From positions 1-64,000 of IMG/VR virus record IMGVR_UViG_3300035659_001663: 64,000 bases of DNA, one strand, 5' to 3'. The notes under the pieces are model-generated. The model was not told where the DNA came from, did no database searches, and saw only the letters and a list, made by a program, of their open reading frames with translations. The DNA comes from a virus. The stretch's first letter is position 1; each line of letters begins with the position of its first letter. The translations under genes and the position numbers were made by a program. This document shows positions 1-64,000 of this stretch, piece after piece.

Positions 1-678
1 TCTTTTGTCTATCTTGTGACATACATTTTCACTTAAATTACTTTCATCATAAGTGATGTATACATATGAAAGATCTATACTTAGTTGTACTGGTATTCTC
101 TTGTCGTCCATTAAGTTTTGTATCTTATAGAGATCTTCTTTGTAGTTCTTTCTGAGTTTTGGAAGTCTAATCTCTATCTCTGTTTGTCTATTAGGATAAA
201 ACATAATCAAGTTATTCTCGATCACATCAAATACATATTTCCTGTTACCATCTCTGCGTGTCTCTCCTATAGATACTAAAGGCTCTAGTCGCTTTAATTT
301 GAAATCTCTTCTCTTTATTTTCTTCAAAGTTCTTTCGATAAATAACTTCTTACCACCAAATATAACAGAATGAGGCATTCTCTTTTTATTACTTGGATTT
401 TCTTTATTGAAGTCTACTACTTGTTTTACATTTTCTCTAAAAGCTCTATATTTAGCATTAGCAGTATAGATGGCTGATTGTTTGAACCAACTATCTATAT
501 TATCAATATTGTTCATGCTATTTACTATAGCTGTTAGTTCTTTTTGCTGTAGACTATTGTCGCTATCTTTTATTTTGTTGAACACATGATGCATGCAGCT
601 ATTTTGCTGCTTCATGAGTTTCAGAATAATCTCTTTGTTACTTTTCGAAGAAGTGTAAGGAAGTTTTATTGTTATCAT
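1..678 (-). CDS. TnpB-like (IS200/IS605 OrfB) RNA-guided nuclease, N-terminal part, cut by window edge
   Basis: Reading leftward from the ATG at 678-676 the frame stays open for 226 codons to the window edge, so the C-terminal part with the expected RuvC catalytic residues lies outside. The protein begins MITIKLPYTSSKSNKEI. It then has an SWFKQSAIYTA helix, the FGGKKLF motif and a basic patch (ERTLKKIKRR), followed by beta-rich segments ending near QLSIDLSYVYITYDE. This order resembles the N-terminal helical and wedge regions of TnpB/OrfB proteins, relatives of Cas12. TnpB is an RNA-guided DNA nuclease of IS200/IS605 and IS607 elements. No Shine-Dalgarno stands before the ATG. About 175 bp upstream, up to the HPr gene, hold no recognisable gene. 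Family assignment is from motifs only; a diverged domesticated copy is possible. Confidence 0.6.
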   Translation of the reverse strand, partial: MITIKLPYTSSKSNKEIILKLMKQQNSCMHHVFNKIKDSDNSLQQKELTAIVNSMNNIDNIDSWFKQSAIYTANAKYRAFRENVKQVVDFNKENPSNKKRMPHSVIFGGKKLFIERTLKKIKRRDFKLKRLEPLVSIGETRRDGNRKYVFDVIENNLIMFYPNRQTEIEIRLPKLRKNYKEDLYKIQNLMDDKRIPVQLSIDLSYVYITYDESNLSENVCHKIDKR

Positions 679-853
679 TGTTTATACTATGCAAATTTCA
701 TCATCGACTTAACTATTAGCCATGAAAATTACAAAGCAGATGTATTGTCTTTTAATCACGCCATGTCTTTGGCATATTCAGCAAATCATACATACACGTC
801 AATTACACTATCGATCCAGTAACTTGAATCTTACGGCCGGCAACATCTCACTT

Positions 854-1123
854 TCAGTAAGCCTCAGCAAATTTACTGTCAAAAAGTATTTTTATAGTAT
901 TCAATATGTCATTCTCATCCTCTCCATTTACAATTATTTGAATTTCAGCACCTTTAGGTGCCATTAATGACATTAACGACAATACACTTCTTGCATCTGC
1001 ATGTCTATCATTACAAACAAATTCTATAGAACTCTTAAATGGTATCAATCTTTCAACAATTAAAGCAGATGGTCTAGCATGAAGACCATATTCATTTTTT
1101 ACTTTTAATATTGCTGTTTGCAT
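854..1123 (-). CDS. HPr-like phosphocarrier protein
   Basis: An 89-residue protein with the HPr active-site signature YGLHARPSA. Starting at the ATG at 1123 puts the phosphorylatable histidine at residue 15 and the serine of the second signature (ARSVLSLMSL) at residue 46. These are the canonical His15 and Ser46 numbers of bacterial HPr, which supports this start over an upstream in-frame ATG at 1156. The length also matches HPr (85-90 aa). HPr passes phosphate from Enzyme I to sugar-specific EIIA proteins of the PTS; Ser46 is the regulatory kinase site in many bacteria. The gene overlaps the end of the upstream minus-strand gene by 32 bp, so the two are probably cotranscribed. A phage-borne HPr could rewire carbon regulation or feed an unknown phosphorelay; that role is inference. 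Confidence 0.85.
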   Translation of the reverse strand: MQTAILKVKNEYGLHARPSALIVERLIPFKSSIEFVCNDRHADARSVLSLMSLMAPKGAEIQIIVNGEDENDILNTIKILFDSKFAEAY

Positions 1124-1388
1124 ATTGTAATAGTTCTTGATCTGGTGAATATTCATTACAGTCGTCTACATTTTTGTATCTACAATGTGCATTTTTACAT
1201 GCCTTACACAATGAAATCTGCCATGCCTGTGCATAATTTTTTGCATTTTTATGCACCCAAAATAATACATGTTGTTGTCCTGGATCAGCGTTTATACGCT
1301 CACCCTCAAGCCATTTTGATACTTCAATAGCTTTTGTTTGCGCATCAATAAAGACTTTGTAATGTATATCATTGCGTACTTCAAACAT
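1092..1388 (-). CDS. Hypothetical protein with a Cys-rich segment
   Basis: A 98-residue protein I do not recognise. GAGG stands 6 bases before the ATG, a good ribosome binding site. The middle holds CKACKNAHC and a further Cys (NVDDC), which could bind a metal, and the C-terminus is lysine-rich. It lies between an unknown gene and the HPr-like gene on the same strand, and its 3' end overlaps the HPr start. No function is proposed. Confidence 0.65.
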   Translation of the reverse strand: MFEVRNDIHYKVFIDAQTKAIEVSKWLEGERINADPGQQHVLFWVHKNAKNYAQAWQISLCKACKNAHCRYKNVDDCNEYSPDQELLQYANSNIKSKK

Positions 1389-1422
1389 ACAAACCTCGCT
1401 TGTGGTATGTAGTCTGTAAATA

Positions 1423-2073
1423 CTATTGAAAATGTTTAATTGTAATTAAGAAGTTGCTTTTTGCGCTTTTAAGCGTGTCAAAACGTGCAACTTCTCTAGA
1501 TTCAGGCGTAAATAATGAATAGAAGCAGACTAAACCACCACTTTCATTACATGTGGTCTGTCGTTCTATATACCAAGATATGTCATAAGCGTAATATCTA
1601 CATTTACCATTTGCATTTATTGGTCGACGCCAACGTACTATTTCTGGTAGTAATGGCACATGTTTAACATCAATTGTTGATTTAGTTATAGGTGCTGTTA
1701 TTGGTATTTCAGACACTTTCATTAGTTTCAATATATCATCAATAGTGCTACAATTGTCAATATCTTTAACTAAAGTTATCACATCATCTGTTGATATAGC
1801 TTTTTGATCAGTCACGACTTGCTCAGGTTGTTTGTATTGTTCTTGACACATCTCTAAAATATGCGATGCAAATTTTATCTCTTCATCATTGTCAGACGTC
1901 GTAATTACATGATTTAGAAAATCTGTCCATTTTTTTACATTCAATACATTGATGACATTGTTCGGCAACTGCATCTCAACACTACCAAGTAACAAAGGAG
2001 GCTGTATAACGTTGATGATGCCTTGCTTTATGGCATCCTGTAGCAGTTCATTTGCGTTGTTGTATAGGGACAT
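1423..2073 (-). CDS. Hypothetical protein
   Basis: A 216-residue protein with no recognised domain. GAGGTCAAG precedes the ATG, so the start is well supported. The N-terminal two thirds is predicted mainly helical with hydrophilic linkers. The C-terminal third is richer in aromatic and basic residues (RWRRPINANGKCRYYAYDISWY) and may be a compact domain. It is the first gene of the leftward operon and faces away from the glycosylase gene at 2154 across a short divergent spacer. Confidence 0.6.
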   Translation of the reverse strand: MSLYNNANELLQDAIKQGIINVIQPPLLLGSVEMQLPNNVINVLNVKKWTDFLNHVITTSDNDEEIKFASHILEMCQEQYKQPEQVVTDQKAISTDDVITLVKDIDNCSTIDDILKLMKVSEIPITAPITKSTIDVKHVPLLPEIVRWRRPINANGKCRYYAYDISWYIERQTTCNESGGLVCFYSLFTPESREVARFDTLKSAKSNFLITIKHFQ

Positions 2074-2153
2074 CTTGACCTCTATTATAGTGTCATGATA
2101 AGGCCAGTATTTACTTTATAGCATTCTTCGAAATTCATATTGATTATTGAATC
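2074..2153. promoter_or_regulatory. Divergent intergenic region with a candidate minus-strand -10 box
   Basis: An 80-bp spacer separates the leftward operon from the rightward accessory island, so it should hold promoters for both. On the minus strand a perfect TATAAT lies at 2089-2084, just upstream of the ribosome binding site of the 216-aa gene. No good -35 hexamer is present at the usual spacing. On the plus strand no convincing promoter was seen. The position is a strong argument; the motif evidence is weak. Confidence 0.35.
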
Positions 2154-2825
2154 ATGACAAACATTGTTGACATTGATAACTCAATCATCATCAGTAACGT
2201 TGAAGATTTGAAACAATATTATAGCACAGTTTGCGACGCTATCAAGAGTCGTATGACTGAATTTCAACTACTTAAAACTAATGCAATGCCAATACAATTG
2301 TTCAGGGAACTGGTATTCTGTATTTTGACAGCAAATGCTAGTGCTAAAATGGGATTGAAAGCTATTCAAGCTATCGATGATCATACGTTACTTTTTGGTA
2401 GTGAAAAAGATATCACTACTAAATTGACAGGAGTATATCGATTTCCAGTATCAAGGGCAAACTACATCGTAAGGACACGACAATTCTTAAACGATCATTG
2501 CAATCTTGATATTCATAAGATTTTCAACGAATTCAAAGATCCATCTGCTTTACGATTTTTCCTCGCCAGTAATCTAATAGGCATCGGCTACAAAGAATGT
2601 AGTCATTTCCTCAGAAATGTTGGTTTCAAAGGATATGCAATTCTCGATAAGCATGTTATATCTATGCTTAACTTACTTGGTTGTGATGTGCAAAAGCCAA
2701 GAAAAAAAGCTGAATACGTCACAACTGAGATTAAGATGAAAGAATTTGCAGTCAAACATTCGTTGGACTTTGATGAGCTTGATCTATTATTTTGGTCGTA
2801 CAAGACCGGAGAGATTATTAAATGA
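2154..2825 (+). CDS. Ogg2-family 8-oxoguanine DNA glycosylase/AP lyase (HhH-GPD)
   Basis: A 223-residue protein with the helix-hairpin-helix signature LIGIGYKECSHFLRNVG (about 141-157) followed by AILDKHVI. In Ogg2 enzymes the catalytic lysine lies in the GYKE hairpin and the catalytic aspartate 18 residues later; here these are K147 and D165, the same spacing. The C-terminal LFWSYKTGEIIK also fits the family. Such enzymes remove 8-oxoguanine from DNA and cut the abasic strand through a Schiff base. It is the first gene of the rightward island, and its stop overlaps the start of the PP2C gene (ATGA). Damage repair of phage DNA is the simplest role; action on another modified base cannot be excluded. 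Confidence 0.85.
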   Translation: MTNIVDIDNSIIISNVEDLKQYYSTVCDAIKSRMTEFQLLKTNAMPIQLFRELVFCILTANASAKMGLKAIQAIDDHTLLFGSEKDITTKLTGVYRFPVSRANYIVRTRQFLNDHCNLDIHKIFNEFKDPSALRFFLASNLIGIGYKECSHFLRNVGFKGYAILDKHVISMLNLLGCDVQKPRKKAEYVTTEIKMKEFAVKHSLDFDELDLLFWSYKTGEIIK

Positions 2826-3658
2826 CTGACTTCACTGATCTTCAAAGAGTTGTTTCATGGAAGTCAAATAAAGCAATGGTAATCGGTCGCGATCATTCAT
2901 TGTTTAGAGTAAATCGACAAGATTTTTGTGATACTCTTGATGATGAAGGTGATCTTTATGGTATAGTCTGTGATGGTTGTGGTAGTGGCGCTTATACAGA
3001 AGTCGGCGCTAGTTTAATTGGTAATTTAGTTCTGAGACTATTGCCGACATTGAACTTACAACAGTTTAATTCACCATTTGCTATACAATATACTAATGAT
3101 CCTGAACTTCAACGAATGACAGATATTTCGAAAAGTCAAATAAGTCGATTTATTGAGTCTCAAGTGACGACAACAGTATATGCATTTATAGAGAGATTGA
3201 CTAGGAATTTGCAACTATATACGTTTATTCAAAATAAAGACAAAATTGTAGAAAAAATGCAATTCATAAATGACTATCTATTGACAACTATAATCTTCAG
3301 CATTGTATTACGAGACTATGTTGTCATTGGTCATTGTGGTGACGGTGTAGTAATTGTTGATGATGACGTAACTGTCATTGATCAAGGTGGTAGTCCACAT
3401 TATTTGATGTACAATAATGTTCCAAAAGAAGCATTGCAATCAACGCCGTCACAACTGCAAGGACTAAAAATCGATATTTATGATACAAAGAAAATAAGCA
3501 AAATAGCAATAGGCACTGACGGACTTACACCATTGGTTGATAATAAAACTACGAATGAATTGTTTGGGGTGTCTCGACTGCAGCGAAAATTTAATATGTG
3601 GTCAAATCAAAAAGTATTTTTTGATGATGCTGCATGCGTTATTTTTGAAAAGGTTTAA
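2822..3658 (+). CDS. PP2C-type Ser/Thr protein phosphatase
   Basis: A 278-residue protein with PP2C metal-site motifs in order: NRQDFC near 31-36, VCDGCGSG near 49-56, GHCGDGVV in the middle, AIGTDGLTP and FFDDAACVIF at the end. The aspartates of DG, GD, TDG and DDA are the usual Mn/Mg ligands. The start overlaps the glycosylase stop, and the kinase gene follows after 2 bp, so phosphatase and kinase are coexpressed. PP2C and kinase pairs beside a vWA protein form the TerY-P triad of bacterial Ter stress systems. It most likely reverses phosphorylation by the neighbouring kinase; that is inference from context. Confidence 0.8.
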   Translation: MTDFTDLQRVVSWKSNKAMVIGRDHSLFRVNRQDFCDTLDDEGDLYGIVCDGCGSGAYTEVGASLIGNLVLRLLPTLNLQQFNSPFAIQYTNDPELQRMTDISKSQISRFIESQVTTTVYAFIERLTRNLQLYTFIQNKDKIVEKMQFINDYLLTTIIFSIVLRDYVVIGHCGDGVVIVDDDVTVIDQGGSPHYLMYNNVPKEALQSTPSQLQGLKIDIYDTKKISKIAIGTDGLTPLVDNKTTNELFGVSRLQRKFNMWSNQKVFFDDAACVIFEKV

Positions 3659-3660
3659 AC

Positions 3661-5520
3661 ATGAAGATAGTCTATAAAGGCCAAATAATTGAATTGGACA
3701 CTAAACACTCGTTGGGTAGCGGTGGTGAAGCCAATGTCATCAAACATAAGAATGTTGCATTCAAGATTTATCATAGTCCTTCATTAGAACGCGCTCATAA
3801 GTTACAAGATTTTTTACAGCAATCCTTTAAACTGTCACAATTTGTCTTGGCACCAATTGATGTGACGCTTGATACAAAAGGTAATATCAATGGTTTTGCG
3901 ATGGAAATAGCACCGAAAGCCACAACGTTCATTGACTTGTCAAATTTAATGTACCGTAAGAAACATCAAATCAATACTAATAACATAGTTGAGACATTTT
4001 TCAATTCAAAAACGACACTTGATAATATTCATGATGCTAACATTGTCGTTGGTGACTTAAATGATGTCAATAAGTTATTTACTGATGATTGGAAAGTCTA
4101 CTATATTGATGTCGATTCATTTCAATTTGGATCGCATCCTTGTTTTGTAGGTACTGACACTTTCATCGATCCAAAGCTATATGGTATAGATTTAACTAAG
4201 AAACCATCATTTACAAAAGAGACAGATTATTATGCATTTGCTGTAATGTTGTTTAAGTCTTTGTTATTCGTACATCCTTATGGCGGTATGCATAATCAAT
4301 ATAAGACTATGATACGGAGAGCAGAGAGGGCTGTATGGGCGCTTGACAAGACTGTAATATATCCAAAAATTGGATTACATCCTGAGACGCTTAGTGATGA
4401 TCTGTTGAATTATTTTGCAAATACATTTGTGAAACGACAGCGACAAGAATTTTCAACTCAAGTATTACAGGGATTGATTGGGTCATTCATTGAATGTAAA
4501 TCATGTGGCACATTTTATTCTAATACTAGATCAAAATGTCCACAGTGTCAAAAGACTGCACCGCAACGATCTGTAGACTTAACTAATATAATAGTACAAA
4601 AACAGGTAGACAAAGAAAGATGTGACGTGACATTAATATACCAGACGTCAGGTATAATCTTATTCATTAAAGTCGTAGGCAATAAGATCGTCATTGTAAG
4701 TTTTGAGAATGGTAATACAGTACTTGCAGTAATAACTGAAAATTACAAACAATCTTTTGTCTTGTGGGCTGGTTTTGAGAAACAATTTAAGTACGAATAT
4801 TTCGAACCAGCTTATCTCGTTATTAGTCAAGACGATAGTTTGCTAGTGTTTGATACTAGTATTGACAAACTTAGAACAGTAGCAAAATTTACTACATTGA
4901 GTTATAAGAATGAACCAGTATTTTCTTGCAGTCAAAACTACATATATCGATTAACTACTAATACAATTATGAGAGGCAAGTTCGTTGGTGTTCAATTTGT
5001 TGAAGAAGAAGTTACTACGGCTATGGAAAATCAAACGTGGTTACACACAGGCCAAAATGATTTCGGCCTTGGCATGTTTCAAATATTTAGTCAATCACAA
5101 TTCTTTGTGTTTTCTAAAGCAGGCCGATATGAAATAGAGATGGATCAACTTAAAGGTCAAGTGATTGACATGGACGTTTGCATATCTGTCAACAATTTGA
5201 TACTGTTGAGAAAGACGATAGATAATGGTCGGACGTATTCTCATTGGCATATTATTGATGACAAAGGTAAAGTGTTAGAAACAAAGACAGAAGAGTCATT
5301 GAATTCTGAGTTACTGAAAAACATTCATGGCAAACAGTTGGCAGGTTCAAGCATAGTTCATGCAACAGATGCAGGAATAGTAATTGAGAAACATGGTCAG
5401 TTAATATTGAAACAGTCAACAGCTGAGTTTGTTGATAGTGATCAAAGTCTATGGTTCTACAAACAAGGTTTATTGACAGTGTCAGTGAATAGAATAAACT
5501 ATTTGGTTCTTCAATCATGA
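3661..5520 (+). CDS. Serine/threonine-kinase-like protein with zinc ribbon and C-terminal beta-rich domain (TerY-P type)
   Basis: A 619-residue protein. The kinase domain has a glycine loop (LGSGGEANV, 18-26), the ATP lysine K35 (VAFKIY), a catalytic-loop equivalent GDLNDVNK with D132 and N137, and metal-binding D152 in IDVDSFQFG. The last replaces DFG and resembles the YegI-like kinases of TerY-P modules. Residues 279-296 form a zinc ribbon (CxxC...CPQC). The remaining 320 residues are beta-rich with repeated VF/LLVFD strands and could be a propeller or sensor domain. It lies between PP2C and an HNH nuclease, overlapping the latter by 4 bp. Substrates are unknown; the vWA proteins nearby are candidate partners. 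Confidence 0.75.
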   Translation: MKIVYKGQIIELDTKHSLGSGGEANVIKHKNVAFKIYHSPSLERAHKLQDFLQQSFKLSQFVLAPIDVTLDTKGNINGFAMEIAPKATTFIDLSNLMYRKKHQINTNNIVETFFNSKTTLDNIHDANIVVGDLNDVNKLFTDDWKVYYIDVDSFQFGSHPCFVGTDTFIDPKLYGIDLTKKPSFTKETDYYAFAVMLFKSLLFVHPYGGMHNQYKTMIRRAERAVWALDKTVIYPKIGLHPETLSDDLLNYFANTFVKRQRQEFSTQVLQGLIGSFIECKSCGTFYSNTRSKCPQCQKTAPQRSVDLTNIIVQKQVDKERCDVTLIYQTSGIILFIKVVGNKIVIVSFENGNTVLAVITENYKQSFVLWAGFEKQFKYEYFEPAYLVISQDDSLLVFDTSIDKLRTVAKFTTLSYKNEPVFSCSQNYIYRLTTNTIMRGKFVGVQFVEEEVTTAMENQTWLHTGQNDFGLGMFQIFSQSQFFVFSKAGRYEIEMDQLKGQVIDMDVCISVNNLILLRKTIDNGRTYSHWHIIDDKGKVLETKTEESLNSELLKNIHGKQLAGSSIVHATDAGIVIEKHGQLILKQSTAEFVDSDQSLWFYKQGLLTVSVNRINYLVLQS

Positions 5521-6242
5521 TACGTCTTGCAACTTATTCACTTGATAGAATATTACCATTCATAGGCTGTCAAGACAGATTCAATTTAGATGGTGACTTT
5601 GTTAATGTGACATCTTTACGATTGAGATGTTTTAAGATGAAAGGTTTGACATGTGTACGATGTGGATTAGTTGGAGAATTTTTTGCTAAAGAAAAAAGTG
5701 CAGTGTATGATAAGACTTGTCATTTGAATCTATATGCTATTGGTAATGGAACTGAAGTTCTCATGACGCGTGATCACATTGTGCCTCGTTGTGAAGGTGG
5801 AAAAGACAACATGTCTAATTCACAAACAATGTGTATGCCATGTAATTCTAAAAAAGGTTGCGGTAAAAATAGAGCAGTCAAGAATTACATGACAGGCATA
5901 GAACGTATTGATACAATTTTAGGTAATCTTTTTAATATTGTAGAACAAACTGGCAAGTTGCACATATCTGATCTTACTCAACTTTCAAATCATGTACGGT
6001 CATCAATGGTTGATAGTATTGTTCCAAAAGCATTGAAATCTGTTGCAGTTGGATGTCAACCATCTGATTTTGATGGTTACAATCAGCAAGTGTTTAAGAT
6101 TGCACCGAATGTAACGATAGCTCATGGTATTGAAGATGTTACACAAGATTGTCATAAGTTTTATATTTTGAATGTAAGAACTGGAGAACGACTGAATATT
6201 ACTTTAAACAGTCCTAAACAATCAACCCAGGAGGTTTCATGA
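5517..6242 (+). CDS. HNH endonuclease domain protein
   Basis: A 241-residue protein with an HNH nuclease core: CVRCG, then a long loop, TRDHIVPRCEGGKDNMSN and CMPCNSKKG. The DH pair is the likely catalytic site, the CxxC pairs the structural zinc site and the N the third HNH position. The C-terminal 120 residues are unrecognised. The start ATGA overlaps the kinase stop and the end overlaps the nicotinamidase start, so it belongs to the operon rather than being a freely inserted homing gene. TerY-P modules are sometimes predicted to act with nucleases, which makes an effector role possible. A homing origin is the alternative. Confidence 0.7.
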   Translation: MIRLATYSLDRILPFIGCQDRFNLDGDFVNVTSLRLRCFKMKGLTCVRCGLVGEFFAKEKSAVYDKTCHLNLYAIGNGTEVLMTRDHIVPRCEGGKDNMSNSQTMCMPCNSKKGCGKNRAVKNYMTGIERIDTILGNLFNIVEQTGKLHISDLTQLSNHVRSSMVDSIVPKALKSVAVGCQPSDFDGYNQQVFKIAPNVTIAHGIEDVTQDCHKFYILNVRTGERLNITLNSPKQSTQEVS

Positions 6243-7198
6243 GACCGTCGTTTTATGATCCAAGTAAGGTCGGTACATTGTTTCTGCCACGAATCAATGA
6301 TGTTGAGAAAGAAGCTGATGCTTTGAAGTTGCCTGCATCAGCAAGTGACAAGCCGGGCAATAGGGTTGCACTATTGATCATTGACATGCAGATTGATTTC
6401 TGCCATCAGGCAGGACAATTGTATGTGCCTGGAGCTGAAGATGATATTCGCAATACAGCGAATTTCATTCTTGATAATGTGGACAAGTTGACGGCAATTT
6501 TTGCATCGCTCGACTCTCACTTACTATTCCAGATCTTCTTTCGGTCGTGGTGGCAGTTACAAAATGGACAGAAACCGGATTTCTTCACTGAAATCTACAA
6601 AGATGAACCTGCTCAACGTCATGCACTTACAAAGTGCATCAATATGGGTGAGATTCGGCCGGGCATCGATCCGATAGCAAGTATTGATTATACTGAGAAG
6701 TTGATGCAGCAGTCGAACAAACCGCTTTGTATCTGGACGTACCATACATTACTAGGATTTCCTGGTCAGGCACTCGACCCAGCGCTTGCTGAAGTCTTAG
6801 CATTTCATGCGTTTGCCAGGAAGTCGCAGTTGAACTTCTTGCAGAAGGGTCAAATTCCCCAGACTGAAATGTACGGTATTCTTAGCCCGGAAGTCAAGAT
6901 ACCGACGCACAAGCAGGGAGGGTTCAACACTGACTTCTTGAATATCCTTGCAAAATATGACAAATTAATTGTCGCGGGTGAAGCTGCCAGCCATTGCGTT
7001 TTGGCAACATTGCTCCAAATGCATGGATTCTTCATGAACAATGATAAGTCAGTGCTTAAGAAGATCGTCATTTTTGAAGATTGCATGAGTCCGGTTAAAC
7101 ATCCGACAATTGACTTCAAAAGTATCACGGAAAAACAGTTTGACAAATTCCGGTCGGATGGAATTAACATTGTGAAAAGTACTGATTACAAATTCTAA
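6239..7198 (+). CDS. Nicotinamidase-like cysteine hydrolase (isochorismatase fold)
   Basis: A 319-residue protein with the isochorismatase-fold motif VALLIIDMQIDFCHQAGQL (nucleophile-activating D49), a metal-site-like SLDSH (D92, H94) and the catalytic cysteine loop AGEAASHCVLATLLQ (C253). Nicotinamidases convert nicotinamide to nicotinate for NAD salvage. The protein is about 100 residues longer than bacterial PncA; the extra sequence lies between the DSH motif and the cysteine loop. AGGAGG stands before the ATG, which overlaps the HNH stop. Codons are visibly more G/C-rich than in neighbouring genes, suggesting later acquisition or high expression. NAD or ADP-ribose metabolism fits the nearby macro-domain gene. 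Other amides are possible substrates. Confidence 0.75.
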   Translation: MRPSFYDPSKVGTLFLPRINDVEKEADALKLPASASDKPGNRVALLIIDMQIDFCHQAGQLYVPGAEDDIRNTANFILDNVDKLTAIFASLDSHLLFQIFFRSWWQLQNGQKPDFFTEIYKDEPAQRHALTKCINMGEIRPGIDPIASIDYTEKLMQQSNKPLCIWTYHTLLGFPGQALDPALAEVLAFHAFARKSQLNFLQKGQIPQTEMYGILSPEVKIPTHKQGGFNTDFLNILAKYDKLIVAGEAASHCVLATLLQMHGFFMNNDKSVLKKIVIFEDCMSPVKHPTIDFKSITEKQFDKFRSDGINIVKSTDYKF

Positions 7199-7228
7199 CG
7201 ATAACGCTAAAAAAGGAGAGAAAAAGTT

Positions 7229-8023
7229 ATGAGTTCTAAAAATCCTGTCAGTGTCAATAGTATCAAAAGCTTGTTTACTGGTGCAGTCCAGAACAATGAA
7301 GTAAGTCAAGCTGCAGCTACTATTATGGTCAATAGCCTCAATGATACGAACATTTTGGGCTGTACCGGCGCGTCATTCGATGAATTAGAAACAGATAGTG
7401 TTACTTTGACATCAATTGTGATCGATGCTTCGTACTCAATGAAGAACAATGAACAGACAGTTCGTGACGCTTATGACGAACTGGTGATAAAGGCAATGGC
7501 TGAGTCAAAGCAAAGCGGATCGATGCTGGTAAGTGCAAGAGTATTTTCGACTGATCAGACAATTCTCTATGGTTTCAAGAAAGTTGCAGACATTGGTAAG
7601 ATTGGTAGCCAATATCGTGCAGAAGGTGGTTCAACTCGAATTTTCGATACAGTTGTTGATGCAATTACTGGTATCAGAGCTTATGCAAAGACATTGAATG
7701 ATGGCGGCGTCCAGACAAAATGTATCATAGTTGTAATGTCTGACGGTCAGGACAATGATTCACAGAAGTTCACTGCAGCAGATGCTAAGAAACTTGCTGA
7801 AGACTGTATCGCTTCTGAAATGTTCTATCTAGCATATGTGGGATTCAAGAACGATCCTTCAGATAATCTTGATGCTGTCGCAGCGATGATCGGTTTTCCA
7901 AGTGTGCTTACAACTGGTAATACACCGAGTGAGATTCGAAAAGCAATAGGGTTAGTCAGTCAGTCGGTAATTAGAAAGAGTCAAACGCAAATCGGCCCAG
8001 CAAACACGTTTTTCCAACAATAG
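7229..8023 (+). CDS. von Willebrand factor A (vWA/TerY-like) protein
   Basis: A 264-residue protein with a vWA domain over most of its length. The metal-ion-dependent adhesion site DASYS lies in SIVIDASYSMKNNEQ, with the supporting threonine near GGSTRIFDTV and the aspartate of VMSDGQDNDS. Small soluble vWA proteins called TerY pair with PP2C and a kinase in bacterial Ter-type modules. GGAGAG precedes the ATG. It follows the nicotinamidase in the same direction and probably acts as a protein-binding hub; the partner is unknown. A strong hairpin follows the stop. Confidence 0.8.
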   Translation: MSSKNPVSVNSIKSLFTGAVQNNEVSQAAATIMVNSLNDTNILGCTGASFDELETDSVTLTSIVIDASYSMKNNEQTVRDAYDELVIKAMAESKQSGSMLVSARVFSTDQTILYGFKKVADIGKIGSQYRAEGGSTRIFDTVVDAITGIRAYAKTLNDGGVQTKCIIVVMSDGQDNDSQKFTAADAKKLAEDCIASEMFYLAYVGFKNDPSDNLDAVAAMIGFPSVLTTGNTPSEIRKAIGLVSQSVIRKSQTQIGPANTFFQQ

Positions 8024-8028
8024 TATGT

Positions 8029-8059
8029 CGATAGCCGGTGTGTTTAACATCGGCTATCG
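8029..8059 (+). terminator. Strong hairpin between vWA and macro-domain genes
   Basis: A 9-bp perfect stem (CGATAGCCG with CGGCTATCG) and a 13-nt loop lie directly after the vWA stop. There is no T-run after it, so it may slow RNA decay or mark an RNA end rather than terminate fully. The ribosome binding site of the macro gene (AGGAGG) begins soon after. Confidence 0.45.
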
Positions 8060-8080
8060 TTATGTATGTAGGAGGATCTA

Positions 8081-8614
8081 ATGATACATTACATTAGCGG
8101 CGATGCAACTGATCCTGTCCAAGACAAAGCATTGATTTGTCATGTAGCAAATGATGTGGGTGCATGGGGGTCTGGTTTTGTGCTTGCTCTTTCAAAGAAG
8201 TGGATTAGTCCTGAAAAGGCATATCGCGATTGGAGAAATGGGCGAATAGATAGAGTTACACAAGTCAATATTGACAAATCATTTATATTGGGTAATGTAC
8301 AGTTCGTGCCAGTGTGCTTGCTGCAAGGTAAAGAGATTTGGGTTGCAAACATGATTGCGCAAAAGCGTTGTGGGAATCCGAAATCGACGACTGAGATCTT
8401 TTTACAATACGATCAATTGAACATCGCACTTATCAAGTCGTTTAAGTTTGCAGAAGAGAAAAAATTGTCGCTTCACATGCCTCGCATTGGTTGCGATAGA
8501 GCCGGCGGTCAATGGAGCAAAGTCAAACCATTAATTGAAACACATTCACAAGATACTGGGATTGATGTGTATGTATATGATTTGCCAGGCGTGCCAAAGA
8601 CATGGAATGACTGA
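8081..8614 (+). CDS. Macro-domain protein (ADP-ribose-binding or hydrolase)
   Basis: A 177-residue single-domain protein. It opens with IHYISGDATDPV and HVANDVGAWGSGFVLALS, the ADP-ribose loop of macro domains (GDAT, then N and a glycine-rich GxWGxGF segment). The later LSLHMPRIGCDRAGGQW matches the second phosphate loop. Proteins of this shape include Poa1p-like ADP-ribose-1''-phosphatases and DarG-type ADP-ribosyl hydrolases. AGGAGG precedes the ATG. Together with the nicotinamidase it suggests handling of NAD breakdown products or removal of ADP-ribose from DNA or protein. The precise substrate cannot be read from sequence. Confidence 0.85.
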   Translation: MIHYISGDATDPVQDKALICHVANDVGAWGSGFVLALSKKWISPEKAYRDWRNGRIDRVTQVNIDKSFILGNVQFVPVCLLQGKEIWVANMIAQKRCGNPKSTTEIFLQYDQLNIALIKSFKFAEEKKLSLHMPRIGCDRAGGQWSKVKPLIETHSQDTGIDVYVYDLPGVPKTWND

Positions 8615-8823
8615 TGATTGTCTTGACTTTAATTAATGGTATAGTCGCAAAGTTTCGATTCAAAGAGAAAGATCTGTTTTTCTATTGGTTAATGTATGAT
8701 ATGTCAGGCGAGTATAAATACATTCATAATGATAGACATGTTAAGATAAATACTGACGATGGACAGTTAGTGATCACAGCATCAATGATCAAGAAATGTG
8801 AGCTTATTAATGAATCTTACTAG
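8614..8823 (+). CDS. Hypothetical small protein
   Basis: A 69-residue protein whose start overlaps the macro-gene stop (TGATG), indicating translational coupling. It has alternating short hydrophobic strands and charged turns (FRFKEKDLFFYWLMYD, then HVKINTDDGQLVITASM) and may be a small beta-barrel. No family recognised. Confidence 0.55.
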   Translation: MIVLTLINGIVAKFRFKEKDLFFYWLMYDMSGEYKYIHNDRHVKINTDDGQLVITASMIKKCELINESY

Positions 8824-9496
8824 TGATTCTTTTATTACTTGGGCTTCTAGATCTATCAAAAATAAAAACACATTACGACTAGTATTATTGGCATATAGAC
8901 TGGCAAAAAGTTCACAGGTTATAAAAGGTGCTGATATCAACGAGCCTGCGCAGGCTGCCAGATTTTTTGCAAATGAATATGTTGAGGGTGACCAGCAACG
9001 ACTTAGTATGAATATTGTGGCTTTATTACTTAGTTATGTAGTTGATGTAAATCTTTTGACGATGGATGATGTCTATTTTATTTTTGGAAAAGTTGTACAT
9101 GAAAAAGTACGATCACTCGATTTAATAGAGACTATTGTTTCATCGAATGCAAAAATAACAGATGCAAAGCAATGTCGGTATGTCAACCAATTCACAGAAG
9201 ATCACATTCTTATAAAAGCATCTGTTATCATTGTTAGACTGAGAGCTTTACAACTAAGCAAGAATAAAGGGTTACCTATAAAGATACATAGTAGGTATCT
9301 ACCAATCTTCGATACTTATATTCAAATCGGCAATAAAGTTGCTACAGAATTACGAAAATGGTTGTTACAGAAGATCAAGCAGGCGCAAACATCTGGTACT
9401 GACTATAATTTAACTGCCGGTGACCTTTTCTCATACTTTTCAATCGTGTCAGATAGACGATTGAAGACTAAGTCCCTCGAATTACTTCTCCGTTGA
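8798..9496 (+). CDS. Hypothetical helical protein
   Basis: A 232-residue protein of unknown function, predicted largely helical. It starts at a GTG at 8798 within the end of the preceding gene, or at the ATG at 8810 four codons later; neither has a clear ribosome binding site. The C-terminal half is basic (RKWLLQKIKQAQ). It is the last gene before a 190-bp spacer with strong RNA hairpins. Confidence 0.6.
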   Translation: MSLLMNLTSDSFITWASRSIKNKNTLRLVLLAYRLAKSSQVIKGADINEPAQAARFFANEYVEGDQQRLSMNIVALLLSYVVDVNLLTMDDVYFIFGKVVHEKVRSLDLIETIVSSNAKITDAKQCRYVNQFTEDHILIKASVIIVRLRALQLSKNKGLPIKIHSRYLPIFDTYIQIGNKVATELRKWLLQKIKQAQTSGTDYNLTAGDLFSYFSIVSDRRLKTKSLELLLR

Positions 9497-9529
9497 TTTA
9501 TTTCTGAATTGTAAATCAATTGATAATTT
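9493..9529 (+). terminator. Candidate AT-rich terminator
   Basis: TTGATTTA and TAAATCAA form an 8-bp stem overlapping the stop codon of the upstream gene. The loop is 11 nt, and a short T-rich tail follows. The stem is weak in G/C, so termination would be partial. Confidence 0.35.
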
Positions 9530-9597
9530 TTGTTTATATAGATCTATAATTATCTAAGAGGAGGTCTAAGCGGTTAAAAGATCGATGAAATTGAAAT

Positions 9598-9670
9598 GTG
9601 ACTGAAGAAAAAGTCACAAAGTATTAACGTTACACTAATTCACAGTGTGACACGAACTGAACAAAGGTTC
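9598..9670 (+). promoter_or_regulatory. Structured 5' leader with three consecutive hairpins
   Basis: Between 9497 and 9684, ahead of the 319-aa gene, three stem-loops follow each other: GTGACT/AGTCAC at 9598-9617, an 8-bp stem at 9629-9651 (GTTACACT with AGTGTGAC, one wobble) and GAACT/GGTTC at 9654-9670 (one wobble). An AGGAGG copy at about 9560 is not followed by an open frame of useful length. The real ribosome binding site (AAGGAG) lies after the last hairpin. This looks like a folded untranslated leader or a protein-binding site. Confidence 0.45.
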
Positions 9671-9684
9671 AACAAACAAGGAGA

Positions 9685-10644
9685 TTGAAAATGAAGTTTA
9701 CTAATCCTGCCATTTGTGCCCGCATTAAAGAAGCTGCTGCTGTTGTTAATCCCTACGTTAAAGACATTCCAGCTGAAGAAATTATTTATGACGTGCTAGA
9801 TAAAGTCGGTGTCATTGATAAGTCTGAGTTAAGCATAAAACTGTTAGAAAGCCAAATAACGATTGCCGATTTTAATGAAGCATTTAGTCGTATACTAACT
9901 AAATGCTTCTATCCAGTGCCTGCTGCTAGAGTCAGAGTAATTTTGTCAATTTTGCAAGGAAAAGATCCATTCAAGCAGTCTGAGTGGCAAATAACGAATG
10001 ATTCACCGAATATTACTGCTTCACCAGACGCAATGACGTTCAAGTTACTGCTTGACACTATGCAGCAAAACAAACCAATAGGTCAACTATCAGATCTTGA
10101 ATTGATTTCTAAGTATGGTAAAGATTGTTCTTCTGAAGTTGAATGCGAACTTCTTAAGAGATCTAAAGGCCGACCATGCATCATATTCAAAAATGATGAT
10201 ACTGTCGATACTGACAATTCTCTAATACTGCTACGAAAAGCAAGACACCAAGAGACTCCAAGTACTTATGCTGTTGATTCTGGTATCAAATCTGTTTACA
10301 AAGTTGGTGACTTTCCCATGAATGTGTTGTATGAATGTCCTATTCATTCACATATTTTGTTAGTTGATGGATACTGTGAAGAATGCGGAATTAAATGGCT
10401 TGACTTTGAAGTCAATCGAAGCAAGCACATTTTCTTGCGAATGATGTCAGAATCTGCAAAAATTGATCCTATCAATTTGAGAGCTTATTTGCAACAGTCA
10501 TTTGAACAATTGACGCAATTGTATCCAAAAGTGTATATGAAATTTGTTGAATTGTATGAAGAAGATAAGTTACCAACATTGAAGCGCAGATTATCTAAGG
10601 CAAAAAACGGCGATCCATTTAGAGTCATCCACACACAGTATTAG
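9685..10644 (+). CDS. Hypothetical zinc-ribbon protein (pair member 1)
   Basis: A 319-residue protein of unknown function. A zinc ribbon at about 218-236 reads CPIHSHILLVDGYCEECGIKW, with one Cys, one His and a CxxC pair as likely ligands. The N-terminal 110 residues are helical. The next gene carries a closely similar ribbon (CPVH...GQLCPECNFKW), so the two likely share a partner or origin. AAGGAG precedes the ATG and a folded leader lies upstream. It belongs to the vWA/PP2C/kinase island by position. Confidence 0.65.
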   Translation: MKMKFTNPAICARIKEAAAVVNPYVKDIPAEEIIYDVLDKVGVIDKSELSIKLLESQITIADFNEAFSRILTKCFYPVPAARVRVILSILQGKDPFKQSEWQITNDSPNITASPDAMTFKLLLDTMQQNKPIGQLSDLELISKYGKDCSSEVECELLKRSKGRPCIIFKNDDTVDTDNSLILLRKARHQETPSTYAVDSGIKSVYKVGDFPMNVLYECPIHSHILLVDGYCEECGIKWLDFEVNRSKHIFLRMMSESAKIDPINLRAYLQQSFEQLTQLYPKVYMKFVELYEEDKLPTLKRRLSKAKNGDPFRVIHTQY

Positions 10645-10678
10645 AGCTATGCTCCCTCATTTATAGAAGGGAAATGTT

Positions 10679-11869
10679 ATGATCTCGAGAAATGCAGTTG
10701 GTTTTTCTATGGCTCCTAATATGTGTCGTGTTATGGAGTCAGATGGATTTTTTGCATCAATTATGCGATCAGATAAGAAGAAAGACAGTGATGATTCATC
10801 ATTGCCACCAGGTATACCTATTCCAGTGCTACCTGTAGATTATCTTAAGAGTCGACCAGATTTTTGGGTTGGTGGTCAGGGTTCATATGTTTGTCCTGTC
10901 GAATCAGATTGGGCTCTATGGTTCAACTGGGTTATGAACAATAATGATATATCAATTCTTACATCTGTAAAAGGCATGAACCCAATTACTGGGCAACGTA
11001 CATCAGGTTTACAACTTGAACAGTATAAAGAAAAATGTCCAGTACATAATGTAAAATTTCTACATGGTCAATTGTGTCCTGAGTGTAATTTTAAGTGGCC
11101 TGAACAAAACTATATAGCTGACCCAATGCCATTTTATTGGGATGGATTTAGATCAGCTGATGGCACTGTTAGACAATTCTATTTCACTGAAGACATGATG
11201 AAGTCAGTGCCAGAATTAGTTATTGGAAAAGATGATACTGTTCCAGCATTTGGATTTTGTTTTTATCAGTTGAAGAATCGAAAAACAAATTATGAAAATG
11301 GTAATCGATATAAGAACAAATTTCCAAAAGAGTTTCGTTATAGTGGATCTTCTGGATACTCGGGCGATGGTTCTTCAGGATTGTCTGGATACACAGGTGG
11401 TGGTTCTTCTATACGTATGAAGAGTTTAATTCATCCAGATGTGTTTTGTAGAACAATTTCAGATTTGAAAGCAGATAGTTCGTCAATATCAATTTATCAT
11501 ACTAGTTCTAGTGCTGATGCTAGTAGCACATTACTTAATTGTTGTAACACGAAATCTGATTCAATGTCTTTTACATCATCGCATGATTCAATGTTAGGTT
11601 TAGGTTCAGCTGTGCCATGTGCTGCTGCAGTGACTGAACGATCAATGACAGCTGAAGTTGGTATTGGTGCAGGCGCTAAAATCTCTCAAAATATAATGCG
11701 TGATAGACATTCTATAGATGAATGGCAAGAAAAGCCTGCAGGTATTATTCGATTATATTTTGTGTTTCGTGAACAGTTTGAACGATATGTAGAAGATGGT
11801 TTAAGAGATTTATCGGGAATGAAAGAGGGATATTTGAATTCGATACCTGTAGGAGGAACAAATGAATAA
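10679..11869 (+). CDS. Hypothetical zinc-ribbon protein (pair member 2) with Ser/Gly linker
   Basis: A 396-residue protein. A zinc ribbon at about 120-138 (CPVH, then CPECNFKW) resembles that of the preceding gene. After it comes a Ser/Gly/Tyr repeat linker (GYSGDGSSGLSGYTGGGSS), then a Ser- and Cys-rich stretch. The C-terminal domain begins near GAGAKISQNIMRDR and ends with aromatic strands (IIRLYFVFREQF). The gene overlaps the following vWA gene by 8 bp. The position beside a vWA gene suggests a target or ligand of the vWA protein; the function is unknown. Confidence 0.65.
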   Translation: MISRNAVGFSMAPNMCRVMESDGFFASIMRSDKKKDSDDSSLPPGIPIPVLPVDYLKSRPDFWVGGQGSYVCPVESDWALWFNWVMNNNDISILTSVKGMNPITGQRTSGLQLEQYKEKCPVHNVKFLHGQLCPECNFKWPEQNYIADPMPFYWDGFRSADGTVRQFYFTEDMMKSVPELVIGKDDTVPAFGFCFYQLKNRKTNYENGNRYKNKFPKEFRYSGSSGYSGDGSSGLSGYTGGGSSIRMKSLIHPDVFCRTISDLKADSSSISIYHTSSSADASSTLLNCCNTKSDSMSFTSSHDSMLGLGSAVPCAAAVTERSMTAEVGIGAGAKISQNIMRDRHSIDEWQEKPAGIIRLYFVFREQFERYVEDGLRDLSGMKEGYLNSIPVGGTNE

Positions 11870-12578
11870 GGTTGACTTGTTATTTATTGTTGATGTTACT
11901 GGGTCAATGAGTGGATTTATACAAGACGCAAAATGCAGAATGCAAAAGATATTGTCAAGTTTGACAACTGAATTTGAGATCGATTTGAAAGTCGGTTTAA
12001 GTTTGTATCGTGATCATCCATCGCAAGACAAGTCATTTGTTACTGCAGTATTTGATTTAATGGATATTGACAAAATGAATGAAACTATTAGTGAAATAAC
12101 AGTTAATGGCGGTGGTGACGCACCAGAAGCTGTTATTGATGGTATTGTTGATGGCGTATCTGGAATGAATTGGCGAGATAATAGCAGAAGAATTGCCTTT
12201 TTGATTGGAGATGCACCGGCTCATGGAATGACAGAAAATGAGAGTTGTTGTCAATGCGGATTAACATGGGGAAATGCAGTATCAGTAACGCAAAAGAACA
12301 AAGTTGTAATTTACGCAGTACTGTTGTCAAGCGATTCAATTGCTAGATTAAATTTCAGGACAATTGCTAATTTCACTGGTGGAATGTTGATTGAGAATGA
12401 TAATGCGATGAATGTGATACTAGATACTTTGAAGACAGAGTTTGACAATGTCAATTTAGATGCTAAGGTGCTTGAAATGTTGTCTAAAAATAGTAATGTA
12501 GATGATATTTGTAAGATGTTGAATATTGATCGAGATGAATTTACATCGTCAACGTCAAGAATTGTTCAGTTCATCTAA
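11862..12578 (+). CDS. Second vWA-domain protein
   Basis: A 238-residue protein with a vWA fold from its first residues: LLFIVDVTGSMSGFI carries the DxTGS metal site, GGGDAPEAVIDG supplies the threonine-region equivalent and FLIGDAPAHG the late aspartate. This form resembles the vWA domains of alpha-kinase-associated and TerY-like proteins more than the vWA at 7229. AGGAGG precedes the ATG, which lies inside the preceding gene, so expression is coupled. A short helical C-terminus (SKNSNVDDICKML) may bind a partner. A terminator follows. Confidence 0.8.
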   Translation: MNKVDLLFIVDVTGSMSGFIQDAKCRMQKILSSLTTEFEIDLKVGLSLYRDHPSQDKSFVTAVFDLMDIDKMNETISEITVNGGGDAPEAVIDGIVDGVSGMNWRDNSRRIAFLIGDAPAHGMTENESCCQCGLTWGNAVSVTQKNKVVIYAVLLSSDSIARLNFRTIANFTGGMLIENDNAMNVILDTLKTEFDNVNLDAKVLEMLSKNSNVDDICKMLNIDRDEFTSSTSRIVQFI

Positions 12579-12600
12579 ACGCGCTTATTGACTGTTGTAC

Positions 12601-12639
12601 TTAAAGCTTGATAGAAATGTCAAGCTTTAATTTTGTTTT
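12601..12639 (+). terminator. Rho-independent terminator closing the accessory island
   Basis: An 11-bp perfect stem (TTAAAGCTTGA with TCAAGCTTTAA) and an 8-nt loop are followed by TTTTGTTTTG. It lies just after the second vWA gene and marks the right end of the island. Confidence 0.75.
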
Positions 12640-12698
12640 GATATTACGATTATCATTGATAGATGTGGTTGTTATCTGTCGTCAGTAAGGGAATAGTT

Positions 12699-14036
12699 AT
12701 GAATCATTTAGCATTAATTCAGGATGAGTTTTTGAAGATAGCAAAAGATAAAATTGCTATTGATCCTGATTGGTGGAAAAAACTTACTCCTGAACAGCAA
12801 CGTGAGTATATTAGTACTCATCGAAAGACTAAGTTACGACCATTATCAAGACCGACAATGTCAAATAAAGAGTTATTAAAGAAGCAGCATCCGGCAATTG
12901 ACGAACAACAAATTCAGGATCGGACTACTCGTAGAATTTTAGCGCAGACGCCAAAGAATTGGAAACAAACATTACTATATAACGGAATGGGTGAGGGATC
13001 AGAAACAGTTCAATTGTCAGATGCATTAAGACCGAGACAGATAAAAGAAGCATTTGAAGACACGACAGTAATAGCAGTTGTTGGTTTTGAAGGTGGTCGA
13101 CCAATAACTGACATGAAACCTGCATTTTTCATGAAGCGGTCTGGATATAAAGATGATAGATTTAATTGCGAAGTTCCTGAATTGCAAAATGGCAATGTCG
13201 TTAAGAATCAAAAAGGTGAAATAGCTGTCAAGACTATAGCTGAAGAGACTACAAAATGGCGCGGTGGTAGTAGATTTCGTCCAGCACATTCTTATGTCGA
13301 TAGAAAATCTGACTTAAGAATGTCAAAGATTATAGAGATGATGCCTGACAAACCGTATACTATATTTGCAGTCAAGTTAGATCCTAAACGTATAGAAGCA
13401 AAGCAGATGCGATCTGCTCTTAAAGATACAAGTAAAGTTCGTGAAGTTGAGAAGAAAATAGTTGCAAATGCAGCAAAACCAATTTATGACTTTTATTCTG
13501 ATGAATTACAATCTAACATAGCCGTGATACAAAAAGCTTCAATACCATCGTTTAATGATGTATTAGATGACAAAAGTAATTCTCGTCAAGAAAGAGACGC
13601 AATAGAATTAGCATTTCATAAAGTGCAAAATGCAAGATCAAAATTGTCATCATTATCGTCAGCTATTCATAGTATTTATTGGAATCATTTACCACGAGCT
13701 GGCGAGCAGTTAATTGACCCTAAACATTCTGATTCGAGCAAGCAAGAAGTTAAGAGATTTTTAGAGAAAGTGACTGAGTTAAAGAAACAGTTTGCGAATG
13801 AATATTATTCAATAATTCGTGATAGATGTTATGATGTGACTAGACAATTAACAAACAAACAATTTGATGATGCAGTTGATGTAGTTAAAGATCTCAATCT
13901 TAAGAAAGCAATACCGATGATTGATAATTTGAGAACAGTTAGTGATCCGACAACTTTCACTAATGGTGTTGTAGCTGTTAGACAAAAAATGCTTGAAGAA
14001 GCAAAAAAGTATTTACCTGAAAGTCAACAACAGTAA
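12699..14036 (+). CDS. Hypothetical protein, possibly virion-associated
   Basis: A 445-residue protein from the ATG at 12699, which has AAGGGA upstream; an in-frame ATG at 12663 has none. The N-terminus holds a DPDWWKKLTPEQQREYIS segment of a kind I associate with phage structural or virion proteins. The middle is beta-rich around VIAVVGFEGG and AEETTKWRGGSRFR. The C-terminal 200 residues are helical and rich in Lys and Glu, probably coiled coil. No catalytic motif was recognised. It begins a run of genes leading into the fibre region. Confidence 0.6.
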   Translation: MNHLALIQDEFLKIAKDKIAIDPDWWKKLTPEQQREYISTHRKTKLRPLSRPTMSNKELLKKQHPAIDEQQIQDRTTRRILAQTPKNWKQTLLYNGMGEGSETVQLSDALRPRQIKEAFEDTTVIAVVGFEGGRPITDMKPAFFMKRSGYKDDRFNCEVPELQNGNVVKNQKGEIAVKTIAEETTKWRGGSRFRPAHSYVDRKSDLRMSKIIEMMPDKPYTIFAVKLDPKRIEAKQMRSALKDTSKVREVEKKIVANAAKPIYDFYSDELQSNIAVIQKASIPSFNDVLDDKSNSRQERDAIELAFHKVQNARSKLSSLSSAIHSIYWNHLPRAGEQLIDPKHSDSSKQEVKRFLEKVTELKKQFANEYYSIIRDRCYDVTRQLTNKQFDDAVDVVKDLNLKKAIPMIDNLRTVSDPTTFTNGVVAVRQKMLEEAKKYLPESQQQ

Positions 14037-14050
14037 CTAAGGAGGTCAAT

Positions 14051-14272
14051 ATGGCAGCGTCAGGTCAAAAAGTCACCGTTTCTGCAGGCATTTCACGTAA
14101 AGTTCAAGCTCCTGATTTTAATGACAAAAAATTTGCAAATGTTGAACCGACTACAGGAACAGTTGTATCGAGCGAGTATTCGACAACTGCTGGCGTTTCA
14201 TCTACTATGTCAAATCGTTCTAAAGAGGGTCTTAGCACGGGTGGATATGACAGACATTTTAATGTGTATTGA
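14051..14272 (+). CDS. Small probable virion protein (short paralogue)
   Basis: A 73-residue protein with an AAGGAGG ribosome binding site. It shares its beginning and end with the next gene: here APDFNDKKFA and SNRSKEGLSTGGYDRHFNVY, there TPNYGDPKFA and YNRTKEGLTSSYDRQFNVY. The pair is therefore paralogous, and the longer one holds an extra domain in the middle. Small Ser/Thr/Gly-rich proteins of this type are often minor virion components, which is inference. Confidence 0.65.
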   Translation: MAASGQKVTVSAGISRKVQAPDFNDKKFANVEPTTGTVVSSEYSTTAGVSSTMSNRSKEGLSTGGYDRHFNVY

Positions 14273-14301
14273 ATAAACTTCAAAACTTTTAGGAGGACAA
14301 T

Positions 14302-15024
14302 ATGGTAACAGGGCCAACATTAGTTTCAGTCGGTGGTACATCAGCAAAAGTTGACACGCCTAATTATGGTGATCCTAAGTTTGCAACTGGTGATATTGTA
14401 ATTGGATCAGCTGTCAAGAGTATGGTGGCACCTGTATCGACTGTTTCAGTGATAGCTGACAATGCTGGAACATACACAGTAGGCGCAGTGACGTTGAAGA
14501 TCAATGGTCATGCTGCAACTGCTGCATACAATGCGACAAAGAATCAGACATTGACAGATTTAGCAGCTGCTATTGCTGCTGCTGACGTTGTAAATGTTGC
14601 GACTGCAGTGTATTCGAGTGTGACGCACACAATAACTATTACTGCAAATACGAACAAACTCGTAGTCGTTTCAGATTTAGTTTTGACAGCTATCACTGGA
14701 ACAATGACGATGGTTGTGAATCAGTCTGGTGCAAATGGTGATTGTTATATAGCACCTGCTACTGCAAATGGTTGGACAATTAATCGTAAATATACATGGG
14801 AAGCAGCAGCATGGGTTGAATCATTACCAGTAACTGGTGAAGTTGTATGGGTGAGCAATCAAAGTAGAGATTATAAGTGGAGTGGTACTGCATGGGTAGC
14901 TAGTGTAATGGCTAATGTCGCTTGTCAGTTGACTACAAGTGCAGTGGGGGTCTCTTCACCCATGTACAATCGTACTAAAGAGGGTTTGACAAGCAGTTAT
15001 GATAGACAGTTCAATGTGTATTAA
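14302..15024 (+). CDS. Probable virion protein with inserted beta-domain (long paralogue)
   Basis: A 240-residue protein with AGGAGG before the ATG. The first 35 and last 30 residues match the 73-aa upstream protein. The central 170 residues are Ala/Thr/Val-rich beta sequence (for example TVGAVTLKINGHAATAAYN). They end in a W-rich module (KYTWEAAAWVESLPVTGEV, then YKWSGTAWVAS) typical of phage tail or fibre proteins. This is a clear domain insertion relative to its neighbour. Location on the virion surface is inference. Confidence 0.65.
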   Translation: MVTGPTLVSVGGTSAKVDTPNYGDPKFATGDIVIGSAVKSMVAPVSTVSVIADNAGTYTVGAVTLKINGHAATAAYNATKNQTLTDLAAAIAAADVVNVATAVYSSVTHTITITANTNKLVVVSDLVLTAITGTMTMVVNQSGANGDCYIAPATANGWTINRKYTWEAAAWVESLPVTGEVVWVSNQSRDYKWSGTAWVASVMANVACQLTTSAVGVSSPMYNRTKEGLTSSYDRQFNVY

Positions 15025-15165
15025 GTTATGAATCTGCAACCATTAAGAGAGCGAGCTGACTATGGAGTTGATGGTGATCAACTTGAACGTCAGTTCGCTC
15101 TTTTGTCACGTGAAAACAAGAATCTAATCAAAGATCAATTTGCTGGTCGGTTAAAAGGAGTCAAT

Positions 15166-16938
15166 ATGGACTCGATAGTTGATAAAATTGCAAGTGAAAT
15201 TCTTGCAAGTGAAAAAGAGGCAGTCTCGCCTCCAGGGTGGTCTGGAACTGTACGTGCCATGAAACACCATAAGGACATTACTAATCCTTGGGCATTGTGC
15301 TTCACAGCAGATACTAAAGTTTTATTGTTTGATGGTAGAAGCTTGACCATGAAAGAGTTAGTTGATGAATTTGGAATTGAAAAAAGTACTTATGTATTTT
15401 CTTATGATATTCAAAATGACAAGATTGTAGCAGGCGTTGCTCATGATTTTAGACGAACAGCTGAAGGTGCTAAATTAGTAGAAGTTACATTAGATAATGG
15501 TAAAAAAATTCGTTGTACATTGTCTCATATGTTTTTGATGAATGACGGTTCATATAAAGAAGCTCAAGATTTACAATCTGGTGAATCTTTGATGCCGATT
15601 TATTTTGATGTTCATGAAGGATCATTTTGTGATGGTTATAAACGTGCATGGTCAAAGGATAATAAAAAGCATTTTGTTCATAGAATAGCAGCTAAATATA
15701 AGTTTGGAAAAGAGTGGTCGAAAGGTTTTATCATTCATCACAATAATTTTGATAAGAATAATAATAGTCCAGATAATTTGAAATTGATGACATGTGCTGA
15801 ACACTCTACTTTTCATAGAACTGCTGATAAAGCACAACATTTAGTTGATTATAATAAATCAGACGCGGGTCGTGCATTGGCAGCAGTTACAGGTAAGAGA
15901 AACATGAAGAAGTTGTGGAGTGAGCGTCGTGAAGAAATGATTGTAAATTGTAAGAAAAATGGTTCAAAAGGCGGTGATTGTGGTAAGTATGCATTACTTA
16001 AATATAATAAATCGCAAGCTGCTATTGATTCAATGAGTCGTAGAAATCTAGATGGATCAATAATAACAGCTAAAATGATAAAAATAGCTAAAAAAATATT
16101 AGATTTTGGATTAGGAATAAATGAAGCTACATGGAACGAGCATAAAGGATATAAAAGCAACCCATCGTTTAATAAATTATTAGAAATGTTTGGGTCAGTA
16201 AGTAATTTTCTTGAAAAATTTAACGTTAATATTGTTTACAGTACGCGAGTTAAATATAATTGTCTAAAGATTACAAAAAGAATTTTAGAGAAGAACCTGC
16301 CTATTAATGATACTACTTGGGATAAATACAAGCGATCGTTTAAAAATCCTCATTTGTTAATAGCCATTGAACTGTTTGGTTCAATAGATAATTTAATATT
16401 TGAGACTGAAAAAAAATATGATCTAATTACAAATCACAAAGTTGTCAGTGTCAATCGGCTTGAATGCGTAGAAGATGTATACGATTTTATAGTCAACAAT
16501 TATCATAATTTTGCACTCGATGCCGGAGTGTTTGTACATAATAGTCATTGGATGGCTAAGCAGAAGCCGGGCGCAAAATGGGGACCTGGCGGAAAACTGA
16601 AAAAGTCTCCAGAACCGCATTATAAACCAGAGAAGAAAAAGAAGAAGTCTGATAATGAGAATATTGATAAGGTTGCTGAAATTGCAGATGAAGTAATTGC
16701 AGAAGTCATGACCGGACCTGCGATACCGGTTACTCCCATAACAGAGTCTACACGCAAATTTTCAACAGTTGATTCAATTAAGACTGATGACGGCTACATT
16801 ACAATCAAAGCTAATTATGATGAAAAAGATGGCGAAGTTATTCTTGAAGAATATGTTGTGGACAAAGATGGCGATGTTCAGACATATAATAATGTAGATG
16901 ATTTTACTGACAGATTGGTAAGTGAAGGACTGCTCTAA
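15166..16938 (+). CDS. Phage protein with NPWAL motif, interrupted by an intein
   Basis: The precursor starting at the ATG at 15166, with strong AAAAGGAG upstream, has 590 residues. The frame is open further up to an ATG at 15028 that lacks a ribosome binding site, giving 636 residues. After removal of the intein the product joins TNPWAL to SHWMAKQKPG, a small basic protein whose NPWAL-type motif recurs in phage proteins, with an acidic C-terminal domain. The role of the mature protein is unknown. It follows two small virion-like genes. A strong hairpin lies after the stop. Confidence 0.75.
   Translation: MDSIVDKIASEILASEKEAVSPPGWSGTVRAMKHHKDITNPWALCFTADTKVLLFDGRSLTMKELVDEFGIEKSTYVFSYDIQNDKIVAGVAHDFRRTAEGAKLVEVTLDNGKKIRCTLSHMFLMNDGSYKEAQDLQSGESLMPIYFDVHEGSFCDGYKRAWSKDNKKHFVHRIAAKYKFGKEWSKGFIIHHNNFDKNNNSPDNLKLMTCAEHSTFHRTADKAQHLVDYNKSDAGRALAAVTGKRNMKKLWSERREEMIVNCKKNGSKGGDCGKYALLKYNKSQAAIDSMSRRNLDGSIITAKMIKIAKKILDFGLGINEATWNEHKGYKSNPSFNKLLEMFGSVSNFLEKFNVNIVYSTRVKYNCLKITKRILEKNLPINDTTWDKYKRSFKNPHLLIAIELFGSIDNLIFETEKKYDLITNHKVVSVNRLECVEDVYDFIVNNYHNFALDAGVFVHNSHWMAKQKPGAKWGPGGKLKKSPEPHYKPEKKKKKSDNENIDKVAEIADEVIAEVMTGPAIPVTPITESTRKFSTVDSIKTDDGYITIKANYDEKDGEVILEEYVVDKDGDVQTYNNVDDFTDRLVSEGLL
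15298..16542 (+). mobile_element. Intein with HNH homing endonuclease
   Basis: A 415-residue in-frame intein. It begins with Cys1 (CFTADTKVLLFDGRS, block A) and has the block B region VTLDNGKKIRCTLSHMF (TxxH-like histidine). It ends with block F (LECVEDVYDFIV) and block G (GVFVHN), followed by Ser as the +1 residue. The middle carries an HNH nuclease (FIIHHNNFDKNNNSPDNL) and two related helical repeats (KILDFGLGINEATWNEHK and RILEKNLPINDTTWDKYK) that probably bind DNA. All residues needed for splicing appear present, so it is likely active. Inteins of this type spread by cutting intein-free alleles. Confidence 0.9.
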
Positions 16939-16943
16939 CTATT

Positions 16944-16979
16944 ATGTTGTCGGTCAATTATAATATTGACTGACAACAT
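16944..16979 (+). terminator. Long hairpin after the intein-containing gene
   Basis: A 14-bp stem with one wobble (ATGTTGTCGGTCAA with TTGACTGACAACAT) and an 8-nt loop lies shortly after the stop. It is not followed by a clear T-run. It could act in either direction. Confidence 0.5.
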
Positions 16980-17076
16980 CTTCATCAATTGCTGCAATAA
17001 TTTCTTCATCTAGTACTTCTTTTGATAAATTCGCACTATTATATTGATATGGTCGAAATCTGTAAAGAGGGTCAAC

Positions 17077-17964
17077 ATGCTTTACATTACACAACGTACG
17101 AATAGACATATAGTAAAGAAATTAAGCACTACTTCATTACCAGCAGTCTATGTAAGTCATTTTGGTACGTTTGAAGTTAAAGGCAGTGGTCTTACTACGT
17201 TTGATAATCCTTGGGGCGTTACACATGATACTTCAAATAACATTTATGTTTGTGACTTTGAGAATCAACGTATAACAAAATTTGATTCGTCTTTAGCATA
17301 CATAACTAGTTATGATACTCGAACTGCAGGTGATTCTGCGATTGGAAATCCCTGTGCAATATTATTTGACATTACTACTGGTAACTTATATGTTGCAGGC
17401 GTTTTTGATGATGCTTATGTTAGAATCCAAAGATTCACAACATCATTAACTAGTGTTAGAATTAGTGGTAACTTAAATACTGCTGGTCAAATGTGGTTTA
17501 GACCTACTGGAATATGCCGCGGATTTATTTCAGGCAGACTTCTAGTTGCAGGTTGTAATCTTGGACTGTTTCAAACCATAGAAACTTCATCGTTTTCTTC
17601 ATTTACTACAGAGAATATTGTAGGTGAGACGACATCATGGCCTCAGTTGTTTACGACTACAACATATAATTCAGTGATAAAGCATTCAAATGGCAATGTA
17701 TATGTTAATAATGGTCGTCAAATCTTACGCGTGTCCAATACTTCACCGACAATGACTAATATTGGAGACTCAAATGTGATTAGCAATAGTTTAATTAGTG
17801 GATTGAAAGAAGGTACTGGTGGATCAATTTTGACATATTTGAATGATAAGCAAAAGATAATTAGATTTAATGAGAACATGAATTTCTTAGGAGATGTTTA
17901 TTGGACAACAGGAGTAACTGTAGATTCAGACGCATATGATGTAGTTGATTTTACAGAAATTTAA
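17077..17964 (+). CDS. NHL/beta-propeller-like fibre-region protein, cassette copy 1
   Basis: A 295-residue protein from the ATG at 17077, with GAGGG upstream; a TTG at 17044 is in frame but weaker. It consists wholly of the cassette repeated in this region. The cassette starts TQRTNRHIVKK, has NHL-like strands (NPWGVTHDTSNNIYVCDFENQRITKFD), a central PTGICRGFISG motif and an IKHSNGNVYVNNGRQIL motif, and ends DAYDVVDF. Such propellers bind protein or sugar ligands. The 138-bp spacer upstream holds only a hairpin and a short minus-strand frame. A role in host recognition or as a fibre-attached module is inferred from the fused copies nearby. Confidence 0.7.
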   Translation: MLYITQRTNRHIVKKLSTTSLPAVYVSHFGTFEVKGSGLTTFDNPWGVTHDTSNNIYVCDFENQRITKFDSSLAYITSYDTRTAGDSAIGNPCAILFDITTGNLYVAGVFDDAYVRIQRFTTSLTSVRISGNLNTAGQMWFRPTGICRGFISGRLLVAGCNLGLFQTIETSSFSSFTTENIVGETTSWPQLFTTTTYNSVIKHSNGNVYVNNGRQILRVSNTSPTMTNIGDSNVISNSLISGLKEGTGGSILTYLNDKQKIIRFNENMNFLGDVYWTTGVTVDSDAYDVVDFTEI

Positions 17965-17978
17965 CGAGAGGTATTGCT

Positions 17979-18914
17979 ATGGCTAATAAAATTTATCTAA
18001 CACAGCGTACTAATAGGCATGTAGTAAAGAGATTAGATTCAACAGCTACGCCTGCAACATATGATTCAGCTATTTTTGGTACGTGGGGAATACCGGGATC
18101 AACAAGTAGTACATTGAATTTTCCATGGGGCGTGACTAGAGATTCAAGTGGTAGTATTTATGTATGTGACACAGAGAATAAGCGGATTGTCAAATTGGAT
18201 TCTAGTTTAGCGTATTTGACATCTTATGATACATCAGCAACAGTTGGCGTACCATATTCAATATTCTATGAACTTGCAACTAACAATATTTATGTTGTTG
18301 GTGTAGAATTGATTTATGGCGCAGCAGTTAGAATTGAGCGATTGACGACATCATTCGTACAGACATTACTTAGTAGTAATTTGGGTGTGATTAAAGACTT
18401 GTCATTTAAGCCTGTTGGCATTTGTAGAGGTGAAGCTGGAAAGATTTGGGTAGTTGGCGCTGATCTTGATATTTTTGAGACAATAGAAAGTGGATCTTTT
18501 TCACCGTTTATCACAAGATCAATTTATCGTGAGATTACAACATATCCTGAACTGTTTACTACTACTCGATATAATGGTATAGTTCATCATTCAAATGGTA
18601 GTCTTTATGTTACTAATGGCAGGAAGATAATTCGGGCATTGATATCTATTTCACCGGCGCCATTTGTAAACGTTGGAGATTCTGATTTCGTGTCAAAGAC
18701 TATTTATGGGCTTAAAGAGGGTGTTGGCGGATCATTGTTAGTGTATTGTGCTGATTCTAGTACAATTTATAATCCAGTTCGAGGCAAGCATAATCAGAAG
18801 ATTATGCGATTTGATGATGACCTGAATTTTGTTGATGATGTTTATATCGATAGTGGCAGTGCTATAACGACAGATGCTTATGAAATAATGGATTTTGTTG
18901 AAGCTACTGTTTAA
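17979..18914 (+). CDS. NHL/beta-propeller-like fibre-region protein, cassette copy 2
   Basis: A 311-residue protein with GAGAGG before the ATG, directly after copy 1 and clearly paralogous to it: TQRTNRHVVKRLD, FPWGVTRDSSGSIYVCDTENKRIVKLD, PVGICRGEAG, HHSNGSLYVTNGRKI and DAYEIMDFVE. A small insertion near the end (about 257-264) distinguishes it from the other copies. No signal peptide is present. Adjacent stand-alone copies suggest recent tandem duplication followed by divergence. Confidence 0.7.
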   Translation: MANKIYLTQRTNRHVVKRLDSTATPATYDSAIFGTWGIPGSTSSTLNFPWGVTRDSSGSIYVCDTENKRIVKLDSSLAYLTSYDTSATVGVPYSIFYELATNNIYVVGVELIYGAAVRIERLTTSFVQTLLSSNLGVIKDLSFKPVGICRGEAGKIWVVGADLDIFETIESGSFSPFITRSIYREITTYPELFTTTRYNGIVHHSNGSLYVTNGRKIIRALISISPAPFVNVGDSDFVSKTIYGLKEGVGGSLLVYCADSSTIYNPVRGKHNQKIMRFDDDLNFVDDVYIDSGSAITTDAYEIMDFVEATV

Positions 18915-19045
18915 TTTGAACAACTCATGAAAATTATTGATTGCTTGTTCAGTCAACAATTGCAATATTATAGCATCATTATGCACATGAATATTGTATT
19001 CAACATTCAGAATGATTTAGCTTAGATTTATCTAAGTTTGAAAGA

Positions 19046-19645
19046 ATGGTAAATATGAAATTACATATTCTAATGATCGATGCTCATGTAAAAGCGTATC
19101 CCGATCCTGCAAGAAGTAAAAGGATGGAGTGTATAGCTCAGGCGTATAAGATAGCTACTGAAGAGGGGCATGAGTTTGAGCTGATGCAAAACACTGAGCT
19201 ACAGCAGTATTTTGATGAGCCTATCTGGGATATGGATTATGGTCCGGTTCTTACCTTCGCGAGGATATGTGATCCGTTGAGATGGAGGAAAGCATCATAT
19301 ATTCCTAATCTACTGTACTTGGATACGGATGTGTATTTGAACTACATACCTGAAATGTTGCCAGGAAAACCATATCTTGCTGGTAACTTTATAATAGGGA
19401 CAAATGACTGCTGTGATGCGATAAAGAAAATAGTGAGAGCGGGTTATTTACCGGATGCTCACTGCATGTTTACAGATGATTGTTATATTCATTACCGATT
19501 GAGTGCTGAAAGGATAAAGCCAATTGCTCCAGAAACTTTGATGAAATACTATACAGATCCTGTCATGGTTGAAAAGAATCGTAAACCGTGGATGACTTGG
19601 ATTGAAGGAGAAGATGTGCAGATTGGGTGTGATTCATGGCGTTAA
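19046..19645 (+). CDS. Glycosyltransferase-like protein with DxD motif
   Basis: A 199-residue protein resembling the small GT32/capsular-polysaccharide-type glycosyltransferases. An N-terminal strand-helix unit (LHILMIDAHVK) leads to FARICDPLRWRKASYIPNLLYLDTDVYLNY. There the LDTDV motif (D93, D95) would bind a metal and nucleotide sugar. The later GNFIIGTNDCCDAI fits the acceptor side. An in-frame ATG at 19055 is an alternative start. Its end overlaps the fibre gene at 19636, so it may modify the fibre or cell-surface sugars. Codon use looks different from the copy 1 and copy 2 genes upstream. Confidence 0.65.
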   Translation: MVNMKLHILMIDAHVKAYPDPARSKRMECIAQAYKIATEEGHEFELMQNTELQQYFDEPIWDMDYGPVLTFARICDPLRWRKASYIPNLLYLDTDVYLNYIPEMLPGKPYLAGNFIIGTNDCCDAIKKIVRAGYLPDAHCMFTDDCYIHYRLSAERIKPIAPETLMKYYTDPVMVEKNRKPWMTWIEGEDVQIGCDSWR

Positions 19646-21381
19646 CAAAACTATTTGATTCTGTTCTATACCCACCGGGAGATATTGTAGTAGACAATTC
19701 TGGGTATGTTATTATAGATGATCCCTCTACTGGTATGTATGCTTATCAATGGACAGGTTCGACCCTATCTTTAATAACGAGTTATTTGGTACCCGCAGTT
19801 TCAATTTATGGAAACAGATCAATATACTACAACGGTACATATATCTTTAGGATAGTTGGATCTAACCTAAAAGCATACACGTTCAATGGATCTGTATTCG
19901 CAGAAGTAGGATCAATAGCTATTCCCTATAGCAGTAGCATATCTGCTATGGTAGTGCAATGGGGAGGGACACAGATTGTAATAAATTCTGCCAGTCCTTA
20001 CCCATACGGTCATATGATGCTATTTACGTTTAGCGGTAGTTTTACGTACTATGGGACCTTTACTCCAAGTCCATTTGGATTATTCGTTCCTTACACACCT
20101 CATCAAATGATGTATGGTTCCTTTACAGGAGGCACATATCAAGTTTCGGATGCTGGATATTTAGGATATGCTTCTGTATACCCAGGACCTACACCTGGTA
20201 GTATAAGTATGTTTGGAGGCGGAGGTGGAACGAAGCTCTTTAGTAAGAGAAGTGTAAAATTCTATACCTCTGGCTCTTCGGCCTTCTACGTGAATGGAAA
20301 TGTTACTAATAGATATATGGACTATGGCGGAGTAAATCTTGATTATGATGGATCATATTTATATCTTGTTTCCAATGTAAGTGGAACTCCTAAAGTTGAA
20401 AAGATAGACATAACAACTAACCCTTGTACAGTCATTGATTCCATTACTTATACTGGCACTTACTATAATGCATGTGTAGCTGGAAGAAATGACTTAATCT
20501 TTGTCAACGAATCATCTGGTCCATACCTGTCGGTATGGGGTGCACTCGTCTACTCAAAAATGTATTTAGTCCAACGAACTAATAGACATGTAGTTAAAGA
20601 ATTGAATGTTAGTAGTTTGCCAGCAATATATACTGGTAAAGAATTTGGATTATATGGTGAATCAGGGTCAAACAGTTTGATGATGAAGTTTCCAAATGGT
20701 ATTGTATCTACCATTGATGGCATATTTGTTTGTGACACGTTGAACAAAAGAATATTGAAGTTAGATGATAATTTAACATATGTAGCTGAATACAGTACAG
20801 TTAACACTATTGGTGAACCATATAAAATAATGCTTAATAGTTATTTGTATGTCGTTGGAGTGTATAATAATTTTACTAGAATTCAGAAACTAGATACTGA
20901 TTTTAGTAATCTTGGTGTAAGTGGCAATTTACATGCAATAGGACAACGTATTGATAATCCAACTGCTGTTTGTAGAGGATTTGGTAGTGACTTTATCTTA
21001 GTGACAGGTTCAATGTTAGATATTTGCGAGACTACAGAGTCATCAGGTTTTGCACCATTTGTTGTTAGACATATTGTGGGAGAAGAATCGAAAGAATATT
21101 ATGGTATGATTTATCACTCTAATGAAAATGTGTATGTTAATGATGGTCAAAAAATACTAAAGGTAAACTCTAACTATGAAAATATCGGTGATTCAAATAG
21201 GATTGCTAAGACGATTAGAGGATTGAAAGAAGATCGTGATGGTAATTTGTTAATTTATAATGTCGATCGACAAAAGATAATGAAATATGATGAAGATTTG
21301 AATTTTGTTGAGGACGTTTTTATTGGTTCTGGTAGTGGAATTGCAAATGATGCTTATGATATTGTTGATTTTTTTGGTTGA
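19636..21381 (+). CDS. Tail-fibre-like two-module protein: N-terminal beta module plus NHL cassette copy 3
   Basis: A 581-residue protein. Residues 1-308 form a Tyr/Ser/Gly-rich repeated beta module (strands such as MYAYQWTGSTLSLI and GSYLYLVSNVSGTPKV), probably another propeller. Residues 309-581 are the NHL-like cassette: YLVQRTNRHVVKE, KFPNGIVSTIDGIFVCDTLN, PTAVCRGFG, IYHSNENVYVNDGQKI, DAYDIVDF. The junction at about 20560 coincides with an internal Met and a visible change in codon style, consistent with module joining. It overlaps the glycosyltransferase gene by 10 bp. Confidence 0.7.
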   Translation: MALTKLFDSVLYPPGDIVVDNSGYVIIDDPSTGMYAYQWTGSTLSLITSYLVPAVSIYGNRSIYYNGTYIFRIVGSNLKAYTFNGSVFAEVGSIAIPYSSSISAMVVQWGGTQIVINSASPYPYGHMMLFTFSGSFTYYGTFTPSPFGLFVPYTPHQMMYGSFTGGTYQVSDAGYLGYASVYPGPTPGSISMFGGGGGTKLFSKRSVKFYTSGSSAFYVNGNVTNRYMDYGGVNLDYDGSYLYLVSNVSGTPKVEKIDITTNPCTVIDSITYTGTYYNACVAGRNDLIFVNESSGPYLSVWGALVYSKMYLVQRTNRHVVKELNVSSLPAIYTGKEFGLYGESGSNSLMMKFPNGIVSTIDGIFVCDTLNKRILKLDDNLTYVAEYSTVNTIGEPYKIMLNSYLYVVGVYNNFTRIQKLDTDFSNLGVSGNLHAIGQRIDNPTAVCRGFGSDFILVTGSMLDICETTESSGFAPFVVRHIVGEESKEYYGMIYHSNENVYVNDGQKILKVNSNYENIGDSNRIAKTIRGLKEDRDGNLLIYNVDRQKIMKYDEDLNFVEDVFIGSGSGIANDAYDIVDFFG

Positions 21382-21426
21382 ACAGAACAGTATTCTATTG
21401 TTTTTATCTGTCATCTAATTGTAAGT

Positions 21427-22761
21427 ATGGAAAAACTAACAACTAAACTCACTGTCGAGACTGATAATGGAAGGCCTGCAAGCTCTCCGTCTTTGATTGT
21501 TAAGCCGACAGGTCAAAAATTTGTTTTTTATACAAAACAGTTCACGTCTGGAAGAACAAGTGATTCTAATGTGACTTTTACATTGCCAAATATTGTTAAT
21601 ATAGAAGCGGGCAGTGGAACACTTAATAGTATTGTAATTTCATGGAGTGCAGTTTCTCCGACAGTAAGTTATAATTCATTTGATATTGTTTATGTCGATT
21701 CTTCTGGCAATGTGATTGTTTCAGATACTTGGGACATGACAACTATAGCTTCATCTATAGTTCTTGCATACGTTTATGTAGGCGGATCTGCAATTACGTC
21801 TCTTGAACAAGTGGAAAAGATGGGTCTTTATGTTTATTCTCAGAAGCAAGTATTAGTAGGTTCTGTGTGGCAGTGGATTGATCAGGAATACCTTGTAAAT
21901 ACAGGAGAACAACCAAGAGCTTTTTATGATCAGGCAAGTGACAAGATTTATTTACAGTATAAAAAGGATAGTTCAGTTTACTTACGGATATTTGATCCTT
22001 CTGATGAATTGTCTTGGAGATACATACCGAATACATTTATTCAGGCTCCAAACATAGTTCATTTGAATCGTGACCCTCAAGCATCTATACAGTTTATTGC
22101 TGGCGCTGGTGATTTTGCAGACCAGACTGTACTTGATGCTGAGTTATTTCCATTGAGCGCAACAGGTCTTAGTTTTCAGTTAGTTAGCACTGTTTTTGAA
22201 TCATTTATTTACATTCCGTATCTTACAGGTAGTTATCTTCAGTATCTTCATTATCCCTATACCATAGAGATAGGTCATTTAAGTGGGGGTAATTTTGTAG
22301 TTGAAGATTCTGTTGTTATGAGTGACAATGACACTTATGATAGATGGCATAAATGGACAGGAACTCTTGGTCTAAAGTATCTCAGGGTAAGATGTTTCTC
22401 GTCTTTGATGGGTGGAGAATACTTTACCCCGCCTGCCAATTACAAACAGGTTTTGATATTTGATCCTTTTGAGTACCAAGAGACTATCGGGAATACTGAG
22501 AATATACAGATACTTACTGAGCCAGTTAATTTTGAGGCTTCAAGTGCGAAGTTAGGGCAAATAATCAAGACCTTCGAGTACGAAGAGTCCAGGGATTTTG
22601 AACAAGATGCTGTTTTATTTGAAGTAGGGACAGGATCTTTTGGACAGATAACAAAAACTTTTGAATACGAAGAGTCCAGGGATTTTGAGCAAGATACTAT
22701 TCCTGCATTTCAGGTAGGCGCTGGATATAGTGCTATTATGACTACTGTAAATATATCGTAA
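21427..22761 (+). CDS. Tail-fibre-like protein with C-terminal tandem repeat
   Basis: A 444-residue beta-rich protein with no signal peptide and a weak ribosome binding site. Residues 60-100 look like a fibronectin-type strand pair (SIVISWSAVSPTVSYNSFDIVYVDSSG is only a partial match). Near the C-terminus a unit of about 30 residues occurs twice, each with KTFEYEESRDFEQD; the DNA of the two copies is nearly identical over that core (22573-22610 and 22657-22694). It sits between other fibre-like genes and is probably a tail appendage part; the function is inferred from context. Confidence 0.55.
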   Translation: MEKLTTKLTVETDNGRPASSPSLIVKPTGQKFVFYTKQFTSGRTSDSNVTFTLPNIVNIEAGSGTLNSIVISWSAVSPTVSYNSFDIVYVDSSGNVIVSDTWDMTTIASSIVLAYVYVGGSAITSLEQVEKMGLYVYSQKQVLVGSVWQWIDQEYLVNTGEQPRAFYDQASDKIYLQYKKDSSVYLRIFDPSDELSWRYIPNTFIQAPNIVHLNRDPQASIQFIAGAGDFADQTVLDAELFPLSATGLSFQLVSTVFESFIYIPYLTGSYLQYLHYPYTIEIGHLSGGNFVVEDSVVMSDNDTYDRWHKWTGTLGLKYLRVRCFSSLMGGEYFTPPANYKQVLIFDPFEYQETIGNTENIQILTEPVNFEASSAKLGQIIKTFEYEESRDFEQDAVLFEVGTGSFGQITKTFEYEESRDFEQDTIPAFQVGAGYSAIMTTVNIS

Positions 22762-22771
22762 GGAGCTTGTC

Positions 22772-25700
22772 ATGTTCAAGAACAAAGGTTTGTACGAGTG
22801 GAAGCTAATTGAAAGCGACAAAGTTGTGGCTGAGGGGTCACAGTGGAATACTTCTACGGATCAGATGCCATTGGTGTTTGGATGTTGGGAAGGTAACGCC
22901 CTGTTCGGTAACAATCCCAGAGAGATAACGCTGTCAGGCTCTACAGTTCCAGCAGAAGACTTTCGCCAAAGATACTCCCCTTGGCAGCGCATCACTACTC
23001 TATCAAGTGGAAGATCCACATCTCTAAGTCTAGTGACCGATCCTATCTTGAATAGTGCTTATGTGCAATATCTATTTGCCCCTCCGGGTGCTCCTCGCAC
23101 TATCAGAGTTATAGGATCAAACTTTAATGTTGGTTCATCTTATCCATACGACTATGCATCTTTTATTGAGTTGTCCGTACCTATCACGCAGCAGATCAAT
23201 CAATATCTCTTTGTTAAGTACACGATTTTCCACAGTTTTACCGCAGGAGGTTACAATTCACCTAACAATCACTATATCCAGCGCAAGATTACACAGAACT
23301 TGATGTATTATGCGTGCCGAGTTTTTGGATTGAGTAATAGCGTTCAAGGGATAAGCCCGTTTAATCCACCAACCACGCTGAATAATGTGATGAGGCATAT
23401 TTGGCGATTGGATGAGGCAGCCAGCATTCAGTGGTCCGGTCCTTGTTACGGCCATAAATGGGCAAGGGACTATGCCACTACCGAGTTGGTTGGTCCAATG
23501 GGTGTTTTTGTTTTTGGCCGTCCAAGTAGAGGGTCTGATCCTACGGATATAGCTGTTACTATTGGATATTCTACCCCTTCTGATTTTGGACCCGCTATAT
23601 CTCGTGTTTTCACACATCCTTCTGGTTATATGGACCAGATTTTTAGTGATCCCGGTCACACACCGTCGTCTCAAGGGACGATTGCTTTGTCTGGAACACC
23701 TACCAATAAACATCCTATTATTGGACGTGTACGAATTACAAAGACAGGGGATGCTTCAGATATTATTGATGATACATTCACTGTATCTGGTCCTCCTACG
23801 GATACTATTGTTACAAATAGTAGTCAAGGGCATTTAGTGGATGAACTTGTTCGGTTCACTTCCACAACTACTCTTCCTGATCCATTGCTTCCTGATACTA
23901 GCTATCATATTGTTTATAAGAGCGGAACAAGCATGAAAGTATCGTCTGTTCAAGGCGGTACTCCAATTACACTTAATGATGTTGGTACTGGTATACATAC
24001 AGTTATTAGATGGAACACGGGTCGATTCTCTCTTGAACTTGAGCCGTGGTCTTACATATATAGTGCAGGTTCATGGAGAGGTTATCCGGTATGGCAGTTG
24101 TCTATGGGCGTTGATGTCGATGGCAAGATGCAAGCCCATGATAATCAGGAGAGCATAGCGGAGTATCAAGCGACGGCGAGAACAGACAACATGATAGAGG
24201 ATCAAGTTCAGGTAGGGGACTTTATCTATTCTATTCAGAAGAGCCGATCCACGGAATTGCAGAACGTGTGCCGTTGGCGTTTCTGGACCATTGAGACTTC
24301 TGAGTCGTTGTGTAAGTTTGGTACTACTGGAACAAAAGCATATCGGATGGTCAAGGTTGGTACTAATGTCTACATAGCGACATCAGATGGGTTGTACCTG
24401 TATAGCACTCTCACCCCCACTGTTGCACCGTCACTCTTGACAATTACTAATATCTTATCTAATCCAATTTATGATTTAGCGTATGACCCAATCTCAGGGT
24501 ATCTATGGTCTGGTCATACGGCAGGTCTTAGCAAGATTGATCTTGGCGCGTCTACGGCAACTCAGTATATTACGGGTATGGGCGAGAAACTTGAAGGGAT
24601 GTCTGCTGGAAGAGCACATATTGCTACAGGACAATTGGAAGCGTACAATGGCCGTGTTATACGTGGAGGTCGTCAAAGGCTTGTCGGGGATCAATATTTT
24701 ACGGATGGCGAGAAGGCTTGGGTGCTACAAGATGAAGTTCACGACGGGAACAGTATAGGATGGTGCTCTTTTGGGGGAGCCTACGATGATTCAGCAAGAG
24801 GAACGTGTCTGCGAAAAGGTACAAATGAGATTATTGATGTTTCGGGTGGTAATCTTATGAGATACACTGTTGTAGTTACCGGAGTTGGTACTGGAACTAT
24901 AACTATAGAGGACACTTGGGTTTTGGAAGGTGTTGGTGCTTATTATGAAGGATATGTGGCACAAATATCTGATAAAACATTTCAATTTTCTTTTCAGAGT
25001 AGTAGTGGTAGGTTTTATGGACAAACTTACGTCATAGGAGGATCACATGGATCGTTAATAATAGACACATCTTTTGCTAGTTGGTCCCAGGCATATCAAT
25101 ACATGGGTTGGCCTTATGCAGGTACAACTAACTGGTACGCCCATGCATTCCGCAACACTGTAGACCTTGGAAACGGAGTTATCGTCCCTATTGCTCATTT
25201 CAACTCGATGCACTATAATGCAGAACTCGGTTATCCAACACCATTTGGGTGGAGCGGTTCTGCTTGGATTAAGGACAATACTGGCGACCGTCCGATTCCA
25301 AAGACAGGTACGACTGCACTTCTTCAGGGTGTAAGTGTTGCATTCAACAACGCAACGGGCAAGCCGTGGGACCAGCAGTTTGTTTTGGGCGATAGATTTA
25401 CATGGGTTCATGGCCCCAATAAGATCAAAGACAACCTCCAGACGATGAGTGTTGCAGCTAAGAATTACCATGTTCCTGTAGATGTTGCAAATGCTATTGC
25501 ATTTCAGATTCCTGCCGCAACTCCTTACGTTAAGCACGTAACGGAAACTACTGATCCTGATTTCCGAGCTACTGACCCTGACCCGATGGTTGTGAAAGTT
25601 ATGGAGGGTGTGACGGCGTATACTTCTTATGTCCCTACAATCATATCAACGTGGTCCGTGTCTGATCTACCTAATGACACGATAGCGTGTGGTTTGAATA

Positions 25701-26032
25701 TCGCAGACGGCACGCCTGTGAAGTTGTATCATTCAGAAACTAATCAATCGAATTTCATGTTTCCTACTCCGTTAGTCGATGGCGGTATTTATTATGCAAT
25801 CAATGTAGATACTACACATATTAAGTTAGCCGCGACTTATGCAGACGCAATGGCACATACCCCAATAGATTTCAAGAACGGAGGATACGCTTTTGGACCC
25901 GTATGGCGTATTGCCGTTATTACACCGGGAACAGGGGAGTATTCCTTCGGTTCCAACGGAGTATTTATCTTTGCAGCAGCAGACGCAAACAAGAACTTGA
26001 CCTTAACTTATACTTATTCACTTTTTGCTTAG
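22772..26032 (+). CDS. Large tail-fibre or receptor-binding protein
   Basis: A 1086-residue protein with AAGGAG before the ATG. The first 250 residues include an N-terminal unit (GLYEWKLIESDKVVAEGSQWN) and a region with VGPMGVFVFGRPSRGS. The middle has propeller-like blades (TSDGLYLYSTLTPTVAP; ISGYLWSGHTAGLSKIDLG). The C-terminal 500 residues are mixed beta with Trp/Gly-rich patches. Codons are markedly richer in G and C than the AT-rich NHL cassettes around it, suggesting a separate origin. Size and neighbours support a fibre or adhesin; no enzyme motif was seen. Confidence 0.6.
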   Translation: MFKNKGLYEWKLIESDKVVAEGSQWNTSTDQMPLVFGCWEGNALFGNNPREITLSGSTVPAEDFRQRYSPWQRITTLSSGRSTSLSLVTDPILNSAYVQYLFAPPGAPRTIRVIGSNFNVGSSYPYDYASFIELSVPITQQINQYLFVKYTIFHSFTAGGYNSPNNHYIQRKITQNLMYYACRVFGLSNSVQGISPFNPPTTLNNVMRHIWRLDEAASIQWSGPCYGHKWARDYATTELVGPMGVFVFGRPSRGSDPTDIAVTIGYSTPSDFGPAISRVFTHPSGYMDQIFSDPGHTPSSQGTIALSGTPTNKHPIIGRVRITKTGDASDIIDDTFTVSGPPTDTIVTNSSQGHLVDELVRFTSTTTLPDPLLPDTSYHIVYKSGTSMKVSSVQGGTPITLNDVGTGIHTVIRWNTGRFSLELEPWSYIYSAGSWRGYPVWQLSMGVDVDGKMQAHDNQESIAEYQATARTDNMIEDQVQVGDFIYSIQKSRSTELQNVCRWRFWTIETSESLCKFGTTGTKAYRMVKVGTNVYIATSDGLYLYSTLTPTVAPSLLTITNILSNPIYDLAYDPISGYLWSGHTAGLSKIDLGASTATQYITGMGEKLEGMSAGRAHIATGQLEAYNGRVIRGGRQRLVGDQYFTDGEKAWVLQDEVHDGNSIGWCSFGGAYDDSARGTCLRKGTNEIIDVSGGNLMRYTVVVTGVGTGTITIEDTWVLEGVGAYYEGYVAQISDKTFQFSFQSSSGRFYGQTYVIGGSHGSLIIDTSFASWSQAYQYMGWPYAGTTNWYAHAFRNTVDLGNGVIVPIAHFNSMHYNAELGYPTPFGWSGSAWIKDNTGDRPIPKTGTTALLQGVSVAFNNATGKPWDQQFVLGDRFTWVHGPNKIKDNLQTMSVAAKNYHVPVDVANAIAFQIPAATPYVKHVTETTDPDFRATDPDPMVVKVMEGVTAYTSYVPTIISTWSVSDLPNDTIACGLNIADGTPVKLYHSETNQSNFMFPTPLVDGGIYYAINVDTTHIKLAATYADAMAHTPIDFKNGGYAFGPVWRIAVITPGTGEYSFGSNGVFIFAAADANKNLTLTYTYSLFA

Positions 26033-26040
26033 GAGATACT

Positions 26041-26250
26041 ATGACCACGGAAGACATTGTTGCTTTGATCGCCCGTCAAGAGTATCTGACTGCACAGCTT
26101 AAAGTTCAGGTATTGAAAGATCCTATTGTGAAGGAGGATACATTTACTGCACTGACCAATCTTCTCAAGGTATCAGAGGCTTTGGATGATGGTATATGTG
26201 AAAATCTTGGTATTGAGTATGTTGTAAAACTCAGGATGGGTCAGTTCTGA
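26041..26250 (+). CDS. Hypothetical small protein
   Basis: A 69-residue helical protein starting at the ATG at 26041 with AGGAGA upstream; the frame is open further left but lacks a start signal. It reads as helices with acidic and hydrophobic faces (TAQLKVQVLKDPIVKEDTF). It lies between two large fibre genes and could be a fibre chaperone or trimerisation partner, which is a guess from location. Confidence 0.6.
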   Translation: MTTEDIVALIARQEYLTAQLKVQVLKDPIVKEDTFTALTNLLKVSEALDDGICENLGIEYVVKLRMGQF

Positions 26251-26252
26251 AT

Positions 26253-29200
26253 ATGTCGCTACCTGTAACTGATAAGCAAGAACTTTTTGTAAATGGGTAT
26301 GGTACTGAGTCCATACCTCAAGGGATTTCTGTTAAGGGATCTCTGTGGACTGTCATGCAGTCTTATGGGAAGTTGTTGATAAAGGAGTATTATAGTGATA
26401 GTGTTTTTTCTATAAAATTGTTTTTATACAATTTTACAACATCTTCAGCTCTTCAAAGTAATGGGTCTTTTTATACAGATCGTTTTTGGGTTTGGTACAT
26501 TAATACTAGTAAAGTTCTTACTTTACTTGAAATCGAACCAAATATTGGAATAGATCCAATACTTCATTTTTCTCGTATATTACATTCTGATGTTAGTTCA
26601 GTCTCGGTTTATGTTAATGAATTTGATGTAGTTAGACTTTCAATTCTATCAAATTCTCTACCCAAGTCACTTAAGAGTTTGACATATTTAGATGTAAAAA
26701 CATCAACGCCTACAGAAACAAACTTATCATGGGACGCAACTCGACAAGATATTTTCACACAATTTGTTAATACTAACAAATCTAATTTATCTGTAGCTTA
26801 TTCAAATGCGGCTTCACCATATTCAATCTACACTGAAGACTATTCTGTTCCAACTCCACTAAATTTGACAGCAGCACAAGTCGGTTCTAGTGCTAGTGTT
26901 CAAGTAGACTGGAATGCTTCAGTTGGATCAGATCAATACGTTTTAGAACGAGATACTAATGCTAGCTTTCCGTCACCGTCAGTGAGATATACTGGACCAT
27001 TAATTACATTTTTAGATAGTGTAACAACTATCGGAATATATTATTATAGAGTAAAAGCCAGAGTGACATCGATCTATCTAGAATCATCGTGGTCACTCAC
27101 TGCTTCAGCTATAGTTTCTCTTCCAGTAGCTCCAACAGGATTGGCAGCTGTTAATGGTATATTATTGGGCGAAGTTGATACGTCGTGGAACATTGTATCT
27201 GGAGTTGACACTTACACATTGCAAAGAGCAAAAGACGCTTTATTCACAGTCAATTTGACAACTGTTTATACTGGTGCAACTGCTTTATTTGATGAATTTG
27301 TTACGCAGGCAGCTACATATTACTATCGTGTCAGATCACATAATATTCTTGGAAATTCGAGTTGGTCAACATATGCGTCTGTAATAGTTACTGGTCCGGC
27401 AATACCGACAAATTTAGTTGTAGTTGCTGGCAGTTTCCTTGGTCAAATTAATGCTTCTTGGAATGCAGTTCCTGAAGCGACTGATTATGTTTTACAACGA
27501 GACAAAGATATAATATTTGATGGTCCAATTGATGTCTATACGGGTTCAATCACGTCATTTACTGACACAGTATCTGAGACTGCAACATATTATTATCGTG
27601 TCAAAGCTAGAAATTTATTAGGTGACTCTGATTGGTCAATCGTTGCATTTATTTCTGTCAGTATGATTAGTATTACTTATAGAAAAGTGTTTGCGTCATT
27701 AAGAACTAATAGACATGTTATAAAACAACTTGATGCGATGGTCGAACCGTTTGTTTATGATGACAAGTATTTTGGATCGTTTGGAATTGCAGGCGGCGGG
27801 ACGACAGGTTTGAATTTTCCAAACGGAATGACTGTTGATTTTGATAACAACATATATATATGTGATCACAATAATAGTCGTATTGTTAAGTTAAACAAAA
27901 ACTTATCATATATTGGATATCTTAACACAAAATTCACTATTGGTCAGCCTTGCGCAATAATGTTTAATACAGACGATCGTTATCTATATATCACTGGAAT
28001 TAGATATCATGACATCGCTGATGAAAATATCTATATGTATGTTGGTATTGAGAAATGTACAACATCTTTTACTGATGTCAAATATTCAAACGATATCTTA
28101 GGATTTTATAGACGACTGAATCAACGATCGTTAATGTATAAGCCCAATAGTATCTGTCGTGGATTTATTACATTCGTTAATGAGTATTTGATTACAGGAG
28201 TTAACAAAACTATTTATAGAGTCATCGAGACACTTACAGGCTTCTCGACAGCTATTGAAGAATCAGTAGTCGGTGAGACAGCAGAGACATATGTTGGTAT
28301 GGTCAGACATTCAAATGGTTATTTATATCTGAATACAGGTTCGCAAATAATAAAGACAGATGGTGTATTTATTAATATGGGCGATTCTGACATTTTAGCA
28401 AAAACATTATATGGTCTTAAACAAGGATTTGACGGTAATCTATTAACATATAATGTAGATAGACGGTCATTAATAGCAGTCGATGCAGATTTGAATTATG
28501 TTGATGAATTTTATATAGATTCTGGTGACACACCTGCGACGAGCTTCTATGACACGTTTGATATTGCCGTTAATTATGTAGGCATTCCTCGCGATGTGTA
28601 TAGTATCTTAAATACTCATGCTATACGATTATGGGCATCATTTTCTGAAGCTGGTCATTCGACAGGATATTCACCAAATACTGCTAGTCAAATAGATAGT
28701 TCTATTACTAGATTACAATTGATTAATTTCTTAGGCAGTGATCAAGTAAGCGATGGATTTTTGACATTAGACGCAGTCGCTGGCACTGGAACTGTTACAA
28801 CAAACTTAACTGATAATTCTGTTAGAATTACAAGTGACTTGACGATAATCATTTGGCACAAATGGGACGATGTTGCTAGTTCAAGTGGCTGGATGCTAGA
28901 CTGTTCAGGACCGTATGGTAGTCTAGCACAAGCAGATAACATGTTATATGGTATCTGGGTTACTAGTACTGGAAGCATAAAATTATATCATAAAAACAAT
29001 ATAATCACAGTTCAAACTTTCTTTGCGACAATATTTCCACGAGATGGTCAGCAGCATATGTTAATGGTTCGTAGGAATGCAACTGCAAAAACATATGATG
29101 TAAGTATAGATAATGGCGTAATTGAACAACAGCCATATCCTAGTAATCCAAATGGTGGAGGTAATGCAGTAGTTTCTATCGGTGGCAAAGATGTTGGCAG

Positions 29201-29369
29201 TAATAGAGTACGAGGTACTTACTCAGACGCTTACATATTTTCAGATTTATTGAATGATACTGAAATTGGCACTATGTATCATTATGGTCCGTCAGAACCA
29301 CCATGGTTCGATTACTCGAACTGGAATAATGGCACTGGTCTTGGTCATGTAATTTGGAAAGTAGCATGA
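26253..29369 (+). CDS. Large tail-fibre-like protein: three FN3 domains, NHL cassette copy 4, LamG-like C-terminus
   Basis: A 1038-residue protein. Residues 1-195 are a beta-rich N-terminal unit. Fibronectin type III domains occupy about 200-290, 291-382 and 383-469, each with YxLxRxxD and ATYYYRV(K/R)A(R/H)N-type strands. The NHL-like cassette (SLRTNRHVIKQLD, FPNGMTVDFDNNIYICDHNN, PNSICRGFI, VRHSNGYLYLNTGSQI) covers about 476-773. The last 240 residues resemble a LamG/concanavalin-like fold (LTIIIWHKWDD, DGQQHMLMVRRN, TYSDAYIFSDLLND), common in sugar-binding fibres. No ribosome binding site is obvious before the ATG, which lies 3 bp after the previous stop. Confidence 0.7.
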   Translation: MSLPVTDKQELFVNGYGTESIPQGISVKGSLWTVMQSYGKLLIKEYYSDSVFSIKLFLYNFTTSSALQSNGSFYTDRFWVWYINTSKVLTLLEIEPNIGIDPILHFSRILHSDVSSVSVYVNEFDVVRLSILSNSLPKSLKSLTYLDVKTSTPTETNLSWDATRQDIFTQFVNTNKSNLSVAYSNAASPYSIYTEDYSVPTPLNLTAAQVGSSASVQVDWNASVGSDQYVLERDTNASFPSPSVRYTGPLITFLDSVTTIGIYYYRVKARVTSIYLESSWSLTASAIVSLPVAPTGLAAVNGILLGEVDTSWNIVSGVDTYTLQRAKDALFTVNLTTVYTGATALFDEFVTQAATYYYRVRSHNILGNSSWSTYASVIVTGPAIPTNLVVVAGSFLGQINASWNAVPEATDYVLQRDKDIIFDGPIDVYTGSITSFTDTVSETATYYYRVKARNLLGDSDWSIVAFISVSMISITYRKVFASLRTNRHVIKQLDAMVEPFVYDDKYFGSFGIAGGGTTGLNFPNGMTVDFDNNIYICDHNNSRIVKLNKNLSYIGYLNTKFTIGQPCAIMFNTDDRYLYITGIRYHDIADENIYMYVGIEKCTTSFTDVKYSNDILGFYRRLNQRSLMYKPNSICRGFITFVNEYLITGVNKTIYRVIETLTGFSTAIEESVVGETAETYVGMVRHSNGYLYLNTGSQIIKTDGVFINMGDSDILAKTLYGLKQGFDGNLLTYNVDRRSLIAVDADLNYVDEFYIDSGDTPATSFYDTFDIAVNYVGIPRDVYSILNTHAIRLWASFSEAGHSTGYSPNTASQIDSSITRLQLINFLGSDQVSDGFLTLDAVAGTGTVTTNLTDNSVRITSDLTIIIWHKWDDVASSSGWMLDCSGPYGSLAQADNMLYGIWVTSTGSIKLYHKNNIITVQTFFATIFPRDGQQHMLMVRRNATAKTYDVSIDNGVIEQQPYPSNPNGGGNAVVSIGGKDVGSNRVRGTYSDAYIFSDLLNDTEIGTMYHYGPSEPPWFDYSNWNNGTGLGHVIWKVA

Positions 29370-29370
29370 A

Positions 29371-31026
29371 ATGTCATATTATGTGAACTTCGAAGTTGAT
29401 CATCTACCATATTTGCCTAATGATCTAAGTAATCCTATGGGTTGGCTTGATTTTGTAAACGGTCCAGCAGGGACTTATTATTGTCGAGGAATGAAGGACG
29501 ATCCAACTAGAATTCTATACTTAGCTGATAAGATATTGCTGCCATGGAGTTTAAGCGCTTTTGGATCATGGAGAATGAATGTCTTAACAATTACTGGTAC
29601 GACTGCACAATATTCAAATTCTTGGTCAATGACTGGCGGAATAGTATCAGTTAATGGTATAGTAATTCAGGGTGCAGGAGCTGTTAGAAATTACAGTTTT
29701 TATGATACACATTTTATCGTTAGTAATCAAATAATAATAAGCAGCACACTTGGTAATGCTGTTAATACTTATTTCAAAGGCTGCATTGTTAGATGTGATT
29801 CAATTGATGTCGATTTGTCTACTCCGTCAACTGTTTTGAACGGTCTCAATTTAAGAGACAGTATATTGATAGTAGACTCGAATATTAATAGAGGTAACGA
29901 ATTTAGGAACTCAGTACTCAATAGACCAATGTCAGCATGGAGTTCTGTAAGTAGTATAGTAAGTTGTCAGTTTAATTGGATTCCACCAACGTGGCCCTTA
30001 TGGAATGCAGTAAAAGATTCATGGAAATATTCAATATTAAGTCAAGGCACATCATCACCAATAGTCATATCTGCAACAGGCAGCTTTTCAGGTTATGAAT
30101 ATGATTTATTTGGAAATTTAAGATCAACAGCTGCTGGAATTGGTGCATTCTTTTTTGATGTTAGTAATTATCGATTGTATTTAGTACAGGGAATTAACAG
30201 ACATATTATCAAGAGATTAGATTCAAATGTGGCGCCTGCAGTCTTTGACGGTGAATTTTATGGTATTTACGGTGAAGCAGGCAGATTGAATTTTCCATCA
30301 AGTGTTACGACAGATGGAAGTAATATATTTCTTTGTGATTACAAAAATAGTAGAGTCATTAGATTCGACAAGACATTAAACTTTATCTATGAATATAACA
30401 CTTCACTGACAATGAATGATCAACCATTTTTGATTTATTATGATAGTATTACTACGGATTTATATGTCTTGAGAGTGACAGAGTCTCTCTGGAATATGAA
30501 GCTTGAACGGCTTGGATTTGACAATAATGGTTTCACTAGTAAGAAAATTAGTGGATTTTTAGGTAAGATGACTGATGGTCTAATGCCGACTGCTATGTGT
30601 AGAGGTTTTGCAAGTGGTGAATTTCTCGTATGCGGATTAGGTAACGATATTTACAAGACTGTAGAATCGCCAATAACATTTTCATCATTCGTTAATCAGT
30701 CAATCACTGGTCAAGAACCTAATAGATATATGGGTATGATTAAGCATTCTAATGGATATCTTTATTTGAATTCAGGATTACAATTAGTAAAAGCAAATTC
30801 GTCATTTGAGAGTCTTGGTGTGTCTAATCTTATTGCAACAGTTACGACATGTTTGAAAGAATCGCTTAATGCTAAGATACTATTGTATAGTAATCATGAT
30901 CAATCAATTTTACGATATGATACTAATTTGAATTTTGTTGAAGAAGTGTTCAAAGATAATGGTACTGGTATTGCGACTGATTCTTTTGATGTTGTTGATT
31001 TAATGGAAATTGATTTAGTAGCGTAG
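29371..31026 (+). CDS. Tail-fibre-like protein with C-terminal NHL cassette copy 5
   Basis: A 551-residue protein. Residues 1-265 form a beta-rich domain with short hydrophobic rungs (IISSTLGNAVNTYFKGCIVRCDSIDVDLS), possibly a beta-helix. The NHL-like cassette starts near 267 (YLVQGINRHIIKRLD) and runs to the end, with FPSSVTTDGSNIFLCDYKN, AMCRGFASG and IKHSNGYLYLNSGLQLV. The final bases include ATTGATTTAGTAGCGTAG, which is repeated exactly at 31382, so this gene is the direct source of the decayed copy that follows. Confidence 0.65.
   Translation: MSYYVNFEVDHLPYLPNDLSNPMGWLDFVNGPAGTYYCRGMKDDPTRILYLADKILLPWSLSAFGSWRMNVLTITGTTAQYSNSWSMTGGIVSVNGIVIQGAGAVRNYSFYDTHFIVSNQIIISSTLGNAVNTYFKGCIVRCDSIDVDLSTPSTVLNGLNLRDSILIVDSNINRGNEFRNSVLNRPMSAWSSVSSIVSCQFNWIPPTWPLWNAVKDSWKYSILSQGTSSPIVISATGSFSGYEYDLFGNLRSTAAGIGAFFFDVSNYRLYLVQGINRHIIKRLDSNVAPAVFDGEFYGIYGEAGRLNFPSSVTTDGSNIFLCDYKNSRVIRFDKTLNFIYEYNTSLTMNDQPFLIYYDSITTDLYVLRVTESLWNMKLERLGFDNNGFTSKKISGFLGKMTDGLMPTAMCRGFASGEFLVCGLGNDIYKTVESPITFSSFVNQSITGQEPNRYMGMIKHSNGYLYLNSGLQLVKANSSFESLGVSNLIATVTTCLKESLNAKILLYSNHDQSILRYDTNLNFVEEVFKDNGTGIATDSFDVVDLMEIDLVA
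31009..31026 (+). repeat. 18-bp direct repeat, left copy (gene end)
   Basis: ATTGATTTAGTAGCGTAG at the 3' end of the fibre gene is identical to 31382-31399. The two copies bracket the relic cassette, as expected after a tandem duplication. Confidence 0.85.
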
Positions 31027-31087
31027 CCTATTAAAGCCGTGACATTGTTCATGGCCTTTTTTTGTGAACATGATGATATTTTCAGCA

Positions 31088-31386
31088 AACAAGGACTCTT
31101 GAATCACCTGCTGCATTTACAGTATTTGACAATCAAGCTATAGTTGGTCAAAATCTTCGTAGATATATGGGTGATTAATGACGGTTTACAATTAATCAAA
31201 GTGAATTCATTATTTGAGAATGTTGGTGATTCTAATGAAATCGTAACTACAATCATGCGCCTAAAAGAATCTGTGCATGCAAAATTATTGACATACAACA
31301 ATAAAAATCAATCTGTTTTGCAATATGATGCAGATCTAAACTTTGCAACTGATGCCTTTGATATTGTAGATTTTCATAGAGATTGA
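31088..31386 (+). pseudogene. Decayed sixth NHL cassette
   Basis: This stretch resembles the last third of cassette copy 5 but is not a complete gene. One frame gives TLESPAAFTVF and VGQNLRRYMG, matching TVESPITFSSF and TGQEPNRYMG. After a deletion the other frame continues INDGLQLIKVNSLFENVGDSNEI...YDADLNFATDAFDIVDF. The block with the HSNGYLYLN motif is missing, and a frame change separates the two parts. An open frame from 31144 covers only the second part and has no ribosome binding site, so expression is doubtful. Confidence 0.75.
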
Positions 31387-31399
31387 TTTAGTAGCGTAG
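31382..31399 (+). repeat. 18-bp direct repeat, right copy
   Basis: An exact copy of 31009-31026 at the end of the relic cassette. Flanking bases differ on both sides. Confidence 0.85.
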
Positions 31400-31459
31400 A
31401 CATAAATGTTCTTAATTATTAAAGGTAAATGTTTGATTTAATAAGTATAAGATTAAAAA

Positions 31460-32146
31460 ATGAATGTTTTCATTTATGCACTATGTGACCCTTCAACTTT
31501 TGAAGTACGTTATATTGGAAAAACAATAAATCCTTATAAACGGTATTATTCGCATTTATCTGCTAGAAGTCTTAATAGACGAATACAAACACATAAAACT
31601 CATTGGTTAAAGTCATTATTGAGACAGTCGTTATTACCAATACAACAAATTTTAGAAATATGTGATGAACGTAATTGGGAACAAAAAGAAAGTGAATGGA
31701 TAGCTTTTTATAAAAGTATTGGTTGTAATTTAACAAATGGAACACCTGGTGGGTATGGTTGGTTTAAATGTTCAGGTAAATCTAGAAAAGGTAGAAAGCT
31801 TTCTGAAGAATGGAGAGCAAAAATAAGTAAAACTTTAAAAGGAAGAAAGCTGCCAGATGAACATCGAAAAAATATAAGCAAAAATCATGCTAGAAAAGGT
31901 AAATTTGGAAAAGATTGTCCAATATTTGGTAGTCATCACTCTGACGAAACTAAAAGAAAAATGAGTGAATCGCAAAAGCTTCGAGACCCAAAAACGCGAG
32001 CAACATGGACTAGTGGCGGTCATCACACGGAAGAAGCAAAATTAAGAATAGGTAGAACAGAAAAAATTACTAAAGCAAATAAAAAATTAGAAAAATTTAT
32101 TAAAGACAATCATTTGCATCTAACTAAATATTCACATCTAAACTAA
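31460..32146 (+). CDS. GIY-YIG homing endonuclease with NUMOD3 repeats
   Basis: A 228-residue protein. The GIY-YIG nuclease core starts IYALCDPSTFEVRYIGKTINPYKRYYSH, with the conserved arginine in RYYSHLSAR and the late glutamate in WEQKESEWI. A basic C-terminal region has repeated NUMOD3-type motifs (GRKLSEEWRAKISKTLKGRKL, then GSHHSDETKRKMSESQK) that bind DNA. No ribosome binding site is obvious before the ATG. It sits beside the decayed cassette in a region of rearrangement. Free-standing enzymes of this family cut intron- or gene-free alleles and spread into phage genomes. Confidence 0.85.
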   Translation: MNVFIYALCDPSTFEVRYIGKTINPYKRYYSHLSARSLNRRIQTHKTHWLKSLLRQSLLPIQQILEICDERNWEQKESEWIAFYKSIGCNLTNGTPGGYGWFKCSGKSRKGRKLSEEWRAKISKTLKGRKLPDEHRKNISKNHARKGKFGKDCPIFGSHHSDETKRKMSESQKLRDPKTRATWTSGGHHTEEAKLRIGRTEKITKANKKLEKFIKDNHLHLTKYSHLN

Positions 32147-32162
32147 ATAAAGAGATGTAAAA

Positions 32163-32699
32163 GTGTTCTTGATAATCGAGGGAATTCACAACACTGGTAA
32201 GACTACGTTAGTTGAATCATTGAGAAGTCAATTCAAAGTATTTTCATGTAGACGGTTATTTCCCGAATTAGTCAATTCAAGAAACACACAGATCTCAGAT
32301 TTTTCATTTGGTGTAAATTGTTCGATTACGTGGTTTGCAAAAGAGATGTCACATGATGATGTATTGTTTGATAGACTGCATGTGTCTGAGTACGCTTATA
32401 GTACTAGTATTCGTCATACAAATGAGATAGAGGCGTTCAGAAATTTTAGAATGATTGATACTGCATTATCTAAATGTAATGTTAAGATGATACTCTTGAC
32501 ATGTGATTATGATACTATGTGTAAGAGATTGCAAGAAAAAAATAGTATCTATAGTAAAGACGATTATGATGTGTTAACAGTAATGTTTAGTAAGGCACTT
32601 TACGCTACATTAATTCCGTCAATTGTGATTGATACAAGTAAATTCAATAAATCACAGGTAGTAAGTAAATCATTAGATTTCATAAAAGGATTATCATGA
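32163..32699 (+). CDS. Deoxynucleotide kinase-like P-loop protein
   Basis: A 178-residue protein starting at a GTG with AGAGATG upstream. The P-loop is EGIHNTGKTTL (K13). A DRLHVSEYAYS segment matches the DR(Y/H) substrate region of thymidylate and deoxynucleoside kinases, and the C-terminal helix has a typical LID-like KRLQEKNS. The end overlaps the radical SAM gene by 4 bp. It could phosphorylate a deoxynucleotide, or a base in DNA as hypermodification kinases do; the substrate is uncertain. Confidence 0.65.
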   Translation: MFLIIEGIHNTGKTTLVESLRSQFKVFSCRRLFPELVNSRNTQISDFSFGVNCSITWFAKEMSHDDVLFDRLHVSEYAYSTSIRHTNEIEAFRNFRMIDTALSKCNVKMILLTCDYDTMCKRLQEKNSIYSKDDYDVLTVMFSKALYATLIPSIVIDTSKFNKSQVVSKSLDFIKGLS

Positions 32700-33787
32700 G
32701 TTTGTCTGTTGAAGAAAAATTAAGAAAGCACGCTGATAGAATTACACAGTCTACTAACTCATGTTTATTAACATTGCAACTTGATCTTACTGACTTTTGT
32801 GTTTGTAAGTGTAAAGGTTGTGAACACTGGAAATGGCCAGTTAAAACAAAACTTAGTCGTGAAATATTGGATAAGAACGTTCTACCGTACTTGGAAGAAT
32901 TCGATTCATTACAATCAATAGTTCTTTCAGGTGGTGAACCCTTACTTCATCCTGAAGTTGAACAAATAGTTCATCATATAAAGCAAGAGTATGGATTAAA
33001 CATTGGCATAATAACATCAGGATTGGGACATGCTAATTTAGATTGGGCATCATTGTCTAGAGATTGTAGTTGGATAAGATTTTCAACTGACGGGTTTACA
33101 TCAGAAAACTACACTGAAACTCGCGGTGTAGACATGTTTGATCAATGGAAAAAAAATCTATTGACATTGTTGAAAGAGAATGAGCAAACAAAATGTAAAA
33201 CAAGACTTAATGTTACCATTCACGATTACAATAAGCACAACTTTGTAGACGGATTAGTAGATTTTTTAGATAACAATGATGTTGATGTTGAAATATTTTT
33301 TTGGTTATCAAGGGAAATAATTGCTAGACTTAGAAAGCTTGAAAGTAGTGAACAACGACGACAGTCAGATGACTGTCAAACAATTTTCAAACAAGTTAGT
33401 AAGTTGCATCATAGATCAAAAGCATATTACGTTTATAATTATGATAATATCTTTTCTCACATCGGTGATACAGAAGTTAGTGATTATCATTCTTGTTTCA
33501 TTCCTAAAATATTTGCATTAATCGCTTCTGACGGTAATGTGTTTCCGTGCTGCTATGCGTATGAACCAGTGTTTTCAATGGACAAACAACAAACAAAGTT
33601 CGTGATTGGCAATGTTAATGAAAACACTTTAGCTGAAATTTACTCTAGTGATCGATATAAAACAGTTGTTGATCAATTTCTTAACTGTGATAAGAAATAT
33701 GAAATGTGTCAATATTGTGACAGATTTGATCATATCAATGTTCATCTAAACAATTATAGACCTATTAGTGATCCAATATTTCTATGA
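32696..33787 (+). CDS. Radical SAM protein with SPASM-like C-terminus
   Basis: A 363-residue protein. Radical SAM cysteines C35, C39 and C42 occur in DFCVCKCKGCEHW (CxxxCxxC), followed by the SAM-binding SGGEPLLHPE motif. The C-terminal half has further cysteines in DYHSCFIPKIF, NVFPCCYAY and MCQYCDRF, as in SPASM or twitch auxiliary cluster domains. Such enzymes carry out radical chemistry on peptides, nucleosides or sugars. It overlaps the kinase-like gene upstream and the glycosylase-like gene downstream by 4 bp each, so the three products are probably made together. The substrate is unknown; DNA or nucleotide modification is a hypothesis. Confidence 0.85.
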   Translation: MSLSVEEKLRKHADRITQSTNSCLLTLQLDLTDFCVCKCKGCEHWKWPVKTKLSREILDKNVLPYLEEFDSLQSIVLSGGEPLLHPEVEQIVHHIKQEYGLNIGIITSGLGHANLDWASLSRDCSWIRFSTDGFTSENYTETRGVDMFDQWKKNLLTLLKENEQTKCKTRLNVTIHDYNKHNFVDGLVDFLDNNDVDVEIFFWLSREIIARLRKLESSEQRRQSDDCQTIFKQVSKLHHRSKAYYVYNYDNIFSHIGDTEVSDYHSCFIPKIFALIASDGNVFPCCYAYEPVFSMDKQQTKFVIGNVNENTLAEIYSSDRYKTVVDQFLNCDKKYEMCQYCDRFDHINVHLNNYRPISDPIFL

Positions 33788-34398
33788 AATTTTCTTTACT
33801 GCAACAAAAAGTTAATGACGTTGAACAACAAATATTCAATTGCAGTAAGTGTCCAGAACTATTTGAACTAAGACAAAACAAAGTTCATAACTGTCCTGTT
33901 CTTGGATTTAATGTCGTACACTACGCTAATGCTAGAGTTTGTTCTATATGTGAAGCACCGGGAGTATACAAACCTCACAAGGGCGAACAACTAATTGACA
34001 AACTTGAAGATTTTCACAAGATATACGACGACAGAATACAAAATGTTTCTTTAATTGGCTCTAGACTATTTGAAATTTATAGTAAAGCAAACTTGACTTG
34101 GCAAGATATACAACATTTCAATGTAGTATGTTGTAGTCCACCGAATTATCGTAAACCGCAAGTTGATGAAGTTGTTAGTTGTTTACCGTTTCTATTGATG
34201 CGCATTAATCTAGTGCAAAGGATGAAAGTAATTATTACTTTTGGAACTGTTGCTAAAAATGCTGTAAAAAGATTCAAGTTAAACGTGCCTATAGTTTATT
34301 CACATCATCCAAGTTATATTTACTCATATATGCCAGAATCTGAAAGACAAGATTACATAAATCGTGTTGCAAATAGCATTAAAAAATGTCTCACGTAA
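33784..34398 (+). CDS. Family 4 uracil-DNA glycosylase-like protein
   Basis: A 204-residue protein. An N-terminal CxxC (C20, C23) resembles the iron-sulfur ligands of family 4 UDGs. ICEAPGVYKP stands for the VGEAPG active-site loop, NVVCCSPPNYRKPQVDEV for the middle N(V)(V)KCxPPxNR block, IITFGTVAKNAV for the later strand and YSHHPSYIYSY for the final HPS loop. Several positions differ from the classic motif, for example the residue before EAPG is Cys instead of Gly. It may remove uracil or recognise another base. It overlaps the radical SAM gene and a short gene downstream. Confidence 0.7.
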   Translation: MKFSLLQQKVNDVEQQIFNCSKCPELFELRQNKVHNCPVLGFNVVHYANARVCSICEAPGVYKPHKGEQLIDKLEDFHKIYDDRIQNVSLIGSRLFEIYSKANLTWQDIQHFNVVCCSPPNYRKPQVDEVVSCLPFLLMRINLVQRMKVIITFGTVAKNAVKRFKLNVPIVYSHHPSYIYSYMPESERQDYINRVANSIKKCLT

Positions 34399-34622
34399 TT
34401 CAATTGATTAATGGGTTTGCAATAATTGTTGACGACAAACAGTTCAGTCGTTGCAAATGGCAATTCACTAGCACATTTCATTTTAGCAAGTTCATTACAG
34501 TGACTGACATTCATGGGCATAAAATAACTGTACCAAAAAAGTATATATTACTATTTGAGTTGTATAATGAAGAAATCAAGACGCAAAAAAATCAAGACAA
34601 TTCCATTGCCAGCATCATTTGA
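34386..34622 (+). CDS. Hypothetical small protein
   Basis: A 78-residue protein whose start lies 12 bp inside the UDG-like gene. Its beta-rich body (VIQLINGFAIIVDDKQF, then FITVTDIHGHKITVPKKYILL) suggests a small domain. It overlaps the next frame by 56 bp at its 3' end. No family recognised. Confidence 0.5.
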   Translation: MSHVIQLINGFAIIVDDKQFSRCKWQFTSTFHFSKFITVTDIHGHKITVPKKYILLFELYNEEIKTQKNQDNSIASII

Positions 34623-34944
34623 TGAGACAAATCAAATGTTAAAGGCTAAGTTTTCAGTTAAATACATTAACTATGTCACTAATAATGGTATAATCAGGTT
34701 CGGTTGGCTAATATCTAATGAGCAATCGATTGATGAAGCAATTAAGTTATTGAAAGTTCAAGCAGCACCTATTTACATACTAGGTCGATTTGCAAGTGCT
34801 GTTGTTTCATGGAATGCAATTAAGATAAACATGATGGGTAGTCTGTATAAAAGCGGTGAAGAATCTGATAAGTTTAGAACAGATGATTTTGACATTACTA
34901 AAAGTAAACTAACTGAGTGGTATAAGATCTGCAATAATGAATGA
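34567..34944 (+). CDS. Hypothetical protein
   Basis: A 125-residue protein starting at the ATG at 34567; a TTG four codons upstream is also in frame. The N-terminus is very basic (KKSRRKKIKT). The body has strand-helix repeats (GIIRFGWLISNEQSIDEAIKLL). It lies in a run of overlapping small genes between the UDG-like gene and gyrase. No function recognised. Confidence 0.5.
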   Translation: MKKSRRKKIKTIPLPASFDETNQMLKAKFSVKYINYVTNNGIIRFGWLISNEQSIDEAIKLLKVQAAPIYILGRFASAVVSWNAIKINMMGSLYKSGEESDKFRTDDFDITKSKLTEWYKICNNE

Positions 34945-35134
34945 TTACTCTTGGACGTATGCGCATGAATTTGATGAAGAGGATAGTGAAGTGCCATCAT
35001 TACTTAGAGATAGATTTTGGTCAAAAATTAGATCTGATCTATACAAAAAGATTTGTAAGGGTAAGGGCGGCGGATCACAATGGTTATTTATACTCGGAAA
35101 AAATCTACTTGTAATGGTGAAAAAATACAATTGA
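34937..35134 (+). CDS. Hypothetical small protein
   Basis: A 65-residue frame that begins with an acidic segment (HEFDEEDSEVPSLL) and ends basic. It overlaps both neighbours, 8 bp with the upstream gene and 55 bp with the downstream one. The long overlap makes it uncertain which parts are translated. Confidence 0.4.
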   Translation: MNDYSWTYAHEFDEEDSEVPSLLRDRFWSKIRSDLYKKICKGKGGGSQWLFILGKNLLVMVKKYN

Positions 35135-35358
35135 CAAAAAAGAGTTTTCAGGCACTTGAAAGAATAGTTGAGTATCTTAATACAAGTGAAGGAATAGATA
35201 GTTTGATTAATATTGGAGAGACTCAAGCACCAGAATCAGTAGATGATTTGATTGATGTTTTACAGGCTTCAAAAACTAGTAATGAAGTTAGACAAACAGA
35301 ATTCAAAATCTTTTTGAAGAATAGAGAAAGACTGCTGAGAACTATTTCAAATTATTAA
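35080..35358 (+). CDS. Hypothetical small helical protein
   Basis: A 92-residue mostly helical protein (KKSFQALERIVEYLN, then IDVLQASKTSNEVRQTEFKIFLKNRERLL). Its start overlaps the preceding frame by 55 bp, and a FmdB-like gene follows after 9 bp. No family recognised. Confidence 0.5.
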   Translation: MVIYTRKKSTCNGEKIQLTKKSFQALERIVEYLNTSEGIDSLINIGETQAPESVDDLIDVLQASKTSNEVRQTEFKIFLKNRERLLRTISNY

Positions 35359-35367
35359 AGGAGGAAC

Positions 35368-35628
35368 ATGATTTACGACTATCGATGCGAATGTGGGAAT
35401 ATACAAGAAGAAATGCATGGGATGAATGAAAATCCTGTAATAGTTTGTAAGAAGTGCACAAAGACGATGCAACGAATTATTACTGGCGGCGCAGGCGTAG
35501 TATTTAAGGGTGGCGGGTGGCCATCAGCTGACGCAAGATTCAAAGACTCAATGACAAAAAAGAGTGCTCGAAAAGCTCAAAAAGCCAAAGATCACAACAA
35601 ACCTGTTACATCATTAGGTGATCTCTAA
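35368..35628 (+). CDS. FmdB-like zinc-ribbon protein
   Basis: An 86-residue protein with AAAGGAGG before the ATG. YDYRCECGNIQEEMHGMNENPVIVCKKC is the FmdB zinc ribbon (CxC and CxxC ligands), followed by the usual MQRIITGGAGVVFKGGGWP tail. A related gene occurs at 44053. Such small ribbons are common in phages, and their role is not settled. The 156 bp after it hold no recognisable gene. Confidence 0.75.
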   Translation: MIYDYRCECGNIQEEMHGMNENPVIVCKKCTKTMQRIITGGAGVVFKGGGWPSADARFKDSMTKKSARKAQKAKDHNKPVTSLGDL

Positions 35629-35784
35629 TTGTCAAAGTAAAAATTGTCTACAGCTATTGCTTTGTCGTTTGATATAAATTCTAGGATTGTAATGGTAAAT
35701 GATAAGATCTATTGGTTATTTGAATACTAAGACTGAGGATAGGTTTTTGATGTTTTCTATGTTAGTCTGCCTGATTATGGTATC

Positions 35785-35997
35785 ATGAAGTTTGTCGTTG
35801 TCTATACGAATTGCGACTGTGCAAGTGGAAAGACAATTCGTAGAGATCGTATTTGGAACTTGGGTCCTCGATGTCCTCATTGTTACAAAATACTGGGACC
35901 GATGCAATACACAATTCATGAAGAAATAACTGCTAAGAATTTAGACGAAGCTTATAGGAAATGGAGAGAAATCAAAGATGGCCAAAGAAAAAGATAA
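35785..35997 (+). CDS. Hypothetical zinc-binding small protein
   Basis: A 70-residue protein with two Cys pairs (NCDC and RCPHCYKILG) likely to bind zinc, and a basic C-terminal helix. Its last 20 bp overlap the GyrB start, so it is probably translated just before gyrase. Function unknown. Confidence 0.55.
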   Translation: MKFVVVYTNCDCASGKTIRRDRIWNLGPRCPHCYKILGPMQYTIHEEITAKNLDEAYRKWREIKDGQRKR

Positions 35998-37912
35998 GTA
36001 CGACGAACATTCAATTCAACAACTAGATGATAGGTCACACGTAAGACTACGACCATCAATGTATGTGGGTGATACTGGCTTATTTGGTTTACATCATCTA
36101 GTATATGAAGTCGTAGACAATAGCATCGATGAAATCACTAATGGTTATGGAGATACTATTACCTGTATTATCCATAAAGATGGATTCGTTACCGAAAGTG
36201 ACAATGGTCGTGGCATTCCGGTGGGCATCAAAAAAGAGACAGGCAAGTCAGCAGCTGAAATGGTGATGACATCTCTACGCTCTGGCGGCAAATTCAATAG
36301 TACTTCTTACAAAACATCTTCAGGTCTACATGGTATTGGAGTTTCTGCTGTCAATTTTCTATCTGATCATCTAGACTTGACTATCTGTCGTGAAGGTTTC
36401 TCTTGGCAACAATCTTACAAAAAGGGATTGGCTGTTTCTCCCTTTGGCAAAGGCGCTGCTACTGACAAAACAGGCACTACAGTCAAGTTCAAACCTGATC
36501 ACACAATTTTCCAAACAATAGACTTTCAATACAAGATCTTACATGATCGGTTAAAAGAATTAGCCTATTTGAATAAAGGTGTGAAAATCGAAGTTGTTGA
36601 TGAACGAACAGAAGAAAGAGCTGAATTCTATTCTGACGGCGGAATAGTGGCTTTTATTGAAGATTTGAATAAAGGTAAAGAATCTCTTGGACCAATTATT
36701 CATCTTGATGAAAGTGTCAAGGTCAAGAATGAGACAGTAGGTAATTATGATGTCAGGATAGAAATTGCATTTCAATACAATAATGGTTACTCTGACATCA
36801 TCTATTCTTTTGCTAATAATGTAAATACTAGGGATGGTGGATCACATCTATCTGGGTTCAAATCAGCTTTGCTTGAAGCCATCGTCAAGTATTCTGAGAA
36901 GAAGAAGTTGTTCAAGGGACTAGATATTCGACCGACTCCTCGTGATGTATTGGAAGGTTTGGCTTCGATAATCTCAGTTAAGTTACCAAATCCTGAGTTT
37001 GAAGGTCAGACAAAATCTACATTGGGTAATCCTGAAATCAAGGAAATTGTTTATAATCAGGTACTTGACGCAATTACATCGTATTTTTCAAGCAATGATG
37101 ATATCGCGATGCTAATTGCCAGTAAGGTTTCGCAAGCTTGTATAGCAAGGGAAGAAGCTAGGAAAGCTCGTGATGCAGTTCGGAGAAAGAATGTTTTGTC
37201 ATCATCAATCTTGCCTGGCAAGTTGGCCGATTGCTCAAGCAAGAATGTCGATATTTGCGAAGTCTTCGTGGTAGAAGGTGATTCTGCAGCCGGTTCTGCT
37301 AAGATGGGACGTAACAGAATTTTTCAAGCAGTTTTACCATTAAAGGGTAAAATTTTGAACGTCGAAAAGAGCGAGTTGTCTGAGATACTCGAGAATAAAG
37401 AAGTAAAAGCACTGATTGCAGCAATTGGTATAAATATCCAAACGGGCGACATTTCAAAGCTTCGATATGGTAAGATTATCATTAATTGCGACGCTGATGT
37501 CGATGGCGCTCACATTTCGTCATTATTGTTGACAGTGTTTTTCAGGTTTATGAAACCATTGTTAACAGAAGGTCATGTCTATATAGCTCAACCTCCATTG
37601 TATAAAGTCAAGTATGGTATGAATGATTTTTACTTGGCAGATGACGAAGCGTTAGCTGCTTGGAAAAAGTCAGTGAAGAATCCTGATAAGGCAGTGATTA
37701 CTCGATTCAAAGGTTTGGGAGAAATGAATCCTGAACAGCTTGGTGAAACCACAATGAATCCTGCAACACGAAGGTTGGCTAAGGTCATAGTTACAGATGA
37801 AGCCGAAACAGATCGAATATTCACTATATTGATGGGCAATGATGTTGATAGTCGAAGAGAGTACATTGTACAGAACGCATTGATGATAGATGAAGATGCA
37901 ATTGACGCATAA
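35978..37912 (+). CDS. gyrB: DNA gyrase subunit B (type IIA topoisomerase ATPase subunit)
   Basis: A 644-residue GHKL-ATPase and TOPRIM subunit. ATP-site residues lie in YEVVDNSIDE (E44 as base, N48 for Mg), ESDNGRGIP and GLHGIGVSAVN. The TOPRIM domain has VVEGDSAAGSA and DADVDGAHI, with the C-terminal GLGEMNPEQL module complete. It is the length of bacterial GyrB/ParE. The partner subunit follows 10 bp later. With the GyrA-box-like motif of the partner, gyrase is more likely than topoisomerase IV. It would use ATP to drive strand passage in phage DNA. Confidence 0.95.
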   Translation: MAKEKDKYDEHSIQQLDDRSHVRLRPSMYVGDTGLFGLHHLVYEVVDNSIDEITNGYGDTITCIIHKDGFVTESDNGRGIPVGIKKETGKSAAEMVMTSLRSGGKFNSTSYKTSSGLHGIGVSAVNFLSDHLDLTICREGFSWQQSYKKGLAVSPFGKGAATDKTGTTVKFKPDHTIFQTIDFQYKILHDRLKELAYLNKGVKIEVVDERTEERAEFYSDGGIVAFIEDLNKGKESLGPIIHLDESVKVKNETVGNYDVRIEIAFQYNNGYSDIIYSFANNVNTRDGGSHLSGFKSALLEAIVKYSEKKKLFKGLDIRPTPRDVLEGLASIISVKLPNPEFEGQTKSTLGNPEIKEIVYNQVLDAITSYFSSNDDIAMLIASKVSQACIAREEARKARDAVRRKNVLSSSILPGKLADCSSKNVDICEVFVVEGDSAAGSAKMGRNRIFQAVLPLKGKILNVEKSELSEILENKEVKALIAAIGINIQTGDISKLRYGKIIINCDADVDGAHISSLLLTVFFRFMKPLLTEGHVYIAQPPLYKVKYGMNDFYLADDEALAAWKKSVKNPDKAVITRFKGLGEMNPEQLGETTMNPATRRLAKVIVTDEAETDRIFTILMGNDVDSRREYIVQNALMIDEDAIDA

Positions 37913-37922
37913 GGAGTGAAAG

Positions 37923-40580
37923 ATGGCTGATGAGATTGAAGATCGAGAAGAAGATCAAGAAGAGCAAGTGAATATTGATCAAGAAATTGGTCAGTTTGAT
38001 GTGAAGTCACATGAAGTATTGCCTAAGATGTATTTGGCTTATGCTTTGAGTGTCATCAAAGATCGATCATTGCCAGATATTCGTGACGGGCTAAAGCCTG
38101 TTGCACGACGTATACTATTCAGCATGAATGAAATGGGTCTTATGCATAACAAGCCGACAAGGAAATCTGCAAGAGTTGTTGGCGACGTTATGGGCAGACT
38201 TCATCCTCATGGCGACGGGGCAATATATGGCACTGCCGTCCGAATCGCGCAACCGTTTACAACTAGATATCCGTTAATAATTGGTCAAGGTAATTTTGGA
38301 TCATTAGAAGATCCGCCAGCTGCAATGCGATATACAGAAATGAAGATGGCTGAAATTACGCAAGAGGTTGTAGCTGATCTTGACAAAGAGACTGTTGACT
38401 TCAAACCTAATTTTGATGGCACATTACAAGAGCCCAAAGTATTGCCTACGAGACTTCCATTGTTTTTGCTGAATGGTTCTATTGGCATTGCTGTTGGTAT
38501 GGCTACTTCTGCACCACCGCACAATTTGACAGAAGTAGTCAATGCATTACTTGCTTTTATTGATAATGAAGACATTACTGTTGCTGAATTGACAAAGTTT
38601 ATTAAAGGACCTGATTTTCCGTCAGCAGCATATATGTTCGATTCAAATGTCAAAACTATATATGAAACTGGTCGTGGATCAGTAATTCTTCGAGCAAAAG
38701 CAGAAATCGAAGAGACTAACAAGAGACAACGAATCATAGTTACAGAATTACCATATCATGTAGATAGGTCGAAGTTGATTGCTCGAATTGCTGAGTTGTA
38801 TCAAGATAAGGAGAAAAAGCTTGAAGGTATTGAAGGTATTACAGACATTCGAGATGAATCTGATAAGACTGGAACGAGGATAGTTATTGAGTTGCGTAAG
38901 GGTGTCAAAGCCAAGATGGTTTTGAACACACTATATCGTAGAACTGAAATGCAGTCAAAACACTCTATATTGATGAGAGCATTGATTAACAATAGTCCTA
39001 AGTTAGTCGGGCTGAAGGAAGTGTTTTGGCATTTTGTGGATCATCGTAAGAGTGTTGTTATTAGACGAGCAGAATTTGATCTTAGGAGTGCAGAAAAACG
39101 AGATCATATACTACAAGGATTTTTGATTGCATTTGATAATCTCGACACGGTGATTCAAGATGTCAAGACTTCAAAATCAAATGAAGAAACTTACAAGCGA
39201 CTTCGTAAGTACAAACTGACTGATGAACAAATCAAGGCTATTCTTGAATTGAGAGTTCAACGTCTTGCTCAATTTGAACGTGATCAGATTACTACTGAAC
39301 GTAATGAGTTGGTTGCAAAGATCAATCAATTGCGACAACTATTAGATTCTGAAGACCTTGTGTTACAGACGATAAAGAATGAACTCATTGACATTAGAAC
39401 TAAATATGGTGATGAACGTCGCACAAAGATTATCAAGACGAGGCCTGAAGATGGCGGTGATGGAAATGTTGAGATTAAGGAGATTGAAGAGGTTCAAGAC
39501 GATGAAGTGATAGTGACAGTTACCCATAATGGTTTCGTAAAACGTACTCCGATTACTGAGTATAGGACTCAAAACATCAAAGGTAAAGGACTAATAGGTT
39601 GCGATGTTAAAGACGGAGATTATGTTGAAAGCATGTTCCAACTATCGACTAGAGATGCTACGTTAGTCTTTACAAACAATGGCAATTGTTACAAGATGAA
39701 TGTCTATGACATACCGTCATTGGGTCGGACAGCTTCGGGTAGTTCAATTCTAAATGTGATTGGAATGAATGAGGGTGAGAAAGTTGTAAGAGTGATACCT
39801 ATTACTAATCTTGATGGTAAAGCGTTTTTGATGGTTAGTAAAAAGGGTCAGATTAAGAAGTTGAAGTCTGAGAAATTGCGTCGACCAAGATCATCAGGTA
39901 CTAGAGTGATGGGACTCGATGAAGGTGATTTGTTGGTTGATGTTGCATTCATTGATAAGCAAGACATGAATGTTTTGATGGTTACAAGGGATGGTATATC
40001 AATACGGTTTGAAGAAAAAGCTATTCGTACATCTGGAAAGAGTAGTTCAGGTGTTCGGTCAATAAGACTGCAAGAGAACAACTACATCATTTCAATGAAT
40101 GTGTTTGAGAGTGCTAAGCATGAAGAACAGTTCATAATGATAGTGACTGAAAAGGGTTATTCAAAGAAGACAATATTGAGGAAATTTCGTATCCAGAAGA
40201 GAGGTGGACGTGGAGTTATTTGTATGGACATCAGTAGTACTACTGGCAAAATAGTATCTGCTGGAATTGCAAAGGATGAGAAGGAACAGTTCATTATTAT
40301 AACGGCCAAGGGAATTTTGATTCGGTTACGGTCAAAGCAGATTAGAAAACTTGGTCGTAATACTCAAGGTAGTCGCATTCAGAATGTGCAAAGTAATGAC
40401 TGTGTAGCAGCTGTTGCATTTCTTGGAATTGTAGATGAAGATGTCAAGTTTGATAAAGTACAAGATGCTGAAACTGATGCGAATGAAGTTATTGAGGATA
40501 AGGATGATGATAGTGAGTTTGCAAATGATGATGGTGAAGAAGATAATTCAAAAGAAGTAGATGATGACGAAAAAGAGTAA
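37923..40580 (+). CDS. gyrA: DNA gyrase subunit A, with GyrA-box-like motif
   Basis: An 885-residue cleavage subunit with AAGGAG before the ATG. It has LPDIRDGLKPVARRIL, GDVMGRLHPHGDGAIYG and catalytic Y137 in AMRYTEMKM. The C-terminal domain has repeated propeller blades and QKRGGRG at 758-764, matching the GyrA box that wraps DNA and allows negative supercoiling. A long acidic tail (DDDEKE at the end) follows, as in tails that tune gyrase activity. The end overlaps the next small gene by 20 bp. It cuts and rejoins DNA with GyrB. Confidence 0.95.
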   Translation: MADEIEDREEDQEEQVNIDQEIGQFDVKSHEVLPKMYLAYALSVIKDRSLPDIRDGLKPVARRILFSMNEMGLMHNKPTRKSARVVGDVMGRLHPHGDGAIYGTAVRIAQPFTTRYPLIIGQGNFGSLEDPPAAMRYTEMKMAEITQEVVADLDKETVDFKPNFDGTLQEPKVLPTRLPLFLLNGSIGIAVGMATSAPPHNLTEVVNALLAFIDNEDITVAELTKFIKGPDFPSAAYMFDSNVKTIYETGRGSVILRAKAEIEETNKRQRIIVTELPYHVDRSKLIARIAELYQDKEKKLEGIEGITDIRDESDKTGTRIVIELRKGVKAKMVLNTLYRRTEMQSKHSILMRALINNSPKLVGLKEVFWHFVDHRKSVVIRRAEFDLRSAEKRDHILQGFLIAFDNLDTVIQDVKTSKSNEETYKRLRKYKLTDEQIKAILELRVQRLAQFERDQITTERNELVAKINQLRQLLDSEDLVLQTIKNELIDIRTKYGDERRTKIIKTRPEDGGDGNVEIKEIEEVQDDEVIVTVTHNGFVKRTPITEYRTQNIKGKGLIGCDVKDGDYVESMFQLSTRDATLVFTNNGNCYKMNVYDIPSLGRTASGSSILNVIGMNEGEKVVRVIPITNLDGKAFLMVSKKGQIKKLKSEKLRRPRSSGTRVMGLDEGDLLVDVAFIDKQDMNVLMVTRDGISIRFEEKAIRTSGKSSSGVRSIRLQENNYIISMNVFESAKHEEQFIMIVTEKGYSKKTILRKFRIQKRGGRGVICMDISSTTGKIVSAGIAKDEKEQFIIITAKGILIRLRSKQIRKLGRNTQGSRIQNVQSNDCVAAVAFLGIVDEDVKFDKVQDAETDANEVIEDKDDDSEFANDDGEEDNSKEVDDDEKE

Positions 40581-40794
40581 AGATCATATATCAGTGTGGC
40601 CATTTAGGCAAGCGCCGTCTGATATCAAAGAATTGACGTCTCAGGGTGATGATGAAGATTGGGTTGTATTTATTCCAAAAGCGCTTGCAGTTTCAGATAA
40701 TCCGAAACCTTTTTGGATAGAAGCAACTGATAGTATGCGAGAACCAGTTCAGATTGAAGTTGAAGATGGCACATTTTTTGTTGGATGTCATTAG
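40561..40794 (+). CDS. Hypothetical small protein
   Basis: A 77-residue protein beginning inside the GyrA end and ending just before TopA, so it is coupled to both topoisomerases. It is mixed alpha/beta with aromatic residues (ISVWPFRQAP, then PKPFWIEATD). No family recognised; a role as a topoisomerase accessory is only a guess from position. Confidence 0.55.
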   Translation: MMTKKSKDHISVWPFRQAPSDIKELTSQGDDEDWVVFIPKALAVSDNPKPFWIEATDSMREPVQIEVEDGTFFVGCH

Positions 40795-40802
40795 GAGAAA
40801 TA

Positions 40803-42857
40803 ATGAAGACATTAATTATTGTAGAGTCACCTGGTAAAATCAAGACTATTCAAGGTATATTGGGTGCGAATTATTTGATAAAAGCTACGATTGGGCATCT
40901 GTACCACATTGATCCCAAAGATGATGCCATTGACATTGAAAACAATTTCGAACCAAGATATGTGGCTATTACAAAGAAGAAAGATGTAATTAAAGATCTC
41001 AAAACAGCTGCGGCAACTTGTGACGACGTCATTATTTGTAGTGATGAAGACCGTGAAGGAGAAAATATTGCATTTTCTGTAGCAAAATTTGTTCTTAAAG
41101 ATTTGAATGTGAAAAGAGCGGCATTTCAGGAGATAACAAAGACTGCAATATTGAATGCTGTAAGAAATCCTCGAAGAATTAACATGGACTTAGTGAATGC
41201 ACAGAAAGCGCGGTCTGTGCTAGATATGCTTGTAGGATTCAAAGTGTCACCGATATTGTGGAGAAAAGTTTGTAATGGTACATCAGCTGGTCGAGTACAA
41301 TCTATTGGTCTCATGCTTATTGTAGAGCGCCAAAAAGAAATCGATGCATTCAAACCCGAAGAGTATTGGGATATTACTGGATTGTTTTCTACGAGTAAAA
41401 ACGAAGAATTCAAATCTACGTATAAGAGTGACGAGAAGTTAATCTCAGAAGGTCAAGTTTCAAGTATACTGGATTCTATAGGCAAGATCAAGACTTGGTC
41501 TGTGAAGTCAATCTCCAAATCTAGAAAGAACAGATCGCCACAACCAGTATTCAATACTTCATCATTACAGCAATTCTGTTCTTCGACCTTCAGTTGGGAC
41601 GGTAAAAAGACGATGAAAGTCGCTCAGTCACTTTACGAAGGGTTTGCGATTGGCAATCATGAACGAATGGGATTGATAACATATCATAGAACAGATACTG
41701 TCGTAGTTAGTACTGAAGCTATGACAGGTCTAAGAGACTTCATCAAGACTTCTTTTGGTAGCAAGTATTTGCCTGATCAACCAATCATCTACAAGTCAAA
41801 GAACAAAAATGCACAAGAAGCACACGAAGGCATACGACCAACTCATTTGGAAATCTCTCTGAGTGAAGCAAAGAAAAGTCTTGAAGAAGATGAATATAGA
41901 TTGTATGAAGCAATCTACTACAAATTTGTCTCTTGCCAAATGACAGACGCAATATTTGATGTCACTAAGATTGAGATTACTTCAAGTGATAACAAACACA
42001 TGTTTGTTGCAAATGGACAAGTCTTAGTATTTGATGGATTTTTGAAGTGTTGGCCATATTCGACTGCTAAAGAGGAATCATTACCAAGTTTAGTTGAAAA
42101 TGAGAATGTAGTATTGAAAGATTCGAAGGGTGAACAGCATTTTACAAAGCCACCAGCAATGTATAATACAGCGTCTGTAGTTAAGAAGCTTGAAGAAGAG
42201 GGTATTGGTCGGCCGTCAACGTATGCGACTATTATTGACACTTTGCTGAAGAGACAATATGTGGAGAAAAAGGGCAAAGCATTTGTGCCGACTGAATTGG
42301 GAAAGAAAGTTGGTGAGTATTTAGTGAGTGCGTTTCCTGAATTGATGAACATGAATTTTACAGCACGTATTGAAGATCAGCTTGATGACGTTGCCGATGC
42401 TACAAAGGTTTGGTATAATGTAGTTGATGGATTTTATACAGAACTTAAGAAGCGGTTAGATGTGGCTAAAGAATCTAAGGGTGTGAAAAATCAAGGTACA
42501 ACTGATATTACATGTCCTACGTGTAACAAGTTTAAGTTGGTGAAAAGATTTAGTAGGTTTGGATCATTTTATGGTTGCGATGGATTTCGTGACAAAGAAA
42601 ATCAATGCACAGCGACATTCAAGATCGGGCCTGAAGGCGAGCCAATCGTCAAAGAAGTAAAAGAGAAGCGATATCTTGAGGGTGTAAAGTGTGACAAGTG
42701 TGGATCGCCAATCATAATTAGGACTGGGCACAAGTCAGGCAAAGAATTCGGTGGGTGTTCGAAATTTCCTAAGTGTCATAGAATGTTCTCTATGGATGGC
42801 TCGCCAATTGAATATAAGAGCAAACATCATAAAAAGTCTAAAAAAGATGAAGACTGA
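40803..42857 (+). CDS. topA: DNA topoisomerase I (type IA)
   Basis: A 684-residue type IA enzyme. The ATG at 40803 has AGGAG upstream; an in-frame ATG at 40785 lacks it. It has the TOPRIM start TLIIVESPGKIKTI, CSDEDREGENIA and the catalytic tyrosine Y294 in MGLITYHRTDT. Two C-terminal zinc modules follow (CPTCNKF...CDGF and CDKCGSP...CSKFPKC). It relaxes negative supercoils, which balances the neighbouring gyrase. The order gyrB, gyrA, topA suggests a single supercoiling unit. Confidence 0.95.
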   Translation: MKTLIIVESPGKIKTIQGILGANYLIKATIGHLYHIDPKDDAIDIENNFEPRYVAITKKKDVIKDLKTAAATCDDVIICSDEDREGENIAFSVAKFVLKDLNVKRAAFQEITKTAILNAVRNPRRINMDLVNAQKARSVLDMLVGFKVSPILWRKVCNGTSAGRVQSIGLMLIVERQKEIDAFKPEEYWDITGLFSTSKNEEFKSTYKSDEKLISEGQVSSILDSIGKIKTWSVKSISKSRKNRSPQPVFNTSSLQQFCSSTFSWDGKKTMKVAQSLYEGFAIGNHERMGLITYHRTDTVVVSTEAMTGLRDFIKTSFGSKYLPDQPIIYKSKNKNAQEAHEGIRPTHLEISLSEAKKSLEEDEYRLYEAIYYKFVSCQMTDAIFDVTKIEITSSDNKHMFVANGQVLVFDGFLKCWPYSTAKEESLPSLVENENVVLKDSKGEQHFTKPPAMYNTASVVKKLEEEGIGRPSTYATIIDTLLKRQYVEKKGKAFVPTELGKKVGEYLVSAFPELMNMNFTARIEDQLDDVADATKVWYNVVDGFYTELKKRLDVAKESKGVKNQGTTDITCPTCNKFKLVKRFSRFGSFYGCDGFRDKENQCTATFKIGPEGEPIVKEVKEKRYLEGVKCDKCGSPIIIRTGHKSGKEFGGCSKFPKCHRMFSMDGSPIEYKSKHHKKSKKDED

Positions 42858-42984
42858 TGTAGGGTTTGTTTCAGATACTCTGCTACCAGAAGAACTTCGC
42901 CGGACTGCTACAAAACAATTACTTCTCTTCGTTTTAACAACATTACCGTAATCTGATTGCCGTTCACATCTTTTGATATTTTGT

Positions 42985-42999
42985 GCATATTTAATATGC
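42985..42999. promoter_or_regulatory. Palindrome, possible operator
   Basis: GCATATT and AATATGC form a perfect inverted repeat around a single T in the 167-bp gap between topA and the next gene. TTGATA lies about 10 bases upstream and TATATT shortly downstream. It could be a repressor site or part of a promoter; no direct evidence. Confidence 0.3.
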
Positions 43000-43024
43000 G
43001 CTATATTAAAGGAGATGAAGTCTT

Positions 43025-43213
43025 ATGTATTCAAAGACGGGTCTCAGATGTCCGGACTGCAATGAGATTAAAGATGCCATGATTCGTATTGTAATAGAGT
43101 TAGTTGACAAGAAATCAAAAGAAATAATTGAAGTCACGTACGGTGAGATAGTTTGCACTGATTGCTTTCAGGTTAGATACAAGGGTCGCACGAAGTTGAG
43201 AATTTATGTTTAA
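43025..43213 (+). CDS. Small zinc-binding protein
   Basis: A 62-residue protein with two CxxC pairs, CPDCNEIK near the start and CTDCFQVRYKG near the end, likely to bind one zinc. An AAAGGAG site lies 10 bp before the ATG. It is followed 11 bp later by the membrane protein gene. Function unknown. Confidence 0.6.
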   Translation: MYSKTGLRCPDCNEIKDAMIRIVIELVDKKSKEIIEVTYGEIVCTDCFQVRYKGRTKLRIYV

Positions 43214-43224
43214 GGAGGTAAACG

Positions 43225-44031
43225 ATGGACACTACAGTTACTAATATAACAACAATGTGGGGATTTTTTGCTCATCTTGGACCGATACAAGTTACAGCTA
43301 TGGTGTTAGTTATTGCTATTGTATTGATGATAATTATACTTGTGACTAAGCCGACAATCAAAATAGGGTCGAATAGTATTTCATTTAGGAAAAGATTAGA
43401 CGATGAAGATGATGAAAAGTTACCTGCACATGCTACATGTATACATAATGTTGATTTTTGTCATATAGTTTCAAAGACGACAGAGATTGTGACAAAGTTG
43501 TGCTATATTGACCACATTGATCGTGTAGAGAAACAAATGTCATATGTTGAAGAGAAGATGACGACAGTCAAGTCGATGTTGTTAGATAATTATTCGATGT
43601 TACTTAGAAGTAAGATTAAAGATTCGACATCAATTACAGCACATGAAGATTATATTACTTACCATAGGTTGGTCGAATCAATGTTGCGAGAGGATGTAAA
43701 GAGTTTTATAAAACGATCTATTTATGAAGAGAATTTTGAAGATTTAACTGATACTGAATTTAAAGTGTTTGTTAATGAAAAATTTGATTATATGTATCAG
43801 ATAGCGAGTGAGTTTATGGACATCTGGTACATTAGTAATAAGATGCTAATTACTAGAGATGAAATAAAAATGTCTGCTTTACAGTTAAGGCCTAAATTTC
43901 TAGACCTGTGTTTTGATGTTTATTCACGTGCAATTCGGTGGTTTCAAGAACAACAAAAAGAGAAAGATTCATTGCGCAAAGAGCTGGATGATTTTTATTA
44001 TAAAATCGTCGGCATCAAGCGTACAAATTAA
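43225..44031 (+). CDS. Hypothetical single-pass membrane protein
   Basis: A 268-residue protein with AAGGAGG before the ATG. Residues about 21-43 form one transmembrane helix (VTAMVLVIAIVLMIIILVT), and the remaining 220 residues are probably cytoplasmic and helical, including likely coiled coil (KQMSYVEEKMTTVKSMLL). Its length and layout do not match a known holin or spanin closely. It could anchor phage factors at the inner membrane. Confidence 0.6.
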   Translation: MDTTVTNITTMWGFFAHLGPIQVTAMVLVIAIVLMIIILVTKPTIKIGSNSISFRKRLDDEDDEKLPAHATCIHNVDFCHIVSKTTEIVTKLCYIDHIDRVEKQMSYVEEKMTTVKSMLLDNYSMLLRSKIKDSTSITAHEDYITYHRLVESMLREDVKSFIKRSIYEENFEDLTDTEFKVFVNEKFDYMYQIASEFMDIWYISNKMLITRDEIKMSALQLRPKFLDLCFDVYSRAIRWFQEQQKEKDSLRKELDDFYYKIVGIKRTN

Positions 44032-44052
44032 ACCAAATGAAGGAGATGCATC

Positions 44053-44451
44053 ATGCCAATCTATGAATTCGTGTGTAAGAGCTGTGGTCTTGAATTTGAT
44101 GACATGAGAAAAGTTGATGATGTTAAAGCTAACTGTCCAGTATGTGGATCTGAGTCTGAGAAGTTAATGTCTGCAGCAGCTGTCGTTGTAAAAGGAAGTA
44201 CTAATGCTTCTATAGATACTATAATTGGTGCAGATGCAGAAAAACGGTGGACAGCAATTGAAGAACGTAAGAACAAGCGTAATAAAGAACAATTTGGATC
44301 AATTTCACAACAAGAATTGAATCAGAAAAACCAGCAACGAATCTCAGGGTTACTAAATAGACAGAATGAAGCTTATAGCGCAATTAGTAAAGCAAAAGCT
44401 GAAGCGGGAGTGACAAGGAAACAAGAGCTAGATCATGTTCTGAAAGGATAA
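44053..44451 (+). CDS. FmdB-like zinc-ribbon protein with helical tail
   Basis: A 132-residue protein. PIYEFVCKSCGLEFDDMRKVDD and CPVCGSESEKLMSAA form an FmdB-type zinc ribbon. The last 80 residues are a charged helical tail (EERKNKRNKEQFGSISQQEL). It is related to the 86-aa protein at 35368. The sigma factor gene follows 3 bp later, so a transcriptional role is possible. Confidence 0.7.
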   Translation: MPIYEFVCKSCGLEFDDMRKVDDVKANCPVCGSESEKLMSAAAVVVKGSTNASIDTIIGADAEKRWTAIEERKNKRNKEQFGSISQQELNQKNQQRISGLLNRQNEAYSAISKAKAEAGVTRKQELDHVLKG

Positions 44452-44454
44452 AAT

Positions 44455-45801
44455 ATGTTCAAAGTTGTGATTTCATCTAAGCTTGAAAGTATCTTACGAA
44501 GTAGAATGGTCAAGTGCGCGACTGATTGGCGTGACCAATATGTGATACATACTACTCCAGGTGGTAAGCAGACTCGTGTTAAGATTAGATCATTGCCGCC
44601 TGAAGAGCAAGCAAGATATGCACCTAAGAAAACTACAACAGGTTTTGAATTGTCACCAGTGCAAATTCAGTCTGAAGTGAAAGATTTTCAGACATCAGCT
44701 AATACGGCTAAGACATTGACTAACAAGTCGACATTGACGGCAGCTGAACAAGCACAGTTAAAAGATGCAAATAGAAAAAATCGACAGGCATTTGAACGAT
44801 TATACAGCAATTTCTTGCCAATGATATCAAAAACAATGAAAACAGTTATTGGTGAACGATGGCACAATACTACAACAGCAGATAGAGAAGACATTAAGCA
44901 GCAGGCTGCACAAATATTTGTAAAATTGCTTAACATTGCTGACGCTAATAATCCAGGACTAATTAGTTATTTCAAAACTTCAATAGAGAATCAGTTAAGA
45001 GGAAAAGTACGTGAGATTTTTAGAACGCCTGTTTCAATGGATCCAAAAGAACGACAAAAACTCAGAGCCATACAAAGATATTTGCACGAATATCAACAGA
45101 AGTATGGTGAAATGCCGTATGATTATGATGAAATGGCTAGAGACATAAACAGAGATAAGAAAAATATAGAGAAACAAATCACTACAGATGCAACTGAAAT
45201 TGGTGCATTACTACAAAGCGGTGTTGTAAGCCTAGAAGAACGAGTTGATGAAGGCGGTAGTAGCAGAGACATTCATGAAGTATTAGGTCCATCAAAAGTT
45301 AGACCTGGTGCCGGAGATACTTTATTGACTCCTGAAGAAGAGCAAACAGAAAAAGAAATGAAAAGTGTTGTCTTACATAGTATAGAATCTATGGGCGATG
45401 CTACAAAAGAAAAAGTTTTGAAGTTAAAGTTTGGTCTTATGCCACAGAATGAATTGCCTGAAGGGTATTTTGAGGGTGAAGAATTGAATCCTAGACAAAT
45501 TTCTGAAATAATGGGCATGCCGCGATCAACAGTCAGTAGAGAAATAGACAGAGCAGAAGCTAGATTGCGGCAAAATAAAGATATACAACGATTGCGACAG
45601 TCTTCATCAATTTTTAGAATTATCAAGTCATATAACAAACACATAAAAATTGCATATGTGCCAGATAAAATAGTGAAAATATCAAAAGATTCAGTACTAT
45701 TTGATGATAAATTTTTAGTGAAAAAGTTTGCGAGTCAGATTGTTTGCAATTGTGGTAAAGATTGCTTACATAGAGATGCAGCAAAACAGTATTTGAACTA
45801 A
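44455..45801 (+). CDS. Sigma-70-like RNA polymerase sigma factor with C-terminal SWIM-like finger
   Basis: A 448-residue protein with AAAGGAT before the ATG. Residues 100-200 fit sigma region 2 (RQAFERLYSNFLPMISKTM, EDIKQQAAQIFVKLL, SYFKTSIENQLRGKVREIF), and the later MPYDYDEMARDINRDKKNIEK fits region 3. ESMGDATKEKVLKLKFGL...LNPRQISEIMGMPRSTVSREI is region 4 with its helix-turn-helix. The last 30 residues (FASQIVCNCGKDCLHRDAAKQYL) carry CxC and CxH, a SWIM-like zinc finger unusual in a sigma factor. The gene directly precedes terminase, suggesting control of late genes. It would recruit host RNA polymerase. Confidence 0.8.
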   Translation: MFKVVISSKLESILRSRMVKCATDWRDQYVIHTTPGGKQTRVKIRSLPPEEQARYAPKKTTTGFELSPVQIQSEVKDFQTSANTAKTLTNKSTLTAAEQAQLKDANRKNRQAFERLYSNFLPMISKTMKTVIGERWHNTTTADREDIKQQAAQIFVKLLNIADANNPGLISYFKTSIENQLRGKVREIFRTPVSMDPKERQKLRAIQRYLHEYQQKYGEMPYDYDEMARDINRDKKNIEKQITTDATEIGALLQSGVVSLEERVDEGGSSRDIHEVLGPSKVRPGAGDTLLTPEEEQTEKEMKSVVLHSIESMGDATKEKVLKLKFGLMPQNELPEGYFEGEELNPRQISEIMGMPRSTVSREIDRAEARLRQNKDIQRLRQSSSIFRIIKSYNKHIKIAYVPDKIVKISKDSVLFDDKFLVKKFASQIVCNCGKDCLHRDAAKQYLN

Positions 45802-45802
45802 C

Positions 45803-47719
45803 ATGGCGACAATAAAATCAAAATTAACGCAAATTGAATCTAAAGAATCGAATACTGCTTCGTCATTTGAAAACATCTTTAATGATTTCATCACGACGAT
45901 GATCAAGGAAGATGAATTAGTTGATATTCTAACATTTGTTAAGTCACCATATTACTTAAATATTAAAACGCTACAACCGCCACAACAGTTCATATTGAAA
46001 GTATTTTATGGACTTCAATTAGATGATCAAGATAAATGTATAAGACTAAAATCATTTCCACAGACTAGCAATGTTAAGTTTTTGACTGAAAAAGAATATG
46101 TATTATACTTGATGAATCAAAGAAGATGCAATCTAACATCAATTGATGATATATTAGCTTGTGCTGCCGGAGAATTAGTTTTAGCTTGCGGTCGAAGAGG
46201 TGGCAAAACATTTCTAGCATCAATTATTTCTGCATATGAGTCTTACAAATTGATTATTAAGGACAATCCACAAGCTTATTATTCGATGGCTGAAGATGAA
46301 GTTATCAAAATCGTAAATATAGCTTCTAGTGGTGATCAAGCTCTTGAACTTGCCACGCAGATTCAGAATAGGATATTCAATTCTGAATGGTTCTTACCGT
46401 ATATAGCAAGTTTTAATGATTCAGAAATAAATTTGAGGACTAAGCATGATATCAAGAAGATGAATGATGAAGAGAAACGATATGGTAAACCGTTAAAGAA
46501 ACGGTCTACAATACGAGTTGAATCATTACTTTGCTCTGCAAGAGGATCACGCGGTGGTTCTGTCATTGTGGCATTATTTGATGAGTTAGCACACTTTGTT
46601 GACAATGAAGGTAACCGTGGTGGTAAGAAGATTTATGAAAGCTTAACACCGTCTGGAGCTACTTTTGGAAAAGATAGCAAAATAATTTGCATATCTAGTC
46701 CATATACTAAGAGTGGTGTATTTTACGATTTATACTGTACATCATTTGAAGATAAAAACACGAGAATGTTACAGTTGCCGACTTGGGAAATGAATCCCAA
46801 GATCGATGATGACTTTCTCAAGAATAGATATAAAAAAGACACTGAATCATTCTGGACTGAATATGGTGCACAATTCTCAACTACTATTACTGGCTTCTTT
46901 AAGTTCCCTGAAAAGATTCAAGAATGTGTCAGTGTTTTAGGTTATACAGATTATGTTGATGAGAACAATGAAGCTAAGAAAGCACCAATTTATAGACAAG
47001 AAACAGAAAGTGCTATAGGAAGACAGCGGTATTATATAGCTCTCGACCCAGCTGTTCAAGCAAATGGTTATTCGTTAGCCATGGTTCATTGTGAACGTGA
47101 TGAGCATAATAGATTAATAGTAGTAGTAGATAAGTGGAGAAAATGGTCGATTAATGATCCTGAATTTTCTGAATATGACTTTATAGATATTGAATTGATT
47201 GACAACTATGTAATGGATTTGACTAAGAGGTTTAGAGTTGACAAGATAGTGTATGACCAATTTGAATCTGCTGCATCAATACAGAAGTTCATAAAGGCAG
47301 GTATTGATGCCATTAAGACGCACTTTTCGCGTCAATATAATATGAAAATCTATAAGAATTTGCGGTCTATAATATATGATAAGCGACTGGCTCTTTTGCA
47401 TAATGAAGACGGTATAAGAGAATTGGTGTATTTACAAGAGAAAAGTGTTGGTAAGAAGCAATTCACTGTAGAAGCGCCCAAAACTGGTGATGTTACAACT
47501 GACGACTTAGCAGACGTATTGGCCAACGCAGTATCTATAGCTTTAGAAAATGAGATGGAAAAATCGTCTGCTAGTATCTCATCTATTTCTGTTTCTGCTG
47601 CTAGTCATGCTCAAGCAGCCGGTGTGAATTTGAGTGGTAGACGGTCATATTCATCTATTGCTGCAATGTCGTCTATGGATAGATTGATGCTTGCTAGACG
47701 AATGGGAATACATAGATAA
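45803..47719 (+). CDS. terL: Terminase large subunit
   Basis: A 638-residue DNA-packaging motor. The ATPase has Walker A CGRRGGKT (K135) and Walker B VIVALFDELAH (D260, E261). The nuclease domain has ALDPAVQANGYSLAMV (D415), a middle acidic VDKIVYDQFES and the late TTDDLADVLANAV. It pumps DNA into the prohead and cuts concatemers at the portal. The ATG follows the sigma gene by one base without a clear ribosome binding site, so coupling is likely. No small terminase was recognised nearby. Confidence 0.95.
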   Translation: MATIKSKLTQIESKESNTASSFENIFNDFITTMIKEDELVDILTFVKSPYYLNIKTLQPPQQFILKVFYGLQLDDQDKCIRLKSFPQTSNVKFLTEKEYVLYLMNQRRCNLTSIDDILACAAGELVLACGRRGGKTFLASIISAYESYKLIIKDNPQAYYSMAEDEVIKIVNIASSGDQALELATQIQNRIFNSEWFLPYIASFNDSEINLRTKHDIKKMNDEEKRYGKPLKKRSTIRVESLLCSARGSRGGSVIVALFDELAHFVDNEGNRGGKKIYESLTPSGATFGKDSKIICISSPYTKSGVFYDLYCTSFEDKNTRMLQLPTWEMNPKIDDDFLKNRYKKDTESFWTEYGAQFSTTITGFFKFPEKIQECVSVLGYTDYVDENNEAKKAPIYRQETESAIGRQRYYIALDPAVQANGYSLAMVHCERDEHNRLIVVVDKWRKWSINDPEFSEYDFIDIELIDNYVMDLTKRFRVDKIVYDQFESAASIQKFIKAGIDAIKTHFSRQYNMKIYKNLRSIIYDKRLALLHNEDGIRELVYLQEKSVGKKQFTVEAPKTGDVTTDDLADVLANAVSIALENEMEKSSASISSISVSAASHAQAAGVNLSGRRSYSSIAAMSSMDRLMLARRMGIHR

Positions 47720-48084
47720 TGAATTATTATGAGAAAATTAAAGACTATCAAGAACGCAGGCGTAAGGCAAGTGAATTAGCAAGTAAAGTGCCTATAACAG
47801 CAGAATCGTTTTTGCAGCAATTGTTGAGCATGAGTAAATTTGCAAATGAATTACCAGTTGAGATAACATATCGTAAGAATAGATTGCAAAACAATATTTC
47901 AAGCTTAGTACAATGCGTTGATGAATTGAAGTATGAACTACAATCACTGATTAATGATTGTGGTATACAAATACATGGATTGATAGTACAACAAAATCTT
48001 GAAAAACTAGTAGAGGAGAAGAAAAATGCGTCAAAATCAAACGCCAGATTGGCTCGACGAATTAATCACAAAAGAGAGTCATGA
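47719..48084 (+). CDS. Hypothetical helical protein
   Basis: A 121-residue mostly helical protein whose start overlaps the terminase stop by one base (TAATG). Helices with Lys/Glu spacing suggest a coiled coil (FANELPVEITYRKNRLQNNI, then LVEEKKNASKSNARLAR). Its 3' end overlaps the next gene by 59 bp. Position between terminase and portal suggests a role in packaging or head assembly; unknown. Confidence 0.6.
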   Translation: MNYYEKIKDYQERRRKASELASKVPITAESFLQQLLSMSKFANELPVEITYRKNRLQNNISSLVQCVDELKYELQSLINDCGIQIHGLIVQQNLEKLVEEKKNASKSNARLARRINHKRES

Positions 48085-48535
48085 AATTGCTAAGACAGCG
48101 CAAGATGACAAGTTGAAAGATTTGGAAAAGCGTATTGAAAATGCTAAAACTCCAGAAGAGTTAAGTGCTATTGAGAAAGAACTCAATGCACTTGAAAGTA
48201 GTGCTGCACCTAAAGATGATAGCAAAAAAGATGCAGCTGATGAAGGTACTGATGATAAGGGCACTCCTGCTAAAGATGAAGATAAAGGAGCTGATGAAGA
48301 TGCTGCTAAACCTGAAGCTGGTGCCGATAAAGATGAAGAAGGCGCTGATAAAGGTGAAGAAGCAGATGATGAAGGTGGTAATGATGTCATGAAGGAATTG
48401 AAAGAAATAAAGAAAGATGTTAGTAGCAAAAAAGATGAAATGCAACAAAAGTTACTGAATGAAATGCAAAAGCTCAATGACCAACTTGGTCTTAACAAAA
48501 TAGTTGATCTAAATGGCACTGTCGACACAATGTAA
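48026..48535 (+). CDS. Acidic low-complexity protein
   Basis: A 169-residue protein with AGAGGAG before the ATG, which lies inside the preceding gene. An N-terminal helix (DDKLKDLEKRIENAKTPEEL) is followed by about 65 residues of Asp/Glu/Lys/Ala low complexity, then a helical end (MKELKEIKKDVSSKKDEMQQ). Such acidic linkers occur in head assembly proteins. The related acidic protein at 53553 is the probable scaffold. Confidence 0.65.
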   Translation: MRQNQTPDWLDELITKESHEIAKTAQDDKLKDLEKRIENAKTPEELSAIEKELNALESSAAPKDDSKKDAADEGTDDKGTPAKDEDKGADEDAAKPEAGADKDEEGADKGEEADDEGGNDVMKELKEIKKDVSSKKDEMQQKLLNEMQKLNDQLGLNKIVDLNGTVDTM

Positions 48536-48544
48536 GGACGTCAG

Positions 48545-51118
48545 ATGAATAAAATTCCAAGAATAAAACTTGTACGAGCTACAAGGACTGCGAGTGATTC
48601 AAAACCTACACTCAGTCGGCCTGCTCGTATTGTCAAAAATAGTGCCATCAAAGAGTCGCAACCATCTTTACAATCTGAAACATATCAAGGACCATTAAGA
48701 AAACACAATACTAAGGCAATGAAGATTGTAAATCACTTTGCTAAGACAGCTGCTGCTGATGTCAAGCAAGGCGTGCCATTATTTTATCATCCTGATTTTG
48801 AACCATCATCGTTAATACTACCAAAAGATAGGATGGAAATAAACAGCTGGTGCAATTACTTCTACAAATATGATGCATTAGTTGCAACAGCAGTTGACAT
48901 GCATGCTGAATTGCCGCTTTCAAAAATTCGGCTTGACTTGCCGAAAATGATTAATAAGAAGCAAGCTAATAGAATTCTTGAACATTATGTAGACATGATT
49001 GGAAATACGGGAATTGACTTATTCAATAAACTACTAATGATAGGTGTTGAATACTACAAATTAGGTAATGTATTTCCATGGGCGCAAATGAATGGTGACG
49101 GTACTAGATGGGCAAGATTGACATGTCTTAATCCTGATTACACACATATTGAGAAATTGTCATTGACAAATGCGATAAAAGTATATCTAGTTCCTGATGA
49201 TAGACTTCGACATATAGTTCATGCCGGACCAGACGACAAAAAAACAGGTGAACTCTTTCAAACGTTATCAGACGAAGTAGTTGAATATGTAACTAGTGGT
49301 AAAGAAATTCCACTATCTACTGATCCTAATGAAGGTTCACATGTAGCTCATTTGGCAAGAAAAATTGCAGACTATGCCGACTGGGGAACATCAATTATTG
49401 AGCGCAATTTCAAGACATTAGTTTATAAAGATAGATTACGACAATCGCAAGATGCTATTGCCACAAGACATTTGACGCCGAAACATCTAATTCATGCAGA
49501 ATATGCAAGTAGAGCAGATGTAAATGAAATACGAGAACAAGTTGAAGATGCGATGATGAATCCTGATTCTGCAATCATAACTAACTATGAACTACATTGG
49601 GAACTTGTTGGTACTAGCAGTGGGTTAATGCAATTAGCGACTGAACGAGAATGGGTAACTGAAGATCTTCTTGTTGGATTGATGATTAACAAAAATGTTC
49701 TACTTGGTGAAGGCAATTTTGCTGCTGGACAAACTGTACTAGAAATTCTAAATCAACGGTATGCAATTTTTAGAGAACAACTTGAATCATATATTGAGAA
49801 AAGTTTATTCTTACCAATTGCGCGAAATTGCGGTTATGTTGAATATGAACCAGGAACAGTCAAGAAAGAAAAGAGAGAGATCTACTTATATCCTAAGGTC
49901 AGATGGAATAGACTGAATTTGACTGACGACACACAGCACAAGCAGATGCTTGGTCAAGCAGTTACTGAAGGAAAAGTCGATATTGGCACATGGTTAGAGT
50001 ATTTTGGTTTGAATTCTGATTCTATTGCTGAAAGACTAAAGCAAAATGAAGATACTGTAATGGACCCTGTTTACAATGAATTGAGACGTTCGATAATGAT
50101 GGAAGTCGGACGATCATTAGGGCCTGCAGTAGCAAAAGTATATGCTGAAGCTTATGGACTTGAACTTGAAGATCAAGGCGGCGGCGGAATGGGAATGTTT
50201 GCATCTAGTAAATTACCAATTACTAAGTTTGGAAAAGATTTTGACATTGAATATACTAATGATGGCGGATTAAGTATTAAGCCAAAAATGATAATTGAAG
50301 AACATGATATTCCAAAAGTTGCTGAAACTAGAGAAGAACGTCAACATGATCGTGACGTGAACAAATCTAACAGTGATATTGAAACAGCAAAAGATAATTT
50401 GGAAGTAACAAACATTGATAGCGAGCAATTGAAACCACCAAGAGAAGATTTGAAACGCAAGAAGATGCCAAACATCTTAAAAGCGACGCAAATTTTGAAT
50501 CGAAGATTTGGAACAATAGAAAAAGAAGAAGCCGAAGAACAATCAGTTGACATTCCAATTACTAGCGTCAGTGAATTAGGTTACACTTACGATGAAAACA
50601 CACCGTTGCAATCACAAGAAAAACTTGCGCTAATGAAAGAGAAAAATAGTGCTGTTAATGATGGTCAAGGTCAGATGTCACAACTTTTGTCTAAACAAGG
50701 TGTTGATGAATATACAAGAAAGCTGGTCAAAACAGCTGAAAATGATATAGCTGGAAATTACTACAAGCTAATAAACAAGACAAAGGACAATGGTTTACAA
50801 CAGTTAGCTACAAAAGTAGTAAACAGAATTTATGCAGGAATGTATCATTCATTAGTAAATCCTAAGGAATCAATATTCAAGTCATCACAAGCAATAAAAG
50901 AGGTATTTAGTGATGATGTCAATAAGAGAGCATCAAAACTAGTTCAAAAGATTGAGATCATATCTTCTGCTAATAGGAAAATTGCTCAAAATACATCTAG
51001 TGATAATGTTGCTGGCAAATCGAGAGAAGTATTCGCACAAAACGAACACGGTGTACGAAAAGCTTTTAGAGAAATTGTCAATGAGATCTTTGAAGACATC
51101 AAAGGTACAATGACATGA
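48545..51118 (+). CDS. Portal protein
   Basis: An 857-residue protein in the terminase-portal-protease order. Portal-like features are SWCNYFYKYDALVATAVDMHA, the core GNVFPWAQMNGDGTRWARL...PDYTHIE, and the long helix-rich LKTLVY-type region around ERNFKTLVYKDRLRQSQDAI, followed by LLVGLMINKNVLLGEGNF. The last 250 residues are helical and variable, longer than in most portals. Portals form the twelve-fold ring through which DNA enters and to which the tail binds. The SWIM gene overlaps its end by 4 bp. Confidence 0.85.
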   Translation: MNKIPRIKLVRATRTASDSKPTLSRPARIVKNSAIKESQPSLQSETYQGPLRKHNTKAMKIVNHFAKTAAADVKQGVPLFYHPDFEPSSLILPKDRMEINSWCNYFYKYDALVATAVDMHAELPLSKIRLDLPKMINKKQANRILEHYVDMIGNTGIDLFNKLLMIGVEYYKLGNVFPWAQMNGDGTRWARLTCLNPDYTHIEKLSLTNAIKVYLVPDDRLRHIVHAGPDDKKTGELFQTLSDEVVEYVTSGKEIPLSTDPNEGSHVAHLARKIADYADWGTSIIERNFKTLVYKDRLRQSQDAIATRHLTPKHLIHAEYASRADVNEIREQVEDAMMNPDSAIITNYELHWELVGTSSGLMQLATEREWVTEDLLVGLMINKNVLLGEGNFAAGQTVLEILNQRYAIFREQLESYIEKSLFLPIARNCGYVEYEPGTVKKEKREIYLYPKVRWNRLNLTDDTQHKQMLGQAVTEGKVDIGTWLEYFGLNSDSIAERLKQNEDTVMDPVYNELRRSIMMEVGRSLGPAVAKVYAEAYGLELEDQGGGGMGMFASSKLPITKFGKDFDIEYTNDGGLSIKPKMIIEEHDIPKVAETREERQHDRDVNKSNSDIETAKDNLEVTNIDSEQLKPPREDLKRKKMPNILKATQILNRRFGTIEKEEAEEQSVDIPITSVSELGYTYDENTPLQSQEKLALMKEKNSAVNDGQGQMSQLLSKQGVDEYTRKLVKTAENDIAGNYYKLINKTKDNGLQQLATKVVNRIYAGMYHSLVNPKESIFKSSQAIKEVFSDDVNKRASKLVQKIEIISSANRKIAQNTSSDNVAGKSREVFAQNEHGVRKAFREIVNEIFEDIKGTMT

Positions 51119-51543
51119 TAAAACAGGCAATGACTATACGTGAACTAATAAGTCGTGCGCCTGCTGAAGTTAAAAGCAGAGCTAAAGAGTATAGACCTTT
51201 GTTTGTTAGATCTAGCAATAATACATGGGTTTATAATGTCGGCGATTACACAGTAAGGATTAAGTTCAAAAAGATACAACCAAGACTTCGTCAGCAGTTG
51301 ACGCAAGTACAGTATGATAAATTAAGAAAGATTAAAGATAGAGACACATTTGTCAGTTGCACATGTAGATTCTGGAAATGGAACGGACCAGATTTCAATG
51401 CTGCTCTTCATGGCTATAGTGAAAGACAGTTTTCAGATTTAAGTGACCCTGCTATAAGGGATCCAGAGCTTAAATACTTAATTTGCAAGCATGTATATGC
51501 AGCGCTGTTGAAATTTAAGCACGATGTCGGCGAAGCCGAATAA
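51115..51543 (+). CDS. SWIM-like zinc-finger protein
   Basis: A 142-residue protein starting with ATGA on the portal stop. VSCTCRFWKWNG (CxC) and YLICKHVYAALLKF (CxH) form a SWIM-like zinc finger separated by about 45 residues, preceded by a basic beta region (YTVRIKFKKIQPRLR). SWIM fingers bind DNA or protein. A similar, shorter finger ends the sigma factor. Its place between portal and protease suggests a virion or packaging role. Confidence 0.7.
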   Translation: MIKQAMTIRELISRAPAEVKSRAKEYRPLFVRSSNNTWVYNVGDYTVRIKFKKIQPRLRQQLTQVQYDKLRKIKDRDTFVSCTCRFWKWNGPDFNAALHGYSERQFSDLSDPAIRDPELKYLICKHVYAALLKFKHDVGEAE

Positions 51544-51600
51544 TGGCTTTATCTTCTAAATACATAATATAGCTCGAAAATTTAACCAGGAGTCAAGCAC

Positions 51601-53343
51601 ATGTTCACAAAACATGGAGCAGTTTTTGCTATAACTGGATCCGATAGAATTAAGACTGCTAGCGACTGGTCTGATGTTGTAAATAAGACATCAACAGCCG
51701 AAGGCATTGTCATAAACAAAAATATGGAACCCGGTAATGCACAAAAAATAGTATGCCAAATAGATATCAATAAATACATCTATATACATACTACAATTAT
51801 GGCATCCGTTGATCTGGAACCAGAATCAGACTATTATATTACAAGAGCTACTGAAAAATATATCAACACTAACGGTGATGCTTGGCCTCGTGACATACTA
51901 CTTAAAGACTACCGAACGTTTGTCGATAATGGCATCGTCTATGTTGAACACGATCAAAGTCCTGAGCATGCAAAAGGTAAAGTGCTTGACGCAATTGCTC
52001 GTGACATGGGTGACACAATTCTTGTAGATCTGTTATTCTGTGTCGATAAACGACATTCTGATTTAGTACATAACATTGAGACAGGATTAGCGAATGCAGT
52101 TTCAATGGGATGCACGACAAAATACACTATATGTTCTATTTGTGGAAACGTTGCACATGATGAAAAAGAATATTGCAATCATGTAAAGAATCAAAAGAAT
52201 CAAATGGTCAAATGTGCTGACGGTCAGTATAGAAAAGCATGTGAAGTTTGCTTTGAAAATACATTCTATGACTGCTCAATCGTTGCAAATCCTGCATTTG
52301 CAGGGGCTGTTTTTAGGAAATTAGTCGCAGCTGATAAAGTTTCAATGCAGATGCTATCTAACATGCTATGTAGGAAAATTAGCTCTTCAGAATTCCAAAA
52401 TGAAGTATCGAAATTTGATATTATGTCAAAATTTGCTTCTGTAGATACAGATAAGAACCATCCAATGGAAAGAGCAGCAGATGAACAAAATTCAAAAGAC
52501 TATGCACCTGATGAAGAAGGTCGGTATAGTGATATTCCTTATAATGATCCTCATAACACTTTACCAGCTTTTGATGAACAGCAGGCTGAGAGTGTGGTGG
52601 ATGCTGGAAAGAGCAAAAAGAAAACTGCAAACGTTGCAAAGTGCAGCGACTATGGCTCGTTAGTCATATTGAATGACCAATACAATGTGCCGCCACGTGA
52701 TAGAGTCGCTAAGACTATTTTTAACTTCATAAGTAAAAACACTGTCGGTCGTCTTGTCGGTCGTGAAGCAAACACTTGCGCGATATATTTTAACAAATTC
52801 GGTATGATTAGAAACATTCCTTCAGAAATGGTCGCACAATATGTAATGAGTGCTCCAGAAATTACTAAGAAAGCTAAAAAAGTTAGTGATGAAGAATTGT
52901 CAATACAAAGAAAAGGTACTTATTTACCTACTAATACTAGATTTCAAATCTTAAAAGTAACTGACGATGATGTCGAAGTTAGATGGCTTGACGGCGAAAA
53001 GATGGGACAAAAAGAAATTCTACCAAAGAAAGATTGCAAGAGCGATGCAATCAAATGGGCCAGTGCTGATAAAATTGCTTCATTTGATGCGACATGGAAT
53101 GGCAAACATTACCAAGTTAAAAAAGCTGAATGGAATGAGAAAGTCGCAAATGTACTTGATCAATTCGAGACTCATATTGACAATGTACAACATGACATAA
53201 CTTGCATATCACCGCTTGCTAATGGTAAGAAGTATGCAAAGTCATTTAAGATTAGAACTAAAATTGCTAGCACTAATTTCAAATTTGATGCTGTTGTGAA
53301 TAATGATGATCTGCACATCGATGTAAATGCCACAAATTGGTGA
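51601..53343 (+). CDS. Prohead maturation protease (serine type)
   Basis: A 580-residue protein with AGGAGT before the ATG. The protease domain spans about 60-230, with catalytic H117 in YVEHDQSPEHAKGKVLDA and S168 in ANAVSMGCTTKYTIC. A zinc-like CSICGNVAHDEKEYCNH follows. The pattern fits phage prohead proteases related to the HK97/U35 family. The C-terminal 330 residues, which end in a beta domain, are extra and could be a scaffold- or capsid-binding part. It would process scaffold, portal or capsid during head maturation. Confidence 0.8.
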   Translation: MFTKHGAVFAITGSDRIKTASDWSDVVNKTSTAEGIVINKNMEPGNAQKIVCQIDINKYIYIHTTIMASVDLEPESDYYITRATEKYINTNGDAWPRDILLKDYRTFVDNGIVYVEHDQSPEHAKGKVLDAIARDMGDTILVDLLFCVDKRHSDLVHNIETGLANAVSMGCTTKYTICSICGNVAHDEKEYCNHVKNQKNQMVKCADGQYRKACEVCFENTFYDCSIVANPAFAGAVFRKLVAADKVSMQMLSNMLCRKISSSEFQNEVSKFDIMSKFASVDTDKNHPMERAADEQNSKDYAPDEEGRYSDIPYNDPHNTLPAFDEQQAESVVDAGKSKKKTANVAKCSDYGSLVILNDQYNVPPRDRVAKTIFNFISKNTVGRLVGREANTCAIYFNKFGMIRNIPSEMVAQYVMSAPEITKKAKKVSDEELSIQRKGTYLPTNTRFQILKVTDDDVEVRWLDGEKMGQKEILPKKDCKSDAIKWASADKIASFDATWNGKHYQVKKAEWNEKVANVLDQFETHIDNVQHDITCISPLANGKKYAKSFKIRTKIASTNFKFDAVVNNDDLHIDVNATNW

Positions 53344-53381
53344 TGGTCCCTATAAGCTAGTCTGCTACATTAGATTCAATC

Positions 53382-53464
53382 AATTAAGACATATTCAATG
53401 ATTGTTGGTGATCACGACATACAGCTATTTATGTGTGTCATTGACAATTTCAGATGTCTTAATT
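53382..53464 (+). promoter_or_regulatory. Long folded RNA element upstream of the scaffold gene
   Basis: In the 209-bp gap before the scaffold gene an 11-bp perfect stem (53382-53392 with 53454-53464, AATTAAGACAT and ATGTCTTAATT) encloses an inner 12-pair helix (53401-53412 with 53437-53448, several wobbles) and ACATA/TATGT at 53417-53421 and 53430-53434. Together they form one long imperfect hairpin. It could be a leader, RNA processing site or terminator. The ribosome binding site AAGGAGG of the scaffold lies 80 bp downstream. Confidence 0.5.
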
Positions 53465-53552
53465 TTAGATTAGATATTGTTGCTAGAAGGTAAAAGTAAC
53501 TTTGCTTGACACCAAAGATGCCGATATACATGATCAACTAAGGAGGATTGCG

Positions 53553-55403
53553 ATGGACAAGTGGACTGCAAAGGTACATGTTTCAGGAACTCGCATTCAG
53601 CTTCTCAAGAACGGTAGTGTAACTAAGGTCATCAAAGCTAGCACTGAAACTTTCAAGCCGATCGAAGCTAAGGCATTTGCTGAGAACTTGGTTAATACTA
53701 TCAATGCAAAACAAGCGAAGCAGATGACAGATCCTGATGCAGCACCTGCTATTGATACAAAGGGAGAAGAACAGGCGAAGGCTTTGAAGGCTCTTGGTCA
53801 AGATGCAAAAGGCATCTCTGTCAAAGAAGCTTCGGCTATTACTGAAGAAAATAAGTCATTGAAGAAGAAGGTTGCACGGCTCGAAAAGGAAGCAACAATT
53901 GAGAGAAAAGCACGTCGTGGACTTGCAATTGCTAAGACGATGGTCCAACAGAAGAAGATTGCAAACGATGAATCTGCTATTAAAGCAGAAGTCATGAAGA
54001 TCGTTGCGATGTCGAATGATGAAATCGGCCTGCTCGAAAAGAAAGTTGCAGGAGCTCCTCTTTACAACTCTGCTGATGAAGCTGCTACTGCTGGACGACG
54101 TTATGCTCGTATGGCAAGACTGCACAGACAAGCTGCTGAAGATGCTGAGCTCGCAGAGAATACAGATCTTGCTGATGATGAAGATAAACAGGCTGCTAAG
54201 TACGAGACTCTGTCTAAAGAAGCTGCTTGCGAAGCTGAAAAGTGCTACGCACAGATGGATGCTGCGAAGGTCGATTCTACGAAGCCTGACGATGCAGTGA
54301 ATCAGGTCAAAGACGAGGCTAAGGGCGTCGACGCGCAGGGTAAGAAGACAGCTTCTGATGATAAGGATGCTGATGATGTTGATGGTGACAAAGATGAAGA
54401 AGAAGAATTCATAGACGATGAAAAGGTAGCATCTGATGATGACGACGAAGATGATGTTGAGGAAGAAGAAGACGAAGACTTTGAGATTGAAGCAGCTGCA
54501 GCTATTTACCGGAAGATAGCTTCTGATCATACTGCTAAGTCTGAAGAATTCAAGAAGGCAGGAAAAGAAACTGAAGCTGCGACAGAACTCGAAGTTGCGA
54601 AAGAAGCTGCTGAACTTGCTGACGACATTGAGAGTGATGAAGATGAGGATGAAGAAGATCTAAGCAAGGAAGCTGCTGCAATCTATCGCAAGATCGCAGC
54701 TGAACATCGTAAGAAGGCAGACGAACTTGAAGCTGAAGGCAAGACACCAGAAGCTGATGTAGAAGATGAAATTGCTGACGAATCTGAACAACTCGCTGCA
54801 AGTGTTGAATCTTCATTGGCGAAGAAAGCTGATGACGATGACTCTGACAGTTCAGACGATGATGCGAAAGCTCTTAAGGGCGACCCGATGAAAATGGAAA
54901 CAGAAGGCAAGGTCGCAGAAGATGAAGGCTGCAAGAAAGTATCAGATGATGATGCGAAGAAACCCGCTCCTGAAGTTATGCCTGAAGACACTGCTGCTGT
55001 TGCAGACACTACTGATGAAGTAACAGACAAAGAAGCCAAGAAGACACCAGCTACTACTGATGAAGATGACCCCTTGGCAGCACTGTTAACAGACGACGAA
55101 GCTAAAGCTGCAAGCGCTGATGAAGATGAATCAACTGAAGGCGATGATGCTACAATGCCTTCTGATGATGAAATTGATGCAGCTGTTGCAGGAGATTCAG
55201 ATGAAGATGAAGTGGCGCCAACTGAAGAAGAGGTCGATGCAGGAGATTCTAAAGAAGCTACAACTTCAAAGGGATCCAAAAAGATCGCCAATGAAGGCCA
55301 TAGCAAACAGGCATCTTATGACAGAATCGAACAGAATCAGTATGCATCAGATCCTCAAGTACGCGAGCTCGAAAGTCTCTGGCGCCCAGAAGAAAATGCA
55401 TAA
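53553..55403 (+). CDS. Probable capsid scaffolding protein
   Basis: A 616-residue protein starting at the ATG at 53553, with AAGGAGG upstream; the frame is open to 53502 but without a start signal. It is highly charged, with an N-terminal beta unit, a coiled coil (KSLKKKVARLEKEATIERKA), and Asp/Glu-rich linkers. A unit containing AAAIYRKIA occurs at about 318 and again at 377, a 59-residue period. Position between protease and capsid and the extreme acidic composition suggest a scaffold. No sequence motif proves this. Confidence 0.65.
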   Translation: MDKWTAKVHVSGTRIQLLKNGSVTKVIKASTETFKPIEAKAFAENLVNTINAKQAKQMTDPDAAPAIDTKGEEQAKALKALGQDAKGISVKEASAITEENKSLKKKVARLEKEATIERKARRGLAIAKTMVQQKKIANDESAIKAEVMKIVAMSNDEIGLLEKKVAGAPLYNSADEAATAGRRYARMARLHRQAAEDAELAENTDLADDEDKQAAKYETLSKEAACEAEKCYAQMDAAKVDSTKPDDAVNQVKDEAKGVDAQGKKTASDDKDADDVDGDKDEEEEFIDDEKVASDDDDEDDVEEEEDEDFEIEAAAAIYRKIASDHTAKSEEFKKAGKETEAATELEVAKEAAELADDIESDEDEDEEDLSKEAAAIYRKIAAEHRKKADELEAEGKTPEADVEDEIADESEQLAASVESSLAKKADDDDSDSSDDDAKALKGDPMKMETEGKVAEDEGCKKVSDDDAKKPAPEVMPEDTAAVADTTDEVTDKEAKKTPATTDEDDPLAALLTDDEAKAASADEDESTEGDDATMPSDDEIDAAVAGDSDEDEVAPTEEEVDAGDSKEATTSKGSKKIANEGHSKQASYDRIEQNQYASDPQVRELESLWRPEENA

Positions 55404-55436
55404 ACGTAACTCAACAATCACTCGGAGGTTCTTCAC

Positions 55437-55934
55437 ATGCTTATTATCAAATACCCTGGCAACAGGAACACGCTCTACAGCTTGAATGCGACGGGTTTCA
55501 CCCGCCCCAATACAGCTGCTGAAGCAGGACGCACTCTCGGTCGCATCCCGGCCAATGCACCTGCAGGCGCTCTCGGCGGAATGGCAGCGATGATGAGTGG
55601 CAGCTATGAAGCCAACATCTGCGTGAACGACAAACCGGTCGGATTCTTCTTGAATGATGCAGCAGGCTCGGCATATGAAAATACGCCAACTGTTGCTTCT
55701 GGCAAGCTCACGGTCATGACCGGTCAAGGCTCATACGAGACTGACATCTATGAGACAGTCAAGGAAGCCGGCGGCGCGCTTGACACTGCATGGACAGCTT
55801 CTCTCGGTCTCCCGCTGTATGTTTCAAACTTCGGCCTCCTCACGACCGAAAGCACTGGTTCGATCATCGTCGGCTATGTGACAAAGGCACCGGCAACTGA
55901 CAACCCGATGCTTGGTTTCAATACGACAATCTAA
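55437..55934 (+). CDS. Probable capsid decoration or head-stabilising protein
   Basis: A 165-residue Gly/Ala/Thr-rich protein with CGGAGG before the ATG, directly upstream of the major capsid gene. It contains LGGMAAMMSGSYEANICVNDKP and beta strands such as GKLTVMTGQGSYETDIYE. C- and G-ending codons are strongly favoured, as in the capsid gene, which fits high expression. Position and size match phage head decoration proteins, but no family motif was recognised. Confidence 0.65.
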   Translation: MLIIKYPGNRNTLYSLNATGFTRPNTAAEAGRTLGRIPANAPAGALGGMAAMMSGSYEANICVNDKPVGFFLNDAAGSAYENTPTVASGKLTVMTGQGSYETDIYETVKEAGGALDTAWTASLGLPLYVSNFGLLTTESTGSIIVGYVTKAPATDNPMLGFNTTI

Positions 55935-56001
55935 GTAGCTAGCTGCAATTGCTAATGCAAAAAGAAATTGAACGATCAACAATCTTTAAGGAGTCGAAAA
56001 A

Positions 56002-56874
56002 ATGAAACTTACACCGGCCCAAAGAGAAGCAGTTGTTAACAAGCTTCTCCAGACTGCTGAAGGCAAGATGAAGCTTGCTGCTTCGATGCAGAACCCGTTG
56101 CGCGAAAGGCTTGACTACGAAGGCGTATTTCGCCGGGCTATCGTGGTGGATCCGCTCCCTCAGGGCGCACTTCCCTACTACGATAAGGACATCAACGTCC
56201 CTGCTATCGTAATCTCTGAAGAAGGCAAGACACCGGAAACGATCGTCAAGGGAAAGCGTATCCTGATTCCCCTGTTCGAACTCGGATCGAACCCGAAGAT
56301 TCCGTTCACACAGGTCAAGGAACGCCGTTACAATCTCATTGACCGTGCACAAGACAAGGCCAAACAGGAAATCCAGGCTGCTGAAGACGAGCTCGGATTC
56401 TCTGCTTTCGACGTTGCAATTGCACAGGTTGACCCGATCACTGGCGTCCCCTTCAATGCTACAATCGGTGCAGCTGGCTCGCTCGACCGTGACGCACTTG
56501 CTGACGGCTTTGCCGAAATTGAGAAACATGACCTTCGTGTTGCACGCATGTTCATGAATGCACGTGACTACAGCGACATCCGTAAGTGGGGCCGGGACCA
56601 ACTGGACCCGATCACACAGGAGAGCTTGCTGAACACGGGCCTCATGGGAATGATCTGGGGAGCAGAAATCATCGTTAGCCGTATCGTTCCGATCGGCACG
56701 GTCTATGTCTGCACGGAAGAGAAACACCTCGGAATCATGCCGCAGCGTATCGACATCACGGTACTTCCTGCTGACGACCCCGATAGCAGATTGGTCGGCT
56801 GGTCAATTTTCGAACAAATTGGAATAGGTGTCTGGAACCCGCGCGGAGTGGGCTCGATCTTGATAACCAGGTAA
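56002..56874 (+). CDS. Major capsid protein (HK97 fold)
   Basis: A 290-residue protein with AAGGAG before the ATG. It starts with an N-terminal helix, has the E-loop-like ISEEGKTPETIVKGKRILIPLFEL and the P-domain around DKAKQEIQAAEDELGFSA. The A-domain region EKHDLRVARMFMNARDYSDI and the C-terminal LPADDPDSRLVGWSIFEQIGIGV follow. Codons are G/C-rich compared with neighbours, as expected for the most abundant protein. Order after protease and scaffold supports the call. A relic of a second C-terminus lies 100 bp downstream. Confidence 0.85.
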   Translation: MKLTPAQREAVVNKLLQTAEGKMKLAASMQNPLRERLDYEGVFRRAIVVDPLPQGALPYYDKDINVPAIVISEEGKTPETIVKGKRILIPLFELGSNPKIPFTQVKERRYNLIDRAQDKAKQEIQAAEDELGFSAFDVAIAQVDPITGVPFNATIGAAGSLDRDALADGFAEIEKHDLRVARMFMNARDYSDIRKWGRDQLDPITQESLLNTGLMGMIWGAEIIVSRIVPIGTVYVCTEEKHLGIMPQRIDITVLPADDPDSRLVGWSIFEQIGIGVWNPRGVGSILITR

Positions 56875-56912
56875 GTAAGTAGTCGAGCAAATTAAACTGT
56901 CAGTCAGTTTAG

Positions 56913-56946
56913 ATAGCAGCCTTTCAAAAAGGCTGCTATTTTTTTG
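56913..56946 (+). terminator. Rho-independent terminator after the capsid gene
   Basis: A 12-bp stem with a 3-nt loop (ATAGCAGCCTTT with AAAGGCTGCTAT) is followed by a run of T. Another small hairpin (AAACTG with CAGTTT) lies at 56894-56910. A related hairpin ends the operon at 60093. It would stop transcription after the abundant capsid message. Confidence 0.9.
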
Positions 56947-56982
56947 TCTAAGTGCTCTTCTTCTTAATTTAATCGTGATTAG

Positions 56983-57066
56983 ATACCTCTCTCTCATAAA
57001 CTCTTTGCTGTTTTCATTACCAATGATCCTGATACTCGCTTGGTTGGTTGGACTATTTTTGTCATA
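56983..57066 (+). pseudogene. Relic of a major-capsid C-terminus
   Basis: In the frame read from 56983 the sequence translates to SHKLFAVFITNDPDTRLVGWTIF and stops at TAA after two more codons (quoted only in part because the relic is short). The core NDPDTRLVGWTIF matches DDPDSRLVGWSIF of the capsid protein at ten of thirteen positions. No start codon or ribosome binding site is present. It lies between the capsid terminator and the HNH gene. It looks like the remaining end of a second or displaced capsid gene. Confidence 0.75.
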
Positions 57067-57148
57067 TAATCATAATTATTTTATTTTTATTGTAAATCAT
57101 CGTAAAAAGATTATATATTATAATCATAAGATTAAAAAAGGAGGAAAC

Positions 57149-58618
57149 ATGCAATGTCCTGTATGCAATTCTAATGTCAATGATATGGCTAGACATTTTG
57201 TATCAAAGTTTAGACTTGTAAATGACGAAGATGGGATTAAGCATTTACAATACATTAAGGAAGAGAAAAAACAAATAACTGATTATGTTAATTCATTTTT
57301 TGAGACAAATTTGACATTGAGACAAGCTAGAGATAAAGTTAATGAAAAGTATATTAATCTAACATTCAAATCATTAAGAATAATTTCAAAAATTTGGATT
57401 AGAACGTTTGGCAAAGAAGAGTATGATAAAAGAGTAAAGCGATTAAACAGTGGAAAATCTAAAAAAATGTGGCTCACTAGAGATAAAAGTGCTATTAAAC
57501 ATTTGTATGAGTTTAGAATTCAAAGTGCAAAGGATAGAACTGCTTTAGCTATAGAAAATACGAATAAAATATTAAGCAATAGAGTCAATGCTATAAAATT
57601 TGTAGATAATGTTAATGAAAACATTGAAATTAAAGATCATTTATCTAGTGCTATTCAATGTCGATTATGTGGTAATTTTTTTAGAGCATTAGGTTTTCAT
57701 TGTATGAATGTTCATAGTATTACAAGCATGGGATACAAAATATTATTTCCTAACGAACCATTAGTATGTCAAGAATCGATTGATAGTCGGTCTAAAAAAT
57801 TGATTTCTCAAGGATTAATGCGAAAAATTAGATTTTTTGATGAATCTATTAATATAGAGAAAGAAGTCGAAATAGCTCAATATAGAAAAAAAATGTTTAG
57901 ATTAGTTAGAGGTAGAGACATTTGTTGCCAAGAATGTGATAAAATAGATAGTAATGTTGATATTCATCATATAGTACCACATCGATTATTTTCTAGATAT
58001 GACTTTGAAATGCATGATCCTGATAATTTAATATTATTGTGTGATCAATGTCATGCTATTTATGGTCAAGAGCTTGATCAAATTATTATTGAAATATTTG
58101 CACGAATTATTCAAGTCATGCATCCTTTTACTTATAAGTATGTTATTGCCAAGTTGAAATTTGAAGAAAAGTTAATATTCAAAAGAAAAGTCGGTGCTCC
58201 TAAGTTGTATAACGTGACAGCTAATGATGTCGATAAGGCAAAAGTTGATGGAAAAGTTATGATTTCAAAAGCTATAGAGTTGATGCCAAATGTGCCAAAA
58301 CGGCATATAGTTAAAGCTTGTAGAGATAATAATATGACGTTCATAAATCCTGAATGTTTGACTAAGAATTTGAAAACAAAGATATGTCCTGTGTGTGGTT
58401 GGAGTGGGTCATTTAAGTTTTCAAAGCATGTGAAAACAAATGACGATAAGCATCAATCATTTTTGAGAGAGTTAGAAAGATTGTATATTAATGAGAAGTT
58501 AGGTTGTGATAAAATAGCTGAAGTTTATAGTGAATATAATTTTACACGTGAGATTGTTGAAGCGATTTTGAAAGATGCAGGTATATATTATAAAATATTA
58601 CAAGAGGAGGTTGCATGA
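57149..58618 (+). CDS. HNH endonuclease with zinc fingers (probable homing enzyme)
   Basis: A 489-residue protein from the ATG at 57149, with AAGGAGGAAAC upstream; the frame is open to 56975 but that part belongs to the capsid relic. It starts with a zinc finger (MQCPVCNSNVNDMARH), has a second (CRLCGNFFRALGFHCMNVH), then the HNH core CCQECDKIDSNVDIHHIVPH...NLILLCDQCHAIYG. A third finger lies near the end (ICPVCGWSGSFKFSKHV). Codon use is AT-rich, unlike the capsid gene. Presence next to a capsid relic suggests homing into this site. Confidence 0.8.
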   Translation: MQCPVCNSNVNDMARHFVSKFRLVNDEDGIKHLQYIKEEKKQITDYVNSFFETNLTLRQARDKVNEKYINLTFKSLRIISKIWIRTFGKEEYDKRVKRLNSGKSKKMWLTRDKSAIKHLYEFRIQSAKDRTALAIENTNKILSNRVNAIKFVDNVNENIEIKDHLSSAIQCRLCGNFFRALGFHCMNVHSITSMGYKILFPNEPLVCQESIDSRSKKLISQGLMRKIRFFDESINIEKEVEIAQYRKKMFRLVRGRDICCQECDKIDSNVDIHHIVPHRLFSRYDFEMHDPDNLILLCDQCHAIYGQELDQIIIEIFARIIQVMHPFTYKYVIAKLKFEEKLIFKRKVGAPKLYNVTANDVDKAKVDGKVMISKAIELMPNVPKRHIVKACRDNNMTFINPECLTKNLKTKICPVCGWSGSFKFSKHVKTNDDKHQSFLRELERLYINEKLGCDKIAEVYSEYNFTREIVEAILKDAGIYYKILQEEVA

Positions 58619-59175
58619 GTGAGTTGATTCGGTGCCAAATTGAAGGCTGTACGCATGAAGCAAAAGCATTAAGAGGTCATGTGGTTAGTGTTCACGGAAT
58701 GACAACAGATGAGTATAAGCAAAAGTATGGTAAGTATAGTCTTGTGTCAGAGGATTATTTGTTAAAATTGCGAGCGTCAGGTAATAAAGCGTCAGAGACA
58801 GTTGATAATAGAGTGTATAGGCATAAGTGTAGAAATGATGATTGTGATGTGATTATTGATGGAAAGGCATTAGTTTGTGATGTTTGTAAAGCTAAGCAGC
58901 AGATAAGATTATTAGAGTTGCAAAAGTTGAAGTTTAAAGATATGGTTGAGAATCAAGATTTTGTTGTTTGCAAAATTTGCGGGTGGTGTGATACTAGAAT
59001 ATCTGGTCATGTATTGAGTGTTCACAATATGGATAAACGACAGTATAGAAGTTTGTATGGTGATTCACTGTTAGTATGTAGTGACATTGCAAATAGAACA
59101 GCATTTAGAGGGATTCATTCTATTGATACTCGTAGGCAAATGGCAATAAGTCACATGAAACGTCAGTCTATATAG
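58615..59175 (+). CDS. Zinc-finger protein, Ros/MucR-like
   Basis: A 186-residue protein whose ATGA start overlaps the HNH stop. Two similar fingers occur: CQIEGCTHEAKALRGHVVSVH and CKICGWCDTRISGHVLSVH, each followed by MTTDEYKQKYG- or MDKRQYRSLYG-like segments, as in Ros/MucR transcription regulators. A third pair, CRNDDC and CDVC, lies between. The similarity to fingers of the upstream HNH protein suggests shared origin. DNA-binding role likely; target unknown. Confidence 0.7.
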   Translation: MSELIRCQIEGCTHEAKALRGHVVSVHGMTTDEYKQKYGKYSLVSEDYLLKLRASGNKASETVDNRVYRHKCRNDDCDVIIDGKALVCDVCKAKQQIRLLELQKLKFKDMVENQDFVVCKICGWCDTRISGHVLSVHNMDKRQYRSLYGDSLLVCSDIANRTAFRGIHSIDTRRQMAISHMKRQSI

Positions 59176-59187
59176 GGAGTAGATCAA

Positions 59188-59700
59188 ATGATTGTTGAAG
59201 CAGATACTAGAATATATAATTTTGCAAAGTTAATGGGAAATGAAGATTATGAGATTAATTTTGTCGAGCTTGATAATGGTGCGTTCGGGATACAATATCC
59301 TTATAAGAAATTGATAGAGATTAATTTATGCCTGTTAGATGACGATATTGAAGATAGAATACTAGCTGTACTGTCTCATGAAATTGGTCACTGTAAAACG
59401 TATGCTAGAAGTCAGTATTTACGTGAATTTCATGCGTCTATGTGGGCTATAAGACGAAATGAAGAAGTAAGAAAAGATAATGATGAATATGATTTTCGAT
59501 CGATTAGGAATAGGTTGATTTTGACATTTTTGTTATGGGAGAATGATTCACCTGCAAGATATAGAAAATCTGCTTATTTTGCAAGACAATGCGGTGTTTT
59601 AAGTTATTTAGAGTATTGTTTGGTATCTAATACAGAATGTAATATTGATGAATTAAGTAGAATATATGAACACCATGTGAACATTAAAGTTTCTGTATAA
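59188..59700 (+). CDS. Zinc metalloprotease-like protein (HEIGH)
   Basis: A 170-residue protein with GGGAG before the ATG. The metal-binding motif H64-E65-I-G-H68 occurs in AVLSHEIGHCKTYAR, with E80 in YLREFHASMW as a possible third ligand, similar to ImmA/IrrE-type proteases that cleave repressors. The C-terminal half is helical. It lies after the zinc-finger gene, which could be a target or partner, as ImmA proteases act on neighbouring regulators. No signal peptide. Confidence 0.7.
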   Translation: MIVEADTRIYNFAKLMGNEDYEINFVELDNGAFGIQYPYKKLIEINLCLLDDDIEDRILAVLSHEIGHCKTYARSQYLREFHASMWAIRRNEEVRKDNDEYDFRSIRNRLILTFLLWENDSPARYRKSAYFARQCGVLSYLEYCLVSNTECNIDELSRIYEHHVNIKVSV

Positions 59701-59717
59701 AAATAAGGAGTGATATT

Positions 59718-60074
59718 ATGTCTTGTAGAGTCGAGTTGATGCAAGGTAGGACAGATCGTTTTGTTATTGTAGACAAGAATGGTAGGGTTGTTAATGATGC
59801 TCAGGGTTATGGTTATACAACAAAGCAAAAGGCTATTAGGGCTATGTGGTATCATTGTGGAGGAGGTAAACAGAAGATTGATGCAATTAAGAATGAGGCT
59901 AAGAAGTTTTGGGATGATCATAAAGATGCTGGTAAGTATTTGCAAGAGTTGTATGAGATGAATGTTAAAGAAATATGTACGGGAGAAGTTACTGATAACG
60001 ATATTATTAGAGATGTTTGCGAGAAGTATTTGATTGATAGTATTCCAAGGGCATATATTGAGTATTTGCCGTAG
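59718..60074 (+). CDS. Hypothetical protein
   Basis: A 118-residue protein with AAGGAG before the ATG. The first 50 residues form a beta unit with FVIVDKNGRVVNDAQGYGYTT, a shape seen in small phage proteins. The rest is helical. It ends the operon before a terminator. Function unknown. Confidence 0.6.
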   Translation: MSCRVELMQGRTDRFVIVDKNGRVVNDAQGYGYTTKQKAIRAMWYHCGGGKQKIDAIKNEAKKFWDDHKDAGKYLQELYEMNVKEICTGEVTDNDIIRDVCEKYLIDSIPRAYIEYLP

Positions 60075-60092
60075 ATGACGATTTTGTATGAA

Positions 60093-60119
60093 AGCAGCTA
60101 TCAAAAGGCTGCTATTTTT
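60093..60119 (+). terminator. Rho-independent terminator
   Basis: AGCAGC pairs with GCTGCT and is followed by ATTTTTC. The arms and tail resemble the terminator after the capsid gene. Confidence 0.8.
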
Positions 60120-60188
60120 CTGTGAATTAGAGGATGTAAGTGGTTAATGATACTAAATGAATAGTTGCTTTATATTGAGGTAAAATAC

Positions 60189-60890
60189 ATGGAGAAAAGA
60201 AGTCATTCATTGACGAATCGTGAGATAGATGTAGATGGTTTAGTGGATAAGTATGAGGAGTTCGATAATAGTGATTTTGGAAATGAGTTTGTTCCGTTAG
60301 AGAAATCAGATTATGAGATAAGGGCATCACAAAACAACACTCGTGAGGAGGAAAGTATGAAGGATACGCGTAAGGCAAGTTATGTGGGTGAATTGACATC
60401 TGGTTATGATGCAAAGGTTCAGAATGATTATGAGGCTGGTAAGGGTGATAAGGGTCAGATTGGTAAGGGGCATGAGGAGGAAGTTGCTGCTAAGAATAAT
60501 TGGGAGGCTGATAAGAGAGATGCTGTTGGTCGTGCAGCTGCTTCGAGTTTGTTACGTAAGGCAGCGTTGAAGTTGACTAAGATGGCAGATGCTATGGAGG
60601 AAGAGAAGTTTGATGATGATGACGATGTTGAAGAGAGTGTTAAGGATTTGGAGAATGTAGATAGTGATGATGAGGGTGGAGATATGGAGGAGATCGCTAC
60701 AGCAGTTCTTGATGAGACTAAAGTAGCGGCCAAGAAGGTTGCAGTGCATCCGTTAGATCATGATCCTAAGGGAGATGATCCGGCAGCTGATATGTCACCG
60801 CAGACAGGTGATGAGGAGTGGATTGATATAGGTCCTGGTGAGTTTGATGATCCGCGTGATGAAGTTGGAAGAGCTGCTGAGGGAAAGTAA
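60189..60890 (+). CDS. Acidic hypothetical protein with strong internal start
   Basis: A 233-residue protein from the ATG at 60189 (GAGGTAAAATAC upstream). A second in-frame ATG at 60357 has a stronger site (GAGGAGG) and would give a 177-residue product. It has a Gly/Lys-rich middle (YEAGKGDKGQIGKGHEEE), a helix (SSLLRKAALKLTKMADAM) and an Asp/Glu-rich end. It resembles the acidic virion-like proteins upstream. Which start is used is unclear. Confidence 0.6.
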   Translation: MEKRSHSLTNREIDVDGLVDKYEEFDNSDFGNEFVPLEKSDYEIRASQNNTREEESMKDTRKASYVGELTSGYDAKVQNDYEAGKGDKGQIGKGHEEEVAAKNNWEADKRDAVGRAAASSLLRKAALKLTKMADAMEEEKFDDDDDVEESVKDLENVDSDDEGGDMEEIATAVLDETKVAAKKVAVHPLDHDPKGDDPAADMSPQTGDEEWIDIGPGEFDDPRDEVGRAAEGK

Positions 60891-60936
60891 GGGTAGTTGT
60901 AGATTAAACTAAATTTATATGGATGGAGGTAGGTGT

Positions 60937-61449
60937 ATGAAGTATTTGACGCAGGTTAAGTTTCGGTTAGTGGATAATGGTAAGTATTTGAATGAGGGTG
61001 ATGTTTATGATCCTATGGATAGTGCGTATGAGAGTAGTTCGAGGTCATTAGCAGCAGCATTGAAGGCTGGATGGTTGAAGATGATAAGTGATGAAGATGC
61101 TGCTAAGATTCAGGCAGAGAAAGTTAAGAAGTTGATGGCTGTTGAGCCTGTTGAGATTAAGAAGGTTCATGTAGATCCGAATCAGACGAAGGCAATAAGT
61201 AGGAAGATAAATAGTGATGTTGAGGTTGCCACGCCGAATGTGGGTTTGGGTGAGGTGACTGATGAAGATATGGCTGATGAGGTGATACATCAGGAGCCGA
61301 TAATAGCTGCAATGGAGAGCAGGAGACAGGCTAAGAGGCAGTCACAGGTACAGCAGCCGAGAGAAGTTGAGGTTACGGCTGAGAGTATAAAGAGTGAGAT
61401 AAAGCGTAAGGTTAGGAAAAGTTTGAGGATCGATAAACGAAAGAAGTGA
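60937..61449 (+). CDS. Hypothetical protein
   Basis: A 170-residue protein from the ATG at 60937 (GGAGGTAGGTGT upstream); a start at 60919 is less supported. The N-terminal 60 residues are a compact unit (KYLTQVKFRLVDNGKYLNEGD). The rest is helical with a basic end (KSEIKRKVRKSLRIDKRKK). Function unknown; in a head- or tail-related block by position. Confidence 0.6.
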   Translation: MKYLTQVKFRLVDNGKYLNEGDVYDPMDSAYESSSRSLAAALKAGWLKMISDEDAAKIQAEKVKKLMAVEPVEIKKVHVDPNQTKAISRKINSDVEVATPNVGLGEVTDEDMADEVIHQEPIIAAMESRRQAKRQSQVQQPREVEVTAESIKSEIKRKVRKSLRIDKRKK

Positions 61450-61453
61450 ATAA

Positions 61454-61921
61454 ATGATTAGCAATAAGATCCAAGTCGTTTATAGATTGCCTAGCCGTGT
61501 AACATTGATGTGGCCGTCGAGGCCAAATGCAGGCAATGCAACGTTGCCGACAAGTTATAATATTTATTGGGATACGTCGACGATTGGATTGTTTGCATCA
61601 TTGTTGGGGTCAGTAGAGAATCAGGGATCACCCGGGTATAATGGTAATAGATCGTATTTTGGTAAGGTTGTGTTTCATATAGTGCCTGAGATGATACCCG
61701 GGTGGAATAATGATATTATGAATTATGTGAGGTTGAGGGCAGTGATTGGTGGTGTGTTGCAGCCTGCAGAAGATATCGTGCAGATACCGCAGTATACTAC
61801 TGGTGGAATGAGGTTGACGTATCCTGAGTTGAGTACGACAGCAATGGTTGGGTATGACGCAGCCGAGAATAGGTTTATTCCGGTTGCTGTTGATACAAAT
61901 GGTAAAGTTAAAGTTGTTTAA
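61454..61921 (+). CDS. Probable virion protein with a fibronectin-like unit
   Basis: A 155-residue beta-rich protein. The first 100 residues look like a fibronectin-type module (YNIYWDTSTIGLFASLLG; NDIMNYVRLRAVIGGV), followed by a short C-terminal part (NRFIPVAVDTNGKVKVV). Codon use is more G/C-rich than upstream. Virion location is inferred from sequence type. Confidence 0.6.
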   Translation: MISNKIQVVYRLPSRVTLMWPSRPNAGNATLPTSYNIYWDTSTIGLFASLLGSVENQGSPGYNGNRSYFGKVVFHIVPEMIPGWNNDIMNYVRLRAVIGGVLQPAEDIVQIPQYTTGGMRLTYPELSTTAMVGYDAAENRFIPVAVDTNGKVKVV

Positions 61922-61949
61922 TCAATCAACCGTATAAGGAGGAAGGGTT

Positions 61950-62366
61950 ATGAAGATTACGAATTTGACCGCCAATGTGTTGGAGTTCAATGACCTTGGT
62001 AGTTATATCAAGGGTGTGTCGCCGATTGCTCGTAGTATTCGGTTGGATCCTGCAGGATCAACTGGTGCGTCGATGTATTTGGTTGAGACTGGTGAAGTAT
62101 TGCTTAGCGCACAGTCTGGCGATATTCATCGTTTTGCTGCTGCGACAAAGATCACAGTGAATGATGTGACTGGTGTTGTTGGAGCTGGTGGTAGCGTGAC
62201 ATTGACACATAATTTCAGATTTCAGCCGAATGTTAATGTTGTTATTACTGCTTCTGGTGTTCAAGCAGCTGCTTCTGATTTGACAATCACTCACAATGCA
62301 AGTTTCACAGCAGTGACGATCTTGTCGGCTGCTGGAGCTGCATCATTCACAATTCGTTTGAGCTAA
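61950..62366 (+). CDS. Probable virion surface protein
   Basis: A 138-residue Ser/Thr/Val/Ala-rich protein with AAGGAGG before the ATG. It starts KITNLTANVLEFNDLG and ends in beta strands (NVNVVITASGVQAAAS, then SFTAVTILSAAGAASFTI). Such sequences are common in decoration and tail-tip proteins. A terminator follows 13 bp after the stop. Confidence 0.6.
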   Translation: MKITNLTANVLEFNDLGSYIKGVSPIARSIRLDPAGSTGASMYLVETGEVLLSAQSGDIHRFAAATKITVNDVTGVVGAGGSVTLTHNFRFQPNVNVVITASGVQAAASDLTITHNASFTAVTILSAAGAASFTIRLS

Positions 62367-62378
62367 GTGTTGAATAGG

Positions 62379-62412
62379 AAGAGAGTTCCTGTAAAAGGGA
62401 ACTCTCTTTTTT
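62379..62412 (+). terminator. Rho-independent terminator
   Basis: An 11-bp stem (AAGAGAGTTCC with GGAACTCTCTT) and an 8-nt loop are followed by a T-run. Confidence 0.9.
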
Positions 62413-62442
62413 GTTCGATTAAAACAGATTAAAGGAGAGAAT

Positions 62443-63024
62443 ATGTTGAATATAATAATGAGATTTATTCAAAAGATGATATTGAGTGATAATACTATTA
62501 AAGAGTACATCATTAGTATTTGTTTGAATAAAGATCAAGAATTACGAGATGAATTTACTGCTAAGATTTCATTTTTGGCTGATGATAATGAGATTTATCA
62601 GAAAATTGAATCACTTGAAAATGATTTACTTGAAAAGTGCAATATTTTAGTTGATAGTGTTTATTCAGATGAAGAATTCAAATCGTTGAAAGCATCAATA
62701 GTAGAATTTAAGTTAGCTCTTGACAATTGTTATAGTGCATTAGATTCTAAGGCCGATCAAGAGTTAACATTACAATTGACAGCTAATAATATCAAGTTAT
62801 CGAAAGCAGTACTTGACATAAAGCGTCAAGTTGAAAATACACAGCCTGTACAAATTCAAGATTCAACAGCGATTGAAAGTTTAGTTAAGAAAACTAGAGT
62901 AGACACAGCAACAGTTATTACAAAAGTAAAAGAGAGTGTGTCTGAGTTAGATATTAAGTTGGATGCGTTTATAGATACTGTCAGTGAGAAGATTGCAGAG
63001 ATAAAGCAGAAGAATAGAAGATAG
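62443..63024 (+). CDS. Hypothetical coiled-coil protein
   Basis: A 193-residue protein with AAAGGAG before the ATG. After an N-terminal hydrophobic helix the rest is helical with heptad-like spacing (YQKIESLENDLLEKCNILV; ELDIKLDAFIDTVSEKIAE), so it is probably a coiled coil. Function unknown. Confidence 0.6.
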   Translation: MLNIIMRFIQKMILSDNTIKEYIISICLNKDQELRDEFTAKISFLADDNEIYQKIESLENDLLEKCNILVDSVYSDEEFKSLKASIVEFKLALDNCYSALDSKADQELTLQLTANNIKLSKAVLDIKRQVENTQPVQIQDSTAIESLVKKTRVDTATVITKVKESVSELDIKLDAFIDTVSEKIAEIKQKNRR

Positions 63025-63048
63025 AAATTAAGATAGATGGAGAAAAAC

Positions 63049-63564
63049 ATGTCTGAGAATATGACTATTGTTACTCCTGATTTGTATTTTGCTGCATATT
63101 TGAAAGCTAAGAGCTGTCAGATTGTTAATATACAAAAAGAAGGTACGAAAACTATATTTACGTTTGATGTTAATGATTCTCATTTGACAGTGCCAGAGTT
63201 GAAGCATGGATATTTCAATAATGATGATGATTTTAAGTACACTGTTTGTGCGATAGATTTTGCTGATGCTATTCGAGCATTGAAGACATTATGTCATGTT
63301 GAAGATAGTGATAAGATAACTACTCCAGATTTGTATTTTGCTGCATATTTGAAGACGAAGAGGTGTTCAGTAGAGACTGTTAGACAACGAGATTCAAAGA
63401 CAGTGTTTTTATTTGAAGTTGGTCCGTCAGGATTGTCTGCATTAGAGTTGAAATTGGGATATTTTAATAGTATACAGGACAAGAGATGCACAGTGAACGC
63501 ATCAGCATATACTGATGCAGTGCGATCATTGAAAACGATGTGTCATATAACAGGTGATCTGTAG
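63049..63564 (+). CDS. Protein with two tandem DUF5659-like domains
   Basis: A 171-residue protein from the ATG at 63049 (GGAGAAAA upstream). It consists of two related halves: TPDLYFAAYLKAKSCQIVNI...ELKHGYFNN...AIRALKTLCHV and TPDLYFAAYLKTKRCSVETV...ELKLGYFNS...AVRSLKTMCHI. This unit resembles the small DUF5659 domain found in phages. The internal duplication is clear from sequence. Function unknown. Confidence 0.65.
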   Translation: MSENMTIVTPDLYFAAYLKAKSCQIVNIQKEGTKTIFTFDVNDSHLTVPELKHGYFNNDDDFKYTVCAIDFADAIRALKTLCHVEDSDKITTPDLYFAAYLKTKRCSVETVRQRDSKTVFLFEVGPSGLSALELKLGYFNSIQDKRCTVNASAYTDAVRSLKTMCHITGDL

Positions 63565-63746
63565 AATATAGGAATTGTGATCAATATTACAAAGCAAAGT
63601 CATTTTATAAGAAATTGACGTGTGATGATATTGATTCAACTCCAACTAACATCGACGGGCAAACGATTGATTATTTAGTAGGGGATATTAACAACTATCT
63701 TGAGGACCCTGAAGTTCTTGTTCAAGCTATAAAAGATATACCATGA
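63554..63746 (+). pseudogene. Open frame without a good start, possible gene remnant
   Basis: From 63554 a frame stays open to the TGA at 63744-63746 but contains no ATG; a TTG at 63615 could start a 43-residue peptide (LTCDDIDSTPTNIDGQTID...). The sequence looks coding (LVGDINNYLEDPEVLVQAI) and its stop overlaps the next ATG (ATGA). It may be the 3' end of a gene truncated by recombination, or a short gene with an unusual start. Confidence 0.35.
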
Positions 63747-64000
63747 ACCGAACATACTTTGCAGGAAACTACTATGTAGGGAATAATGGTGTAGGCAGAA
63801 CTAATCTGATTACTTCACCTGTAGCAATACCTGGAAGTTGGGCTAATTATTTCACATCGGCCAAAATTGCCTACAAGGACTGGTTTTTAATTGATACAAC
63901 GGGCAAAGTATTTTTCCTTGGGTATGATGCTACAGTATTAGGTGTAGGGGGAACAAATCAGTGTATTTCTTGTACTGTTCCAACTTCAATTGCTCGACCT
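63743..64000 (+). CDS. RCC1-like propeller fibre protein, N-terminal part
   Basis: From the ATG at 63743 the frame is open for 86 codons to the window edge. It reads like RCC1 repeats: TYFAGNYYVGNNGVGRTN, WFLIDTTGKVFFLGYDATVLGVGG and TVPTSIARP. The start overlaps the preceding frame's stop. Such repeats in phages occur in fibre and adhesin proteins. The rest is outside the window. Confidence 0.6.
   Translation, partial: MNRTYFAGNYYVGNNGVGRTNLITSPVAIPGSWANYFTSAKIAYKDWFLIDTTGKVFFLGYDATVLGVGGTNQCISCTVPTSIARP

Follow-up and report, generated by a model that had tools for sequence, protein, structure and literature searches.

A conserved kinase, radical SAM and UDG-derived gene trio in phage-G-like jumbo phages and its possible part in handling modified DNA precursors and bases

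Introduction

The 5-hydroxymethylcytosine (hmC) pathway of bacteriophage T4 comprises the gp56 dCTPase, the gp42 dCMP hydroxymethylase, the gp1 kinase, and glucosyltransferases. The dCTPase and the hydroxymethylase serve the synthesis of hmC, and the gp1 kinase is needed for the phosphorylation of hm-dCMP. When hmC is deaminated, 5-hydroxymethyluracil (hmU) is formed. This base is a known substrate of SMUG1, a member of the uracil-DNA glycosylase (UDG) superfamily. For the family-4 enzyme Tth UDGa of the same superfamily, published data on the base pocket assign to E47 the exclusion of thymine and to N89 the positioning of water. The superfamily also offers a precedent for a pocket whose C5 side was rebuilt for modified phage bases (glucosyl-hmC or hmC), namely the products of the bacterial defence genes Brig1 and Brig3. 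Brig1, a glycosylase of cytosine derivatives, has E147 at the site of the Asn with which uracil enzymes read the base, and D127 is a pocket residue of Brig3. Another kind of modification, the hypermodification of thymidine, is known to include radical SAM and kinase steps.

The stretch of DNA considered here (the window) consists of 64,000 nucleotides of IMG/VR record IMGVR_UViG_3300035659_001663, a virus fragment of 73,182 bp. It carries adjacent genes for a nucleotide kinase, a radical SAM (rSAM) enzyme, and a UDG-like protein, for which a possible DNA-base modification system was originally predicted.

Organization of the trio locus

The three genes lie on the + strand and, as the original prediction stated, overlap by 4 bp each, both junctions (kinase/rSAM and rSAM/UDG) being ATGA. 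The first (32163..32699) starts with GTG and encodes a thymidylate-kinase-like P-loop nucleotide kinase of 178 aa, the second (32696..33787) an rSAM enzyme of 363 aa with a C-terminal twitch-like domain, for which a single auxiliary cluster is predicted, and the third (33784..34398) a family-4 UDG-derived Fe-S protein of 204 aa with a remodelled base pocket. Overlaps of 4 bp are common in the window's fragment (8 of the 65 pairs formed by neighbouring + strand ORFs), so those of the trio are, on their own, weak evidence. The genes that follow, up to gyrA, are also on the + strand. A conserved 78-aa ORF (34386..34622), without a match in the Pfam search, starts before the UDG gene ends, and the next in the block is a conserved 129-aa ORF (34555..34944; pN/pS 0.28 versus L002); both have homologues in all four relatives described below (L002, L003, L004, and L011). 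Between the trio block and gyrB, a small zinc-ribbon protein is encoded (35368..35628; Zn_ribbon_8, E=2e-8, just below the Pfam cut-off), which is kept in relatives. The conserved neighbours gyrB and gyrA (35978..40580) were recognized by sequence and by synteny with the large contigs G002 and G003, and after gyrA the conserved block continues with a topoisomerase I gene, starting at 40785. Since the trio opens this longer block with gyrase and topoisomerase, adjacency need not imply a single pathway.

Directly upstream of the trio, a GIY-YIG/NUMOD3 homing endonuclease gene was found (31460..32146, + strand; NUMOD3 E=8e-9, PHROG 314 E=3e-21), which was not seen at the corresponding position in L002, L003, L004, or L011. 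L011 contains an IscB-like RRXRR/HNH gene (7162-8448) between rSAM and UDG and, at 11688-12455, a split gyrB with an intein-like tail. Together with the GIY-YIG gene of the window, these elements indicate that the region is a recurrent target of homing elements.

Conservation of the trio and its carriers

Pattern searches through 2.9 million viral contigs revealed the rSAM in four further records besides the window (L002, L003, L004, and L011). The kinase-rSAM-UDG order is kept in 5/5 IMG/VR records with the rSAM. It is unbroken even where other genes, named by inspection, stand between rSAM and UDG: a 64-aa zinc-ribbon ORF in L004 and the IscB-like HNH gene in L011. Identity to the homologues in the window amounts to 56-80% for rSAM, 62-84% for UDG, and 45-71% for the kinase. 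The pN/pS values calculated for the window versus L002 are 0.28 (kinase), 0.20 (rSAM), and 0.12 (UDG), with 0.06 for gyrB; the range of 0.12-0.28 points to purifying selection on kinase, rSAM, and UDG alike. The conservation of order in all five records and the pN/pS values constitute stronger evidence for the trio than the overlaps do.

The major capsid protein of the window is 47% identical to its Bacillus phage G counterpart, which identifies the trio carriers as phage-G-like jumbo phages. G002 (330 kb) and G003 (416 kb) are the two largest trio-bearing contigs and were read piecewise; of the 349 ORFs of G002, 177 have a match in G003 and 54 have one in the window record. Three fragments from the wider clade, larger (119-211 kb) but trio-less and all of them incomplete genomes, are without rSAM, UDG, gyrB, and hydroxymethylase.

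Several other features of these phages were noticed. An N-terminal leader like MKHLAQIQxEFLKxA is shared by otherwise different proteins and recalls the T4 capsid-targeting sequence; with one pattern, it was found 12 times in G002 (at 14171, 71660, 240748, 266063, 266533, 314886, and others), three times in G003, and once in the window (12663). Paralogous NHL-like proteins that carry TQRTNRHIVKxLDS motifs are arrayed at positions 17044-31386 of the window, the last being an 80-aa remnant (31144-31386). The window (2822-5520 and 11862-12578) also has genes for PP2C phosphatase, VWA, and protein kinase-like proteins, a set reminiscent of TerY-P triads. A PARP with WGR, an isochorismatase-family protein, and, named by inspection, macro-domain-like and NAD synthetase-like proteins (G002 235934-237379; window 6239-7198 and 8081-8614; G003 304292-305899) may together form an NAD/ADP-ribosylation gene set in the clade.

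The kinase

The assignment of the first protein as a nucleotide-kinase-like P-loop protein is confirmed by its match to PHROG 761 (thymidylate kinase), which extends across its length (E=2e-14). The AAA_18, Thymidylate_kin, and dTMP_kinase models are reached as well, all below cut-off, with thymidylate kinase family scores of 22.6 versus a cut-off of 27 in Pfam and 34 versus 83 for TIGR00041. The nearest solved sequence is YorR of prophage SPbeta (E=5e-6). The motifs of the protein are the P-loop EGIHNTGKTT and FDRLHVSEYAYS; the P-loop and the DR..S..AY motif align with those of thymidylate kinases and YorR. However, the Asp that follows the P-loop EG in the aligned thymidylate kinases is His9 in the trio kinase, and trio kinases have Ser or Gly in place of the Gln that follows AY. 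Judging from thymidylate kinase structures, these replacements may be signs of a changed substrate. No residue that fixes base specificity was found in the trio kinase.

The radical SAM enzyme

The second protein matches the Pfam models Radical_SAM (E=7e-9) and SPASM (E=2e-13), both over the cut-off. Its core CX3CX2C at C35/C39/C42, common to the twitch enzymes BtrN, MoaA, and SkfB and to BlsE, is intact and invariant in five sequences, and the same is true of the extra C-terminal cysteines, arranged as C267-X12-G-X4-C285, C286, and C331-X6-C338-X2-C341. In these respects the predicted radical SAM/SPASM enzyme was recovered, but the full SPASM motif was not. The published seven-Cys motif reads CX9-15GX4C-gap-CX2CX5CX3C-gap-C; its first part is present as CX12GX4C, whereas CX2CX5CX3C is missing in 5/5 rSAMs, and by the published definition the domain is therefore twitch-like. 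The presence of CX3CX2C together with C267, C285, and the CX2C at 338-341 corresponds to a twitch enzyme, the number of one auxiliary cluster being a prediction, and residues 252-343 align with the twitch region of BtrN (E=0.011).

The structure model of the rSAM is weak (pLDDT 63). Its best fold matches in Foldseek are BlsE, at the top, viperins, SuiB, and SkfB; BlsE and viperin both act on cytosine nucleosides or nucleotides. The peptide enzymes score nearly as high, and the fold matches obtained with this model do not separate nucleotide from peptide substrates. By sequence, the best PDB profile match is YydG and the best family score in NCBIfam is that of a tungsten-enzyme maturase model, while the viperin model is matched at E=7e-12, far under its cut-off. 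In contrast to the shared core, no close sequence relative of the trio rSAM was seen outside the trio records: the matches in deposited phages are only about 24% identical, and the 44 stretches matched in the genome collection, which was scanned for bacterial relatives, include none, which is weak evidence of absence since the pattern was drawn from a narrow family. The trio phages encode several further rSAM genes.

The UDG-like protein

A UDG4-like protein with an altered EAPG loop was expected from the third gene, and this is what was found. The protein belongs to the UDG superfamily (Pfam, E=3e-13, over cut-off) and matches the NCBIfam type-4 UDG model at E=2.5e-14, below cut-off; as the scores of 53 bits for Arch_udg (cut-off 250) and 41 for TIGR00758 (cut-off 125) are under the thresholds, it is classed as UDG4-derived and not as UDG4. 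Among solved structures, family-4 UDGs are the best matches by sequence and by fold, with Tth UDGa, S. tokodaii UDG, and T. maritima TM0511 at the top of the Foldseek matches (model pLDDT 72). In common with this family, the protein has four Fe-S ligands (Cys20, Cys23, Cys117, and Cys133), which are invariant in five sequences and align with those of canonical phage UDG4s, and the catalytic residues Glu57, Asn113, and His175 (E41, N80, and H155 in Tth UDGa numbering). In place of the motif 1 GE(A/G)PG, four sequences have CEAPG and one has AEAPG, so that EAPG is intact and the first Gly is gone. Motif 2 is HPS in four sequences and HTS in L004; Asn113 and His175 are invariant.

The pocket differs from that of family-4 UDGs. 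In the alignment, K63 takes the place of E47 and Y122 that of N89 (Tth UDGa), both invariantly, at sites where the model is uncertain; in the altered loop, residues 60-85, its pLDDT is below 50. Motif 1 is followed by an insertion of about 15 residues, the segment of F54 (Tth UDGa) is replaced, and the hairpin preceding motif 2 is missing. Where the C5 gate of a UDG would stand, there is a conserved basic/aromatic run, YKPHK, which, like Tyr122, replaces canonical residues and is invariant in 5/5 homologues. All 12 of the chosen pocket positions are invariant, compared with 89 of 204 overall (hypergeometric P=3e-5), a value that is indicative only because the positions were chosen with conservation already in view. 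The invariance of the replacing residues fits altered specificity better than decay. Compared by description, the protein resembles Brig1 and Brig3 in its rebuilt C5 side; however, it is a phage protein and not a product of bacterial defence genes, and Asn113 stands at the base-recognition position where Brig1 has Glu, which favours a uracil-type base.

In G003, a separate family-1 UNG is also present, and the trio UDG is thus not required there for ordinary uracil repair. In G002, no UDG was seen other than that of the trio, and plain uracil repair by the trio UDG is therefore possible there. The rSAM-link-UDG pairing of Haft (TIGR03914 to 03916) was considered as well and is unsupported: the UDG matches TIGR03914 at E=0.12 only, and TIGR03916 is absent for the rSAM among the best 25 of 41 matches listed.

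Cytosine-modification genes in the large relatives

Both large relatives encode a thymidylate-synthase-fold protein recognized as dCMP hydroxymethylase (G002 187931-188659; G003 265563-266300). The two are 67% identical to one another, and the G002 protein shares 45-51% identity with its counterparts in T4-like phages. In the PDB, it comes closest to T4 deoxycytidylate hydroxymethylase, gp42 (phmmer, E=1e-48, 169 bits), with thymidylate synthases far behind (E about 1e-9). D189 of G002 aligns with the Asp of T4 gp42 for which the solved variant 6l18 has Asn; G003 has Asp too. Similarity to gp42 and Asp in place of the thymidylate synthase Asn together identify the proteins as T4-type. The hydroxymethylase lies about 160 kb from the trio in G002 and 220 kb in G003; it was seen only in these relatives, the region being outside the window's 73-kb fragment. 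Near it, both contigs have a dUTPase_2/dCTPase-family gene (PF08761) and a conserved glycosyltransferase-like gene with a weak Pfam match, for which no match was obtained in deposited phages or the PDB. Two further genes were noted in these contigs: a DUF1848 protein with a C-terminal CX3CX2C is conserved close to the hydroxymethylase (G002 189794-190498; G003 264865-265566), and a second thymidylate-synthase-like gene (G003 251289-252224; 37 bits) has, by eye, Asn at the position of the dCMP-enzyme Asp.

G002 and G003 thus resemble T4 in the hydroxymethylase ortholog, the dCTPase-family gene, and the glycosyltransferase-like gene, but no relative of gp1 was found in them. In the trio records, neither a match to DNMK, the T4 gp1 family, nor a thymidylate-kinase match outside the trio was obtained, and by inspection the other P-loop proteins of G002 and G003 look PNK-type, NadR-type, or AAA. 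By elimination, the trio kinase is therefore the best candidate for the hm-dCMP step. Given the hydroxymethylase in both large relatives, modified DNA is likely in the trio-bearing clade, and the modification is probably cytosine-based, that is, DNA with hmC. A thymidine-hypermodification pathway is not supported: the ADDT pyrophosphorylase family (PF18724) has no match in the five trio records, three of which are short fragments, and the dCMP-type Asp of the hydroxymethylase points to cytosine. Hypermodification of the ADDT type was rejected for lack of such an ADDT match.

Possible roles of the trio

We tentatively propose that the trio forms a conserved part of an operon and handles modified DNA precursors and bases in phage-G-like jumbo phages with probably hmC-based DNA. 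The strongest of the three steps that we infer from sequence concerns the UDG4-derived protein, which, given the kept Glu, Asn, and His, would be an active DNA glycosylase. It would read a uracil-type face via Asn113 and, with its C5 side changed, remove a C5-substituted uracil, the simplest target being hmU from deaminated hmC. In the second-strongest step, the kinase would replace T4 gp1 and phosphorylate hm-dCMP. The weakest step is that of the rSAM, which might oxidise or otherwise alter a nucleotide, or a similar small molecule, belonging to that pathway. For the kinase and the UDG, roles in precursor supply and in the editing or repair of bases are an equally good fit. From the originally predicted base modification system, the conserved gene set, the altered UDG pocket, and a modification context (the hydroxymethylase of the large relatives) are retained; installation of the modification by the trio is not, the evidence leaning more to supply and editing.

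It is somewhat unlikely that the three genes have no common pathway, an ordinary dNMP kinase, a uracil-repair glycosylase, and an rSAM with an unrelated substrate being brought together by the tight packing of phage genes. Such an arrangement would agree with the frequency of 4-bp overlaps, with the place of the trio at the head of a longer block that includes gyrB, gyrA, and topA, with the UDG4 Fe-S cysteines, Glu, Asn, and His that are kept, with the lack of a second UDG in G002, and with the several other rSAM genes of these phages. However, it leaves aside that the order outlasts the IscB-like insertion in L011 and the zinc-ribbon ORF in L004 and that the pocket is unlike that of canonical phage UDG4s at E47, N89, the post-motif-1 segment, and the hairpin, with the new residues invariant. 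An unlikely alternative is a hypermodified base, with a hydroxymethyl group that is activated by the kinase and rearranged or decorated by the rSAM, and with base editing or exchange by the UDG-like protein. Here the hydroxymethylase of the clade would supply the C5 handle and YKPHK in place of the C5 gate is accommodated, as are the enzyme types of thymidine hypermodification, but the ADDT family is without a match in the trio records, the kinase matches the thymidylate-kinase type with no 5-hmdU DNA kinase family among its profile matches, and the glycosyltransferase-like gene would provide a simpler decoration. A phage-encoded system that exchanges or hypermodifies pyrimidine bases, in which the coupled kinase and rSAM would make a C5 intermediate, charged or decorated, for recognition by the UDG4 derivative through its basic C5 pocket, may be regarded as improbable.

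Two further possibilities concern the rSAM substrate. Modification of a peptide or protein, as performed by many SPASM/twitch enzymes, is distinctly unlikely: Pfam gave no peptide-binding RRE-type domain, and the neighbouring 78-aa ORF, with no Pfam match, is by inspection unlike a precursor peptide, even though the best fold matches include SuiB and SkfB and YydG is the best PDB profile match by sequence. Still less credence, and very little, is given to a system like CMPK2/viperin (ddhCTP), in which kinase and rSAM would make a modified nucleotide that does not enter DNA as a standard base and the UDG would be a separate gene. The NCBIfam viperin match and the viperins among the best fold matches were the reasons to consider it; against them stand the low confidence of the fold model, the tungsten-enzyme maturase model as the best family score, and the twitch domain of the rSAM. 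Viperin is not known to have a twitch domain.

If, according to the tentative proposal of modified-base handling, the glycosylase acts on deaminated hmC, this would explain how a cytosine-replacing phage copes with a product that ordinary UNG and UDG4 exclude, and the protein would be a phage-side counterpart of the Brig defence glycosylases. New nucleotide chemistry may most directly be sought in the rSAM, which is coupled between kinase and glycosylase.
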